Part shown: positions 1-52,884 of the stretch, piece by piece | Layout: each line of letters starts with the position of its first letter | Numbering within the stretch: position 1 is the first letter of the stretch | Source: Paenibacillus hemerocallicola | GTDB lineage: Bacteria; Bacillota; Bacilli; Paenibacillales; NBRC-103111 | NCBI RefSeq assembly: GCF_006265175.1 | Contig: NZ_VDCQ01000069.1 | Coordinates: 1-52,884, forward strand | Reading direction: 5' to 3' | DNA length: 52,884 nt | Translations under genes and position numbers: made by a program | The notes under the pieces: model-generated | Databases searched by the model: none | What the model saw: only the letters and a program-made list of their open reading frames with translations | What the model was told of the DNA's origin: nothing

Positions 1-238
1 GCGAAGCAGTTGTTTACCGCGACAGCAGTTGTTTACCGCGAGATCAGTTGTTTACCGCGACAGCAGCTGTTTACCGCGACAACAGTTGTTTACCGCGAAG
101 CAGTTGTTTACCGCGACAGCAGTTGTTTACCGCGACAGCAGCTGTTTACCGAGACAGCAGTTGTTTATCGCGACAGCAGATGTTTACCGCGACAGCAGAC
201 TGTTACCGAGCAGCGAATCTGTTTGCCGAGTCAGCAGA
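1..238. repeat. 19-bp tandem repeat array
   Basis: About 12 head-to-tail copies of an 18-20-bp unit, consensus GCGACAGCAGTTGTTTACC. Units 1-8 are nearly perfect. Variation is concentrated at the CAG(T/C/A)TG core, and two units are 18 bp (GCGAAG instead of GCGACAG). The last two units (about 208-238) decay progressively. Because 19 is not a multiple of 3, all three forward frames stay open through the array, so the ORFs that cross it are artefacts. The array starts at the window edge, so its true left end is unknown. Confidence 0.92.
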
Positions 239-328
239 CATCATGCGCCGTAATCGTTCACAATAATCCATAAATTCAAACGAAAGTACCGGCGCACCTC
301 GCGCCAGAGATTGACGCCTACAAGCTGA

Positions 329-744
329 TTGGTTTCGGTGTCCGGCTGCGTGTCAAGCCGATTTCCGATGCGCGGGGAGATCGGAACCGGGGAAAGCTCG
401 CTCATCGCGAACAACGGCGATCCGGTGGCGGATTTGCTGTATACGAGCAACTGGCTGCCGCTCGGCTTGGCCGTCGCTTATGCCGTCACGGAAGATCCGA
501 AGTTTGACGGGCTGTGGGAGCGGACCGCCGGCTTCATGGCGGACGCCCAGCTCTCCAGCACGGATTCCGTCTGGACGGCGCATGGGCTCGGGCCTATGAC
601 CTGGAGCGCATGAAAGTATTCGGCTCGCCGGCCGATATGGGCTGGGGGCCGTGGGCCATCGAATCCGGCTGGACCGTGGCGGAGATCGCGGCGGGGTTGA
701 TGGCCGGACTTATGACCGACCGGCTGAAAGCTTGGCTGAAGTGA
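329..744 (+). pseudogene. Frameshifted C-terminal remnant of a large hypothetical protein
   Basis: Two reading frames join into one protein-like sequence. Frame 2 carries GEIGTGESSLIANNGDPVAD and LLYTSNWLPLGLAVAY, ending in AQLSSTDSV. Frame 1 continues with DGAWARAYDLERMKVFGSPA and DMGWGPWAIESGWTVAEIAA to a stop at 742-744. The switch lies at about 570-573 and is explained by loss of one base. Upstream (about 313-360) frame 1 also looks protein-like, suggesting a second lesion. The style resembles the C-terminus of large Paenibacillus hypothetical proteins, possibly glycoside-hydrolase-like; I cannot name the family. The 5' part is missing and the repeat array lies where it should be. Confidence 0.6.
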
Positions 745-782
745 TGCGGCTTGTCACCAACTATGTAGAGGTAGAGACGAAT

Positions 783-809
783 CGGTCCTGCTTGCCGGAC
801 CGACTTTTT
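783..809 (+). terminator. Rho-independent terminator
   Basis: Stem CGGTCC/GGACCG with an 8-nt loop (TGCTTGCC), followed by ACTTTTT. It lies 40 bp after the pseudogene stop and ahead of the germination operon. Confidence 0.75.
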
Positions 810-1035
810 GCGCTCTTTTGTACTCATGCAGGCTCTTTCACGGATAGCGGAACCGGGTGCTCCAAAAGGCATCGTGGCAGCTGTGCCGAGCTTGGGTTCA
901 GTATGCCGGAAATGCGATTTTATGGCCTGTTTCTCGCAATCTTGGTTTAAACGGCACGGAAACTGTCAACTCTATTAATAGGTTGCTTTGCCCAGCCAGG
1001 CGAAATGATAGAAGTATGATCGGCAGGTGGAACAA

Positions 1036-2664
1036 ATGTCCATTTTCAATTGGTTCAAAAAATCGAAAAAGCGGAAGGCCCATCCGATTCCAAATCAGGC
1101 GTCCGAGTTGATTCAAAGCATGGAAATGAGCGGAAGTTTGGAGCAGTTGATCGATTCTATCACTCGCATTTTCGGGGGCAACGACGACTTCGGGGTACGG
1201 CGGTTTCATGTATTTGGCCACTATCAGGCGGTCATGTTCTACTATGCTACCATGATCGACCAAGCGATGATCAACGGAAGCATTTTAAAGCCGTTCATGT
1301 ATGTGCCGCCGCACTTGGAAGGGAAGAGCATCGAATTTCACCGGCTGCAGGACGTTCTGCTGCAGGATTCGATCTTCCACAGCGATGTGAGAACGGAGGG
1401 CCGGTTTCCCAAGCTGGTCGAAGCCATTTTACGCGGGCAAACGGTCGTGGCGATCGAAGGGTTGAACGAGGCTTTTGTGATCGGTACGCGCAATATCGAG
1501 CAGAGGGCCATCGACCAGCCCGCAACGGAGCAGGTCATCCGCGGGCCGCGCGAAGGGTTTATCGAGCTGCTGGGCACGAATATCGCCCTGCTTCGTTACC
1601 GGCTGCAAACCCCGGATCTGCGCATCAATACGCTGGAGCTCGGCCGCAGAACGAAATCGAAGGTCGCGATTTGTTATATGGAAGGGATTACGGACCCCGA
1701 TCTGTTGAAGGAAGTGAAGAAGCGGCTTTCCAGGATCGATATCGACGCGGTTCTCGATTCGGGGTATTTGGAGCAATTTATCGAGGACAACCATCTATCC
1801 CCGTTTCCGCAAGTCAACTACACGGAACGGCCGGATAAAGTGGCCGCCAACCTGCTGGAAGGCAGAGTGGCGATTCTGGTAGACGGGTCTCCGCTAGCTT
1901 TGATCGTTCCGACCGTTTTCAATCAATTCTATCAAACGGTGGAAGATTACACGGAACGTTTTCTGCTGATGAGCGCGATTCGCATGGCACGTCTTGTCGC
2001 TCTTATCTTTTCCTTGGTATTTCCGTCGATTTATGTCGCGATTATTTCCTTCAATCCGGAGTTGATTCCGACGGAGTTTGCCGTAGCGGTTGCGGGCGGG
2101 AGAGCGGGGGTGCCTTTCCCGGCGATCATAGAGGTGCTCGTCATCGAAATTTCGATGGAAGTATTGCGGGAGGCGACGATCCGTTTGCCCCAGCAGGTCG
2201 GCGGCGCTCTCTCCATAGTCGGCGTGCTCGTTATCGGACAGGCTGCGGTGGCAGCCGGGTTTGCCAGCCCGATTACCGTCGTCATTATCGCACTCGCGAC
2301 GATCGGATCGTTTGCGACGCCGGCCTATAATGCCGCGCTGGCTTTGCGGCTTTTGCGCTTTCCGCTTATATTTTTGGCCGGCATTTTCGGACTGTACGGC
2401 GTCATGATCGGCTTGATCCTCATCCTGAACCACCTGCTTTCCTTGAAATCGTTCGGCGTGCCTTATTTGAGCCCGCTCGTTCCGGGTAATTTTCAAGGCA
2501 TGAAGGACTTGCTTGTACGGGGGCCGCTATGGTGGATGAATAATAGACCCTCGTTCCTGCAGCCTCTCGACAAAACGAGATTGAGCGACAAGACGGTCGA
2601 ACAGCTGAAGCAGCCGCCGGACAACGTCATGGATCCCTTAAAATTCAAGGATCGGAAGGAGTGA
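1036..2664 (+). CDS. Spore germination protein, GerA-family A subunit
   Basis: A subunit of a nutrient-germinant receptor in the spore inner membrane; GerAA/GerBA/GerKA homologue, about 542 aa, which is normal for the family. The N-terminal half is soluble and includes VAICYMEGITDPDLLKEVKK followed by a YLEQFIEDNHLSPFPQ stretch. The C-terminal half carries about five hydrophobic segments, roughly residues 315-480. ATG 1036 is preferred over in-frame GTG 1027 because AGGTGG (1025-1030) lies 5 nt upstream of the ATG. It is the first gene of an A-B-C-small-gene operon; the B subunit starts 6 bp after its stop. Which germinant is sensed cannot be read from the sequence. I did not find a convincing sigma-G promoter upstream. 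Confidence 0.95.
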   Translation: MSIFNWFKKSKKRKAHPIPNQASELIQSMEMSGSLEQLIDSITRIFGGNDDFGVRRFHVFGHYQAVMFYYATMIDQAMINGSILKPFMYVPPHLEGKSIEFHRLQDVLLQDSIFHSDVRTEGRFPKLVEAILRGQTVVAIEGLNEAFVIGTRNIEQRAIDQPATEQVIRGPREGFIELLGTNIALLRYRLQTPDLRINTLELGRRTKSKVAICYMEGITDPDLLKEVKKRLSRIDIDAVLDSGYLEQFIEDNHLSPFPQVNYTERPDKVAANLLEGRVAILVDGSPLALIVPTVFNQFYQTVEDYTERFLLMSAIRMARLVALIFSLVFPSIYVAIISFNPELIPTEFAVAVAGGRAGVPFPAIIEVLVIEISMEVLREATIRLPQQVGGALSIVGVLVIGQAAVAAGFASPITVVIIALATIGSFATPAYNAALALRLLRFPLIFLAGIFGLYGVMIGLILILNHLLSLKSFGVPYLSPLVPGNFQGMKDLLVRGPLWWMNNRPSFLQPLDKTRLSDKTVEQLKQPPDNVMDPLKFKDRKE

Positions 2665-2670
2665 TGCCGG

Positions 2671-3792
2671 ATGGAGGCACCGCGTCAAATTACCGTAATC
2701 CAAACGGCAGCCATTCTCGTCAGCACGATTATCGGAGTCGGCGTACTCCCCCTTCCTCTATTCGCCGTTCGCGCCGCGGATTCCGCCGCTCCTCTCGTGA
2801 CGCTGTTCGGGATGGTGCTTGCCTTCGTCGGGTTGGGCTTGATCGCTCTGCTCGGCATGCGGTTCCCTACGAAATCGATCATTCAATATAGCGAGGATAT
2901 TATCGGGAAATGGCCCGCCCGGATCGGCAGCTTGTTTATAATCGCATTTTTCGCGATGCTGACGTCTCTTACCGCGCGCGAGTTCGGAGAGGTGGTCGTC
3001 ACTTCGGTCTTGAAAACGACTCCCGTGGAAGTAACCGTCATCGTGATGCTGCTGCTGGCGGCGATTTCTACACGCAACAACATTACGACGTTTGCCTACA
3101 TCCATAATTTTTATTTTCCCGCTCTCTTGGGCCCTTGTCTGCTTATTGTTGCGCTGTCCTTGAAAAATGCCGAGGCGATCAATCTTCAGCCGATTTGGGC
3201 AAACGACTCGAAGACGATCGTAGCCGGCATGTTTACGATAGCCGCCTTATTCCAGGGCTCCTTCATTTTGACCGCGGTAATCCCGGCCATGCGCCGGCCC
3301 GAGAAGGCGATGAAGGCAAGCATCTGGGGGATTTTGATCGCGGGAGGGCTGTACGTGACGATCGTGGTGGCGACAGTCAGCGTTTTCGGCGCCGAGGAGA
3401 GCAAGCGGCTGCTGTGGCCGACATTGGAGCTGGCCAAAGCCACGTCATTGCCCGCCAACATCTTGGAGCGTCTGGATGCGGCTTTTCTCGCCGTATGGGT
3501 AACCGCCGTGTTCACCACCTTGTTCTCCAGTTATTTTCTTACGATCCACTCGCTCAGCAAGCTGTTTCGTCTGAACGATCATAAAATGTTCTCCATGTTC
3601 CTTCTGCCGGTTGTTTTCGTAATGGCGATGCTGCCGTTGAACATATTGCATATGTACGAAATCATTCAAAATGTCGGGAGGATCGGACTTTTCATCACGA
3701 TTGTTTATCCGGGGGCGCTGTTGCTGATCTCTTTGGTCCGCAAGAAAAGAGGGGATCGCGTTGGAAACAAGCCGATGGATCACGCCGGGTAA
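2671..3792 (+). CDS. Spore germination protein, GerA-family B subunit (permease-like)
   Basis: Integral membrane B subunit of the germinant receptor (endospore germination permease family, APC-superfamily fold), 373 aa with about ten hydrophobic helices spanning the whole chain. The N-terminus (QITVIQTAAILVSTIIGVGV) is typical of helix 1, which contributes to the ligand-binding pocket in GerAB-type proteins. The SD AAGGA at 2656-2660 serves the ATG at 2671. The gene overlaps the following C subunit by 32 bp, indicating translational coupling. Family knowledge: the B subunit binds the amino acid or sugar germinant. The ligand here is unknown. Confidence 0.95.
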   Translation: MEAPRQITVIQTAAILVSTIIGVGVLPLPLFAVRAADSAAPLVTLFGMVLAFVGLGLIALLGMRFPTKSIIQYSEDIIGKWPARIGSLFIIAFFAMLTSLTAREFGEVVVTSVLKTTPVEVTVIVMLLLAAISTRNNITTFAYIHNFYFPALLGPCLLIVALSLKNAEAINLQPIWANDSKTIVAGMFTIAALFQGSFILTAVIPAMRRPEKAMKASIWGILIAGGLYVTIVVATVSVFGAEESKRLLWPTLELAKATSLPANILERLDAAFLAVWVTAVFTTLFSSYFLTIHSLSKLFRLNDHKMFSMFLLPVVFVMAMLPLNILHMYEIIQNVGRIGLFITIVYPGALLLISLVRKKRGDRVGNKPMDHAG

Positions 3793-4999
3793 GCTGCTGG
3801 GCTTTCTGCTTGTTGTACTGCCGATCCTGACGGGCTGCTGGGACAGGCTGGAAATCGAAGAGCGATCCGTCGTGCTGGGCATATCGGTCGATGTGGCGGA
3901 ACCGGAGGCCGAGCAGGAGGAGGACGAGATTTCCCATCTGCAAGGGAAGTTCCCCGCCCCGGAAAAAGATATGATCCGCGTCGCAGCCCAGATCGCGCTT
4001 CCCGGAAGAATTCCGCTCGGTCCGGGCGAAAGCGGGGGCGGAGGCCAAGGCTCGGACCAAACCGTATGGGTTATCAATGTGGTCGGCCATACGATAGACG
4101 ATGCTCTGATGAATTTGCAGCAGCAAATATCGGGCAGACTGTTTTTCGGCCATTTGCGCGTCATTGTCGTATCGGAAGCGGTAGCCCAAAAAGGACTGGA
4201 AAATTTGAACGACTATTTCCGCCGCAATTCCGAAGTGCGCCGCATGGCTTGGATGATGATCGCCAAAGGAAATGCGGAGCGGCTAATGAGCGCCGCGCCG
4301 AAATTGGAGCGCGTACCGACCTTGTATTTATTGTCGACGATGGACAGTGCCGTCAAGCTGGGGAAATTTCCGAGAGATTATGTCGGAATCTATTGGAGCA
4401 ATTCTACGAAGAAGGGGCAGGAGGCCTATTTGCCTTACGTAGAAATAATGGAGGAGCAGAACATCCAAATAACCGGGATGGCGTATTTTCGACACGATAA
4501 AATGGTGGGAGTCACGAAGCCGTTTGAAATCGCCGGATTTATGGGGATTAAAGGAATGACGCCGGCGGGATACAGGGGCTTCGTCACCTTGGACGGATCG
4601 GAGCATAATAATGTGACGATTTACGCGACCAATCGCAAATCCAAAATCGAAGTGGAAATCAAAAACGGCTTGCCGCATTTTAACGTATCCGTCTTTACCG
4701 AAATCAATTTGGAGGAGAAGATCAACGAGCAGTTTACCGTCGACCATTCCGATATATTGAAAGAAATCGAACAAAAAAACAAGGAATCCCTCGTCAAAAC
4801 GTACGAGGAGTTGATTAAGAAAACCCAGGAGAAGGGCTCCGACATTTTCGGCTTCGGCGAATACGTGCGTGCCAAGGAGCCGAAATATTGGAATGCGGAA
4901 GTGAAAACGAAAGAACGCTGGCAAGAAATGTACAAGGATATATCGGTCGATGTTAGCGTAACCACGAGAATTCGGCGTATCGGCATGAAAGCCAGATAA
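3761..4999 (+). CDS. Spore germination lipoprotein, Ger(x)C family
   Basis: C subunit of the germinant receptor, 412 aa, anchored as a lipoprotein. The start is TTG 3761, inside the end of the B gene, preceded by GAGGGGAT. The signal peptide ends in the lipobox LTGC with the lipid-modified Cys at residue 26, followed by the family signature WDRLEIEERS. The C-terminal half contains the typical EINLEEKINEQ region and a charged helix, with a conserved-looking W-Y end (RWQEMYKDISVDVSVTTRIR). It completes the A-B-C receptor. An insertion rich in Glu and Gly (about residues 45-105) is longer than in B. subtilis GerAC. Confidence 0.94.
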   Translation: METSRWITPGKLLGFLLVVLPILTGCWDRLEIEERSVVLGISVDVAEPEAEQEEDEISHLQGKFPAPEKDMIRVAAQIALPGRIPLGPGESGGGGQGSDQTVWVINVVGHTIDDALMNLQQQISGRLFFGHLRVIVVSEAVAQKGLENLNDYFRRNSEVRRMAWMMIAKGNAERLMSAAPKLERVPTLYLLSTMDSAVKLGKFPRDYVGIYWSNSTKKGQEAYLPYVEIMEEQNIQITGMAYFRHDKMVGVTKPFEIAGFMGIKGMTPAGYRGFVTLDGSEHNNVTIYATNRKSKIEVEIKNGLPHFNVSVFTEINLEEKINEQFTVDHSDILKEIEQKNKESLVKTYEELIKKTQEKGSDIFGFGEYVRAKEPKYWNAEVKTKERWQEMYKDISVDVSVTTRIRRIGMKAR

Positions 5000-5040
5000 G
5001 TCCGTCAAGAGCGCGTCAAGAACAAGGGGAGGGAGTATCG

Positions 5041-5259
5041 ATGTTTACAGCCGGAATAGGCTATGCCGGTTTTATCGGTTATGCGATACCTTTGTGGCTG
5101 ATCACGGGGTTGTTTATTTTGCGGCTTGACGTGAAAGGATATGAGCTTGCGGCGATGGATAAGGAAAGGAAAGCATCCCGGTTCGTCGGATGGCTCAATA
5201 TCGTCCTCGGCATCTTGACGTTTATCGCGAGCTGGTCGCTTCAGAAATGGGGCTGGTAG
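5041..5259 (+). CDS. Small two-helix membrane protein, candidate D subunit of the germinant receptor
   Basis: 72 aa with two hydrophobic segments (about residues 8-27 and 48-64) separated by a basic loop containing KERKASR. A strong SD (GGGAGGGAG) lies just upstream of ATG 5041. The gene follows the C subunit by 41 bp and ends the operon. Small two-helix D proteins encoded within or beside GerA-type operons are known in Bacillus to modulate germination rate; assignment to that role rests on position, size and topology, not on a sequence motif. A similar small family is found in clostridia and paenibacilli. Confidence 0.75.
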   Translation: MFTAGIGYAGFIGYAIPLWLITGLFILRLDVKGYELAAMDKERKASRFVGWLNIVLGILTFIASWSLQKWGW

Positions 5260-5326
5260 CGGCTGCTTGCAGGCGTGCGGCGTTTTAGGCGGGATTCCCC
5301 GCTACGGAACCGGATTTTGCTATTGC

Positions 5327-5367
5327 TGAACTTGGGTTCGCATAGCTGAATCGGGTTCATTTTTTTT
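5327..5367 (+). terminator. Possible terminator of the germination operon
   Basis: Short outer stem TGAAC/GTTCA with an internal TTC/GAA pairing, followed by eight T residues (5360-5367). The stem is weak, so the call rests mainly on the T-run and on the position between two operons. Confidence 0.4.
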
Positions 5368-5445
5368 GCATATTTCCAAGAAAAGGAACACTTGCTATAC
5401 TTGTTCTTGACCTGTACCGCATGAAAATAAAGAGGGAGGGGTATG

Positions 5446-6237
5446 ATGGCCGTTTTTTTCGGGTTTATGCACAAAGCGTTTCAGGAGCGGTTCGTATACC
5501 GGACGAACTCCTACATCACCATTGTCAGCACCTGGCTCGGGCTGTTTGTGCTGGTCAGCGCGTGGCGGGCGCTGTATGGCGGCAAGTCCGAGGTCGGCGG
5601 CGTAACGTTCGACGATATGATGAGCTTTATCGTCATCAATACGCTCGTCGCCTCGCTGATCCGCTCCAATATGGGGCAGCGCATCGGGGAGCGGGTCGCG
5701 GACGGCTCGATCAGCATCGATCTGATCCGCCCGGTTTCGTTCAAGTCGTACCATCTGGCCAACCAGCTCGGCGAAAATTTGTTCGCCCTGCTGTTCAGCA
5801 CGGTTCCGGCCGTCACCCTGGCCGTCGTGCTCTGGGGGTTCCGGCTGCCCGACGAGCCGGCGCGCATCTCGCTGTTCATACTCAGCCTCGTCCTCGGCCT
5901 GCTGCTTATGAACCAGATCAACTACATATTCGGTTTGCTGGCGATATGGCTGAAAACGTCATGGTTTATTAACGCCATTACGAATGCCGCCTTCGACTTG
6001 TTCGCCGGCACGTTCGTGCCGTTATGGTTTTACCCGGACTGGCTGTATGCGGCCAGCAAATTTTTGCCGTTTCATCTGGTCACGTTCCAGCCGATCTCGA
6101 TTTGCCTCGGCAAATTGACGCTTCCCGCCGTGTGGGCCGTTATTGGCGGACAGCTGGCCTGGCTTGCCGCCTTGTGGGCGCTGGAAAAGTGGATGTGGGC
6201 CAAAGCGCAGGACCAAATCGACATTCATGGGGGGTGA
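5446..6237 (+). CDS. ABC-2 type exporter permease, subunit 1
   Basis: About 263 aa with six hydrophobic segments and no ATPase motif, of the ABC-2 membrane family formerly called DUF990. The N-terminal part (HKAFQERFVYRTNSYITIVS) and a middle VADGSISIDLIRPVS segment fit the amphipathic coupling region seen in this family. There are two adjacent ATGs, 5443 and 5446; the SD GGAGGG (5435-5440) favours 5446. It forms a three-gene unit with the next two genes; together they should make a heterodimeric membrane domain with one ATPase. The substrate is unknown; relatives are associated with drug or lipid export. Confidence 0.88.
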   Translation: MAVFFGFMHKAFQERFVYRTNSYITIVSTWLGLFVLVSAWRALYGGKSEVGGVTFDDMMSFIVINTLVASLIRSNMGQRIGERVADGSISIDLIRPVSFKSYHLANQLGENLFALLFSTVPAVTLAVVLWGFRLPDEPARISLFILSLVLGLLLMNQINYIFGLLAIWLKTSWFINAITNAAFDLFAGTFVPLWFYPDWLYAASKFLPFHLVTFQPISICLGKLTLPAVWAVIGGQLAWLAALWALEKWMWAKAQDQIDIHGG

Positions 6238-6243
6238 CGCCGG

Positions 6244-7044
6244 ATGCAGCATGCTCCGCTATATTGGCAGTTTATAAAAATCAAGCTGAAGGCGATGACC
6301 GATTACCGCAGCTCTTTTCTAATTATTACGTTTTCCAAGACGTTGATGTGGGCCGTTGAAGTTTACGTGCTCTGGATTCTGATCGACCGTTTCCAGTCGA
6401 TCGCCGGCTGGAGCAGCTATGAGGTGATGCTGCTGTTCGGGCTGAATCTCGCCTCTTACTCGCTGGCCGGCTTCTTCTTCTACCATCCGTTCGTCTACCT
6501 GCCGAAGCGCATTCAGAGCGGGGAGTTCGACGAGATGCTGACGAAGCCGATGAATCCGTTTCTCTACTTGCTGAGCCGCGAATTCAGCACCGGCTATTTT
6601 TCGAACATGGGGGTCGCCGCCTTCGTCGTCGTGCTGGCTTTCGTCAAGCTGGACATTCGTCCGGACGCTCTCGACCTGCTGTTCCTTGCGCTCGTGCTGC
6701 TGGGGGGAGCGATGATCCAGGCCGCCGCATTCGTCTTCGCGGCCGTTCCGGCGTTCTGGATTACCCAGAGCGGCAGCTTGTCCCGACTGCTTAACGACTT
6801 TAAAGGCTTTATCCGGTATCCGCTGTCGGCGTATCACGGCTTCGTGCAAGTGATGTTTACGCTGGTGTTCCCGTTCGCCTTCATCAATTTTTACCCGGCG
6901 CAATATTTTTTGCGCAAGGACGATTTTCTGATGTTTCACCCGGCGCTGCAATATTTGACCCCGCTGATCGGACTCGCGCTGTTCGCGCTGGCATACCGGT
7001 TCTGGAAGTTCGGCATCAACCATTACCGCAGCACCGGATCTTGA
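6244..7044 (+). CDS. ABC-2 type exporter permease, subunit 2
   Basis: 266 aa, six hydrophobic segments, same ABC-2/DUF990-type family as the preceding gene. The segment PKRIQSGEFDEMLTKPMNPF matches the coupling-helix region of subunit 1 (VADGSISIDLIRPVS). It begins 6 bp after the upstream stop, so the two permeases are probably translated together as a heterodimer. The C-terminus ends in a short basic tail (RFWKFGINHYRSTGS). Confidence 0.88.
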   Translation: MQHAPLYWQFIKIKLKAMTDYRSSFLIITFSKTLMWAVEVYVLWILIDRFQSIAGWSSYEVMLLFGLNLASYSLAGFFFYHPFVYLPKRIQSGEFDEMLTKPMNPFLYLLSREFSTGYFSNMGVAAFVVVLAFVKLDIRPDALDLLFLALVLLGGAMIQAAAFVFAAVPAFWITQSGSLSRLLNDFKGFIRYPLSAYHGFVQVMFTLVFPFAFINFYPAQYFLRKDDFLMFHPALQYLTPLIGLALFALAYRFWKFGINHYRSTGS

Positions 7045-7057
7045 GGAGGAACGCCCC

Positions 7058-8044
7058 ATGCCCATTATCGAAATGAACGACGTTTCCAAAACGTTTCAGG
7101 TGCACAAGCGGACCGTCGGCTTCTGGAACACGCTGAAGTCGCTCGTCCATCGCGAATACGAGACGAAGGTTGCGGTGGAGCGCATCTCGTTCTCGATCGA
7201 GCCGGGCGAGCTGGTCGGCTATATCGGGCCGAACGGCGCCGGCAAGTCGACGACGATCAAGATGCTTTCCGGCATTCTGACCCCTTCCGCCGGCGCGATC
7301 CGCGTCGACGGGCGAGTCCCGCACGACAACCGCAGGGCGAACGCGATGCATATCGGCGTCGTCTTCGGCCAACGCTCGCAGCTGTACTGGGACTTGCCGA
7401 TGATCGATACGTTCGAGCTGTATCAGAAAATGTTCCGCATCGACAACGGCAGGTTCAGGCGGAACGTGGACTTTTACGTCGAGCTGCTGGAAATGGGCGA
7501 ATTCCTGAACCGTCCTGTCCGGCAATTGAGCCTTGGACAGAAAATGCGCGCCGAGCTGGCGGTTGCGCTGCTGCATGATCCGAAGATCGTCTATCTCGAC
7601 GAGCCGACGATCGGCCTCGACGTCGTCGCCAAAAGCCGCATTCGCACGTTTATTCGCGAGGTGAACAAGGAGAAAGGGACGACCGTTATATTGACGACGC
7701 ACGACATGGACGATATCGAGCAAATATGCAGCCGGATCATCCTGATTGACCGCGGTTCCATCATGTACGACGGGACACTGTCCGACTTCAAAAGCGGCTT
7801 CAGCCGGGGCCATCTGCTGTCGGTCGTATTCGCTGACGAGGATGCGGAATTGGGAGAGAAACGGCTTCAGGTCGTCAAAAGCGAAGGGCCGCGCAAGCAA
7901 ATTTTGTTCCGCAGCGAAGAAATTTCGGTCGGCGAAGCGATAACGCACATTACCCGCAATTTCAAGGTGCTTGACCTGCAGCTGAAAGAGCCGGATATCG
8001 AAGAGATTATCCGGGATTTGTACGGCAAGGCGAAAGCGAACTGA
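7058..8044 (+). CDS. ABC transporter ATP-binding protein
   Basis: 328-aa ATPase of the ABC-2 exporter. Walker A GPNGAGKST lies at about residues 57-65, the Q-loop region is GVVFGQRSQLYWDLP, the signature is LSLGQKMRAEL, Walker B is KIVYLDEPTIGLD (about 178-190) and the H-loop is TTHDMDD. The C-terminal ~90 residues form the extension typical of drug/lipid exporter ATPases. The signature begins LSLGQ rather than LSGGQ, which is common in this subfamily (daunorubicin-resistance-type ATPases). ATG 7058 has GAGGAA just upstream and sits 13 bp after the second permease. Confidence 0.92.
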   Translation: MPIIEMNDVSKTFQVHKRTVGFWNTLKSLVHREYETKVAVERISFSIEPGELVGYIGPNGAGKSTTIKMLSGILTPSAGAIRVDGRVPHDNRRANAMHIGVVFGQRSQLYWDLPMIDTFELYQKMFRIDNGRFRRNVDFYVELLEMGEFLNRPVRQLSLGQKMRAELAVALLHDPKIVYLDEPTIGLDVVAKSRIRTFIREVNKEKGTTVILTTHDMDDIEQICSRIILIDRGSIMYDGTLSDFKSGFSRGHLLSVVFADEDAELGEKRLQVVKSEGPRKQILFRSEEISVGEAITHITRNFKVLDLQLKEPDIEEIIRDLYGKAKAN

Positions 8045-8062
8045 CTGTCCGCGAACGAAAGG

Positions 8063-8101
8063 CGGAAGCGTTAAGCCTCGTGCTTCCGGTAGTAGTATAA
8101 T
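8063..8101 (+). promoter_or_regulatory. Hairpin and -10 hexamer ahead of the AraC-type regulator
   Basis: CGGAAGC/GCTTCCG forms a 7-bp stem with a 12-nt loop (8063-8088) and no T-run after it. A perfect TATAAT follows at 8096-8101 and overlaps the ATG at 8100. If this -10 is used, transcription starts near 8108 and the ATG at 8100 cannot be the translation start. No good -35 is visible. Confidence 0.4.
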
Positions 8102-8141
8102 GAATGTATTAAAGAACGAGGAGAGGAGAAGCGCGGCCCTT

Positions 8142-9005
8142 GTGCAGTCATCCGCAGCCTATATGCACTCCGCCGTGCCTGTAACGCTTATGCAGATGCG
8201 TATGTATACGCCGGCTTTGCCGTTATCGCTGTTCGTCGATTGCTTCTGGTATTTGTCCGGCTATCGGCCGTCGCATGCCAAGGAGCTGACTTTTCCCGAC
8301 GGCTCGGTCGAGATCGTAATCGATCTCCGGGGCGATCCGATCCGGCTGTTCGACCGGGAAGACCGCGAGCTGGACTTCGGCGGAGCCGTCTTATGCGGAC
8401 CCCATTCCGATTATTTCATCATCGATACCGCTGACGAGGCCGAGGTCGTCGGCATCCATTTTAAGCCGGGCGGGGCGTATCCGTTCCTGAATCTTCCTCT
8501 TTATGAGCTGCATAACGCGCACGTTTCTCTGGATTTGCTGTGGGGCGCCTCGGCCCGCGAGCTTCGCGAGGAGCTGCTGGAGGCGGCGACCATTGACGAT
8601 AAATTCGGCATACTCGCGAAAAGGCTCATGGCGCTTGCGGCCAAGCCGCTCGTTCCGCAGCCGTCCGTCCGATACGCGCTGGACAAGCTGCGGGATTGTT
8701 CCTTCACCGGCACCGTAGCCGATGTCGTCGGGGAAATCGGCATGAGCCACAACCGGTTCAACCAAATTTACAAAGCGGAAGTCGGGATGTCCCAGAAACG
8801 GTCGAGCCGCCTATTCCGCTTCCAGCAAGTGCTGCACCTTATCGGGAGCGGGCGCGAGATCGACTGGTCTGCCGTTGCCCTTCATTGCGGCTATTACGAT
8901 CAAGCCCATTTCATTAAAGATTTCCAGTCGTTCTCCGGCATCAATCCGAGCGTGTACCGTCCGCTGCCCGGCCGGCACCACAATCACGCCGTCTATCGGG
9001 CGTGA
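8142..9005 (+). CDS. AraC-family transcriptional regulator with N-terminal DUF6597-like domain
   Basis: About 287 aa from GTG 8142 (301 aa if the ATG at 8100 is used). The N-terminal domain begins MYTPALPLSLFVDCFWYLSG and includes the PDGSVEIVIDL segment typical of the DUF6597-type ligand domain. The C-terminal ~100 residues are an AraC HTH pair (VVGEIGMSHNRFNQIYKAEV and AVALHCGYYDQAHFIKDFQS). GTG 8142 is chosen because a TATAAT overlaps the upstream ATG and an AGGAGAGGAG tract lies between the two, though its spacing to the GTG is long (about 13 nt). The target genes are unknown; the VOC and YjbR genes downstream are candidates. Confidence 0.85.
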   Translation: MQSSAAYMHSAVPVTLMQMRMYTPALPLSLFVDCFWYLSGYRPSHAKELTFPDGSVEIVIDLRGDPIRLFDREDRELDFGGAVLCGPHSDYFIIDTADEAEVVGIHFKPGGAYPFLNLPLYELHNAHVSLDLLWGASARELREELLEAATIDDKFGILAKRLMALAAKPLVPQPSVRYALDKLRDCSFTGTVADVVGEIGMSHNRFNQIYKAEVGMSQKRSSRLFRFQQVLHLIGSGREIDWSAVALHCGYYDQAHFIKDFQSFSGINPSVYRPLPGRHHNHAVYRA

Positions 9006-9140
9006 GCGGCTGTTGGCTGTTGGTGTCGACTATCGGTTCAAAAATTTACAATACACCCCGGCCGGAATCGTCTACAATGAAGGCAACTCGCCCGGACACC
9101 ATGCCGCTCGCGAGAATTATCGTATGCAGGAGGATTATTG

Positions 9141-9548
9141 ATGAGCCATCCTTATGCTCCACACGGATATCGTACCGTAACGCCGTATTTCACCGTCAAA
9201 GATGCGAACAAGATGATCGAATTTGCAAAAGCGGTATTCGACGCCGAGGAAATCAGCCGGTCGGTCGCAAGCGACGGCCGCGTCTCCCATGCCGAGGCGC
9301 GGATCGGCGATATGATCGTCGAGCTGTCGGACGCAAGCGACCGGTTTCCGCCCAGATCGAACACGCTGCATATTTTCGTGGCCGATACCGACAATAGCTA
9401 CAGACGCGCTCTGGAGGCGGGAGCCGTCTCGCTGTACGAGCCGGCCGACATGCCTTACGGGGAGCGAAGCGCTGGAGTCGAGGATCCGTTCGGCAACCAT
9501 TGGTACATCGCTACGTTTCTCGGCGGAGAAGGACATGGTTACAAGTGA
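9141..9548 (+). CDS. VOC-family (glyoxalase/bleomycin-resistance-like) protein
   Basis: 135 aa, one vicinal-oxygen-chelate repeat pair. The N-terminal half begins TVTPYFTVKDANKMIEFAKA with HAEARIGDMIVELSD; the C-terminal half has LHIFVADTDNSYRRALEAGA and ends DPFGNHWYIATFL, the classic VOC closing motif. It is closest in style to PhnB/YdeE-like proteins whose enzymatic role is usually undefined. ATG 9141 is 7 nt after GCAGGAGG; an in-frame TTG at 9138 is less likely. It overlaps the next gene by 14 bp. Confidence 0.88.
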   Translation: MSHPYAPHGYRTVTPYFTVKDANKMIEFAKAVFDAEEISRSVASDGRVSHAEARIGDMIVELSDASDRFPPRSNTLHIFVADTDNSYRRALEAGAVSLYEPADMPYGERSAGVEDPFGNHWYIATFLGGEGHGYK

Positions 9549-9885
9549 CGAGGCGAGCCGCATCGCGATGTCGCTGCCGGGCGCCGAGCAGCGCGAGCAT
9601 TGGGGGAAGCCTTCGTTCCGCGTGCGCGATAAAATTTTTGCGGTCATCCGGCCGGACGGCGTATCGCTTGTCCTCAAGACGACCAAAGACGATCGGCTCG
9701 CCTACACGACGATGGCGCCCGACATATTCGGCATGCCCGACAGTTTTGCGAATCTGGCTTATATGATCGTGCGGCTGGATCGGATCGAACCGTCCGAATG
9801 CCGGGAGTTGATCGTTCAGGCATGGCGGCTCGTTTCGCCGAAGCGTGCGGTCGCGGCTTACGACCGGGGAAATGAGGGCGGATAA
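9535..9885 (+). CDS. MmcQ/YjbR family protein
   Basis: 116 aa, full length for the MmcQ/YjbR (cyaY-like fold) family of presumed DNA-binding proteins. Family features visible are ALPGAEQREHWGKPSFRVRD-type N-terminus (here SLPGAEQREHWGKPSFR), FAVIRPDGVSLVLKTTKD, and the C-terminal helix LIVQAWRLVSPKRAVAAY. Its start lies inside the VOC gene, so the two are translationally coupled. The biological role of the family is not established. Confidence 0.88.
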   Translation: MVTSDEASRIAMSLPGAEQREHWGKPSFRVRDKIFAVIRPDGVSLVLKTTKDDRLAYTTMAPDIFGMPDSFANLAYMIVRLDRIEPSECRELIVQAWRLVSPKRAVAAYDRGNEGG

Positions 9886-9973
9886 CACGTTTGAAAAAAA
9901 GGCGTGACACAAGGTGTAACCATCGGTCATAATCTTCGTTATAGAAGATAAAGGGTCGAAGGGTTGAAGACAT

Positions 9974-10609
9974 ATGAAAAAAATAGCGGCGTCATATGCG
10001 CCATTGCTCTGGATGTTTTGCATACCGGTATTGAATGTGTTCTACGGCATATTGAATCGCGAAGGAGCCCAGGTGCGCAGCCTGATGACGGGGCTGGACG
10101 CCGTCACTCCTTTCGTACCGGCATTCGTGGTGCCCTATTTGATCTGGTATCCTTTCATGATCGCCATGTTCGTGTTCTTGTTTATGAAGAACCGGGCGGT
10201 CTATTACCGGGCGTTAGTCCAACTATGTATCGGGCTAATCGTGTGCTACATCACCTATTTTTTCTACCAAACGACGGTGTCCCGGCCCCTCATAACCGAC
10301 GATGTGCCGTTTTATTGGCTCTTACACTTCGTCTACAGCAACGACCAGCCTTTCAATTGTTTTCCGAGCATCCATGTGTTGACGACTTATGTCATCCTGA
10401 AGCATACGTTCCAATACTTGGATGTGAAGCGTTATGCCCGTCTGGGCATCTTCGCGATCGGCTGGGCCATCATCGTCTCGACCGTATTCGTGAAGCAGCA
10501 TGTCGTACTGGACATCGCGGGAGCGATCCTGCTGGTCGAGCTGATGTTTTACTTGGCGCATAAAATCGCTCCGCTGCCAAAGGAGAAGCCCGTATCGGCT
10601 ACGGCGTAA
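9974..10609 (+). CDS. PAP2-superfamily membrane phosphatase / IPC-synthase-like protein
   Basis: 211 aa, about six hydrophobic helices. PAP2 catalytic motifs 2 and 3 are visible: CFPSIHV with His134, and VKQHVVLDI with His176 and Asp180. The classical first motif KxxxxxxRP is not obvious, a pattern seen in the inositol-phosphorylceramide-synthase-like PAP2 subgroup. It probably hydrolyses or transfers phosphate on a lipid head group at the outer membrane face. A single-gene unit closed by a strong terminator. Confidence 0.88.
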   Translation: MKKIAASYAPLLWMFCIPVLNVFYGILNREGAQVRSLMTGLDAVTPFVPAFVVPYLIWYPFMIAMFVFLFMKNRAVYYRALVQLCIGLIVCYITYFFYQTTVSRPLITDDVPFYWLLHFVYSNDQPFNCFPSIHVLTTYVILKHTFQYLDVKRYARLGIFAIGWAIIVSTVFVKQHVVLDIAGAILLVELMFYLAHKIAPLPKEKPVSATA

Positions 10610-10627
10610 CAAATGGGTATCAAGCAC

Positions 10628-10662
10628 AGCCCCGGTGAATAGTCACCGGGGCTATTCGTTTT
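10628..10662 (+). terminator. Rho-independent terminator after the PAP2 gene
   Basis: An 11-bp perfect stem, AGCCCCGGTGA/TCACCGGGGCT, with loop ATAG, followed by ATTCGTTTT. Confidence 0.9.
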
Positions 10663-10709
10663 GCCGAATTGCATCCAATTCGCGATGGAGAATAGTGGGA
10701 ATAAAAGGA

Positions 10710-10738
10710 TTGACTTGCGAACGCGTGTTCTATAGTAT
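10710..10738 (+). promoter_or_regulatory. Sigma-A promoter with LexA-like box in the spacer
   Basis: TTGACT (10710-10715), 17-bp spacer, TAGTAT (10733-10738). The spacer contains CGAACGCGTGTTCT (10718-10731), which fits the Gram-positive LexA/DinR consensus CGAACRNRYGTTYC at 13 of 14 positions. Such placement would block RNA polymerase. The nearest downstream gene starts only at 11076, and the leader between is filled with hairpin repeats, so the regulated product is uncertain. Confidence 0.55.
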
Positions 10739-10822
10739 CTTAAGTAAATTAAGTAACTATTACCGCCAACTGTCGTACCGTACGCACCCCGAAGTTTTAC
10801 GGTGTTAAGCATCTGGGAGTCG

Positions 10823-11010
10823 ATAACGGAATACAGTTCCGTTAACGAGGTTCATTCTCGCTATTTCCCGATAATAAAGGAACTCCGTTCCGCTATGAGC
10901 CTCGGTTTCCGACGAATAGCGACTGCGGCCATGCAATAGAGGAAATCGGTTCCGCTATTTTCGTGCCGGGCAGTGATTTCGAGCGAATAACGTACTGCAG
11001 TTCCGCTAAC
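10823..11010. repeat. Cluster of about four GGAAC..GTTCC hairpin repeats
   Basis: Four imperfect ~22-bp palindromic modules of the form ATAACGGAAnnnGTTCCGYTA lie at about 10823, 10870, 10937 and 10988, separated by ~30-40 bp of unrelated sequence. The same module recurs near 21790-21990, 24915-25105 and 30716-30903. No gene is visible in this stretch. Confidence 0.8.
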
Positions 11011-11075
11011 CGCTTAGTAGACTATGTACGGACGAACGGGGTAGGGGCAATCATTTTGTGCAACGAGGTGTAGCG

Positions 11076-12131
11076 ATGTTCAAACTGGCATGGAGTCTGC
11101 CGCAGGATAGGAATGAATTCGATCCGGGGGTTTCAGGGGTTTGCCCCGGCGTTTGGCGCGGGCGCGAAGCTTTGTACTTCGAGAACAAACTGGCGGCCCC
11201 CGTGCTGCTTCGCGATGAAATCGGTCTCGACCGCTTTCGTCTTCAAGCGGAAATAGCATGCCCCGGACCGGTAGGCTTCATCGGGCTTGTATTCGGAGCC
11301 CGCGATGCGGACAATTTCGAACTGGTGTACGTGTCTCCGGCGTATAAGGATTATCCCGGAGAAATCCAGTACGATCCGTTCATGAACGGGTCGAGCACTT
11401 GGCAAATTTACAACGGTCCCCGCTACCAAGCCCCCGCGCCGTTCGCGCCGGGTGAGTGGACGAAGCTGGCTCTGGACGTTCAGCCGCACAGCGTCTCCAT
11501 TTATGTCGGAGAGACCGGGGAGCCGCAGCTTGTTATCCCGAATTTGCAGCATGGGCGATGTTCCGGCCGAATCGGCGTTTGGGGGTATTTGCCCGGCTAT
11601 ATCAGGAACCTTTCGGTGGAAGAAATCCAAGAGGTCCCACCGGCACCTGTACATGGAACGGTAACGGATCCGGACAAGCTGTCGGCGGATAGCTTCGTCA
11701 CGGAATGGACGGTAAGCGAGCCTTATTCCCGCGACGGGCATCCCATACCTGCAGGGAAACGAAAGGTCGTAGTCGAAGAGAACGGCACGCTTAACCTGAA
11801 CAGGCTGTACAAGTCGGAAGCGGGCACGTCCGTCCGAGCCGAATGCCGCTTTACGCTGCCGGAAGAGCGGGAATCGGTACTGTCCTTCGGCTATAGCGAC
11901 CATATCCGGCTGTGGGTCAACGAAGAAGAAGTGTACGGGGGAGCATGGAAATGGGGACCGCCGGAAAGCGACGGACGGATTCGGCCCGGTCACGCTGCCG
12001 TATCCGTGCGTTGGAAAGCGGGGCTCAACACGATTCGCGCAGAGGTTGCGAGCGAGGAGGTCATGTTCGGCTGGGGACTATGCGTCAGGACGGGGCTGCC
12101 CGGCTTATCCTATCTCTCGGATGAAGACTGA
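11076..12131 (+). CDS. LamG/DUF1080-like carbohydrate-binding-type protein
   Basis: 351 aa without signal peptide. The N-terminal ~190 residues look like a concanavalin/LamG-type beta-sandwich (DUF1080/GH16-like): RLQAEIACPGPVGFIGLVFG, FELVYVSPAYKDYPGEIQYD, APFAPGEWTKLALDVQPHSV. The C-terminal part (KAGLNTIRAEVASEEVMFGW) resembles a second beta-sandwich with the sugar-hydrolase-type segment SDHIRLWVNEEEVYGGAWKW. No catalytic residues can be assigned. ATG 11076 is preferred over in-frame GTG 11058 because GAGGTG (11065-11070) lies 5 nt before the ATG. It stands alone between repeats and a convergent operon. Confidence 0.7.
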   Translation: MFKLAWSLPQDRNEFDPGVSGVCPGVWRGREALYFENKLAAPVLLRDEIGLDRFRLQAEIACPGPVGFIGLVFGARDADNFELVYVSPAYKDYPGEIQYDPFMNGSSTWQIYNGPRYQAPAPFAPGEWTKLALDVQPHSVSIYVGETGEPQLVIPNLQHGRCSGRIGVWGYLPGYIRNLSVEEIQEVPPAPVHGTVTDPDKLSADSFVTEWTVSEPYSRDGHPIPAGKRKVVVEENGTLNLNRLYKSEAGTSVRAECRFTLPEERESVLSFGYSDHIRLWVNEEEVYGGAWKWGPPESDGRIRPGHAAVSVRWKAGLNTIRAEVASEEVMFGWGLCVRTGLPGLSYLSDED

Positions 12132-12147
12132 TAGCCGGCACGGGCTT

Positions 12148-12185
12148 AAACGGAAAGGGATGACCTTGCAGGTGCAGGTCATCCC
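12148..12185 (-). terminator. Terminator of the ankyrin/micro-ORF operon
   Basis: On the minus strand, a 10-bp perfect stem GGGATGACCT/AGGTCATCCC (12157-12185) is followed by TTTCCGTTT. On the plus strand no T-run follows, so it serves the minus-strand operon. Confidence 0.7.
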
Positions 12186-12194
12186 GGCCGCGAC

Positions 12195-12257
12195 TCAATA
12201 TTTGGTCATGATCTTCACGTAGTTCGCCATCTTCTTGAAAAACCGCTTCAGCTTCAT
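12195..12257 (-). CDS. 20-residue cationic micro-ORF
   Basis: Encodes MKLKRFFKKMANYVKIMTKY: seven Lys/Arg, no acidic residue, and hydrophobic residues spaced to give one face of a helix. The start ATG (12257) has an ideal SD (GGGAGGAG, 7 nt upstream). It begins 20 bp after the stop of the second ankyrin gene and ends 9 bp before a strong terminator, so it sits as the last cistron of that operon. No family recognised. Size and composition resemble amphipathic membrane-active peptides, but this is inference; it could also be a non-functional ORF. Too short for standard gene callers. Confidence 0.5.
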   Translation of the reverse strand: MKLKRFFKKMANYVKIMTKY

Positions 12258-12277
12258 CGTCCGACTCCTCCCGCGTA

Positions 12278-12670
12278 CTACGACTGATACGCTTCCAAAA
12301 AACGAACGACCTCCGATGCCTGTTCTCCTCCGGCTTTCGCATGAGCGATCAATGGAATCGTATGAGGCCCGCGTGAATGGACCACGGCCGGGTCGTCCTG
12401 GACGATCGCTTTGACGATCTCCAGCCTGCCCAGCATGGCTGCCGCGAATACGTCGATTCTAGCCCCTTTGTCCAGCAAGTAGAGGGCGATGTCCCGTCTG
12501 CCTACGTGTGCCGCCGCCCCAAGAGCGGTTTCCCAATCTCCGTTGCCCCAATCCCAGGAAGCGTTAACGAGTCCGGGCTCCCGCTCGAGCATTTCTTTGA
12601 CCTTGTCCAGATCCCCGTGGGCGTTGTACACGAAATCTTTTACCAATGGAGCGTTCAGACTGCCGGACAT
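12278..12670 (-). CDS. Ankyrin-repeat protein
   Basis: 130 aa with three to four ankyrin-like repeats, including LDKVKEMLEREPGLVNASWD, TALGAAAHVGRRDIALYLLD and GRLEIVKAIVQDDPAVVHSR. ATG 12670 is chosen because AAGGGGA lies 6-7 nt upstream; an in-frame ATG at 12688 overlaps the upstream stop region and has no SD. It follows the RHH-ankyrin gene by 18 bp in the same operon. It is probably a protein-protein interaction module and could bind the upstream ankyrin protein or the micro-peptide. Internal style (AAAHVGRRDIALYLLDKGAR) matches stand-alone bacterial ankyrin proteins of Bacillales. Confidence 0.82.
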   Translation of the reverse strand: MSGSLNAPLVKDFVYNAHGDLDKVKEMLEREPGLVNASWDWGNGDWETALGAAAHVGRRDIALYLLDKGARIDVFAAAMLGRLEIVKAIVQDDPAVVHSRGPHTIPLIAHAKAGGEQASEVVRFLEAYQS

Positions 12671-12688
12671 AACGATGTCCCCTTCCAT

Positions 12689-13561
12689 TCATGGATTCGA
12701 AAAGCTTCCGAGCAAATCGGCGATTTCGGTATTGCCTCTGGCCAATGCATAGTCTGCCGGCGCAGTAGACCCGGCGTTCGGTATTCGCGGATCCGCCCCA
12801 TGCTCCAGCAGCAGCTTGACGATCTCGATCCGGTTGAAATGCGCCGCGACATGCAGCGGCGTAAACCCTTTGCGGAGCTCGCCTTCGCATGGGGAGTCGA
12901 TGTCGCTTCCGTGCTCGAGCAGCAGCCGGACCAGGTTAATATGATTGCCCGCAATGGAGGCGTGCAGCGGCGTATTATTCAATTTGCCGTCCCTGCTCTT
13001 CAGATTGATGTCGGCACCGGCCTGCAGCAAATAGGCGGCCGTCTCTTCATTGCCGAAGTGGGCGGCGAGTCCGAGCGGCGTATACCCGTCGAAGCTGTAG
13101 CTGTCTAACAGCTTGGGGGAGGCGGAGGCGAGCTCGCGTACTCTGGACGTATTGCCGACGGCGGCGGCTTCGAAGAAGTTCAGCTCGGCTCCTTGCTGGA
13201 GGAGCAGCTCTTTGATCTCGGTAGCCCGGTAGTAGGCGGCCAGTAGGACGGCGGTTTGGCCTTCGTCCGTCTTGGCGTTTTTCAGCTTCTCGTCCACGGA
13301 CAGCAAATGCTGGACTTTATCCAGGTTTTTGCTTTTCACCGCGTCCAGCATTTCTTGCTTCAGGATCCGGACATGCTCCGCCAGCGCATTAGCCTTCATG
13401 ATCAATTGCTCGGAGGCTTGTACCCCGATTCCGATGAATTGGGACGCCGCTTCGGAACGGCTTTGGGCCAAGCCCGCATCCACGAGCAAATCGACGGCTG
13501 CAAGAGTAGTCTCGTCCAGTCTTACGGATAACACGACGCTTCGATTCGGTTTCTTGCCCAT
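12689..13561 (-). CDS. Ribbon-helix-helix/ankyrin-repeat fusion protein
   Basis: 290 aa. The N-terminus (residues ~7-50, SVVLSVRLDETTLAAVDLLV, AQSRSEAASQFIGIG) reads as a ribbon-helix-helix DNA-binding domain of the CopG/Arc type. A helical linker (about 55-80) follows, then about five ankyrin repeats (DEGQTAVLLAAYYRATEIKE, TPLGLAAHFGNEETAAYLLQ, TPLHASIAGNHINLVRLLLE, TPLHVAAHFNRIEIVKLLLE, DYALARGNTEIADLL). The SD AAGGAAG lies upstream of ATG 13561. Upstream is a consensus promoter with a 20-bp palindrome at the start site, suggesting autoregulation by the RHH domain. RHH plus ankyrin is an unusual pairing. Confidence 0.85.
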   Translation of the reverse strand: MGKKPNRSVVLSVRLDETTLAAVDLLVDAGLAQSRSEAASQFIGIGVQASEQLIMKANALAEHVRILKQEMLDAVKSKNLDKVQHLLSVDEKLKNAKTDEGQTAVLLAAYYRATEIKELLLQQGAELNFFEAAAVGNTSRVRELASASPKLLDSYSFDGYTPLGLAAHFGNEETAAYLLQAGADINLKSRDGKLNNTPLHASIAGNHINLVRLLLEHGSDIDSPCEGELRKGFTPLHVAAHFNRIEIVKLLLEHGADPRIPNAGSTAPADYALARGNTEIADLLGSFSNP

Positions 13562-13582
13562 GACTGCTTCCTTCGCGAAATT

Positions 13583-13635
13583 ATTGTAATAATTATTACA
13601 ATGTTAATTGTACATGGAATAGAAAACGTTGTCAA
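13583..13635 (-). promoter_or_regulatory. Consensus promoter and perfect palindromic operator of the RHH-ankyrin operon
   Basis: On the minus strand: TTGACA (13630-13635), 17-bp spacer, TACAAT (13607-13612). Immediately downstream, covering the expected transcription start, is the perfect 20-bp palindrome ATTGTAATAATTATTACAAT (13583-13602). The placement is that of a repressor operator. RHH proteins bind such symmetric sites as dimers of dimers. The sequence also resembles metal/peroxide (Fur/PerR/Zur-type) boxes, so the binder is not certain. Confidence 0.7.
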
Positions 13636-13639
13636 AAAG

Positions 13640-14203
13640 ACTGCGACTGACCAATTAACGTACACACTTTGTTCTCAATTTGAGATATTTATATGGGTTT
13701 CTTCGAAATCGTCGACGCTTGGTTCCTTCCAAAAGTCGTTCAAGTCGTTCATACCACTGTGTACGTTCTTTTGAAATTTTTTGTATGCCACCTGTTGTAG
13801 GCGATGTTTCTGATCGGGTCCAGGTTCGAAAATTTTTGCTGTGTATGAAATCGGGAGTTGCCAACGTTTAACTGCAACGTAAGCGACATGAAATTAGGTA
13901 ACTTTACTGAAAATTCTGACCGCTTTTTCAAGAACATTTTTTTGTGTTATGTAATAAAATGCGTTTTCCCAAATCCACACCAAAAATATTTTTTTAAAAG
14001 CAGATTGATAATATTTTATGTAATATTGTATAAATTTAACATTTAAGATGGTAATATACACATTATTGGAACATGTTGGGATTTATAGGCATCAACGTTA
14101 ATTGTTATATGATGTGATGTCCCTCAACTTATTTTTGTACCTTAGTTGATATGCTGGCCAGCTATCATATAAAAAATATAGTTATGAGAGGAATCCGAGA
14201 GCC
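13640..14203. other. AT-rich intergenic stretch, no supported gene
   Basis: About 560 bp with markedly lower GC than the flanks. Short ORFs on both strands (for example 13655-13864 minus, 69 codons rich in Arg/Lys) lack a ribosome binding site and recognisable family and are not annotated as genes. It marks the left edge of an AT-rich island reaching about 16050, probably acquired horizontally. Confidence 0.5.
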
Positions 14204-14937
14204 ATGAAGAGAATATTTATAGTATTTTTGTGCTTTTGTATTATATTACCATCCGCGGCTAATGCATCAAGTAAATCATTTCAGCATATCGATATTAAAG
14301 AGAAGGAGTTGACAAAAGAAATACTATTGGAGATGGAAGAAAAAATGAAAACGATGTCTCCAAAAGATGCTGCAGCGTTTTTTGAAGAAACTATGAAAAA
14401 ACATACTTATGACTACGTAAAATATCCGTATTATTCGGATAAGGCAACCAATGATATGGGGATAATGGCGAATGTAGGGGACACTAGATCGAGTATTGCT
14501 TATTCTAATAGTGGCCTTTTTTCAGCCAGTAGTACAAAAGGTATTTGGATTAACATCATAAATAGTTCAATATCCCTTGTACTTGGTTTATCTACGTTTG
14601 TTGGTTCCATACTATATGGTGTAGCAAATCTGTTTGTCGCAGTAACTCCAGACACTTCCGAACAAGCGGAAGCAAAGAACTACTTAAAGATAATCAACTT
14701 GTGCCAGACGACTGGGTATCTTTGGCTTACTCCCATTCGAGAGAGGTATATGAACATGGTTGGGGATATTTTGTTGATACCCAAGGGTTTGCACATCAGT
14801 CAACAATTGACTTCCCGTATCCAAAGACCGCACAATGGGCACCATATTCAAGTTATTCAGAAATAGAGGCTAGAGCTTCAGTTGTTTATGGATATCATCC
14901 AACGATACACATACCTGAACATTATTATGGATACTAA
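14204..14937 (+). pseudogene. Secreted hypothetical protein interrupted by a frameshift
   Basis: The first frame (14204 onward) has a clear signal peptide (MKRIFIVFLCFCIILPSAAN-A), a charged helix and a hydrophobic segment (about residues 119-147). At 14674-14677 the natural protein moves to the other frame: QAEAK-ELLKDNQLVPDDWVSLAY, then SREVYEHGWGYFVDTQG to the stop at 14937. Restoring one A in the AAA tract rebuilds one ~244-aa protein. Without it, the first frame runs on with low-quality sequence to 14866. No family recognised. It is AT-rich and bounded by a strong terminator. A sequencing error in the A-tract is possible. Confidence 0.7.
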
Positions 14938-14970
14938 TTTCCGTCCATGATTTTTAGTTGAATGATAATG

Positions 14971-15006
14971 TACTGAGGCAAAAATTCTTGCCTCAGTATA
15001 TTTATT
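14971..15006 (+). terminator. Rho-independent terminator
   Basis: An 11-bp perfect stem, TACTGAGGCAA/TTGCCTCAGTA, with a 6-nt loop, followed by TATTTATT. It closes the transcript of the frameshifted secreted-protein gene. Confidence 0.85.
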
Positions 15007-15077
15007 AAAATGATATCTCTTCAAAGAATGCACTTTATAAAGAAAAACGGCAGGTTTATGTCAGGAGCGTGTTTATT

Positions 15078-15599
15078 ATGAAGAATAAGAAAATTTTCAT
15101 TGGTGGATCTCTTGCTGTTGTGATAGCAGTGATAGCATCATTGATTTATACAATAACCGTTTTTTCAAATAATGCACACATTAGAGTAGAGTATTCAATA
15201 ACCTATGAAGCTGGAAAAACGGATGAAGGAAAGGATTATATTGTATACAATTTGGTGTTATCAAACGAATCTGCAAAAGCACTTATTAATTTTGATGCTG
15301 ATATTTCATTAGATGACCAAATGAAGGAGTTCACTCAATTACTAAGTTTTATAACTGAACCAATGAATTTGCCAGCTAAAGATTCTAAAAATTTAAATAG
15401 AAATAAGATTATTTATTCAAAGAAAACAGCAATAAACAAATTTTCCTCAATGAATAAGGAACAAATAGAGAAATTGAATAATATTTATTCAAACATTAAA
15501 ATTGACATGTCTTGGATAGGTGGAAAAAGGGAAGTGTCACTAAGCAAGAACGATTTGATTAACGGCAGTATTTTAGATTTGACAGAGATAAGTAATTAA
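15078..15599 (+). CDS. Hypothetical membrane-anchored extracellular protein
   Basis: 173 aa, one N-terminal transmembrane segment (about residues 6-26) after a basic MKNKKIF start, then a hydrophilic, probably extracytoplasmic domain with beta-like segments (ISLDDQMKEFTQLLSF, KIDMSWIGGKREVSLSKNDL). ATG 15078 is preferred over GTG 15069 because CAGGAG (15061-15066) gives better spacing. Strongly AT-rich, Asn/Lys-rich composition compared with the rest of the window. I recognise no family. Confidence 0.7.
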   Translation: MKNKKIFIGGSLAVVIAVIASLIYTITVFSNNAHIRVEYSITYEAGKTDEGKDYIVYNLVLSNESAKALINFDADISLDDQMKEFTQLLSFITEPMNLPAKDSKNLNRNKIIYSKKTAINKFSSMNKEQIEKLNNIYSNIKIDMSWIGGKREVSLSKNDLINGSILDLTEISN

Positions 15600-15695
15600 G
15601 GATAATACAACATTCTAGGAATTCATTACAGACCGAGCTAATATATAGCTCGTATTGGTATCGTGGCTTTAATTGCAAAGGAGGGCTCAGAGCAA

Positions 15696-15875
15696 ATGCA
15701 TGTCCCTAACTGGAGTCAAGTTAGAATAATGCTAGAAAAGAGTCAGCCTAAAGCAATTTTCAAACACCATGCAGATGTCGGACAAAACCAAGTGATTAAA
15801 GTAATTGCTAAGAATGAAACAATGCTGCCAACAAAAATAATAGATATTGACTGTGCATTTGCTCCAAAAACATGA
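15696..15875 (+). CDS. Small hypothetical protein
   Basis: 59 aa, from an ATG 9 nt after a near-perfect SD (AAAGGAGGG, 15678-15686). An in-frame GTG at 15663 has no SD. The sequence includes NWSQVRIMLEKSQPKAIFKH and ETMLPTKIIDIDCAFAPKT. Its stop overlaps the start of the next small ORF (ATGA at 15872-15875). No family recognised. It could be one half of a larger, frameshifted gene together with the next ORF. Confidence 0.45.
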   Translation: MHVPNWSQVRIMLEKSQPKAIFKHHADVGQNQVIKVIAKNETMLPTKIIDIDCAFAPKT

Positions 15876-16009
15876 AGAAAGCATTACGTAAAATGAAATC
15901 TTATACACCACTAAGTGTTGCCATGAGAGTCTTTGATAAACCAACCGTTGAAAATAAATCAATTCGTGATTACGTTGATCGATATGTATTCAGGCTTACA
16001 ATTCAATGA
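15872..16009 (+). CDS. Small hypothetical protein overlapping the preceding ORF
   Basis: 45 aa, starting within the stop codon of the preceding ORF (ATGA), the arrangement of translationally coupled genes. It begins with a basic MKKALRKMKSYTPLSVAMRV and continues VENKSIRDYVDRYVFRLTIQ. A terminator follows 13 bp after the stop, which supports a real transcript end here. No family recognised; too short for standard ORF listings. A frameshifted second half of the upstream gene is an alternative reading. Confidence 0.4.
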   Translation: MKKALRKMKSYTPLSVAMRVFDKPTVENKSIRDYVDRYVFRLTIQ

Positions 16010-16022
16010 TTGAGTGTATTTG

Positions 16023-16047
16023 ACATCGCCTTCGGGGCGATGTTTTT
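16023..16047 (+). terminator. Rho-independent terminator
   Basis: An 8-bp stem ACATCGCC/GGCGATGT capped by the stable TTCG-type loop, followed by TTTTATG. It ends the two small ORFs and marks the right edge of the AT-rich island. Confidence 0.85.
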
Positions 16048-16178
16048 ATGTGCATTTTTTATATGCGCGGGAGACGGGAATGGGATAAAGTTTTGTCATT
16101 TATGAGATCAAGTTCTTGTCAACCGACAAGCTGTGACATATTGGTGGGCTGTCGGGATTCACCGGTTTTCTCCCGCTT

Positions 16179-17239
16179 TCAGCCTTGCTGACATTCGGTT
16201 TCGCCGTCGTGGAGAATGGTCGTATAGCGTCGTTCGAGCCGTTTCAGATGAGCGCCGCATAAGGCAAGCTCAAACGAATAGCCGTCCTTGAAATACGGCA
16301 TATTGCAGTCGTGCACGAGAATGCCGGAATACCGGGGGATGAGCCCGATGTCATCGAATGCCTCGCTGCCCCGTTTGTCGTGGACCGCCTGAAACGTCCA
16401 TTCCGGGGTAGAAAAGGTGTGGAGCCACTGTGGGGTGCCTTCGATCCGAATCTCGGTCTCATCCGCGTGCGCAACTGGGGTGGCAAGCACCTGCTCGCGA
16501 ATCGTCTGTTCGTAAGGTGCCAATTGCTCATGCGCGGTCTCCAAGCAGGCCAGCAGCGTCGCCTCGCTGGGGCGATGACCGGTCTGATCGGCGATGAGTT
16601 CGCAGGCTCGCCGCAAGGCAGCATCTGATACGAAAGCAAATACACGGCCCACGCGGTCAAACTCTCCCCATACTGGGCGGGAGCGGTGACCCGATCCGGA
16701 AAAGCGGCTTGCTGCCGGGAATGGCAGTGCGGACAGCAGGTTCGCTCCGCGCGATGCTCGGTGACGAGGATGCGCGGTTGCGGCAGGTCGAAGACCTGAC
16801 GTTTCTCGTATCCTTCGCAGGGTTCTCCCTCCAGGGAGGCCGAGCATTGGGAGCAAGCCGTAACGCGATGGATGACGATCGTGTCCGGATGATCGACCTG
16901 ATGCAGAGTGTGCCCAGGGTGTCCTCTGGGAGCTCCCTTCTTGCCGCCGGACTTGCGTAGGTTCGTCGGTTTGCGGAAAGAGTCGCTAGACGGCGGTTTA
17001 TGGCTGTTTTGACTATTTTGGTCCAACTGACGCTTCAGGTTCGCGACTTGGTCTTCCAGTTCCTCGATCCGGGCCGCTTGTTCGGTAATTCGTTTGGTCA
17101 GTTGAGCGTTATGAGCCGACAGCTCGGCAAACCGCTCGGACTGTTCAGCGAGTAGGGCGTACAAGTCGGTCAGTACCTTGGCAATTTCACTTGGCGGTTG
17201 GTGACTAATTCGATGGATATCCTCTTCCTTGATGTTCAT
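16179..17239 (-). mobile_element. IS66-family transposase, frameshifted and truncated remnant
   Basis: The first frame (from ATG 17239) carries the IS66 N-terminus: a long coiled coil (about residues 25-75), NSHKPPSSDSFRKPTNLRKS, a GHPGHTL motif and the Cys-rich zinc-binding part (CSQCSASL, CCPHCHS). At about 16615-16619 one base is missing and the protein continues in another frame: LRRACELIADQTGHRPSEAT, ADETEIRIEGTPQWLHTF, containing the first catalytic DE region, up to CGAHLKRLERR. It then ends at 16179, so roughly the last third of a ~500-aa transposase is missing. No IS66 terminal repeats or helper ORFs (TnpA/TnpB) are seen. The element is inactive. Confidence 0.88.
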
Positions 17240-17404
17240 CGAGGTTCCCTCTTTCTCAAGAAAACTTGGTTACCTGTTATTAACCAAATTTTTCTTTTTA
17301 GAAGGGGGACCTAAGGAGTAACACCCCATTTCATTATTACTGAATATGGGTTCATTAATATAACTTCAGGTTCACTATTTCTCCAACTGTAGCCAACCAG
17401 CCCA

Positions 17405-17788
17405 CTATAGCCGATAAACGAATAGCGGCCGGTAACGGTCCCGTATTACCCATAGCAGGTACAGATGGGCGGCGGTTAGCCCGAGTACCGGCAATAGCAG
17501 CTGCGGGTCGCGGAATAGATGGAAGGCGGCAATGTTGATCGTCAGCGGGAAGAGCGCGGCCAAGCCAAGCGGAATAAACCTGCCCCAGAGCAGCAGCAGG
17601 CCGCCGATCAGCTCGACAGACTTCTCCATCACCAGCAAATAGCCCGTTCCGAGCAGCTCGAGGGCTTCCGGACTTTCCGGCAGAAACGGCTCGAGTCCCC
17701 AAAACACGAAGTAACCGTTCAACCCCGCGGCAACAAAAATAAGTCCTACCGCATAACGAAGAATGTGGAATACCGGATGATTTCGCAC
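17405..17788 (-). CDS. DoxX-family membrane protein
   Basis: 127 aa, four hydrophobic helices, the size and pattern of DoxX-family proteins (HILRYAVGLIFVAAGLNGYF, LVMEKSVELIGGLLLLWGRF). It starts at GTG 17788 with AAGGAG 9 nt upstream. The divergent Rrf2-family regulator gene carries the same 29-bp motif in its promoter, so the two are probably co-regulated. DoxX relatives such as CatD are linked to quinone/thiol stress in Bacillus; a role here in redox or electrophile response is inference. Confidence 0.82.
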   Translation of the reverse strand: MRNHPVFHILRYAVGLIFVAAGLNGYFVFWGLEPFLPESPEALELLGTGYLLVMEKSVELIGGLLLLWGRFIPLGLAALFPLTINIAAFHLFRDPQLLLPVLGLTAAHLYLLWVIRDRYRPLFVYRL

Positions 17789-17830
17789 GTGTATCAGCTC
17801 CTTTTCGAAATTAAGACAATGGATATCTTA

Positions 17831-17882
17831 ATTATATTCCGAAGGAAAGAATTGTCAACGATAATTAAGATATTTATTATCG
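17831..17882 (-). promoter_or_regulatory. doxX promoter with Rrf2-type operator, copy 1
   Basis: Minus-strand promoter TTGACA (17853-17858), 16-bp spacer, TATAAT (17831-17836). The 29-bp motif at 17854-17882 begins GTCAACGATAA and ends TTTATTATCG, with inner inverted repeat CGATAAT/ATTATCG. It overlaps the -35. A second dyad ATTAAGA/TCTTAAT lies nearby (about 17810-17832). Confidence 0.7.
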
Positions 17883-18009
17883 TAATTAATTTTTCGCGAT
17901 GTAGTTTCCAGTTGTTCGACTCTATACCGGCGGATTGGAGCAACAGGCTGGAGCGGTAGTAATCCGACAGCCGGCTTCTTCTAAGGCAAGGAGCTTTTCG
18001 AATGTAACG

Positions 18010-18061
18010 GTCAACGATAAAAAAGCTGTTTATTGTCGCGATTTATCCGCTCTGGTACAAT
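18010..18061 (+). promoter_or_regulatory. Rrf2 gene promoter with operator, copy 2
   Basis: TTGTCG (18033-18038), 17-bp spacer, TACAAT (18056-18061). The 29-bp motif at 18010-18038 matches copy 1 at 24 of 29 positions and ends on the -35 hexamer. The same motif over the -35 of two divergent promoters is what a shared repressor would need. Confidence 0.7.
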
Positions 18062-18095
18062 GGAGTCGTCCATTCATCGGGGAGGAGATCCGATC

Positions 18096-18584
18096 ATGAA
18101 TAACTCGCTCAGCGTGGAGTACGCTCTGCACAGCGTATCGATCTTGGCCGTCATTCCCGGCGATATGACGGTTAATATTAAACAGCTGGCGGCTTTTATG
18201 GGGCTTGCGCCCTCGTACTTGGCGAAGATGTTCACCCAGCTGGCCAAAGCCGGCATCGTCCGCAGCAGCGTAGGCAGCAAAGGCGGCATCAAGCTCGGCC
18301 GTCCCGCGGAGGACATTTCGTTCTATGACGTATTTATGGCGGTGAACGGCCGCAAGCATATGTTTCAATGCTCGAATATTCGCGCGTATACGCTCGGCTA
18401 TGAAGCCGCTCCGGGCATGTGCGAAATCCATGAACAAATGTGGGAGGCGGAGGAGAAAATGTACGCCCACCTTCGCGGCGTCAAGCTGTCCGCCATGGCC
18501 GCAACGATCCATTCGAAGCTGACGCCCGGAGAGCAGGAAGAGCGTCTGGATCTGCTTCGGAAGCTAATCGAACGGCAGTCGTAG
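18096..18584 (+). CDS. Rrf2-family transcriptional regulator
   Basis: 162 aa with the Rrf2 winged-helix layout: SVEYALHSVSILAV at the N-terminus, recognition region QLAAFMGLAPSYLAKMFTQL, wing SVGSKGGIKLGRP. Cys92 and Cys109 lie where Fe-S or thiol-sensing cysteines occur in IscR/NsrR-type members, but only two are present, so cluster binding of the IscR kind (three Cys) is doubtful; a redox-switch role is possible. ATG 18096 has GGGGAGGAG upstream; longer in-frame starts fall inside the promoter. Its own promoter and that of doxX share a 29-bp operator-like motif. Confidence 0.9.
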   Translation: MNNSLSVEYALHSVSILAVIPGDMTVNIKQLAAFMGLAPSYLAKMFTQLAKAGIVRSSVGSKGGIKLGRPAEDISFYDVFMAVNGRKHMFQCSNIRAYTLGYEAAPGMCEIHEQMWEAEEKMYAHLRGVKLSAMAATIHSKLTPGEQEERLDLLRKLIERQS

Positions 18585-18675
18585 CCGGGAACGGCCTTGA
18601 GCCGTATTATCCCCCTGTTGCCAGCCCACGGCAGGGTGGATGAACTGCCCACCCCATTATGCAAGGAGGAACGCG

Positions 18676-19257
18676 ATGAGAACGGATGCGGTAACTTTGG
18701 AAGGCGAGAGAGCAATGCTTATTCCTTTGCAGGTTAGCCATGCAGAACAGTTGTTTCAAGCGGTCGACAGCTCGGAAGTTTGGACGTTTTTACCCAGCCG
18801 AATGGAGAAGCTGGAGGATATGACCCATCATGTCGTGGAAGCGTTGCAGGATCAGGAGCAAGGAACGGAAGTGCCTTTTGTCGTGTACGATAAACAAACC
18901 GGGCAGGTTGTCGGCATGACTAGACTGTTGAATATAGCGGCCGAACATCGAAGCTTGGAAATAGGCTGGACCTGGTATTCGAGCAAAGTGTGGCGTACGC
19001 GGGTCAATACGGAATGCAAATTTTTGCTGCTGAGCTATTGCTTCGAGGTCAAACGCACGATCCGCGTCCAATTTCGGGTGGACAGCCGGAATACGCGCTC
19101 GAACGAAGCGGTCGCGAGGATCGGCGGGACGAAGGAAGGGGTGCTGCGCAAAGACCGGACTTTGTATGACGGATATGTCCGCGATACGGTCGTGTACAGC
19201 ATTCTCGACGAGGAATGGCCGGCGGTTAAGCAAAAACTCCAAACGATATTGGCTTAA
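18676..19257 (+). CDS. GNAT-family N-acetyltransferase (RimJ/RimL-like)
   Basis: 193 aa. Acetyl-CoA-dependent N-acetyltransferase of the RimJ/RimL/YdaF-like branch: N-terminal TLEGERAMLIPLQVSHAEQL, VGMTRLLNI strand, EIGWTWYSSKVWRTRVNTEC, the V-R-x-D-x-R-N-xRS-x-x-A segment (VQFRVDSRNTRSNEAVARIG) and GTKEGVLRKDRTLYDGYVRD. These match the family's core. A strong SD (AAGGAGGA) precedes ATG 18676. It is followed by a terminator, so it is a single-gene unit. The acceptor substrate is unknown. Confidence 0.88.
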   Translation: MRTDAVTLEGERAMLIPLQVSHAEQLFQAVDSSEVWTFLPSRMEKLEDMTHHVVEALQDQEQGTEVPFVVYDKQTGQVVGMTRLLNIAAEHRSLEIGWTWYSSKVWRTRVNTECKFLLLSYCFEVKRTIRVQFRVDSRNTRSNEAVARIGGTKEGVLRKDRTLYDGYVRDTVVYSILDEEWPAVKQKLQTILA

Positions 19258-19282
19258 AAAAATAAAAGGATCGATCTCCTTC

Positions 19283-19317
19283 GCACCCTGACATAATGTT
19301 GTCAGGGTGCGTCGTTT
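19283..19317 (+). terminator. Terminator after the acetyltransferase gene
   Basis: An 11-bp stem, GCACCCTGACA/TGTCAGGGTGC, with a short loop, followed by the weak T-rich stretch GTCGTTTAT. Confidence 0.7.
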
Positions 19318-19369
19318 ATGATTAGAAGTGTCAAGCAGAGAACACCCCAAATTCGAGGAGGCAAACTTT

Positions 19370-20536
19370 ATGACCACTTCTAATCCGACTTCCCATGCCG
19401 TACATACCGAAATCCGCCCTTTCCGCATCGCCATACCGCAAGCCGATCTGGACGACCTGCAATACCGCCTGTCCCGTACGCGCTGGCCGGATGCTCTGAC
19501 GGGCTCCGGCTGGAAATACGGCGTTTCGCTGCCGTATGTGAAGCAGCTGGCCGACTATTGGCAGAACGGGTACGACTGGCGCAAGCACGAAGCGCGTCTG
19601 AATGAACTCCCGCAGTTCACGACGACGATCGACGGGGCAAATGTGCATTTCCTGCATGTCCGCTCGCCCGAGCCTGACGCATTTCCGCTTATTCTTACTC
19701 ATGGCTGGCCGAGCTCGATCGTAGAGTTTCTGGACCTGATCGGTCCGCTTACCGATCCTCGGTCCCACGGAGGCGACCCGGCGGACGCCTTCCATCTCGT
19801 CATCCCGTCGGTGCCCGGCTTCGGATTTTCCGGCTCGTCCCTCGAACCCGGCTGGAATATATCGCGTATTGCCAAAGCTTGGGCACAATTGATGAACCGC
19901 CTGGGCTACGAGAAATATGGCGCTCATGGCAGCGACTGCGGAGCGCTCGTTTCGCGGGAGATGGGCATTCAACAGCCGGAAGGCCTGCTCGGCATCCACG
20001 TATTGCAATTGTTCTCCTTCCCGTCCGGCGATCCGGCGGAAATGGTCGACCTGTCCGAGGAAGATCAGAAGCGTCTTCAGTTTCTGGCGAATTTCCATGA
20101 ACGGGCCGGATTTAACGGGATTCAGCAGACCCGGCCGCAGACGCTCTCTTATGGACTTGCGGACTCTCCCGCAGGCCAGCTCGCTTGGATTGCGGAGCTG
20201 TTCAACGGGTTCGGCGACCATGTGGACTTCGTGGATCGCGACGCGTTTCTGACGAATGTTATGCTGTATTGGTTAACCAATACGGCCGAATCGTCCGCTC
20301 GCCTGTATTACGAGAATGTGCACAATTCCGAGCAGGCGGCGCAAGGACCGAATGCGTCTCCGACCGGCGTGGCCGTGTTCGGCCATGACTTCAAATCGAT
20401 GAAACGGTTCGCGGAGCGCGACAACACCGACATTGTGCACTGGTCGGAGTTCGAACGCGGCACCCATTTCGCCGCGATGGATGCGCCGGATCTTCTGGCC
20501 CCCGATCTGCAAGTCTTTTTCCGCCGCTACAGATAA
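19370..20536 (+). CDS. Epoxide hydrolase (alpha/beta hydrolase with EHN domain)
   Basis: 388 aa, microsomal-type epoxide hydrolase architecture. The N-terminal EHN domain includes [20 protein letters not shown]. The oxyanion-hole motif is HGWPSS, the nucleophile elbow HGSDCGA has Asp189, and the catalytic His is His366 in [15 protein letters not shown] lid-region Tyr pair sits in RLYYENVH. It should open epoxides to diols through a covalent Asp ester. ATG 19370 has GAGGAGG upstream. The WYL-domain regulator gene follows 80 bp downstream and may control it. Confidence 0.93.
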
Positions 20537-20553
20537 GAAGGTCATGGGGCGGT

Positions 20554-20584
20554 ACATGTAGAAATGATAGGAATCTGGACATGT
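20554..20584 (+). promoter_or_regulatory. Paired ACATGT sites ahead of the WYL regulator
   Basis: Two ACATGT palindromes (20554-20559 and 20579-20584), 25 bp centre to centre, lie in the 80-bp gap between the epoxide hydrolase and the regulator gene. They could be an autoregulatory operator. No clear -10/-35 pair was found. Confidence 0.3.
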
Positions 20585-20616
20585 GACGATTGTTTTCCGT
20601 CAAGGGGGAACTTCAA

Positions 20617-21540
20617 GTGAAGCTGGACCGGCTGCTCGCCATTACGATGACCTTATTGAATCAAACCCGCGTCAGCGCAACCGAATTGGCCGAGCGCTTC
20701 GAGGTTTCCTTGCGTACGATTTATCGGGACATGGAATCGATCAATCAGTCCGGCATTCCGATCGTTTCCTTTCCCGGTTCGGACGGAGGGTACGAGATTA
20801 TGTCGGGCTATCGCATAGACAAGCAAATCTTATCTTTCGATGATTTTACGTCGATTTGTTCCGCATTGCGCGGGGCCCGATCCGCTACGGACAGCTCGGA
20901 CATCGACGGGCTTCTGGAGCGGATAGGCGCTTTAATGCCCGCCCAGTCGGGAGCCGCGGGCACGGATCATGTGGATTTCGATTTCACTCCGACCCCGAAC
21001 GACAAGGAGAAGATCGGCCCGCTTCACCAAGCGATCAAGGAGCTGCGCACAGTCCGTTTTGAATATTTGGATAACAAGGGGACCGAAACCGAGCGGACGA
21101 TCGAGCCGATGGGACTTTTTCTGAAAGGGTACGTCTGGTATTTATACGGCTATTGTCTCACCCGCTCCGATATTCGCGTATTCCGAATTTCCCGTATGCT
21201 CCGTTTGAGGAGCTTGCCTGAAACGTTCGTCCGTCGTCCTTATACGCTGCAGGATGTCGAACGGCAGTTCATGGGCCAAGCGAATTTCGCCAAGGTGAGG
21301 GCGGTGCTGCGCTTCCAACCGGAGGTCAAAACGAGGGTAAGGGATGAGTTCGGATTTGACCAAGTAACCGCCAATTCGGACGGCACCTTGTCCGTAACCG
21401 CCCAGTATTCGTCAACGGAACGGGCGGTTCAGAGCATTCTAAGCTACAGCAGCTATGCGATGGTACTGGAGCCGCCCGATTTAATTGCGGAGCTGCGGCG
21501 CCATATTGCGAATATGGCCCGACTTTACAAGGTCGAGTGA
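20617..21540 (+). CDS. YafY-type transcriptional regulator with HTH and WYL domains
   Basis: 307 aa. An N-terminal DeoR-type winged helix (LLNQTRVSATELAERFEVSL, RTIYRDMESINQSGIPIVSF) is followed by a WYL domain (FEYLDNKGTETERTIEPMGL, GYVWYLYGYCLTRSDIRVFR) and a C-terminal extension (YSSYAMVLEPPDLIAELRRH). GTG 20617 follows AAGGGGGA by about 8 nt; an upstream in-frame start at 20590 has no SD. WYL domains bind small ligands or nucleic acid; the ligand is unknown. The likely target is the adjacent epoxide hydrolase or itself. Confidence 0.9.
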   Translation: MKLDRLLAITMTLLNQTRVSATELAERFEVSLRTIYRDMESINQSGIPIVSFPGSDGGYEIMSGYRIDKQILSFDDFTSICSALRGARSATDSSDIDGLLERIGALMPAQSGAAGTDHVDFDFTPTPNDKEKIGPLHQAIKELRTVRFEYLDNKGTETERTIEPMGLFLKGYVWYLYGYCLTRSDIRVFRISRMLRLRSLPETFVRRPYTLQDVERQFMGQANFAKVRAVLRFQPEVKTRVRDEFGFDQVTANSDGTLSVTAQYSSTERAVQSILSYSSYAMVLEPPDLIAELRRHIANMARLYKVE

Positions 21541-21713
21541 CGTCCCGGCAGGCAAGGCGAATCAGGTCGAGCTGTGGGGTCGAAAAAGAGTTGTAACAGC
21601 TCTCGTAGGTGTCAGAAGGGACGGTTTGCGTCAAGCTCTGTGACGTGCAAGCGAAAGGAGGTTATATGTCCTAATTCCAATCAGACTATATGATATGGCG
21701 GATTTCCATTTTA

Positions 21714-22069
21714 AACTACGACAGCGTAATCCGCATACAACCTGGAGGCCTTTTGATGAATCGGGTGCCGCATGTGGCCGTAAATAGAGGAGCTGTATTC
21801 CGTTATTGTCCCGTATTTCGTTGCATTTCTGAATATAACGGCACAGGCTTCCGTTAATTCGATCTTTCGGGGTGAAAATGGGTAGTGAACAGCGGAAAAG
21901 CGGAGCGGTTTTCCGTTATTTTGATATTGACACGGTAATTTGGGTCAATAAGATCCGTCAGTTCCGTTATTTTATGGATTCGGGGTTTCGCGAGAGCCGG
22001 CAATGGCGGCAAGCCTTCACAGCTCATACGATGCAAGCACTTCTGTATGCGAATTATGCTGGCGTAGTT
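21714..22069. mobile_element. MITE-like element, copy 1 (356 bp, 25-bp terminal inverted repeats)
   Basis: The left end begins AACTACGACAGCGTAATCCG and the right end is the inverted version; the 25-bp ends match at 22 of 25 positions. The interior contains several GGAA..TTCC hairpin modules. A second copy lies inverted at about 24829-25175. No transposase is encoded. Its right end abuts an ABC-exporter gene fragment directly. Open frames exist on both strands but are shared by-products of the repeat. No clear target-site duplication was seen. Confidence 0.75.
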
Positions 22070-22070
22070 C

Positions 22071-22447
22071 AAGCTGGCCGACGGCTACGATACGGAAATC
22101 GGCGAGAGGAGGATCAAATTTTCCGGAGGGCAGAAGCAGCGAATCGCGCTGGCCGCGTCTTTCTGAAGGACCCGTCCATCCTTGTATTGGATGAAGCTAT
22201 CAGTGTGCTGGACAAGGAGAGCGAGAAGCTGGTGCAGCAATCGATTCGTCGATTCGGGAGAGATAAAACGACGATCATGATCGCCCACCGCCTGTCCACG
22301 ATTGTGCGCGCGGATACGATTTTCGTGCTGAAGGACGGAGACATTGTGGGGAGCGGAACCCATCAGACCTTGCTTGGCCGAAACGGGTATTACAAGGAGC
22401 TGTTTGCGAAGCAGTATGCGGCCGAGCTTCCGACTATGACCGGATAG
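22071..22447 (+). pseudogene. C-terminal fragment of an ABC exporter (fused permease/ATPase type)
   Basis: It begins abruptly at the edge of the MITE with [20 protein letters not shown] and [11 protein letters not shown], which carries the ABC signature (SGGQ). It then stops at 22164-22166. A shift to the next frame recovers [20 protein letters not shown] (Walker B), TTIMIAHRLSTIVRADTIFV (H-loop) and a normal C-terminus ending PTMTG. The permease domain and Walker A are absent. It is thus truncated and frameshifted, the remains of a lipid/drug-exporter-type half transporter. Confidence 0.8.
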
Positions 22448-22506
22448 CCCGTCCAACGGAAATGTGGTACCATATGGATATTACAGCCGGGGGTGGGGGC
22501 TTCTCC

Positions 22507-23247
22507 ATGGATAACGTCGCCAAAATCATGGGAATATCGTTTCCGAAAATGACGGTAGAGCAAAGCTTGCAAATGCTGGGCGAAGTAGTGGAACGAAAGC
22601 AGAACGGATTGTTCCACGTCGTAACGGGAAACCCGGAAATCGTCATGTCGTGCCAGCATGACCGGGAATTGCGCTCGATCATAGAGGAGGCGGGCCTTGT
22701 CACGGCCGACGGGATCGGCATCGTCATGGTATCCCGCCTAAGAGGCGGGCACCTTCCGGAGAGAGTCACCGGATGCGACCTGCTGCTGAAGCTGCTCGAG
22801 GTCGGGAATCGGAAACGGTGGTCGTTTTATTTCCTCGGGGCGGACGAGGCGACGAGCCGAAGATCGGCGGAAGTCATTCGCGAGCATTATCCGAATGTCG
22901 CGATAGCGGGCAGACATCACGGTTTTTTCGGCAAAGAGGAAGAAGCCGGAATCGTCAAAGAAATCAACGCCGCGGCTCCCGACTTCTTGATCGTAGCGCT
23001 GGGGGCTCCGTACGCCGAACGTTGGATCCACCAGTACAAGCACAGCCTTAACGCCAAAATCGCCATCGGTGTCGGCGGCAGTCTCGATATTATAGCGGGC
23101 AAAGTGAAGCGGGCGCCGGAGATTTGGCAAAGCATGCATATGGAGTGGCTGTACAGGCTTATTCAACAGCCGTCGCGATGGAGGAGGCAATTGATTTTGC
23201 CGCGCTTTGCTTTAAGAGCTTTGCTATATAGAGAAAAGCGGATTTGA
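22507..23247 (+). CDS. WecG/TagA/CpsF-family glycosyltransferase
   Basis: 246 aa from ATG 22507. GT26-type enzyme that adds N-acetylmannosamine (or a related sugar) to undecaprenyl-PP-linked acceptors in teichoic acid or capsule synthesis. Family features: HVVTGNPEIVMSCQHDRELR, ADGIGIVMVSR, ERVTGCDLL, FFLGA-like FYFLGADEATSRRSAEVIRE, FLIVALGAPYAERWIH, GVGGSLDIIAGKVKRAPEIW and the C-terminal EWLYRLIQQPSRWRRQLILP. In-frame ATGs at 22462 and 22474 would add poorly conserved residues; the G-rich tract before 22507 may serve as SD. No neighbouring teichoic acid genes, so it may be an orphan. Confidence 0.9.
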   Translation: MDNVAKIMGISFPKMTVEQSLQMLGEVVERKQNGLFHVVTGNPEIVMSCQHDRELRSIIEEAGLVTADGIGIVMVSRLRGGHLPERVTGCDLLLKLLEVGNRKRWSFYFLGADEATSRRSAEVIREHYPNVAIAGRHHGFFGKEEEAGIVKEINAAAPDFLIVALGAPYAERWIHQYKHSLNAKIAIGVGGSLDIIAGKVKRAPEIWQSMHMEWLYRLIQQPSRWRRQLILPRFALRALLYREKRI

Positions 23248-23294
23248 TCCTATAACGGGCTGTCCCGAAAGTCGAAATGAACTTTATGCATAAA

Positions 23295-23347
23295 AAAGAA
23301 CCTGCATGTCCACTTATTGTTGAATACGTGGATTTGGAGGTTCTTTT
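23295..23347. terminator. Bidirectional terminator-like hairpin
   Basis: Outer stem AAAGAACCT/AGGTTCTTT and inner TCCAC/GTGGA pairing. T residues follow on both strands (TTTTG plus; TTTTTTA minus). It lies just after the glycosyltransferase gene. The flanking GGGCTGTCCCGAAAG resembles some IS ends, so an IS remnant is an alternative. Confidence 0.55.
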
Positions 23348-23462
23348 GCGTGAAATGGGGCTCGCTCCAATCTTCCGACTCCTCCTATAATAATACATGC
23401 TTTACTGCTACCCTTCGGGCAGGAAGACAAGCAATTGATGAAGATTGGAAGGTGACTCCACA

Positions 23463-23925
23463 ATGTCGTTCAACAACCTCGTAGTCAATAGCGATTTCGA
23501 GTCAGGGCTGTGGGGGCGACGGGAGCGACGGGGCAACGGGAGCAACGGGAGCAACGGGAGCAACGGGAGCAACGGGAGCAACGGGAGCGACGGGAGTAAT
23601 GTATTCCTCTAACCAATTTACGGGTAGTATGAATATCCCGCTTTCACCAACTTTTCAACCGATTTTGAATGTGATAGCTATCACAACTTTACCTAATCAA
23701 AGAGTAAGAATAGATTCCATGATTGAAACTTTTATCAACACCTTGGCGAGTGGCAGCTCCCGCTTGCTGCGAAACGCCGGTTTTATCAAAAATGCTCTAA
23801 TGGAAGAACGAACGGCAATCATCGCCCATTCGGACATAGATTACAAATCGCGACGGGGAAGAAGAAAAGCTATATGTTCGCATGATGACAAGAGGCCATC
23901 AAACGGGAAACCTTATCATAGGTAG
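23463..23925 (+). pseudogene. Collagen-like exosporium/surface protein remnant
   Basis: It begins MSFNNLVVNSDFESG, the start of Paenibacillus-type surface proteins with an N-terminal jelly-roll domain, then breaks. A collagen-like run of Gly-Ala-Thr triplets continues in another frame (about 23515-23600), followed by VMYSSNQFTGSMNIPLSPTF and QPILNVIAITTLPNQRVRID, a BclA-type C-terminal-domain segment, which decays after about 23740. The middle of the gene appears deleted and out of frame. Functional versions coat spores or cell surfaces. Confidence 0.7.
23515..23600 (+). repeat. 9-bp tandem repeat coding Gly-Ala-Thr
   Basis: About nine copies of GGAGCAACG and variants (GGAGCGACG, GGGGCAACG) encode GATGATGAT in one frame. 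This is the collagen-like part of the surrounding pseudogene. Confidence 0.85.
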
Positions 23926-24119
23926 TCATTTGATATGCTGAAGCATACTTGCGGAAACTGCTCGCCTTTTGCCGAGTTATCGAGCGCGATAATTCGCTCT
24001 TGGATTTAGAAACAAACGCAGGACTATGTTAGATCGGGTAGTTTAGCGCAACTACCCTATACGGGTCTTCGTCTAATAAGTAGTCAGGAGAGCGTGCATA
24101 TCCGATTGGAGGAAAAATA

Positions 24120-24482
24120 ATGAGAGTAGCCTTAGGGGTATTTCTGATTTCCATTGCAATACTGTTAACCGGCTGCAATCAAAAGAAGAACACAAGCGAT
24201 ATCGAAGATAATCTGAATCAAATAACGGCCAACAAGCAGTTCATGGCATCGAGCAATCCGTATGACTACATAAAAAGCGAATTAAGCGCATACGAAGAAA
24301 TAGTAGGCATGGGGGATACGGCGCTACTATATTTAACCAACGAATTGAGGACAAATGGTCGGAGCGGGTTAAGAGAGTGGATAATGGCCAAAGCTTGTGA
24401 AGATATATTGAAGGAGAAAAGCCCCGTAAAGGAATGGGCGAGCGCAAAAGAGTGGATTGAGAAGTATGATGCAAGTAAGTGA
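24120..24482 (+). CDS. Hypothetical lipoprotein
   Basis: 120 aa. The signal peptide ends in lipobox LLTGC (Cys19), followed by a charged region and a helical domain (NPYDYIKSELSAYEEIVGMG, LREWIMAKACEDILKEKSPV, EWASAKEWIEKYDASK). The compact helical domain resembles small lipoproteins of Bacillales with no assigned function. ATG 24120 has GGAGGAAAAA upstream, and a strong terminator follows, so it is a monocistronic unit. Confidence 0.8.
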   Translation: MRVALGVFLISIAILLTGCNQKKNTSDIEDNLNQITANKQFMASSNPYDYIKSELSAYEEIVGMGDTALLYLTNELRTNGRSGLREWIMAKACEDILKEKSPVKEWASAKEWIEKYDASK

Positions 24483-24534
24483 CAATGATTAACCTTGTTA
24501 TTTGAACCGGCAGAGCATTACAATCGGACAGAGG

Positions 24535-24566
24535 AAGAACCGCCCGGCAAGGACGGTTCTTTTTTG
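24535..24566 (+). terminator. Rho-independent terminator after the lipoprotein gene
   Basis: An 8-bp stem AAGAACCG/CGGTTCTT with an 11-nt loop, followed by TTTTTG. Confidence 0.85.
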
Positions 24567-24783
24567 CTTCGCATTCTATTCGCAGCGCTTCAGCAAGCGT
24601 GCTGGACATACTCCACACAAAATTCCAAGAGTGTCTGGTATCATTTTAACCGTATAGGATTGTGCTTCTGACGAGAGAACGTTGGCAAGGCACATATGTA
24701 ATCCAAATGTAATATCCGCTTCATCCTCCGCTAATGTTCCGAGGGTATTATGTAGTAGACCCCCTTTTTAATATATATTTTTG
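24567..24783. other. Intergenic, nothing recognised
   Basis: About 215 bp without a supported gene or repeat. It ends in a TTTTTAATATATATTTTT tract immediately before the next terminator. Confidence 0.4.
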
Positions 24784-24819
24784 AACCCGTGGCCCGTTGC
24801 CAGCGGGTTTCTTTTTTTT
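24784..24819 (+). terminator. Orphan strong terminator
   Basis: Stem AACCCG/CGGGTT extended by TGGC/GCCA, then a T-rich run of about ten residues. No intact gene ends here, because the lipoprotein gene has its own terminator 220 bp upstream. It may be left from a deleted gene next to MITE copy 2. Confidence 0.8.
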
Positions 24820-24828
24820 CGGGGACAT

Positions 24829-25175
24829 ATAAATCGCACACAGAAGCGCATACATCGGATGATCGGTGAAGATTGGCCGCCATTGCCGGTACTCGCGAGA
24901 CTGCGAATCCATAAAATAGCGGAACTGGCGTATGGTATTGATGCGAAAAGCAGATTCGACAGTAAAATAACGGAAAATCATTCCTCTATAACGCTGCTCA
25001 CTATCCATTTTTACTCCGAAAGATCGAAATAGCGGAAGCCTGTGCCGTTATTTTCAGAAGTGTAGCGAAATTCGAGAAAATAACGGAATCCAGTGTCGCT
25101 ATTTATAAACAGGCAACGTGTTATCAAGCTCATCAGAACGCCTCCAGCTTGCATGCGGATTATGCTGTCGTAGTT
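24829..25175. mobile_element. MITE-like element, copy 2 (about 350 bp, inverted relative to copy 1)
   Basis: Read on the plus strand it matches the reverse complement of 21714-22069 almost throughout, e.g. GCCGCCATTGCCGG, CGAATCCATAAAATA, AGCGGAAGCCTGTGCCGTTA. Its right end (GCATGCGGATTATGCTGTCG, then TAGTT) is intact and matches the TIR; the left TIR is degraded to about 15 recognisable bases. The two copies face each other across a decayed 2.8-kb region. Confidence 0.7.
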
Positions 25176-25326
25176 TTTTTCAGCGAAGATCTGGGCACAC
25201 GCACAGTCCTTTTTTTCATGCTGTTGTGTCAGCTATTCACATGACGGGATAAACGGCCTCCCGAAAAGGAATGAGGGGAGGGGAGTCGAATACAACAGTT
25301 GGGTTATATTTACAGCTGATAAAACC

Positions 25327-25392
25327 GTCATCGAAGTATAACAAAATGTCATCAAATTTCACTGCTCGACTGAAAACGCTTTCTTATATAAT
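25327..25392 (+). promoter_or_regulatory. Promoter with GTCAT direct repeats, sensor operon
   Basis: GTCAT at 25327-25331 and 25348-25352 (21-bp period), then 34 bp, then TATAAT (25387-25392), with no recognisable -35. The same arrangement with identical spacings precedes the large carbohydrate operon (30968-31033). Two direct half-sites two helical turns apart fit a dimer of an AraC-type protein bound just upstream of RNA polymerase. Confidence 0.72.
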
Positions 25393-25461
25393 AAAAGAAA
25401 GAGCTAGCCAATGGATGGATGACGGATTCGATAAAGAGAGCAAAAGGGGCGTGGCGAAGCG

Positions 25462-27012
25462 ATGAACGAAAAATCGGACCCTTTAGTTGCCCCGAAGCCG
25501 CGCTTGTATGCGGCGATTGCGGCGGGATTGGGCGCCGCGGCCGTCGGTATAGCGTTATACGGTCTGTTGGGCGCGACGCCGGATGGGCCGAAGGCCCGAA
25601 ATGAGCTGGCGAACGGTGGCCGCGAGCCGATAACGGTCGTAGCGCTGGGCGCCTACTACAGCTTTCCCCCGGGCTACGACGAGAATCGCAATCCGTATCT
25701 CGATTATATCGAGGATAAAACCGGCCTCGACATTTCCATCAAGCTTCCGCTCCAGGAAGGGTATAACGAACAGCTGAACGTCATTATGGAGTCTTCGAAG
25801 CTGCCCGATCTGATCAGCACGACAAGCAACAGCTGGGTAGCCGATTACGTGAAGCGCAACGCCCTGCTCCCCCTGGACGACTACATCGACAAATACGGAA
25901 GCGACTTGAAGAAGAAAATACCGCAGGAGGCGTGGGATCTCGTCCGGTTCAACGGCAAAATTTATGCGGTGCCGAGCCTGAATTCGGTCAGGGGCAACGA
26001 AATCATGTACGCGCGCAAAGATTGGCTCGACCGGCTCGGGATGGCGCCGCCCGTAACGTTGGACGATTATGCGGAGGTCATGAGGAGATTTGCCGAGGAC
26101 GATCCGGACGGCAACGGCAAGAACGATACGGTCGGGCTGCTGATCGGCAGCGGCTTGGTCCGCACGGCTCCTTTCTTCGGGGCGTTCGGCACGCAGACGA
26201 ACGGTTGGTACGAGCGCGAAGGAAAGCTCGTCTACGCGGGCGTGCTGCCGGAAACGAAGGAAGCGCTGCGCTATTTGGCCGGGCTGTACAAGAACAAATG
26301 GATCGATCCCGAATTCCCGATCAACAAGCTGATCTCGCTGGAGGAGAAAATCGTCGCCGGCAAGGCCGGCCTGTTCTCGGCCGTCTGGTACGACACCCGG
26401 GGGCCGATCGAAGCGAACCGCAAGGCGGATCCGCGGGCGGAATGGATTCCGCTCGACTATCCGAGCGGCCCTGACGGATTGCGGGGCGTAGCCGACAACG
26501 CGATCGCCCGCATGTTCAACGTCGTACCCGCCACGAGCAAGCATCCGGAGGCCGCCATCCGGCTGCTCAATTTTATCGCGGGAGACGGGTACCGTACGCT
26601 CAACCTCGGGTTCGAGAATGAGGTATGGACGCGCAGCGGGGGGCGGATGGTGACGAATTTCGAGGAGCACGACAGACAAAGCTACCGGGGCATATATGGC
26701 GCCTTGGCCGACGCGGGCGATCCGGAGGTCGACCGGGAAAGGCTCGATTCGCTTGGCGTCCATTTTCGGTTGTACGAAAATTTGCAGCGCATTTCGCGAA
26801 ACCTCATTCCGAATCGGTTTACCGGCCCCCCCACGCCGGTCATGACGACTTACGGGGCAAAGCTGTATGCGGTCCAGGAGAGCCTATTCACCAAAATCGT
26901 CGCCGGGGTGGAGCCGATCGAGGCGTTCGACCGGTTTGCGGAACGGTGGTACAAGGACGGGGGCAAGGAGATGACGACCGAGGCGAATGCCTGGTTTTCG
27001 CGGTACCGGTAA
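25462..27012 (+). CDS. Extracellular solute-binding protein with membrane anchor (LplA/LipO-like)
   Basis: 516 aa. Family-1 ABC solute-binding protein of the LplA type: ENRNPYLDYIEDKTGLDISI, ESSKLPDLISTTSNSW, the Asp/Asn-rich calcium-type loop DDPDGNGKNDTVG, GLYKNKWIDPEFPINK. Instead of a lipobox it has an uncleaved-looking transmembrane segment (about residues 13-35, no Cys). It begins the operon with the histidine kinase and response regulator and no permease follows, so it may act as a ligand-presenting sensor partner of the kinase rather than in transport. Kinase start lies 52 bp downstream. ATG 25462 has a weak AAGGGG-type SD. Confidence 0.88.
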   Translation: MNEKSDPLVAPKPRLYAAIAAGLGAAAVGIALYGLLGATPDGPKARNELANGGREPITVVALGAYYSFPPGYDENRNPYLDYIEDKTGLDISIKLPLQEGYNEQLNVIMESSKLPDLISTTSNSWVADYVKRNALLPLDDYIDKYGSDLKKKIPQEAWDLVRFNGKIYAVPSLNSVRGNEIMYARKDWLDRLGMAPPVTLDDYAEVMRRFAEDDPDGNGKNDTVGLLIGSGLVRTAPFFGAFGTQTNGWYEREGKLVYAGVLPETKEALRYLAGLYKNKWIDPEFPINKLISLEEKIVAGKAGLFSAVWYDTRGPIEANRKADPRAEWIPLDYPSGPDGLRGVADNAIARMFNVVPATSKHPEAAIRLLNFIAGDGYRTLNLGFENEVWTRSGGRMVTNFEEHDRQSYRGIYGALADAGDPEVDRERLDSLGVHFRLYENLQRISRNLIPNRFTGPPTPVMTTYGAKLYAVQESLFTKIVAGVEPIEAFDRFAERWYKDGGKEMTTEANAWFSRYR

Positions 27013-27063
27013 CGCTATTTAGCGGCAGCTTGAGCATGGAATCGGGGAAAGGCTGGAGAACGC

Positions 27064-28914
27064 ATGAAACGATTATGGAGATTCGTACACGACGCCTTTA
27101 CCCGTTATATCCAAGTACGGCTCACGGTCCACTTCCTTCTTATCCTCGTCCCGCTCGTGGCGGTCAGCCTGTTCGCCAACATGCGCTCCCATCAAATTTT
27201 GGAGGCCAAGACGAGCGACAGGACCAGAAGTCTGCTCCAGTCGGCTGTCGAGTATATCGATTTGACGATGCGCAACATGGAGGAAATATCCAACCTGCTC
27301 ACCCGCAACCAGGCGGTCAACGGCTGGCTGTCGGAGGCGGGATCCGAGCTGTCCGTCCAATCGGTCGTCCATTTCGGGGAAATTATCGGAGAGCTGTCCG
27401 ATATCGTGGCGCTTAACAATATGTTGTACCAGGTCTCCGTGCTGCATGCTCCGACGGATACGCTGCTGTCTTCCCGCTTCGGGGGCATCCGTCTGAAGGA
27501 CGCTTCCCTCGAGCCGTGGTACAGGAAGGCGGCGGAGCTGAACGGCTTCAGTTACTTGCACATTCCCGACGAGAACGGATACCCGCTGCGCGGAGAGTAC
27601 GCGTTCAACAAGGAAAGCGTCTACTTGATTCGCGGCATGAACGCGAACAACCGATCGTTTTCGCCCAATTTCATTATTCTCGGCATCAAAAAAAATTCGC
27701 TGCTGCAGCTGATCGCCTCGTCGCTCCCCTCCGCGGACGCGCAGGCGTATTTGTACGATCACGAGGGCCGGCTGGTGGTCGGCACCGATCCGACACGGGC
27801 TCCTTCCAGATTGAGCGAGTGGAGCGACGACGGCGCGAAGACGGTCCGGGTGTCTTGGCCGGAGCGGGATTCGTCCATGCTTGCGGTCAAGGTCCGGTCG
27901 CCGCAAACCCATTGGTCGCTCGTCATGCTGCAGCCGGAGGCGGAACTGTACGAGGAGAACCGGCAGCTGCAGCTGTTCACGTATACGATCATCGCGATCA
28001 GCATCGTGCTGGCGTTCTGGATTTCCTGGATGGTGTACGGCGGAATCGCCGCTCCGCTCCGAAGCCTTTCGTTCGGGATGAAGCAAATCCGGCTCGGCAA
28101 TTTGAACGTGACGCTCGATAACGGCAGAAAGGACGAACTCGGCTATGTGACGGAGTCGTTCAATCAGATGGCCCAGGATCAGCGAAGCCTGATTCGCGAT
28201 TATTACGAGCAGCAGCTGCGCGCGTCCAAAGCCGAGCTGAAATTTTTGCAATCGCAGATCAACCCGCACTTTTTGTACAATACGCTCGATTCGATTTACT
28301 GGACGGCGCAGGAATACGAAGCGGAGGAGATCGGGGACATGGTGTACAATTTGTCGAAGTTTTTCCGGCTGAGCCTGCAAAAAGGGCAGGAAACGGCAAC
28401 AGTTAAGGAAACGATCGAGCATTTGAGCTATTACGTACGGGTCCAGGAGCTGCGGTTCCAGCATCATTTCGCGGTGGTGTATGATGTGGACGATGCGGTC
28501 AAGGAGGCCGGCGTACTCCGCCTTCTGCTCCAGCCGCTGGTCGAGAATGCGATCCTGCATGGACTGGAGAAGGCGGCCTCCGGCGGTTTGCTGACCATTT
28601 CCGCCAAGGCGGAAGGGAAGTTTCTGGCTCTCGGAGTCGCCGACAACGGCGTCGGCATGTCGGGGGATCGGCTCGACTATATACGCCGCGAGCTCGGCGC
28701 GACTATGGCGGCTGACAACCGGGTGTTGTCCCCGTTCGATCCGAATAAATCGAAAGATTTGTTCGGCTTGCGCAATGTCGTCGCCCGGGCGAAAATCGTA
28801 TACGGCGATGAGGCGTCGTTTCGGATCGACAGCGAGCCGGGGGCGGGGACCCGGGTGAAGCTGCTGCTGCCGATGGAAGCGTGCCAATCGGTTCAAGGGG
28901 GAGAAACGGCATGA
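27064..28914 (+). CDS. Sensor histidine kinase, YesM type
   Basis: 616 aa. Two transmembrane helices (about 20-40 and 300-325) enclose an extracellular Cache-like sensor domain of about 260 residues. A HAMP domain (about 326-378) and a His_kinase/HATPase_c module follow. The phosphoacceptor is His402 in QINPHFLYNTLDSIYW; the N-box is LLQPLVENAILHGLE; G-boxes are GVADNGVGMS and GLRNVV. This is the YesM/LytS-like subclass. It phosphorylates the following response regulator, whose ATG overlaps its stop by 4 bp (ATGA). The ligand is presumably a sugar or oligosaccharide, possibly delivered by the preceding binding protein. Confidence 0.94.
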   Translation: MKRLWRFVHDAFTRYIQVRLTVHFLLILVPLVAVSLFANMRSHQILEAKTSDRTRSLLQSAVEYIDLTMRNMEEISNLLTRNQAVNGWLSEAGSELSVQSVVHFGEIIGELSDIVALNNMLYQVSVLHAPTDTLLSSRFGGIRLKDASLEPWYRKAAELNGFSYLHIPDENGYPLRGEYAFNKESVYLIRGMNANNRSFSPNFIILGIKKNSLLQLIASSLPSADAQAYLYDHEGRLVVGTDPTRAPSRLSEWSDDGAKTVRVSWPERDSSMLAVKVRSPQTHWSLVMLQPEAELYEENRQLQLFTYTIIAISIVLAFWISWMVYGGIAAPLRSLSFGMKQIRLGNLNVTLDNGRKDELGYVTESFNQMAQDQRSLIRDYYEQQLRASKAELKFLQSQINPHFLYNTLDSIYWTAQEYEAEEIGDMVYNLSKFFRLSLQKGQETATVKETIEHLSYYVRVQELRFQHHFAVVYDVDDAVKEAGVLRLLLQPLVENAILHGLEKAASGGLLTISAKAEGKFLALGVADNGVGMSGDRLDYIRRELGATMAADNRVLSPFDPNKSKDLFGLRNVVARAKIVYGDEASFRIDSEPGAGTRVKLLLPMEACQSVQGGETA

Positions 28915-30542
28915 AGCTGATGATCGTCGAGGACGAAGCGAAGCTGCGCAACAGTTTGGTTACCCATATACCGTGGGAGGAGAACGGCTTCGAGATAATC
29001 GGTACCGCATCGAACGGAATCGAAGCTCTGCGTCTGATGGAGACGAAAATGCCGGACATCGCCATCGTCGACATCCAGATGCCTGACATGGACGGTCTGG
29101 AGCTGGCGAGACGGGTGCGGGACGGCGGACTCGGACTGAAAATTATCATTTTGAGCGGCCTTGACAATTTCGAATACGCGCAGCGGGCGATGGAATACGG
29201 AGTCGTCCAATATTTGCTCAAGCCGGCGGGAAAGCTGGAAATTATGGAAGCGGTCCGGGTGGCGGCCGGTCAGCTGCGACGCATGCTGGACGAGAAGCAC
29301 GGCCGCGAAGCGCTGTTGCGGAAATGGGAGGAGCATTTGCCCCGATTGCGGGAGCTGTACTGGCAAAATTGCTTGTCCGGCAAATACGCTTCCTGGGAAA
29401 TCGATCGGAAGGGCGACGAGGTCCAGCTCGATCTTCGCGGCTCGGACCAATACGCCTTGGCGGTAATCGATATCGATCCGCTGTTGGAGGGCGAAGAGCG
29501 TTTTTTGCAGCAGGACGCGCCGCTTCTCCGCTTTTCCGTGGAATGCATCGCGGGCGAATACTTTCACGGGATGCCCTGCCATCTGTTTCCCGATGCGAAA
29601 GGGGCGACGGTCGTCGTCTTCGCCGGCTCGTCAGGCGAACCGCCGGACGAATTCCTGCTTCGTATTCATCTGCAGCTTGTCAAAGTGCTGACGAATGTCA
29701 AGGAATGCCTCAAGGTTACGGCCAGTGCCGGAATCAGCGGCTGCGCCGGCTCGGTGCAGCCCGTGCAGCGACTGTACCGGGAAGCGACAAGCGCGTTGAA
29801 CGAACGCGCGGCGCTCGGGCCGAACATCGCCATTCCGTTCCGCGAGCGTCGAGACGATGAGGAGGAAGCCGGCAGTACGGCGGAGAGGCAGACCGCCTCC
29901 CGCAAAGAGCTCGAATCGGCGCTCGAAACCGGCGACTTCGAGCGGGCGGGCGCCGCGCTGGACACATGGTGGGAAGAGCGGATGGAGCACGCCGGGTCCG
30001 CGGAAGAAATCCGCGAGCAATTGCTGGTCGTCTGCAGCCTGTTCGTCCGAACGGCGCACCAGCACGATTGGCCGCTCAAGCAGCTGGCGGGCGACGATTA
30101 CGTCTATTTTCACGACCTGCCGCGGCTCGCGGAGAAATCGCAAATTCGCCAGTGGCTCGGCCGCATCGTCCGTTGCTTTGCCGGGTACGCGGCCAGCTGT
30201 CGAAAGTCGGGCGGACATCACACGATCAAGACGGTGCTGGCGCTGATCGAGTCGGAAATCGACAAGGAGCTGAACCTGTACGACGTCGCCGACCGGATGT
30301 ACGTCAATTCCTCCTACTTGAGCCGATTGTTCAAGCAGGAGACCGGCAAGACGTTCTCGGCCTACGTGCTGGAGCGCAAGATGGAGCATGCGAAATCGGC
30401 GCTGCTGCGCGGCGTCAAAGTATACGATGCGGCGAGCATGACCGGCTATGGGCATGTCAGCTATTTTACGAAGGTGTTTCGCAAATATTGGGGCGTGTCT
30501 CCCGGCGAGATCAAGCATAATTTCGGGACGCAGCGGGCGTAG
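28911..30542 (+). CDS. Response regulator, YesN type (receiver + AraC HTH)
   Basis: 543 aa. The receiver domain has the acidic pair in VEDEAK, phosphoacceptor Asp54 (DIAIVDIQMPDMDGL) and Lys of YLLKPA. A ~280-residue middle region of unknown fold links to the C-terminal AraC-type double HTH (LNLYDVADRMYVNSSYLSRL, FKQETGKTFSAYVLERKMEH, VSYFTKVFRKYWGVSPGEIK). The start is ATG 28911, coupled to the kinase gene. A terminator follows. AraC-type regulators bind direct repeats about 21 bp apart; exactly such GTCAT repeats are present upstream of this operon and of the next one. Confidence 0.95.
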   Translation: MKLMIVEDEAKLRNSLVTHIPWEENGFEIIGTASNGIEALRLMETKMPDIAIVDIQMPDMDGLELARRVRDGGLGLKIIILSGLDNFEYAQRAMEYGVVQYLLKPAGKLEIMEAVRVAAGQLRRMLDEKHGREALLRKWEEHLPRLRELYWQNCLSGKYASWEIDRKGDEVQLDLRGSDQYALAVIDIDPLLEGEERFLQQDAPLLRFSVECIAGEYFHGMPCHLFPDAKGATVVVFAGSSGEPPDEFLLRIHLQLVKVLTNVKECLKVTASAGISGCAGSVQPVQRLYREATSALNERAALGPNIAIPFRERRDDEEEAGSTAERQTASRKELESALETGDFERAGAALDTWWEERMEHAGSAEEIREQLLVVCSLFVRTAHQHDWPLKQLAGDDYVYFHDLPRLAEKSQIRQWLGRIVRCFAGYAASCRKSGGHHTIKTVLALIESEIDKELNLYDVADRMYVNSSYLSRLFKQETGKTFSAYVLERKMEHAKSALLRGVKVYDAASMTGYGHVSYFTKVFRKYWGVSPGEIKHNFGTQRA

Positions 30543-30616
30543 GAAGGAATAACAGACCGGAAACAAAGAATAAAAAATGTATAAAAACGGCCGCATCCCC
30601 GCTCGCGGCGCACGTT

Positions 30617-30648
30617 CCCGTCCGGCTGCCGCCGACGGGCTTTTTTTT
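30617..30648 (+). terminator. Terminator of the sensor operon
   Basis: GC-rich stem built around CCCGTC/GACGGG with inner CGGC/GCCG, followed by eight T residues. Confidence 0.85.
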
Positions 30649-30715
30649 GCCTTAGCATCACATCCGTCACGAGCCCGATGGGCGAAGCGCCTTCATCCCC
30701 TTCGGAAGCAACGGA

Positions 30716-30903
30716 ATAGCGGAGTGAGCTTCCGCTACTTACCCGTAACGAGACATCGGCAGCAAAACAAAGGAACAGTGTTCCGTTATTTTGCCGTTTT
30801 CGTCCGACTTCACTCCTGAAAGGTCGAAATAACGGAGCTCCGTTTCGCTAAATTCGGAATCAAGTCAGAAGCTATGACTTTAACGGAGCCAAGTTCCGCT
30901 ATG
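30716..30903. repeat. Cluster of about four GGAA..TTCC hairpin repeats
   Basis: Modules such as ATAGCGGAGTGAGCTTCCGC (30716), AAAGGAACAGTGTTCCGTTA, ATAACGGAGCTCCGTTTCGC and TAACGGAGCCAAGTTCCGCT. Same family as at 10823-11010 and within the MITE copies. They lie between the terminator and the next promoter; no gene here. Confidence 0.8.
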
Positions 30904-30967
30904 TTCTCAAAGGATTGTTTCGCGCGAGAAAAGGATGCTAATTTGCCGTCACAGTTTTTCGCCGCTG

Positions 30968-31033
30968 GTCATGAAAGCTTAATAAAAGGTCATGGTTGTT
31001 GTCTAGGAACCGTTCCGGCCCCCGGCCTATAAT
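30968..31033 (+). promoter_or_regulatory. Promoter with GTCAT direct repeats, carbohydrate operon
   Basis: GTCAT at 30968-30972 and 30989-30993 (21-bp period), 34 bp, then TATAAT at 31028-31033. No -35. Spacings are identical to those at 25327-25392. A perfect 11-bp palindrome GGAACCGTTCC (31006-31016) lies where the -35 would be and may bind a second regulator. Confidence 0.72.
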
Positions 31034-31097
31034 AAATTCGAACAGGGAATAAGCCGCCGGAAACGGGCGGCCGTCCCGATGGAAAGGGGTGACCCGG

Positions 31098-31928
31098 ATG
31101 GAACTGTCGCTGAGCATGTACAGCATGCACCGGACGGTTAGGGAGAAAGGGTGGAGCGCGGCCGACTGGCTGCGGTTTTGCGGAGCGGAAGGGTGGAACA
31201 AGGTGGAACTGCTCGCCCATTTTTGGAAGGACGCCGCGGCCGAGCTCGACGAGACGGCGGAAACGGCGAAAGCTTGCGGCATCGAAGTGGTCAGCTATGC
31301 GGTATCGAACAACCTGGTCAGTCCTGATCCGCGGGAACGGGAGGCGGGACTGCGCAAAATTACCGACGACATTCCTTTGGCGCAGAAGCTCGGCACGAAT
31401 GTAATCCGCGTCTTCTCGGGCAACTGGATCGACGGGATCGAGTACCGGGACGCGCTGGAGTGGGTTGTCGACGGGTTGAAGGAAGCGGCGGAGCGGGCCG
31501 AGGCGGCGGGAGTTACGCTCTGTCTGGAAAATCACGGCAAGCTTGCCGGACGCGGCGAGCAAGTGAAGGAAATCATCGACCGCGTCGATTCTCCCTCCTT
31601 GCGCTCCACGTTCGACACCGGCAACTTCCTGCTCGTCGACGAGCATCCGCTCGAAGCGGCCAAGACGCTGCTACCTTATGTCGGCCACGTGCACTTCAAA
31701 GATTTCAAGGAGCAGCCGGGCGGGCGCTACAAATCGTTATCGGGCCGGACATACGAAGGGGTCCCGGCGGGGGAAGGCGATACCGATCTTCCGCAGACGC
31801 TGCGGCTGCTGGCGGATGCCGGCTACCGGGGGAGACTCGTGCTCGAATACGAAGGGCTCGGCAGCGACGTCGAGGGCATTCGCCAAAGCTATCGCAATTT
31901 CGAGCGAATGACTGCGGCCTATGCGTGA
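31098..31928 (+). CDS. Sugar phosphate isomerase/epimerase (xylose-isomerase-like TIM barrel)
   Basis: 276 aa, AP endonuclease family 2/xylose-isomerase-like barrel. Probable divalent-metal ligands are Glu144 (LCLENHG), Asp173 (STFDTGNF), His199 (GHVHFKDF) and Glu250 (LVLEYEG). It likely interconverts a sugar or its phosphate/keto form as part of the pathway that starts this operon. ATG 31098 is preferred over GTG 31089, with AAAGGGG upstream. It is the first gene of a ~18-kb operon, 65 bp downstream of the -10 element. Confidence 0.9.
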   Translation: MELSLSMYSMHRTVREKGWSAADWLRFCGAEGWNKVELLAHFWKDAAAELDETAETAKACGIEVVSYAVSNNLVSPDPREREAGLRKITDDIPLAQKLGTNVIRVFSGNWIDGIEYRDALEWVVDGLKEAAERAEAAGVTLCLENHGKLAGRGEQVKEIIDRVDSPSLRSTFDTGNFLLVDEHPLEAAKTLLPYVGHVHFKDFKEQPGGRYKSLSGRTYEGVPAGEGDTDLPQTLRLLADAGYRGRLVLEYEGLGSDVEGIRQSYRNFERMTAAYA

Positions 31929-31940
31929 AGGAGGATGGCG

Positions 31941-33548
31941 ATGAAGCACAAGGAGCTGCAAGCCGATGTGGCGATTATCGGCGGCGGAACCGGGGGCTGC
32001 GCGGCGGCGCTTGCGGCGGCCCGGCTCGGCAAAACGGTCGTCATGACCGAGGAGACGGATTGGATCGGCGGTCAATTGACGAGCCAGGCAGTGCCGCCGG
32101 ATGAGCATCCGTGGATCGAGTCGTTCGGCTGCACGCGGTCGTACCGTCGGTTCCGCGAGACGGTCCGGTCATATTACCGCCGGAACTTCCCGTTAACGCC
32201 GGAAGCGTTCGGATCGGCCGCGCTCAACCCGGGAGGGGGCGGCGTCAGCCGGCTCTGCCACGAACCCCGGGCGGCGCTTGCGGCGCTGCACGAGATGATG
32301 GCGCCGTACGTACACGCCGGCAAGGTGCGCATCCTGCACCGGCACGTTCCGGTTCGGGCGGAGGTCGCCGGCGACGAGGTGAAAGCGGTAACCGTCCGTT
32401 CGCTCGAATCGGAGGAGCTTGTCGACATCGCGGCATCGTTTTTTCTGGACGCCACCGAATGCGGCGACCTGCTGCCGCTGGCAGGCGTCGAATACGTCGC
32501 CGGCGCGGAATCTCGGCGGTCGACGGGCGAGCCGCACGCTCCCGAAGCAGCTCGGCCCGCCGACATGCAAGGGTTTACGTACTGCTTCGCGATGGATTAC
32601 CGCGAAGGCGAGAACCATACGATCGGGCGTCCGCGGGACTACGATTTTTGGCGGTCGTATCGGCCGGACTTTTGGCCCGGCCCGCTGCTCGGCTGGACCG
32701 GCAGCAATCCGATTACGCTGGCGCCCCGCACGTACGGGCTGTTTCCGGGCGACGGCGGCGCGTCGCTGTGGCTGTACCGGCGCATCGCCGCGAAGGAGCA
32801 TTTTGCCGCCGGGACGTATGACAGCGATATTACGCTCGTCAATTGGCCGCAAAACGATTACTGGCTCGGTCCGATCATCGATGTGCCGGAGGAGGAACGC
32901 GCAGCTCATCTGGAGCGCGCGAAGCAGCTGAGCCTGTCGCTGCTGTACTGGATGCAGACGGAGGCGCCGCGTCAGGACGGCAAAGCCGGCTATCCCGGCT
33001 TGCGGCTGAGGCCCGATGTGGTCGGCACCGGGGACGGACTCGCCAAAGCGCCGTATATTCGCGAATCGCGCCGCATCCGGGCGGAATTCACCGTGGTCGA
33101 GCAGCATTTGTCGAAGGCGTGCCGGGAGGAGGAAGGGGCGAAGACATCCTCGCCAGCATCCGGAATCCGGGCGGAAGCGTACCCCGATTCCATCGGTATC
33201 GGCTGCTACCGGATCGACCTTCATCCGAGCACCGGCGGACGGAACTATATCGACATTTCCAGCCTGCCCTTCCAGATTCCGCTCGGCAGCCTGATTCCGG
33301 TACGTATGGACAATGTGCTGCCGGCATGCAAAAACATCGGCACGACGCATATTACGAACGGCTGCTACCGTCTCCATCCGGTCGAATGGAACATCGGCGA
33401 AGCGGCGGGCGCGCTGGCGGCTTATTGTCTCGCGCGCGGGCTGAAGCCGAGGGAGGTGCGCGGCAGCGCCGAAGTGCTGGGCGATTTCCAGAAGGCGCTG
33501 GCCGCGATGGGAGTCGAGCTTGCTTGGCCTTCCGTTCACGCGGTATAA
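31941..33548 (+). CDS. FAD-dependent oxidoreductase (FAD_oxidored family)
   Basis: 535 aa. Rossmann dinucleotide-binding motif at the N-terminus (VAIIGGGTGGCAAALAAARL), a TEETDWIGGQLTSQAVPPDE segment typical of the PF12831 family, LDATECGDLLPLAGVEY in the middle, and the C-terminal IGTTHITNGCYRLHPVEWNI with GEAAGALAAYCLARG. Substrate unknown; family members sit in carbohydrate operons and are presumed to oxidise sugar derivatives. ATG 31941 has GAAGGAGG at ideal distance; ATG 31935 is too close to the SD. The gap to the isomerase gene is 12 bp. Confidence 0.9.
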   Translation: MKHKELQADVAIIGGGTGGCAAALAAARLGKTVVMTEETDWIGGQLTSQAVPPDEHPWIESFGCTRSYRRFRETVRSYYRRNFPLTPEAFGSAALNPGGGGVSRLCHEPRAALAALHEMMAPYVHAGKVRILHRHVPVRAEVAGDEVKAVTVRSLESEELVDIAASFFLDATECGDLLPLAGVEYVAGAESRRSTGEPHAPEAARPADMQGFTYCFAMDYREGENHTIGRPRDYDFWRSYRPDFWPGPLLGWTGSNPITLAPRTYGLFPGDGGASLWLYRRIAAKEHFAAGTYDSDITLVNWPQNDYWLGPIIDVPEEERAAHLERAKQLSLSLLYWMQTEAPRQDGKAGYPGLRLRPDVVGTGDGLAKAPYIRESRRIRAEFTVVEQHLSKACREEEGAKTSSPASGIRAEAYPDSIGIGCYRIDLHPSTGGRNYIDISSLPFQIPLGSLIPVRMDNVLPACKNIGTTHITNGCYRLHPVEWNIGEAAGALAAYCLARGLKPREVRGSAEVLGDFQKALAAMGVELAWPSVHAV

Positions 33549-33632
33549 GGACAACGGGTGAGAGACAGGGGCTTTTGCGACGCAATAAATGTAAATTTAT
33601 TGATCATATGAGATTTAAAGGGAGTGGTTCGC

Positions 33633-34952
33633 ATGAAGCGGAAGGCCATGAAAGGGACGACGTTCGCCGTCGTCACGGTTTGTCTGGCCGCCATCGTCGG
33701 CTGCTCGTCAGGCGGCAAGCCGGCCGAATCGGCCGGTACGGAGCCGGCGAAGCCGAAGGAAAAGGTCGAAATCAATTTCTGGTACAGCTGGCGCGGGGCG
33801 GAGGGCGAGGCGATGGAAAAAGTGATCGCCGATTTCAATGCGGGCCAGGACCGCATCGTCGTGAAAGGAACGCTCGAGACGGACCAGAAGAAGCAGCTGA
33901 CGGCCATTACCGGAGGCAGTCCGCCCGACGTAGCCAACAATTTCGGCTACAACAGCGCCGCATGGGGCGTCCAAGGGGCGATGACGCCGCTCGACCCGTT
34001 CATGCAGAAGAGCGGAATGAAGGCCTCCGATTTCGTCCCGGCGGCGATTCAACAGACACAGTATAAGGGTACGACCTATGCGCTGCCGCTGGCGATGCAT
34101 ATCCGCATGCTGTTCTACAATAAGGACATTCTCGCGCAGGCCGGCTACGACAAGCCGCCGGAAACGATCCAGCAGCTCGAGGACTATTACGACAAGCTCA
34201 ACGTCGTCGAACCGAGCGGCGAAATCAAGCGTCTCGCGATCAACCCGAATCTGGACATTTACCATTATGCGTACATGCTCGGCGGCGGGTTCTACGATTT
34301 CGCCAAGCAGGAAATTTCGCCCCAGTCGCCCGGCTTCATTAAAGCGCTTGCTTTCATGAACGGCCTGTATCAGAAAGTCGGCGGCGCGGAGAAGCTGAAT
34401 GCCTTCTACAAAACGTTCGGGCAAAGCGGCAAGCCCGACGACCCGTTCTTCGTCGGCAAATACGCGATGGTATCCGCCGGGGAGTGGTACGGCACGATGA
34501 TCAAGAACGCGGCTCCGGCGGGCTTCCGGTACGGCATCGCGCCGATGCCGTACGACGCCGAGACGCCGGGCAAGAAGGGCAGCGCCGTCGTCAACGCGAG
34601 CACCCTGTACATTCCGAAGGGCGCCAAGCATCCGGACGAAGCGTGGGAGTTTCTCAATTGGTTCATGAAGCCGCAAAATATGGCCAAATTCGATGCGGCG
34701 ATCGGCAACCTGCCGACCACTCCGAAGGCGATGGACGAAGCGGTGTTCAAGGACGTGCCGGGCTTCAAGGAATTTTTCGAAGCGTCCAAACATGCCAACG
34801 TCGTGACGTTCCCGTCCATTCCGTTTACGGAGCAGTATCAGCAGGCGATCGTGCAGGCGACGAGCGAGGTGTTCGGCGGCAAATCGAGTCCGGAGGTCGC
34901 CTCCAAGACGATTGCCGACAAAATGAAGCCGTTGGTGGAGCAATACAAGTAA
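33633..34952 (+). CDS. Extracellular sugar-binding lipoprotein (family 1)
   Basis: 439 aa. Lipoprotein signal with lipobox AIVGC (Cys24), then the mature family-1 sugar-binding protein: VEINFWYSWRGAEGEAMEKV, GGSPPDVANNFGYNSAAWGV, TYALPLAMHIRMLFYNKDIL, EAWEFLNWFMKPQNMAKFDA. It captures a carbohydrate for one of the two permease pairs in the operon. ATG 33633 follows AAAGGGA; GTG 33624 is unlikely. An AT-rich inverted repeat (AATAAAT/ATTTATT, 33584-33601) lies in the 84-bp gap upstream and may be a processing or stabilising stem. Confidence 0.93.
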   Translation: MKRKAMKGTTFAVVTVCLAAIVGCSSGGKPAESAGTEPAKPKEKVEINFWYSWRGAEGEAMEKVIADFNAGQDRIVVKGTLETDQKKQLTAITGGSPPDVANNFGYNSAAWGVQGAMTPLDPFMQKSGMKASDFVPAAIQQTQYKGTTYALPLAMHIRMLFYNKDILAQAGYDKPPETIQQLEDYYDKLNVVEPSGEIKRLAINPNLDIYHYAYMLGGGFYDFAKQEISPQSPGFIKALAFMNGLYQKVGGAEKLNAFYKTFGQSGKPDDPFFVGKYAMVSAGEWYGTMIKNAAPAGFRYGIAPMPYDAETPGKKGSAVVNASTLYIPKGAKHPDEAWEFLNWFMKPQNMAKFDAAIGNLPTTPKAMDEAVFKDVPGFKEFFEASKHANVVTFPSIPFTEQYQQAIVQATSEVFGGKSSPEVASKTIADKMKPLVEQYK

Positions 34953-34979
34953 ACCGCCGTGCAAGGAGGGGAATCGATT

Positions 34980-37967
34980 ATGGCGCTGCACCTGAAGCGG
35001 CGGAAAGCGGCCATCGCCGTATGGCTGGCGGCGTGTCTGCTGGCCGGGGAGGCCGTGGCGCCTGCGGCCCGAGGGAGCGGAGAGACGCTCGCCGAGAAGC
35101 ACAGAAGCGCGAATACGCTCAAGCCGATCGCCTACGCATCGTATACGGAGCAGCAGCTGCCCGCTTATGACGACGCGATCGCCAAGCTTATGGCCGAAGG
35201 GAAGCGGGATACGGCCGGGCTGCGCCTCTCGCTGCCGGCCTCCGCTTACAGCGGCTACGGCGGCTCGGCCTCCGGGACGGACGCAGCGGCAGCGGCAGCG
35301 CCGCAGCTACGAACGGGAATCGGCGACAAACGGGAAGAAACGCTGCTGTGGACGGAGAAGACCGACTGGATCGAATGGACGTTCGACGTGCCGGAGTCCG
35401 GCTTTTACGAGCTGGAGCTGACGTATTACCCGGTCGAAGGAAGCAGAACCGCGATCGAGAGGAGCGTTTCTCTGGACGGCGCGTTTCCGTTCAACGAAGC
35501 GCAGCGATTGACGATGCCGCGGCTTTGGGGCGACCAGGGGACGGTTACGGTCAACAATCAGGGGGACGACGTCCGGCCGAAGCAGTCCGAAGTTCCGCGC
35601 TGGGAAACCGCCCGGCTGACGGACGGCGAAGGGAAATACGCGGAGCCGCTGCGCTTCTACGCGGAGCGGGGCAAGCGCACGCTCCGCATGGGCCGCCTCC
35701 GCGAGCCGGTCGCGCTCGCCGCCGTCGCCCTCGTATCGCCCGAGCCGGTCCCCGCTTACGCCGAGCTGAAGAAGCGGTACGAGGCGAACGGCTTGGTACC
35801 GGCGAAGGCCGAGCCCGTCAAGGTGCAGGCGGAACAAACGGCATACAAAACCGATCCGTCGCTCCGCATGGAAACGAACTCCGATCCCCGCGTCGAGCCG
35901 AAGGCGGACGGATACCAGCGGCTGAATACGATGGGCGGCTGGAGATGGCGCAAGGGCGGACAGCAAATCGTCTGGACGTTCGAGGTTCCGGAGACCGGCT
36001 TGTACCGGATCGGCTTGAAGACGGGACAATGGTGGGGGGACGGGTTGCCCGTCTACCGCCGGATCGAGATCGACGGAACCGTGCCGTTCCGGGAGCTGCA
36101 GGAATACAAGTTCCCCTATGGCCGGGACTGGCGGCTGGAGACGCTCGGCGACGGGAGCGGAGAGTACGAATTCGCTTTGTCCAAAGGCACGCATACGATC
36201 CGGATGACCGTCCAAGTCGGCCCTTACGGGGAAATCGTCGACTCGCTTAACGGTACGATCCGCGGCATCGCCGATTTGCTCCGGAGCATCCAGATGGTAA
36301 CCGGCTCCACGCCGGACCCGAATTACCGCTACGAGCTGGAGAAGCGGATTCCGGGCTTGCTGGGCGACGTGAACAAGATAGGCGACGAATTGGAAGGGCA
36401 AATGGAGAAGCTTCGCGCCCTTACCGGACGTTCCCCCGCCATCGTGCACAGCCTTGCCGGAGTCCGGGACCAGTTCCGAAGCATGGCCGCGAATCCGGAT
36501 CGCATCCCGGGACAGCTCGAGGACTTGGCGGCAAGCCAGACGAAGCTGGGCAGCTGGCTGCTCGGGCTGGGCGATTCCCCGCTTGCGCTCGATTATTTCT
36601 GGATCGCGCCGGCTGGGGCCGAGAAGCCGGTTGTCCGTTCCAACGTATGGCAGCGGACCGCGGTCATGTTCAAAAACTTTTGGCGCTCGTTTACGAAAAA
36701 TTACGATCAAATCGGCAATACGCCGGACGGCTCGCAGACGTCGATCGACGTATGGGTCGGCAACGGCCGGGAATGGGCCCAGCTGGTCAAGGAACTGGCG
36801 GACGAGAGCTTCACGCCGCAAAGCGGCATCGCGGTCAACGTCAATACGATCCCGGCCGGCCAGCTCGGCGTCGGCCACGTCAACACGCTTCTGCTCGCGC
36901 TCAGCTCGGGCGAGGCGCCGGATGCGGCCATCGGGGTGGACGGCACGCTGCCGGCCGAATTCGCCTTCCGCGATGCGGTCGTCAACCTTAACCGGTTCGA
37001 AGATTACCGGGAGGCGGCCTCGTGGTTTTTGCCCGGAGCGCTTATCCCGTTCCGCTATAACGGCGGTGACTATGCCTTGCCGGAGACGCAGGATTTCAAC
37101 GTGCTGTTTTATCGCAAAGACTTGCTTGCGGAGCTCGGCCTCGGCATCCCCGAGACGTGGGACGATCTGCTCTCGATGCTGCCGGCGCTTCAACGAAGCG
37201 GCATGGACGCCTATGTGCCGTCCACGATCGACCCGTTTCTGTACCAGCAGGGCGGAAGCTTCTACAACGCCGACGGCAGCGAATCCGGGCTGTCGACGCC
37301 GGAAGCTTACCAGGCGTTCAAAAAATGGACCGATCTGTACACGAACTACGGCGTTCCGATCCAGGCCGACTTCTTCAGCCGGATGCGCGCCGACAAAATG
37401 CCGATCGGGCTGGCCGGCTACCAAATGTACGTGCAGCTGTCGACGGCGGCTCCCGAGCTTGCCGGACGTTGGGCGATCGCGCCGGCGCCGGGGACGAGAC
37501 GGGCGGACGGCACGATCGACCGAACCTCGGGAGGAGGGCTGAAGGCGTCGCTCATCTTCAAGCAATCGAAGCGGCAGGCGGAATCGTGGGCATTTCTGAA
37601 ATGGTGGATGAGCCGGGAGACGCAGGCGCAATTCGGCCGCGAGCTGGAGTCGCTGCTCGGCGTCGAGGCGCGGTGGAATACGGCCAACGTTGCGGCGTTC
37701 CGCGAGCTGCCGTGGCGCAAGGAGGATTTGGCCGCCTTCGAGGAGCAGTGGAAATGGTTCCGCGAGCAGCCGGTCGTGCTGGGAGGTTATTTTACCGGAC
37801 GGCATCTGGGCAACGCCTGGAACCGCGTCGTCCTCTCCGGTCAAAATCCGCGCGAATCGCTCGAGGAAGCGGTGAAGGAAATCGACAAGGAGCTGCGGCT
37901 GAAGCGGCAAGAATATGCGGTCGAGCGCCCGTCCGGGGAAAAAGGCGGGAAGAGGGAGGGGGATTGA
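34980..37967 (+). CDS. Giant solute-binding protein with N-terminal carbohydrate-binding-like domains
   Basis: 995 aa, over twice the normal solute-binding protein size. A signal peptide ends near residue 30 (no lipobox). Two related beta-sandwich-like domains follow, at about 115-230 (DWIEWTFDVPESGFYELELT) and 320-420 (QIVWTFEVPETGLYRIGLKT), then a helical region (about 435-540). A family-1 solute-binding domain occupies about 553-970 (NVWQRTAVMFKNFWRSFTKN, TPQSGIAVNVNTIPAGQLGV, YALPETQDFNVLFYRKDLLA, SWAFLKWWMSRETQAQFGRE). The fusion suggests it docks on a polymer or large glycan while handing sugar to the importer. The next permease begins immediately after its stop. Confidence 0.85.
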   Translation: MALHLKRRKAAIAVWLAACLLAGEAVAPAARGSGETLAEKHRSANTLKPIAYASYTEQQLPAYDDAIAKLMAEGKRDTAGLRLSLPASAYSGYGGSASGTDAAAAAAPQLRTGIGDKREETLLWTEKTDWIEWTFDVPESGFYELELTYYPVEGSRTAIERSVSLDGAFPFNEAQRLTMPRLWGDQGTVTVNNQGDDVRPKQSEVPRWETARLTDGEGKYAEPLRFYAERGKRTLRMGRLREPVALAAVALVSPEPVPAYAELKKRYEANGLVPAKAEPVKVQAEQTAYKTDPSLRMETNSDPRVEPKADGYQRLNTMGGWRWRKGGQQIVWTFEVPETGLYRIGLKTGQWWGDGLPVYRRIEIDGTVPFRELQEYKFPYGRDWRLETLGDGSGEYEFALSKGTHTIRMTVQVGPYGEIVDSLNGTIRGIADLLRSIQMVTGSTPDPNYRYELEKRIPGLLGDVNKIGDELEGQMEKLRALTGRSPAIVHSLAGVRDQFRSMAANPDRIPGQLEDLAASQTKLGSWLLGLGDSPLALDYFWIAPAGAEKPVVRSNVWQRTAVMFKNFWRSFTKNYDQIGNTPDGSQTSIDVWVGNGREWAQLVKELADESFTPQSGIAVNVNTIPAGQLGVGHVNTLLLALSSGEAPDAAIGVDGTLPAEFAFRDAVVNLNRFEDYREAASWFLPGALIPFRYNGGDYALPETQDFNVLFYRKDLLAELGLGIPETWDDLLSMLPALQRSGMDAYVPSTIDPFLYQQGGSFYNADGSESGLSTPEAYQAFKKWTDLYTNYGVPIQADFFSRMRADKMPIGLAGYQMYVQLSTAAPELAGRWAIAPAPGTRRADGTIDRTSGGGLKASLIFKQSKRQAESWAFLKWWMSRETQAQFGRELESLLGVEARWNTANVAAFRELPWRKEDLAAFEEQWKWFREQPVVLGGYFTGRHLGNAWNRVVLSGQNPRESLEEAVKEIDKELRLKRQEYAVERPSGEKGGKREGD

Positions 37968-38921
37968 ATGGAAAGCAGAGCCGCAACCGTCATGCAAGCC
38001 GCGGCGCCGACGCCGATTCGCGCGAAACGGAGCCGCTTCGCCGCCCATATGCGGGCGCGCGGGCTGCAATATGCGATGCTCGCCCCCTTCGTGCTGCTGT
38101 TCGCGGTGTTCACGATCGTGCCGGTGTTTTGGTCGATCGTGCTGAGCTTCACGTCGTACAACATGCTGCAGACTCCCGAATGGAGCGGGATATCCAATTA
38201 CCGCAAGCTGTTTCTCGAGGACGACATCTTCCTGACGGCGATCCGCAACACGTTCGCCTTCGCCCTCGTAACCGGGCCGCTCAGTTATTTCATCTCGTTT
38301 CTGTTCGCCTGGATTATTAACAACCTGAAATTCAGCAACGTATTCGCGCTAGGCTTCTATGCGCCTTCGATCACGAGCTCGGTCGCCTTGGCCGTCGTCT
38401 GGATGTACATCTTCTCCGGCGACCGGTACGGGCTGCTCAATTCGCTGCTGCTGGAGCTCGGACTGGAGCATCAGCCGGTTCTCTGGCTGCAGCACCCGGA
38501 CACGATGCTGAAGGTCGTCATGTTCGTCTCGCTATGGATGAGCATGGGTTCCGGCTTCCTCGTCTTTCTCGCGGGCTTGCGCAACGTGCCGGGGGAGCTG
38601 TACGAAGCGGGCGCGATCGACGGCATACGCGGCAAGTTCCAGGAGCTGTGGCTGCTGACGCTGCCGCTCATGAAGCCTCAGCTGCTGTTCGGGGCGGTCA
38701 ACGCGATCGTCGCTTCGTTCGCCGTGTTCGATATCGCCAAAGTGCTCGTCGGCATGCCGAGCCCGAACTATGCGGCGCATACGATCGTCGCGCATTTATA
38801 CGATTACGCGTTCATCCGGTTCGAGCTGGGCTACGCCTCCGCCGTGGCGGTGTTTCTGTTCCTCGTCACCCTCGTGCTCGGACGCGTCTGCATGCGGCTG
38901 TTCTCGTCGAAGGACATGTGA
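37968..38921 (+). CDS. Sugar ABC transporter permease 1A (MalF-like)
   Basis: 317 aa, six helices, UgpA/MalF-type permease. The EAA coupling loop reads EAGAIDGIRGKFQELWLLTLPLMKP. It starts directly after the stop of the giant binding protein. With the next gene it forms the first heterodimeric pore. No ATPase gene is present, so a shared MsmX-type ATPase elsewhere must energise it. Confidence 0.93.
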   Translation: MESRAATVMQAAAPTPIRAKRSRFAAHMRARGLQYAMLAPFVLLFAVFTIVPVFWSIVLSFTSYNMLQTPEWSGISNYRKLFLEDDIFLTAIRNTFAFALVTGPLSYFISFLFAWIINNLKFSNVFALGFYAPSITSSVALAVVWMYIFSGDRYGLLNSLLLELGLEHQPVLWLQHPDTMLKVVMFVSLWMSMGSGFLVFLAGLRNVPGELYEAGAIDGIRGKFQELWLLTLPLMKPQLLFGAVNAIVASFAVFDIAKVLVGMPSPNYAAHTIVAHLYDYAFIRFELGYASAVAVFLFLVTLVLGRVCMRLFSSKDM

Positions 38922-38989
38922 GGGCGGTGTGCGACGGAATTGTCTGCAAAGAGATGAAGCGGTAAGGAACGGAGGGAGGTGGTACGGAA

Positions 38990-39832
38990 ATGAAAACGAA
39001 ACGCATCGTATCGAAAATATCGCTGCACGCCGTCATGGCCGCGCTGGTCGCCTTGACGGCCGCGCCGATCGTCTATGTCGTGTCGACGGCCTTCAAGCCG
39101 CTCGACGAGCTGTTTCTTTACCCGCCGCGCTTCTTCGTCATGAAGCCGACGATGAAAAATTTCAGCGATCTGCTGATCGCCACCGACAGCTTGCTCGTCC
39201 CGTTCACGCGCTATTTGTTCAACAGTGTATTCATTACGGTCGTCGCCGTGACGGGAACCGTCGTCATTTGCGCGATGGGCGCCTTCATCGTATCGCGCTA
39301 CAAGCTGCCGGGCTCGGGCTTTTTGTTCGCGGTTATCGTGGCCGCCCTCATGTTCTCGCCGCAGGTGACGCAAATTCCGACTTATTTCGTCATCTCCGGC
39401 CTGAATATGGTCAACACGTATTGGGCGCTCATCCTGCCGAAGCTTGCGGTGCCGTACAGCTTCTTCCTGATGAAGCAGTTCATGGACCAGCTGCCCGAGC
39501 CGATGCTCGAAGCCGCCAGGTCGGACGGGGCGAACGAGTGGACGACGTTCTGGCTCGTCGTCATGCCGGTCGTCAAGCCGGCCTGGATGACCGTCGTCAT
39601 CTTCAGCTTCATCGCCGACTGGAACGACTACTTCTCGCCGCTCATCTATACGACGAGCGAAACGATGAAGACGCTGCCGCTCGCTCTGGCCGGCATTTCC
39701 AACGGAGCGGTGGGCCGCATGGGAGCGGCAGCGGCAGGCGCATTCGTCTCGATCGTCCCGACGCTCGTCCTGTTCATCATTCTGCAGCGGCAGGTGATGG
39801 ATACGATGGCGCACTCGGGTATCAAGTCATAG
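38990..39832 (+). CDS. Sugar ABC transporter permease 1B (MalG-like)
   Basis: 280 aa, six helices. The EAA loop is EAARSDGANEWTTFWLVVMPVVKPA. The N-terminal IVYVVSTAFKPLDELFLYPP is typical of UgpE/MalG-type subunits. A strong SD (GGAGGGAGGT) is 9 nt before ATG 38990. Pairs with the preceding permease. The C-terminal ILQRQVMDTMAHSGIKS is the usual MalG-type end. Confidence 0.93.
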   Translation: MKTKRIVSKISLHAVMAALVALTAAPIVYVVSTAFKPLDELFLYPPRFFVMKPTMKNFSDLLIATDSLLVPFTRYLFNSVFITVVAVTGTVVICAMGAFIVSRYKLPGSGFLFAVIVAALMFSPQVTQIPTYFVISGLNMVNTYWALILPKLAVPYSFFLMKQFMDQLPEPMLEAARSDGANEWTTFWLVVMPVVKPAWMTVVIFSFIADWNDYFSPLIYTTSETMKTLPLALAGISNGAVGRMGAAAAGAFVSIVPTLVLFIILQRQVMDTMAHSGIKS

Positions 39833-39845
39833 GACGGGAATCCTG

Positions 39846-41906
39846 ATGAATACATCGCACCGTAATGCAACGAAACGCTTAACCGCCGCGCTTCTTCTGC
39901 TCGCGCTGCTACTGCCGGCCGTTTTCCCGGCATCCGCCGACGCCGCTCCCCCCGCGGGATACGTGATCGACGACGGAGGCAACGCGCTGCCGACGCCGCT
40001 CGGCTATTCCGTAGAGCGGGTAATCGTCCCGAGCGGAGGCAACGCGCTCAAAAACCCGGCCGACCTGGTCATCGACGGCAGCGACCGGCTGTACGTCGCC
40101 GATACCGACCATAACCGAATCGTCCGACTGGACCGATGGGGCAACGCGCTGCGAATGTTCGGCACGAAGGAAGACAGCCTGGGGCTGAATGCCCCGAAGG
40201 GACTGTTCGTCGAGTCCGACGGCCATCTGTACGTCGCCGATACGAACAACGCCCGCATCGTGCACGTATCGCCGGACGGGCGGCTGATCGAGACGTTCTC
40301 GGCGCCGCAATCCGACCTGCTCGATCCCGACTTTCCTTACCGGCCCGACAAGCTCGCGATCGACGGCAAAGGCAACCTGTACGTGCAGAGCGGCAACGAT
40401 TACCACGGGCTGATCGTCATGGACGCTTATGGCAAATTCCAAGGGTATATCGCCCCGAACCAATTGAAATTCGATTTGAAGGACTGGATATTACGCGTCT
40501 TCGCCACGAAGGAGCAGCGCGACGCCTCCGGCAAAAAAGTGCCGCCGAATCATCGCGGAGTCGCGATTGATCCTAAGGAAGGACGTCTGTATACGGTGGT
40601 AGGCAATACGTCGTCGGAGGAAATCAAACGATTCAACCTGCTCGGCGTCAACACGTATCCGGCGAAGACGTACGGCGAATACAGCCAAACGAACGGAGTG
40701 CGGACGTCGGCCGCGCTGGCCGATATCGTCGTCGCCCCGAACGGCATTATGAGCGTCGTCGATTCCCGGCAAAAGAAAGTGTACCAGTACGACCAGGAGG
40801 GCAACATGCTGATGGCGTTCGGGGGAAGCGGGCAGCAAAGCGGCTATTTCCAGGAACCGGTCGCCATCGCGCTCGACTCCGAAGGACTGCTGTACGTGCT
40901 CGACCGCGCGCTCGGGAACATTCAGGTGTTCCGGCCGAATGCGTTCGCGACGCTCGTGCAGAAGGCGACCGCCCTGTATCACGACGGCCGCTATGAGGAA
41001 GCGGTCGGGCCGTGGAACGCGGCGCTGGCCATGAACGCGAATTACGTCCTGGCGCATCGGGGCGTGGGCAAGGCGCTGCTGAAGCGCGAGAAGTGGACCG
41101 AGGCGATGGCGGAGCTGAAGCTCGGCGAGGATAAGACGAATTATTCCAAGGCGATGAAAGGCTGGCGGCATCAGCTGCTGCGCGAGCGGTTCGGCTGGAT
41201 TGCCGCAGCGGCAGCGCTGCTGCTGGCCGCCGCCTATTACGCCGCCGTAGCGCTGAGAAGCTATACGAACCGGCTCGCCGCATCGCCCGGAGGCGGCACC
41301 CCGCTCTCGCAAGCCGCGCTGCTCGTATTCCAGCCGAGGGAAGCGTTCGCGCGCATCCAGACGGCGCCGTCGCTTGCCGCGGCGCTGCTGCTGTTCGCGG
41401 CGGTCATAGGCGCCCGCTTTTTCGAAATTTATTTCACCGGCTTTCATTTTGCCGGGACGCGTCCGGAATTCGCCAGTCTTGTGCTGGAGACGGCCAAAAT
41501 GGCAGTGCCGCTCGCCGCCGGCGTCGTCGCCTTGTGGGCGGCGACAACCGTGCTCGACGGGGAATCGACGTTCGGACAGACGGTGGCGGCATGCGCCTAC
41601 TCGCTTCTCCCTTACTTGGTCGGGCGCATACTGGTGACGATAGCAAGCAACGTTTTGACGCTGGAGGAGCAAGGGCTGCTGCATGCGATCGAACTGCTCA
41701 TGCTCGTATGGCTCTGCGGCGTCTGCTTCGTCCAGATCATGACGCTGAACGACTATACGGTTGTCAAAACGGTCGTCGTCGCGCTAGTCGCCGCTTTTAC
41801 GATGATGGTACTGATGGCGGCGGCCGTACTGTTCTACATGCTGCTCGACCATGTAGCCGGATTTGTCCGGGAGCTGTATGTGGAAATGTACGTAAGGAGC
41901 TCGTGA
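39846..41906 (+). CDS. NHL-repeat/TPR/Yip1 membrane protein
   Basis: 686 aa with three modules. A signal peptide (1-33) leads into an extracellular NHL beta-propeller (about 45-360; repeats such as PADLVIDGSDRLYVADTDHN, PKGLFVESDGHLYVADTNNA, PVAIALDSEGLLYVLDRALG). A TPR pair follows (about 375-445, YHDGRYEEAVGPWNAALAMN, LKREKWTEAMAELKLGEDKT), then a transmembrane helix (about 455-475) and a C-terminal Yip1-type domain of about five helices (500-680). The function is unknown. Between two permease sets it may be a surface scaffold or assembly factor for the uptake machine. It starts 13 bp after permease 1B. Confidence 0.85.
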   Translation: MNTSHRNATKRLTAALLLLALLLPAVFPASADAAPPAGYVIDDGGNALPTPLGYSVERVIVPSGGNALKNPADLVIDGSDRLYVADTDHNRIVRLDRWGNALRMFGTKEDSLGLNAPKGLFVESDGHLYVADTNNARIVHVSPDGRLIETFSAPQSDLLDPDFPYRPDKLAIDGKGNLYVQSGNDYHGLIVMDAYGKFQGYIAPNQLKFDLKDWILRVFATKEQRDASGKKVPPNHRGVAIDPKEGRLYTVVGNTSSEEIKRFNLLGVNTYPAKTYGEYSQTNGVRTSAALADIVVAPNGIMSVVDSRQKKVYQYDQEGNMLMAFGGSGQQSGYFQEPVAIALDSEGLLYVLDRALGNIQVFRPNAFATLVQKATALYHDGRYEEAVGPWNAALAMNANYVLAHRGVGKALLKREKWTEAMAELKLGEDKTNYSKAMKGWRHQLLRERFGWIAAAAALLLAAAYYAAVALRSYTNRLAASPGGGTPLSQAALLVFQPREAFARIQTAPSLAAALLLFAAVIGARFFEIYFTGFHFAGTRPEFASLVLETAKMAVPLAAGVVALWAATTVLDGESTFGQTVAACAYSLLPYLVGRILVTIASNVLTLEEQGLLHAIELLMLVWLCGVCFVQIMTLNDYTVVKTVVVALVAAFTMMVLMAAAVLFYMLLDHVAGFVRELYVEMYVRSS

Positions 41907-41949
41907 ACATGGCACGACATGTCGAAATACGGCAAGGAGGTGGAAGGGG

Positions 41950-44184
41950 GTGAGCCCGATGGAAAAGCTGCGCTTGGCGATCCGAATCGCGCTCTGGGCG
42001 GCCGTCGTCGCCGCATTTGTCTCGTTTCTCGCGCTCATGGAGCGCTACGAGCCGCAAAAGCCCGCAGCCGCCGGACTCGCCGGAGCGCAGAGCGCCGCGG
42101 CAAGCAAGGAATCGCTGTCCCGGCTCGGCGAATTGGCGAATTACGGGAAAGCGGCGGAAACCGCCAGCCTCGTCTTGTATGCGGAGCCGGACACGACGAA
42201 CATCGCCGTAAAGGACGTCCGGACCGGTGCGGTGTGGATGTCCGCCTCCGACGTCCCCGGCGAGAAGCTGGGCGGCAGCCAGCTGCTCAAGGACGGGGCG
42301 AAGGCGGCGTTTAACGCGACCTTTGCCGATACGGCCCGGCCGCTGCACGAGATGATCCGCACCAATTCCGTCACGAACGCGCCGAAGTCGGCGAAGGAGC
42401 CGATACCGGGCGGAATCCGGTTCACGTACGATTATCCGGCGTACGGCGTAGGCTTCGCCATCGAATATACGCTGGAGCGGGACCGGCTGAACGTAACCGT
42501 ACCGGCCTCCTCCATACGCGAGCAGGGGAGCGTGGTGCTCGTCTCGCTGGAGCCGCTGCCCAACTTCGGCGCCGCCGCCGACAGCGACGAAGGCTACGTC
42601 GTTTATCCCGACGGCAGCGGGGCGCTCACGACGTTCAAGCCGGATCACCCGGTCTATACGAGGCCGTATTCCGCCAGGGTGTACGGCCCGGACGACGGCT
42701 CGAATGCGGGGCGGGGGGGCGAGGAGAATGCCTTCATGCCGGTATTCGGCGTGAAGCGGAACGGCGTCGCTTTCGCCGCTTATATGACGGAAGGGGAGTT
42801 CGACGCGAACGTCAACTTTTACCCGAGCGGCTACGGCATCAATCTGAACCGGATAGCCGGCGAATTTACGCTGCGCCGATCCTTTTCCGCGGCGATCCGC
42901 AAAGACCAGAACGTGCCCCAGGTGGAGAAGGAGCGCTCCGGCGCTACCTTCAGGCTGCAATACGCCTTCTTGCCTCCGGGGAAAGCCGGGTATGCCGATA
43001 TGGCCAAGGCGTATCGGTCGTATTTGCTGGAAAGCGGCAAGCTGACGGGTCGTATACGTCCGGACGCCCCGCTGCCGCTCGCGCTGGATTTGTTCATGGG
43101 GGTGGAGGAGGAGCGCGTGCTGGCCGACCGGTTCGTCGGCTCCACCGGCTTCGCGCAGGCGAAGCAGATCGTGGGGCGACTGCAGGACGCCGGCGTTCGC
43201 GCGATGAGCGTCGTTTTGCGCGGCTGGATGGAAGGCGGCTACGGCATCGTCCCCGACCGTCTTACCGCTTCGAAGGAGCTGGGCGGAAGCCCGAAGCTGC
43301 GGGAGCTGTCGGCTTTTGCCCGGGACAACGGTCACGAGCTGTTCCTGAGCGTGAACCTGCTCGACGCCCGCTCCGGCAACCCGGGCTTCTCCGAGCAAAA
43401 GGATACGGTCAAAGGACCGAACCGGCTGCCGGTGCAGCACGATTTCGGCACCCGCTTCCTGATCAATGCCGCTCGCGCCGACGAACGCTTCGATGCGGGC
43501 AGCGGGACGCTGTTCGGTTACGGGGCGGGCATCGACTTTGCCCGTCTCGGGGAGACGGTCGCGAACGACTACAACGAGCAGGCGCGGCTCAACCGGAGCG
43601 AGTCGGCGGGCCGCTTCGCCGGGCTTGTCGGCAAAGCCAGGGCCGCTACCGGCAAAACGGCGGTTCGCGGCGCCAACGCTTACGCCTGGAGCATCGCCGA
43701 CCGGCTGTCGGACGTTCCGCTCCGAGCCTCGGGGTACGTGTACACGGACGAGGAGGTGCCTTTCATGCAAATCGTCCTGCACGGGTACGTGCCCTACAGC
43801 GACGACATTCCGCACAACCTGCATTACGACCGGAGGGAGCATTTGCTGAAATGGGTCGAATACGGCAGCATGCCTTATTTCGAGCTGACGTGGAACGCTC
43901 CGGAGACGCTGAGGCTTACGCGCTACAACCGGCTGTTCAGCTCCGAATTCGCGCAATGGGAGCCGGACCTCGTCCGCCTGTACAAGGAGCTGCAGGAAAA
44001 ACTCGGGGACGTCTGGTCGCAGCCGATCGACAATCACCGCAAGCTGGCCGAAGGCGTATATGAGACGACCTACGCCTCCGGGGTGCGGACGATCGTCAAT
44101 TACGGCAAAACGGCTTACCGCGGGGGCAGCGTAGCCGTCGGTCCGCTCGGCTATGAGGTCGTACGGGGAGGAGAGGGCGGATGA
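41950..44184 (+). CDS. DUF5696 protein, membrane anchored
   Basis: 744 aa. An N-terminal transmembrane helix (about 10-29) is followed by an extracytoplasmic region matching DUF5696-type proteins (VVYPDGSGALTTFKPDHPVY, GVKRNGVAFAAYMTEGEFDA, a presumed TIM-barrel part with FLSVNLLDARSGNPGF, SIADRLSDVPLRASGYVYTD, HNLHYDRREHLLKWVEYGSM). The barrel-like part resembles glycoside hydrolases, so it could act on glycans at the cell surface; I could not assign catalytic residues. GTG 41950 or ATG 41959 are both possible starts (SDs GGAGGTGG and AAGGGGG). Its stop overlaps the next permease start (ATGA). Confidence 0.85.
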   Translation: MSPMEKLRLAIRIALWAAVVAAFVSFLALMERYEPQKPAAAGLAGAQSAAASKESLSRLGELANYGKAAETASLVLYAEPDTTNIAVKDVRTGAVWMSASDVPGEKLGGSQLLKDGAKAAFNATFADTARPLHEMIRTNSVTNAPKSAKEPIPGGIRFTYDYPAYGVGFAIEYTLERDRLNVTVPASSIREQGSVVLVSLEPLPNFGAAADSDEGYVVYPDGSGALTTFKPDHPVYTRPYSARVYGPDDGSNAGRGGEENAFMPVFGVKRNGVAFAAYMTEGEFDANVNFYPSGYGINLNRIAGEFTLRRSFSAAIRKDQNVPQVEKERSGATFRLQYAFLPPGKAGYADMAKAYRSYLLESGKLTGRIRPDAPLPLALDLFMGVEEERVLADRFVGSTGFAQAKQIVGRLQDAGVRAMSVVLRGWMEGGYGIVPDRLTASKELGGSPKLRELSAFARDNGHELFLSVNLLDARSGNPGFSEQKDTVKGPNRLPVQHDFGTRFLINAARADERFDAGSGTLFGYGAGIDFARLGETVANDYNEQARLNRSESAGRFAGLVGKARAATGKTAVRGANAYAWSIADRLSDVPLRASGYVYTDEEVPFMQIVLHGYVPYSDDIPHNLHYDRREHLLKWVEYGSMPYFELTWNAPETLRLTRYNRLFSSEFAQWEPDLVRLYKELQEKLGDVWSQPIDNHRKLAEGVYETTYASGVRTIVNYGKTAYRGGSVAVGPLGYEVVRGGEGG

Positions 44185-45098
44185 AGAGGATCAGGCTCGG
44201 TTTGGAGACACGGAAAATGTGGAGCGGCTATTTGTTCATCTCGCCCTGGCTCGTCGGCTTCCTCGCCTTTCTCGTCTACCCGCTGGCGATGTCGCTGTAT
44301 ATGAGCTTCCAGAGCATCAACAACGTGTCCGAGCTGAACATGAAATTCGTCGGCTGGGACAATTATACGCGCGCTTTTATTAAGGACACCCAGTTCGTTC
44401 CGTTTTTCCTGCATGCGGTGCGGACATCGCTGATCGAAATCCCGCTTATTTTGTCCTTCTCGTTATTCATTGCCTCGATGCTGAATCAGAACGTGAAGGG
44501 GAAGCTGTTTTTTCGCGGGGCGTTTTTCCTGCCCGTCCTGATCGGCAGCGGGTTCGTCATGCAGCAGCTGCTCGGGCTGCAGGCCGATCCGATGCAGGCG
44601 GCGATGGCGCAGCTGCAAAGCGCGAGCGGCGGTGGACAAATCCGCGAAGTCGGCGGCTTGGACATTCCGGCCGCACTGACGGTCTACTTGCCGCCCGAGC
44701 TGGCGGACGCGCTGTCCGACGTGCTGAAGACGCTGACCGTGGCGCTCTGGAAGACGGGCATCCCGATTTTGCTGTTCATTGCCGGGCTGCAGGGCATATC
44801 GGAATCGCTGTACGAATCGGCCAAGTGCGACGGCGCGACGCCATGGGAAATGTTTTGGAAAATCACGTTTCCGCTCATGACGCCGATCCTGCTGCTCAAC
44901 GCCATTTTCACGCTGGTCGACTCATTCACCGACCTGCGCAACGTCATGATGATCTACATCAAATATACCGGCTTCAGCAAAATCGAATTGGGCTATGCTT
45001 CTGCGCTAGGCTGGCTTTACTTTTTGTTCGTCTTCCTGCTCGTCATGCTCGTCATCGCGCTTACGCGCAAACGGATCGTTTATATCGGCGAGCGGTAG
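44181..45098 (+). CDS. Sugar ABC transporter permease 2A
   Basis: 305 aa, MalF-type permease. The EAA loop reads ESAKCDGATPWEMFWKITFPLMTP. It has a long periplasmic loop between helices 3 and 4 (about 138-180: LLGLQADPMQAAMAQLQSAS plus GGLDIPAALTVYLPP), longer than in permease 1A, which may shape substrate or binding-protein choice. It overlaps the DUF5696 gene by 4 bp. Forms the second pore with the next gene. Confidence 0.92.
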   Translation: MKRIRLGLETRKMWSGYLFISPWLVGFLAFLVYPLAMSLYMSFQSINNVSELNMKFVGWDNYTRAFIKDTQFVPFFLHAVRTSLIEIPLILSFSLFIASMLNQNVKGKLFFRGAFFLPVLIGSGFVMQQLLGLQADPMQAAMAQLQSASGGGQIREVGGLDIPAALTVYLPPELADALSDVLKTLTVALWKTGIPILLFIAGLQGISESLYESAKCDGATPWEMFWKITFPLMTPILLLNAIFTLVDSFTDLRNVMMIYIKYTGFSKIELGYASALGWLYFLFVFLLVMLVIALTRKRIVYIGER

Positions 45099-45150
45099 CC
45101 GCGGAGGAGGCGGAGCGCGCTTGGCCCATCAAAGGGAGAGGAGGTGCCGC

Positions 45151-46116
45151 ATGGAGCACCGCATCGAAACGCCGCAAGCCGCCGTCCCGTCCGGACGGGT
45201 CAAGCCGCCGAGCTCCAAAGGCCGGCTGACCGCGATCGCGTATGGACGGCGGTGGATCGGCTTCGGCTACAGGGCGATCGTTTATTTGTACCTGATCGGG
45301 CTCTCGTTCGTGTTTTTGTATCCGTTCCTGTTCATGATTTCCACGTCGTTCAAGTCCGTCACCGATTTGGTCGACCCGACCGTCTTCTGGATCCCGAAGA
45401 CGTTCAACGTGGACAGTTATTTCAATGCATATGCCGCCCTGCACTATTTTTCCTACTTGAAAAATACGGCCGTTTTATCGCTGCTGGGCGTAGCGGGGCA
45501 GATGATATCGTGCTCGATCGTCGGCTACGGCTTTGCGAGATTCCATTTTCCCGGGAGGGAGGCGTTGTTCGGCTTGGCGATGTTCACGATGATCGTGCCG
45601 CCGCAGACGATCATCATTCCGCTGTTCATCCAGTTCAAGCAGCTCGATTGGATCAACACGTATTGGCCGATGATCGTTCCGGGCTTTTTCGCCCACGGTC
45701 TCAGGGGCGCGTTGTTCATCTTCATCTTTCGCCAATTTTTCCGCAACCTGCCCCATGAGCTGGAGGACGCCGCCCGCGTGGACGGCTGCGGCTCGATCGC
45801 CATCTTCGTGCGGATCGTGCTGCCGATCGTCGTGCCGGCGCTGCTCGTCTCGGGCATTTTGTCGCTGGTGTGGCATTGGAACGATTTCTTCGAGCCGTCG
45901 ATTTATCTGGTCGACAATGCCAAGTTTACGCTGCCGATGATGCTGCCGCTGCTCGGCCAGAGCATCAACACGATGAGCGGAGGCGCGACGGCGGTTCCCG
46001 ACCAGGCGACCGTCATGGCGGCCTGCGTGCTCGTGCTGCTCCCGGTGCTGCTCGTCTATCTCGAGCTGCAGCGGTATTTCATGAAAAGCATCGAGCGGAC
46101 CGGCATCGTCGGATAA
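45151..46116 (+). CDS. Sugar ABC transporter permease 2B
   Basis: 321 aa from ATG 45151, which has an ideal SD (AGGAGG 6 nt upstream); a TTG at 45121 would add poorly supported residues. Six-helix MalG-type subunit; the EAA loop is EDAARVDGCGSIAIFVRIVLPIVVP. A basic cytoplasmic N-terminal extension (about 40 residues) precedes helix 1. Pairs with permease 2A. Confidence 0.92.
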   Translation: MEHRIETPQAAVPSGRVKPPSSKGRLTAIAYGRRWIGFGYRAIVYLYLIGLSFVFLYPFLFMISTSFKSVTDLVDPTVFWIPKTFNVDSYFNAYAALHYFSYLKNTAVLSLLGVAGQMISCSIVGYGFARFHFPGREALFGLAMFTMIVPPQTIIIPLFIQFKQLDWINTYWPMIVPGFFAHGLRGALFIFIFRQFFRNLPHELEDAARVDGCGSIAIFVRIVLPIVVPALLVSGILSLVWHWNDFFEPSIYLVDNAKFTLPMMLPLLGQSINTMSGGATAVPDQATVMAACVLVLLPVLLVYLELQRYFMKSIERTGIVG

Positions 46117-46184
46117 GAAGTTGAATGCACAAACAGCTTTGCATAAGCCGAATATGACGCAACAAATAAGGAGATGACGAATCT

Positions 46185-47252
46185 ATGGGCGAAAAGCTGA
46201 AGGTAGGCATGATCGGCACGGGCATGATCTCGGACACGCATCTGCGGGCGTATGCGGCCAATCCCGGAGTCGAGCTGCACGCGGTCTGCGACTTGAACGA
46301 GCAGCGGGCGAGGGACAAAGCCGCGAAATACGGCATACCGAACGTATATACCGATTATCGGGCGATGCTGGCCGATCCGCTTCTCGATGCGGTCAGCGTC
46401 TGCACGTGGAACTGCTTCCACGCGGAGATGAGCATAGCCGCGCTCGATGCGGGCAAGCATGCGCTCGTCATCAAGCCGCTGTGCATGAACGTGGAGGAGG
46501 CCCTCTCGATCGAGCGGGCGACGAAGCGGAGCGGCAAAGTGCTGCAGGTCGGCTATGTGCGCCGATTCGGCACGAACGCCATCGTGGCCAAAAAGTTTAT
46601 CGACGAAGGCGAGCTCGGCCCGATCTATTATGCGAAGGCGTCATGCTTGCGCCGCCTCGGCAATCCCGGAGGCTGGTTCGCGGACAAGGACAAGTCGGGG
46701 GGCGGGCCGCTGATCGATCTCGGCGTTCACGTCATCGACCTGTGCTGGTACTTGATGGGCAAGCCGAAGGTCAAGACGGTCAGCGGTAACACGTACGTCA
46801 AATTGGGGAACCGTTCCAATGTAAGGAACTTTCAGACATACCGGTCTTCCGACTTCGATCCGGCCGGCAACACGGTGGAAGATTTGGCGAATGCGATTAT
46901 CCGCTTCGAGAACGGAGCATCCCTCGTCGTGGACGTCAGCTTCTCGCTTCATGCCAAAAAAGACGAGCTGACGGTCAAATTGTTCGGCGAGAAAGGAGGG
47001 CTGGAGCTTGAACCGGAGCTGTCTCTCGTCGCCGAGAAGCACGATACGATTCTCAACGTATCGCCGCAAATGACGAGTCTCACGTTCGATCCGAACAACG
47101 GCTTCCAAAACGAGATCGACCATTTCGTGGACGCTTGTCTGGGGAGACGCGAGACGATCAGTCCGGTGGAGGATGGAGTGGAGATGATGAAAATACTGTG
47201 CGGCATTTACGAATCCGGCGCCAAGCAAACGGAAATTCATTATCCGGTCTGA
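46185..47252 (+). CDS. Gfo/Idh/MocA-family oxidoreductase
   Basis: 355 aa, NAD(P)-dependent sugar oxidoreductase. The Rossmann motif is GMIGTGMISDTHLRAY at the N-terminus, the conserved Lys lies in VIKPLCMNVEEA (Ile in place of the usual Glu of EKP), and the active-site region is GGGPLIDLGVHVIDLCWYLM, with the usual Asp-His pair. It probably oxidises or reduces a sugar derivative together with the isomerase and the FAD enzyme at the operon's start. SD AAGGAG lies upstream of ATG 46185. Confidence 0.92.
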   Translation: MGEKLKVGMIGTGMISDTHLRAYAANPGVELHAVCDLNEQRARDKAAKYGIPNVYTDYRAMLADPLLDAVSVCTWNCFHAEMSIAALDAGKHALVIKPLCMNVEEALSIERATKRSGKVLQVGYVRRFGTNAIVAKKFIDEGELGPIYYAKASCLRRLGNPGGWFADKDKSGGGPLIDLGVHVIDLCWYLMGKPKVKTVSGNTYVKLGNRSNVRNFQTYRSSDFDPAGNTVEDLANAIIRFENGASLVVDVSFSLHAKKDELTVKLFGEKGGLELEPELSLVAEKHDTILNVSPQMTSLTFDPNNGFQNEIDHFVDACLGRRETISPVEDGVEMMKILCGIYESGAKQTEIHYPV

Positions 47253-47270
47253 ACAAGGAGACGATTGAGG

Positions 47271-49181
47271 ATGGGACATCCGCTATTCGCACGAATTTCT
47301 CAGCTCGCCAGCTTACTTGTATTTCTCCTCGCTTTTCCGGCCGCGGCATCCGCCGCGGTCGACTACTCCCGCATCGTCGAGAACGAGTCGGCATATATCG
47401 CAGGCTTGCAGCAGCCTTCGGGAGCGGTGCTGTCATCGCTGACGGCCAAGGTGAAAATGTCTGTCGGCGGCAGCATATGTACGACGGGCGTTGGCGACGA
47501 TTATTACAAAATCGAACCGTATCAGTCCAACTTGGCCGTACTCGGCATGCTGGAGCATCCGAGCGCGGACAATCTCGCTGCGGCGAAGAAATGGATCGGC
47601 TGGTATATCGGCCATACGAACGCCCCCGACTATAACGGGGTGACCGGCACGGTATACGTCCATTACGCCAAGGTGAGCGACGGGACCGAGGTGCATTGCG
47701 GCAAGTACGACTCGTCCGACTCGTACGCGGCCACCTTCATGAGCGTCTTGAAAAAGTATGCCGAATCCGGCGGGGACACGTCCTATTTGATTACGCACCG
47801 GACCGCGATCGAGACGATCGCCGACGCCATGACGGCGACCCTCACGGGCGACGGCTTGACATGGGCGAAGCCGGACTACAAGATCAAATATTTGATGGAC
47901 AACTCGGAGGTGTACGACGGCTACGGCAGCATCGCCTGGCTGGAGCAGAACGTTTTCGGGGACGCGGCGAAGTCCGCCGATTACGCGTCCAAGCAGACCG
48001 GCGTGCAGAACGGCATCGAAACGCTGCTGTGGCAGCCGGCAGCCGATAAATACAAGCATTATTATTATACGAGCCCGTCCGTATCGACGAATTGGACGAC
48101 CTTCTATGCGGATGCAACCTCCCAGCTATGGCCGATGATGTTCGGCGTCATCTCCCCCGCCTCGACAAGAGCTTCCGACCTATATACCACCTTTAACACC
48201 TACCATCCCGGCTGGTCTTCGATGAAAAATACGACAAGCTTCCCCTGGTCGAACCTGACGCTCGCCGCGGCGATGCTGGACGACCGGGAGCGGGTGGACA
48301 ACTTCATGGCGAGCGCCCGGTCGAACTTTTTCGAGAACGGGCATCCGTATCCGTGGTACAACAACCAATCCGGCTTCGCCATTCGCGCGGCGAAACTGAT
48401 CCGGGACAAAACGAACTTGGCGTACGGGAGCACCGTCACCGCTTCCGCGTACGGAGCGGAGGCGGGCAAGCTGACGGACGGCAGCTTGCTGGACGGCTGG
48501 ACGGGGGGCGCCACCGACTCGGAATGGGTGCAAATCGACCTCGGAGCAAGCAAGCCGTTCAACCGGATCGTGCTGAAGTGGAATGCCGACTATGCGGATC
48601 AATATTCGATCCAAGTATCGGATGACGGGGCGGCGTACACGAACGCGCATACCGAGACGTCCGGCAACGGAGGGACGGACGACATTGCGACTTCGCCGTA
48701 CGACAAACGGTACATCAAGATTTTGATGACGCACCGCTCCTCTGCGGGAGGACCCGGCTTGAAAGAAATCGAGGTATACCAAGCGGAAGGGCCTAACCTG
48801 GCCCTGGGCGGTACCGCGAGCGCCTCCGGCAATACGGCGTCCGCCGGCCTCGCGATCGACGGCGGCGTCGGCTCCAGATGGGAAAGCGTCGCGGCGGACA
48901 ATCAATGGTATAAGATAGACCTCGGCTCTTCGCGGACGATAAACCGCATCATGCTCGACTGGCAGCGAACCGCCTATGATGCGGCTTATTCGATTCAGCT
49001 TTCCGATGACGACATCTCCTATTCGACCGTCTACGCTACAACCACCGGTGACGGAGGCATGGACGATATCCGTTTCGCGTCGACAAGCGCCCGATACGTG
49101 AAGATTTTGTTGACGACGCGGGCCGCAGGCTCGACGAAAGCTTCCTTATGGGAGGCGGGGGTTTACAACGACCCTTTCTGA
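47271..49181 (+). CDS. Secreted glycoside-hydrolase-like protein with two F5/8C (CBM32-like) domains
   Basis: 636 aa. Signal peptide ends near AASA (residue ~27). Residues ~28-380 form a helical domain resembling an (alpha/alpha)6 barrel (YKIEPYQSNLAVLGMLEHPS, VHYAKVSDGTEVHCGKYDSS, EVYDGYGSIAWLEQNVFGDA, WSNLTLAAAMLDDRERVDNF). Two discoidin/CBM32-like modules follow (about 385-510 and 513-636: SEWVQIDLGASKPFNRIVLK and NQWYKIDLGSSRTINRIMLD). The catalytic residue is not assigned. It is the last gene of the operon and is likely the polymer-facing enzyme. ATG 47271 is preferred over TTG 47265 because of SD spacing. Confidence 0.87.
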   Translation: MGHPLFARISQLASLLVFLLAFPAAASAAVDYSRIVENESAYIAGLQQPSGAVLSSLTAKVKMSVGGSICTTGVGDDYYKIEPYQSNLAVLGMLEHPSADNLAAAKKWIGWYIGHTNAPDYNGVTGTVYVHYAKVSDGTEVHCGKYDSSDSYAATFMSVLKKYAESGGDTSYLITHRTAIETIADAMTATLTGDGLTWAKPDYKIKYLMDNSEVYDGYGSIAWLEQNVFGDAAKSADYASKQTGVQNGIETLLWQPAADKYKHYYYTSPSVSTNWTTFYADATSQLWPMMFGVISPASTRASDLYTTFNTYHPGWSSMKNTTSFPWSNLTLAAAMLDDRERVDNFMASARSNFFENGHPYPWYNNQSGFAIRAAKLIRDKTNLAYGSTVTASAYGAEAGKLTDGSLLDGWTGGATDSEWVQIDLGASKPFNRIVLKWNADYADQYSIQVSDDGAAYTNAHTETSGNGGTDDIATSPYDKRYIKILMTHRSSAGGPGLKEIEVYQAEGPNLALGGTASASGNTASAGLAIDGGVGSRWESVAADNQWYKIDLGSSRTINRIMLDWQRTAYDAAYSIQLSDDDISYSTVYATTTGDGGMDDIRFASTSARYVKILLTTRAAGSTKASLWEAGVYNDPF

Positions 49182-49240
49182 GACGAAGTTTTTCCGATAC
49201 GATAAGACCTGACGAGGAACCCTCATAAATAGAAACCTCA

Positions 49241-49283
49241 AAACCTCCAAATCCACTATAAAAGTGGTGCTGGAGGTTTTTTT
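49241..49283 (+). terminator. Terminator of the carbohydrate operon
   Basis: Stem AAACCTCCA/TGGAGGTTT with inner CCAC/GTGG, followed by TTTTTTG. Confidence 0.88.
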
Positions 49284-49370
49284 GAGTTGAAGCTTATCGA
49301 AACGGATCTCTTATAACGATTTTGCCGGCGGGGCATCGAACAAAGTTTCCTATCCATCCTCATACCAATC

Positions 49371-49397
49371 AAAAGCGGCCGCAACATGCCCGGCCGC
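49371..49397 (-). terminator. Terminator of the MFS/aldo-keto reductase operon
   Basis: On the minus strand, stem GCGGCCG/CGGCCGC with a 9-nt loop, followed by TTTTG. It lies just after the aldo/keto reductase stop. Confidence 0.75.
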
Positions 49398-49412
49398 CCA
49401 GCTTTGCAGCAA

Positions 49413-50255
49413 TCAAAAATCGAAATTGTCCGGGTCCGGGCCGACGCGGCGGTTTTCGTTCAGGGAGTCGATTCGGTCCATTTCCGCCTGGGTGAGCTCA
49501 AAGTCATAGATAGCCGCATTTTCGATAATCCGGTGTTCTTTCGTCGACTTCGGGATGGTGATCACTCCGTGCTGCAAATCCCAGCGCAGGATCACTTGAG
49601 CGATCGATTTGCTATGCTTGTCGGCAATTTCCCCGAGCACCGGGTTATCCAGCAGTTGACCTTGCATTAACGGAGACCAGGCTTCCAGTTGAATGCCTTG
49701 GCTTCTCGTGAAGCCGAGCAGCTCTTTTTGCGTCAGCATGGGATGGAATTCGACCTGGTTCACCATTGGCTTGACAGCCGCATCCTTCAACAGATCCTCG
49801 AGGTGATGAATCTGGAAATTGCTGACCCCGATCGCTTTAACGCGGCCCTCTTTGTACAACGTCTCCAAGGCTCTCCAAGCTTCTTTATACTTGCCCGCCA
49901 CGGGCCAGTGAATCAGGTAAAGGTCCAAATAGTCCAAGCCGAGCTTGGTCAGACTGGTCTCATAAGCGGCCAGCGCAGACTCGTAGCCCAAGTCGGAGTT
50001 CCACACTTTCGAGGTGACGAACAGGTCTTTCCTGGAAAGGCCGTTCTCGGCAAGCGCTTCGCGAATCCCTTGGCCGACGCCGGTTTCGTTGCCGTATATC
50101 GCGGCCGTGTCGATGCTGCGGTAGCCGTGCCGGATGGATGCTTTGACGGCTTCGACGAGCTCGGAGCCTTCCTCCACCTTGAACACGCCGAGGCCGAACC
50201 ACGGCATTGGAACGCCATTGTGCAGCGCGGTTGTGCTTTGTAGATGTCGAGTCAT
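49413..50255 (-). CDS. Aldo/keto reductase (YvgN/YtbE-like)
   Basis: 280 aa, full-length AKR barrel. The catalytic tetrad is complete: Asp49, Tyr54, Lys83 and His116 (SIDTAAIYGNETGVGQG, VTSKVWN, LDLYLIHWPV). The NADPH-binding end is RVKAIGVSNF through VITIPKSTKEHRIIEN. It is expected to reduce carbonyls such as methylglyoxal/glyoxal or sugar aldehydes. SD GGAGGT lies upstream of ATG 50255. It lies 64 bp downstream of the MFS gene on the same strand, so the two are probably co-transcribed under the divergent HxlR regulator. Confidence 0.93.
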   Translation of the reverse strand: MTRHLQSTTALHNGVPMPWFGLGVFKVEEGSELVEAVKASIRHGYRSIDTAAIYGNETGVGQGIREALAENGLSRKDLFVTSKVWNSDLGYESALAAYETSLTKLGLDYLDLYLIHWPVAGKYKEAWRALETLYKEGRVKAIGVSNFQIHHLEDLLKDAAVKPMVNQVEFHPMLTQKELLGFTRSQGIQLEAWSPLMQGQLLDNPVLGEIADKHSKSIAQVILRWDLQHGVITIPKSTKEHRIIENAAIYDFELTQAEMDRIDSLNENRRVGPDPDNFDF

Positions 50256-50319
50256 AAAAATAGTACCTCCATTTATTCATGTAGTGTCATATGATTCGTG
50301 TCCAAAGCCCGGGTTATCG

Positions 50320-51525
50320 TTAAGCCGCCCGTGCTTCGGCAGACGTCTCGTCCTTGCTCGCCAGCACCCGGCTCCATCCCGTGAGAGCAACGGCCGCCAA
50401 TACCATGAGCGCTCCTATCCAGGAAGTATGAATCAGGCCGATCGTATCCGTAACGACACCGCCTAAGTATGCCCCGATGGCAATGCCTGCATTAAAGGCG
50501 GCAATATTGACGGCGGAGGCGACATCGACGGCTTTTGGCGCGTAACGCTCGGCCAGCGTGACTACATAGACTTGAAGTCCGGGTACGTTCATGAATGCGA
50601 GCAATCCCATACCGAATATCGTGATCAATCCCGCTATTTTGAACGGAGCGGTGAACGTCAGAATGAACAGGACGACGGCTTGAAGGGCAAACATGACGAG
50701 CAAGGCCGACAGCGGGTTGCGATTCGCCGCTTTTCCCCCGATCGCATTGCCGATGGCGATGGCAATTCCGTAGAGGAGAAGGATGAGGGCTACGGTCGTT
50801 TCCTTGAATCCGGTTATGTCATGCAGCAACGGGGATAAATAAGTGAAGACGACAAAGGTTCCTCCATACCCGAGGGCGGTAATGAGAAACGCAAGCAGCA
50901 GCCGGCCGTTGGTGACGAGCTTCAGTTGATCGCGAACAGGGGTCTTGTTCCCTTTACGCAAATTGGCCGGAACTAAAAACAGGTTGGAGACAAAAGCCAG
51001 GATGCCTATGACGACTATGGCGATAAAGGCCGCGCGCCAGCCCAACTGCTGGCCGATAAAGGTTCCGAGGGGCACGCCGGTAACGGTGGCGATGGTCAGC
51101 CCGGAGAACATGATCGCGATAGCGCTCGCTCTGCGGTTGTCGGGCACGAGGTCGGCCGCGATCGTCGAACCGATGGACATGAATACGCCATGGGCGAGCG
51201 CGGAGACCACGCGGGCTATAAGCAGCATGGCAATTCCGCCCGATATGGCGGCGAGACCGTTGCCGGCTATAAAAACGATCATAATCCACATCAGCAGCGT
51301 TTTGCGCGGAACGCCGGATGTCAGAGAGGTCAATATCGGCGCGCCGAGCATGACGCCGAGTGCGTACAACGTAACGGTTAACCCCGTTAAAGTAACGGAT
51401 ATATGCAAATCTTCAGCGATGAGAGGCAGAAGCCCCACGCTGATAAATTCGGTTGTTCCGATCGCAAAGGCGCTTATCGCCAAAGCCAGAAGCGCCAACG
51501 TGCTTCGTTTTTTATCAAGCGGCAT
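50320..51525 (-). CDS. MFS transporter (AraJ/YdhP-like efflux)
   Basis: 401 aa, twelve hydrophobic helices. Typical DHA1-type features: FAIGTTEFISVGLLPLIAED at helix 1, loop 2-3 region SGVPRKTLLMW, and helix 4-5 VVSALAHGVFMSIGSTIAAD with motif C-like glycines. Closest in style to arabinose/drug efflux proteins of the AraJ/YdhP/Cmx type. It is divergent from the HxlR gene with a palindromic operator between them, the usual arrangement for an inducible efflux system. Confidence 0.92.
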   Translation of the reverse strand: MPLDKKRSTLALLALAISAFAIGTTEFISVGLLPLIAEDLHISVTLTGLTVTLYALGVMLGAPILTSLTSGVPRKTLLMWIMIVFIAGNGLAAISGGIAMLLIARVVSALAHGVFMSIGSTIAADLVPDNRRASAIAIMFSGLTIATVTGVPLGTFIGQQLGWRAAFIAIVVIGILAFVSNLFLVPANLRKGNKTPVRDQLKLVTNGRLLLAFLITALGYGGTFVVFTYLSPLLHDITGFKETTVALILLLYGIAIAIGNAIGGKAANRNPLSALLVMFALQAVVLFILTFTAPFKIAGLITIFGMGLLAFMNVPGLQVYVVTLAERYAPKAVDVASAVNIAAFNAGIAIGAYLGGVVTDTIGLIHTSWIGALMVLAAVALTGWSRVLASKDETSAEARAA

Positions 51526-51601
51526 TTCGATTCACTCCTAATCTGGTAATCGCCGGCCGGTACATGTTATTATGGAGCCGTCGGAACGAAAAGAACAGTA
51601 C

Positions 51602-51615
51602 GTACTTTAAAGTAC
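51602..51615. promoter_or_regulatory. Palindromic operator between MFS and HxlR genes
   Basis: Perfect 14-bp palindrome GTACTTTAAAGTAC, flanked by AGTAC on the left. It lies 38 bp before the HxlR ATG and about 76 bp before the MFS start, so a dimeric HxlR protein bound here could control both. Confidence 0.6.
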
Positions 51616-51653
51616 TATAGGCACTAAAAAGTTCCTATCAACAGGAGGCCAAC

Positions 51654-52016
51654 ATGGGTACCAAAAAATACAACATCTCCGTCGAAGCGACCCTCGAGGT
51701 AATCGGGGGGAAGTGGAAATGCGTCATCCTGTGCCATCTGACGTACGGGAAGAAACGGACAAGCGATTTGAGACGGCTCATGCCGGCCATCACTCAAAAA
51801 ATGTTGACCCAGCAATTAAGGGAATTGGAGGAGGACGGCATCGTCACCCGAATCGTTTATAACCAGGTGCCGCCCAAAGTCGAATACGAGCTCAGCGAAT
51901 ACGGCTGGAGTCTCAAGTCGATTCTGGACTCGTTGTGCGCATGGGGGGAGCATCATATTATCCGGGAATACGGCGATAAATTCGCCGTGCTGGAAGATAA
52001 TATACTGAACAAATAA
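51654..52016 (+). CDS. HxlR-family transcriptional regulator
   Basis: 120 aa winged-helix protein with the HxlR signature (SVEATLEVIGGKWKCVILCH, FxELRRLMP-like TSDLRRLMPAITQKMLTQQL, LEEDGIVTRIVYNQVPPKVE, YELSEYGWSL). The N-terminal Cys that precedes PVE in redox-sensing members (YodB/HypR-type) is replaced by Ile-Ser; Cys23 and Cys27 are present in helix 2 instead. SD CAGGAGG precedes ATG 51654. Likely represses the divergent MFS/aldo-keto reductase operon; the inducer is unknown. Confidence 0.93.
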   Translation: MGTKKYNISVEATLEVIGGKWKCVILCHLTYGKKRTSDLRRLMPAITQKMLTQQLRELEEDGIVTRIVYNQVPPKVEYELSEYGWSLKSILDSLCAWGEHHIIREYGDKFAVLEDNILNK

Positions 52017-52056
52017 TCGCGCGGCGGGCCGCGTCTGCATTACAAGGGAGAACCGG

Positions 52057-52755
52057 ATGGTGAGCAGCGTGAATATTTTGGTTGTCGAGGATGACAATGA
52101 TATAAGCCAGCTATTGTGCAGCATAATAAGAAACAGCGGCTATACGCCCCAGCCCGCCTTCTCGGGGACGGAGGCGCTGCTCTATTTGGAGCGCCAGCCG
52201 TGGAGCATGGTCCTGCTCGATCTGATGCTGCCAGGCATGACCGGCGAGGAGCTGCTCGGGAAAATCGGCGAGCGGAGCGGCGTGCCGGTGCTTGTCATAT
52301 CGGCCAAGAGCGAGCGGGAGACCAAGGTGTCCGCGCTTCGCGGAGGCGCGGACGATTTCATAACGAAGCCGTTCGATATCGAGGAGGTTTCGGCAAGAAT
52401 CGATTCCCACCTGCGCCGGTATGCGCGAATGGCGCAGCATGCTCAGCCGGAGCCGGAAGTACTGCGGCACAGAGGGCTTATGCTGGACATCGAGACGAAG
52501 CGGGTGACGGCGGAGGGGAAGGAACTCTCGCTCACCGCGCGGGAATATGACATACTGGCCATGCTTTTGTCGTCGCCGAAGAAAGTGTTTACAAAAGCGA
52601 ATTTGTACGAGAGCGTCTGGGGCGAGCCGTTCTACGGAGACGATAATACGATTAATGTCCATATGAGCAATTTGCGCAGCAAGCTGGCAAAAGTTGCTCC
52701 CGACAGCGAATTTATCGAGACGGTATGGGGCATGGGCTACCGGCTCAAGCCTTAG
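52057..52755 (+). CDS. OmpR-family response regulator
   Basis: 232 aa. The receiver domain has the acidic pocket VVEDDND, phosphoacceptor Asp55 (MVLLDLMLPGMTG) and the conserved Lys of FITKPFD. The C-terminal OmpR/PhoB winged helix includes LMLDIETKRVTAEGKELSLT, AREYDILAMLLSSPKKVFTK, GDDNTINVHMSNLRSKL and ETVWGMGYRLKP. ATG 52057 has AAGGGAG upstream. The cognate kinase probably follows beyond the window; relatives are often paired with permease-like exporters or antimicrobial-peptide systems, but nothing in the window shows which. Confidence 0.93.
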   Translation: MVSSVNILVVEDDNDISQLLCSIIRNSGYTPQPAFSGTEALLYLERQPWSMVLLDLMLPGMTGEELLGKIGERSGVPVLVISAKSERETKVSALRGGADDFITKPFDIEEVSARIDSHLRRYARMAQHAQPEPEVLRHRGLMLDIETKRVTAEGKELSLTAREYDILAMLLSSPKKVFTKANLYESVWGEPFYGDDNTINVHMSNLRSKLAKVAPDSEFIETVWGMGYRLKP

Positions 52756-52850
52756 GGAAGAGAAGGAAAGGCAGAGCGGAACTGCCGAACGGAACTGGCT
52801 GTTGAAAAAGTGTGCAAAGAGAGGAAGCGCCGGAGACAAGAGCTGGGGGA

Positions 52851-52884
52851 ATGCGCTCCACATCCGTTAACATCGTGTTGTTTT
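52851..52884 (+). CDS. Possible start of the cognate histidine kinase (partial)
   Basis: An ATG at 52851 opens MRSTSVNIVLF to the window end, a basic-then-hydrophobic start like that of a membrane sensor kinase. The GGGGA directly before it is too close to be a good SD, so the start is uncertain. Position after the response regulator is the main support. Confidence 0.3.
   Translation, partial: MRSTSVNIVLF

Follow-up and report, generated by a model that had tools for sequence, protein, structure and literature searches.

Genes and promoters of the locus

The window, by which we mean the whole stretch of 52,884 nucleotides of Paenibacillus hemerocallicola DNA that was analysed, carries a solute-binding protein (SBP), a His_kinase-family sensor and a receiver-AraC regulator that are encoded together, an order that is also found in the congener G001. 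A long run of genes for sugar uptake and catabolism lies downstream of them. The features are as follows (window positions):

25327..25343, + strand: upstream half-site of promoter 1, comprising box A (GTCAT) and, about 10 bp further, box B; sequence, alignment with 31 other sites, conserved in G001
25348..25364, + strand: promoter 1, downstream half-site, 21 bp from the first; sequence, 32-site alignment, G001 conservation
25370..25384, + strand: cre-like (CcpA) box CTGAAAACGCTTTCT, between the operator and the -10 of promoter 1; one mismatch to WTGNAANCGNWNNCW, which we take to be the cre consensus
25387..25392, + strand: promoter 1, -10 TATAAT, gap of 34 to the second GTCAT; sequence
25462..27012, + strand: solute-binding protein, presumed sensor subunit; Pfam SBP_bac_1
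27064..28914, + strand: YesM-type kinase (dCache, HAMP, His_kinase, HATPase); Pfam
28911..30542, + strand: YesN-type response regulator (receiver, GGDEF-like, AraC helix-turn-helices); Pfam, order-wide co-occurrence with the operator
30968..30984, + strand: promoter 2, upstream half-site; sequence, 32-site alignment, G001 conservation
30989..31005, + strand: promoter 2, downstream half-site; sequence, 32-site alignment, G001 conservation
31028..31033, + strand: promoter 2, -10 TATAAT, gap of 34 to the second GTCAT; sequence
31098..49181, + strand: predicted target operon of 18 kb, all on this strand; open reading frames and Pfam

The regulator has two AraC helix-turn-helices according to Pfam (HTH_18 and HTH_AraC, 2 stretches), and the translations contain the phosphorylation motifs DIQMPD (receiver Asp) and NPHFLYN (kinase His). 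The first part of the predicted target operon encodes a TIM-barrel isomerase, an FAD oxidoreductase, two SBPs, two permeases and an NHL/Yip1 protein; the rest encodes a DUF5696 protein, two more permeases, a Gfo/Idh/MocA protein and an F5/8-type C protein. One protein of this operon (34959-37967, 1002 aa) has its SBP domain only in the C-terminal part (about 610-890), and its long N-terminal region gives a weak golvesin-C-like match below the cut-off. The start of the sensor-operon SBP (25462-25600) shows, by eye, a membrane-spanning-like stretch and no evident lipobox Cys, so the protein may remain anchored and form part of the sensor instead of working in transport.

The original prediction was that the two promoters share the architecture GTCAT-N16-GTCAT-N34-TATAAT, and this pattern is found perfectly at 25327-25392 and 30968-31033, where the sites start 135 bp and 130 bp ahead of the ATG of the SBP gene and that of the large operon's first gene, respectively. 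These are the only two exact occurrences in the whole genome (9,652,120 bases), and the reversed pattern has no match in the same 9.65 Mb; the frequency is thus not that of a random motif. When up to three mismatches are allowed, the window contains three matches against 0.17 expected, a number reached in none of 100 shuffles; the third, at 50230, has three mismatches. Without the -10 requirement, GTCAT-N16-GTCAT occurs 63 times in the genome, so the half-site pair alone is unspecific, whereas the pair together with its distance to TATAAT is specific, the -10 distance carrying much of the specificity. We inspected 12 of the 63 pairs (11 stretches, chosen by eye for spacer or context) and rejected such pairs as targets by themselves. 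The pair at C108:35578, which reads toward the end of a convergent gene, was discarded, as was the one at C122:46440, where a glycosidase-like gene follows but the TATAAT is 48 bp away. The pairs at C104:13533 and on C92, also among those inspected, turned out to be operators.

Conservation and architecture of the operator

The closest comparison comes from G001, whose regulator is 77% identical to that of the window and whose gene order is the same as far as it was fetched. Both sites are kept upstream of the orthologous operons, as gtcatcgaagtgcaacaagatgtcat-N33-TACAAT and gtcatgaaagctcaacaaaaggtcat-N33-TATAAT. Pairwise alignment with the window gives islands of identity over operator, spacer and -10, with diverged flanks, and there is a one-base indel in each spacer; since both G001 spacers are thereby 33, a spacer of exactly 34, as in the window, is not obligatory.

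A consensus drawn from 32 aligned sites reads GTCATnAAAGTACCAnAAAAAGTCATCGnnGTCCTCTA, then about 20 variable bases, then TAnAAT. In this alignment each half-site has two parts and extends beyond GTCAT, which is box A; box B, about 10 bp further on, is TACC in the first half-site and TGTC/TCCT in the second. The two half-sites form a direct repeat with a period of 21 bp, both in the window sites and in the alignment. Over the 101 distinct instances in the fetched loci, the gap from the second GTCAT to the -10 is 33 in 63 cases, 32 in 32, 34 in 5 and 31 in 1. The exact 34-bp spacer that had been proposed is consequently true of both window promoters and fails as a rule, with a mode of 33 and only 5 of 101 at 34, and we have rejected it as such. 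This also accounts for the behavior of the literal pattern in the genus: with at most one mismatch it matched in 2 of 5 genomes (an exact match lies at G002:C47) and missed true orthologs, because the spacer there is 33 and not 34. The other part of the proposal, that no -35 is visible, holds over all 101 instances. With the spacing to the -10 set at 16-18 bp, the best TTGACA match agrees on average at 2.72 of 6 positions against 2.55 in shuffled sequence, and there is no -35 signal above chance at these operator-promoters.

A transcription start is expected about 7 bases past the -10, which would place the centers of the half-sites near -45 and -66. At class II promoters AraC-type activators bind next to the polymerase, in place of a -35 element. 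The sites have direct half-sites about two turns apart, the downstream one at the -35 position, and no -35, and by analogy with the AraC/XylS family the geometry of the element is that of a class II activator site. AraC-type proteins can both activate and repress, and since the operator abuts the -35 position one might suppose that the regulator mainly represses, or that its unphosphorylated form represses and phosphorylation relieves this. However, the missing -35 in the 101 instances and the fixed upstream placement, 32-34 bp from the -10, suit activation better, and we consider repression very unlikely.

The cre-like box of promoter 1 is matched in the G001 ortholog by a box with no mismatch to the same presumed consensus. 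A cre differing from that consensus at one position or none is found between box B and the -10 in 7 of the 101 operator instances, compared with 0.2% in shuffled sequence. It is therefore likely, judging from such matches, that CcpA represses a subset of these promoters, that of the sensor operon included.

Two other elements around the promoters deserve mention. Near-palindromic intergenic repeat units (ATAACGGAnnnnnGTTnCGnTA) occur in the window at 10823-11008, 21784-21919, 24917-25101 and 30716-30902, in clusters with steps of about 51 and 62 bp (25 matches against 1.2 expected), and are possibly a miniature repeat element; two of the clusters lie just upstream of promoters 1 and 2. An RNA leader element was rejected, as Rfam at the gathering threshold gave no match over 24500-31500.

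Co-occurrence of operator and regulator

To follow the operator through other genomes we have employed a sequence-only covariance model built from the 32 sites, all of which come from one family and include both window and both G001 sites; the weight matrices were likewise trained on sites picked from that family. In-family counts are therefore partly circular, while the out-of-family counts, and the 20 foreign loci of GH31-AraC fusion genes discussed below, contain no training site. The family- and order-wide searches used the stricter filters of Infernal, with which weak sites may be missed.

Relatives of YesN-type regulators are numerous in the window's own genome, where a loose first look with this protein gave 484 candidates. 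The contig search for related loci kept 80, of which L076 and L077 were used. The covariance model gives 13 matches in this genome at E≤10 and 7 at E≤0.003. These seven are the two window sites, two on C136 and one each on C92, C118 and C104. They represent five loci, namely the window, those of the two paralogs nearest to the regulator (C118 and C136), a FAD-oxidoreductase/GH31-AraC locus (C104) and an SLH-glycosidase gene (C92). Among 22 own-genome matches at E≤1e-25, the C118 and C136 proteins are the only other full-length homologs above 29% identity (49% and 47%). The operator is thus present at 3 of 3 regulator loci of at least 47% identity and at 0 of 5 loci of full-length relatives of 26-29%. 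The latter have no site scoring >13 within the fetched 12-14 kb; the top score in the corresponding control, 705 kb of reversed or complemented sequence, was 10.6.

Across the order the association is strong. In a set of 296 genomes, counted by hand, the operator (E≤1e-3) is found in 80 of 94 that have a regulator relative at E≤1e-80 and in 1 of 202 that do not. The 14 relative-bearing genomes with no operator at this threshold include many whose relatives are more distant. Outside the training family the figures are 20 of 30 with a relative against 1 of 162 without (Fisher 9e-19, kinship being ignored). In 15 of these 20 genomes the operator is on the regulator's strand and begins 20-2134 bp beyond the 3' end of its gene, as promoter 2 does, and in the remaining five it is farther away or on another contig. 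Within the family, 59 of 64 regulator-bearing genomes and none of 39 others have it at E≤1e-3, although the two numbers come from sets of slightly different size (64 regulator-bearing among 104 genomes, 103 searched with the model) and G034, counted here as lacking the operator, was positive in the order-wide search. Weak matches, with E of 0.004-0.03 (E≤0.05 cut), came from six genomes of the family in which no regulator relative passed the cut-off.

It might be argued that the likeness of the two window promoters is due to chance or to a dispersed repeat and is not regulatory, considering how common the bare half-site pair is in the genome and that an unrelated palindromic repeat precedes both promoters. 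This is contradicted by the out-of-family co-occurrence with the regulator, by the islands conserved between diverged flanks, and by a control in which 506 kb gave no score >13, and we regard it as extremely improbable. Together with the conservation in G001, the order-wide co-occurrence instead supports the original view that the YesN-type regulator is tied both to its own operon and to the metabolic operon.

The DNA-binding module gives a finer picture. The C-terminal modules of 97 fetched regulators, GH31 fusions included, were compared with that of the window, after the duplicate loci L265 and L076 (three rows) and two rows with an open frame of ≤300 aa had been dropped from 102. An operator lies within 8 kb in 48 of 50 cases at ≥48% module identity, 2 of 8 at 44-48%, 6 of 16 at 40-44%, 7 of 15 at 36-40% and 0 of 8 below 36%, so that between 36 and 48% the link is loose (15 of 39). 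The recognition-helix residues (VNSSYLSRLFKQ; VSYFT.VFRKYWG) are nearly fixed in the ≥48% group and variable in the 34 rows without an operator. When operator presence is mapped on a tree of these 97 modules, it must have changed at least 15 times; outside the closest group the link between operator and regulator is therefore imperfect.

GH31-AraC fusion proteins

The genome of the window also encodes 11 proteins (open frames of 894-1036 aa) in which a GH31-like N-terminal part is joined to the same C-terminal AraC module:

L263:11779-14667, L266:9981-12884 and nine further own-genome loci: GH31-AraC fusions, linker and AraC module as in the window regulator

Two of them were scanned with Pfam (PF01055, PF21365, PF17137, HTH_18), and the remaining nine align over at least 712 residues with the barrel part of one of these two. 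GH31 enzymes carry catalytic signatures, among them a WxDMNE-like nucleophile motif, which is present in 0 of the 11 own-genome fusions. The acid/base WxG-D position is visible in six of them (by eye; in one also in the alignment), and in all six the Asp is replaced. Because of these two losses the fusions look like dead enzymes, at least as far as their GH31 parts can be judged from catalytic residues. Fusions matching at E≤1e-120 are found in 8 of 103 family genomes and in 4 of 5 in the genus; no recognisable paper on them was present in the literature searched.

Operator-like sites lie at 4 of the 11 own-genome fusion loci. At the 20 foreign fusion loci, the operator scores >13 in 10 and >16 in 8, with no score >13 in the 506 kb of control sequence. 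Among the foreign operators, closely spaced divergent pairs occur in L350 and L351, with two such pairs in L352; in L355, L361 and L362 the operators flank the fusion gene. Sites at fusion loci differ in detail from the others, for example in a CTTGCTTATnCC-like stretch. These observations suggest that one type of operator is read by two sensor architectures, receiver-AraC and GH31-AraC. Going further, there is perhaps an even chance that evolution has coupled one operator architecture and its DNA-binding module both to a phospho-receiver driven by an SBP and kinase and to a fused, apparently dead GH31 domain that would read intracellular sugar directly. If so, sugar signals from outside and inside the cell would converge on sister promoters, and partly perhaps on the same ones; that the operator is common to these fusions also makes one ask by what route a dead glycosidase could have turned into a sugar sensor.

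With two paralogs and 11 fusions in the same genome, and operator-like sites at own and foreign fusion loci, the window sites could be genuine operators whose main binder is another related module, either a GH31-AraC fusion or the C118 or C136 paralog, with cross-talk. Yet both sites and the operon are present in G001, a genome lacking any GH31-AraC match at E≤1e-120; the sites flank the regulator gene itself, a placement repeated in other families; and the fusion-locus sites are not identical in detail. A different main binder thus seems quite unlikely.

Proposed model of regulation

In view of this evidence, we give a probability of about 0.87 to the reading that both window sites are operator-promoters of the neighboring YesN-type regulator, through which it would activate its own operon and the 18-kb sugar operon. 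The earlier proposal is supported in substance and refined in three respects: a longer, bipartite half-site, a spacer with a mode of 33, and a cre-like box over promoter 1.

The sites, their conservation and their co-occurrence with the regulator clade are direct observations; the binding, its dependence on phosphorylation, activation as opposed to repression, the inducer and the function of the cre box are inferred. The SBP and the dCache kinase would sense an extracellular sugar, and the kinase would phosphorylate the regulator. Two regulator protomers would then occupy the two bipartite half-sites in head-to-tail orientation. The two helix-turn-helices of each AraC domain would enter box A and box B, which are about one helical turn from each other, and the second half-site is two turns (21 bp) from the first. 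Since the downstream half-site extends just to the point at which a -35 would start, the bound regulator is expected to replace the -35 contact and to bring the polymerase to the -10, as in class II activation. The regulator would in this way turn on both the SBP-kinase-regulator operon, a positive feedback, and the 18-kb uptake/catabolism operon, while CcpA would probably hold promoter 1 down through the overlapping cre.

Relationship to known systems

Judging by their layout and neighbors, the window sites probably belong to the AraC-type direct-repeat operators of sugar-sensing three-component systems. The classical example of such an operator is araI1-I2 of pBAD, where Escherichia coli AraC binds a direct repeat of two half-sites with a 21-bp period. 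Each half-site consists of two boxes separated by one turn, and the downstream half-site reaches the -35 region for class II activation; AraC itself binds arabinose and loops to araO2. The window sites share the period, the two-box half-sites and the class II placement, with predicted centers near those of araI2 and araI1. In contrast to AraC, the input is a receiver domain fed by an SBP and a kinase, and the letters of the half-sites differ. In the Bacillota, AraPST and XynDC of Geobacillus stearothermophilus combine, as here, a sugar-sensing kinase with an AraC-type response regulator.

Several described systems resemble that of the window more or less closely. CuaDSR of Ruminiclostridium cellulolyticum consists of an SBP, a kinase and a YesN/AraC-family regulator that induces sugar-uptake genes (PMC10384115); the regulator is of similar length, though sugar and genes differ, and the portion of that text examined gives neither an operator motif nor a direct repeat for CuaR. 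The XydS/XydR system of Clostridium cellulolyticum also has a receiver-AraC regulator, which binds upstream of a hemicellulase gene cluster; unlike our reading of the window, its promoters have a -35 and its own genes are not controlled, and the parts consulted give common features of two regions and no consensus site (PMC3572039). The pneumococcal YesM/YesN-type pair is like that of the window, and its YesN is positively autoregulated on overexpression, but the most strongly induced operon is one of oxidative stress and the sections seen report no clear repeat motif (PMC11034029). Two MEME motifs are given for MsmR1 of P. polymyxa (PMC9722767), and motifs for kinase-regulator pairs are predicted in PMC8579813, as far as excerpts of these papers go; the excerpts of PMC10766802, PMC1249566 and PMC4194401 contain no operator for a YesN-type regulator. 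A clear binding site for such a regulator was absent from the literature searched, which mostly excluded subscription papers. An operator defined by footprinting across an order would make regulons readable from sequence, and both mechanism and specificity directly testable with two short DNA fragments.

Genes behind the operators

The first genes behind the operators give some idea of what such regulons contain. Eighteen of them, from 15 fetched loci chosen among the sites found, were scanned with Pfam: they comprise six permeases, two each of SBPs, FAD oxidoreductases, TIM-barrel isomerases and SLH/GHL10 proteins, one Gfo/Idh protein, one YrpD-domain protein and two with no Pfam match. Fifteen of the 18 are of transport, sugar-enzyme or surface-glycosidase types. 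The operator precedes FAD oxidoreductase genes in L163, L168, L178, L263 and L268, and the second gene of the 18-kb window operon is also an FAD oxidoreductase. Once defined by footprinting, the site would also connect orphan enzymes to a sensor, the FAD oxidoreductase and the SLH glycosidase among them. In L262:3457-8352 (contig C92 of the window's genome) and L277:4477-9249 the genes encode S-layer-anchored GHL10/glucodextranase-B proteins with an operator and a cre in front. No regulator of YesN type adjoins either gene among the scanned neighbors, and these S-layer-anchored GHL10 proteins are possible orphan targets.
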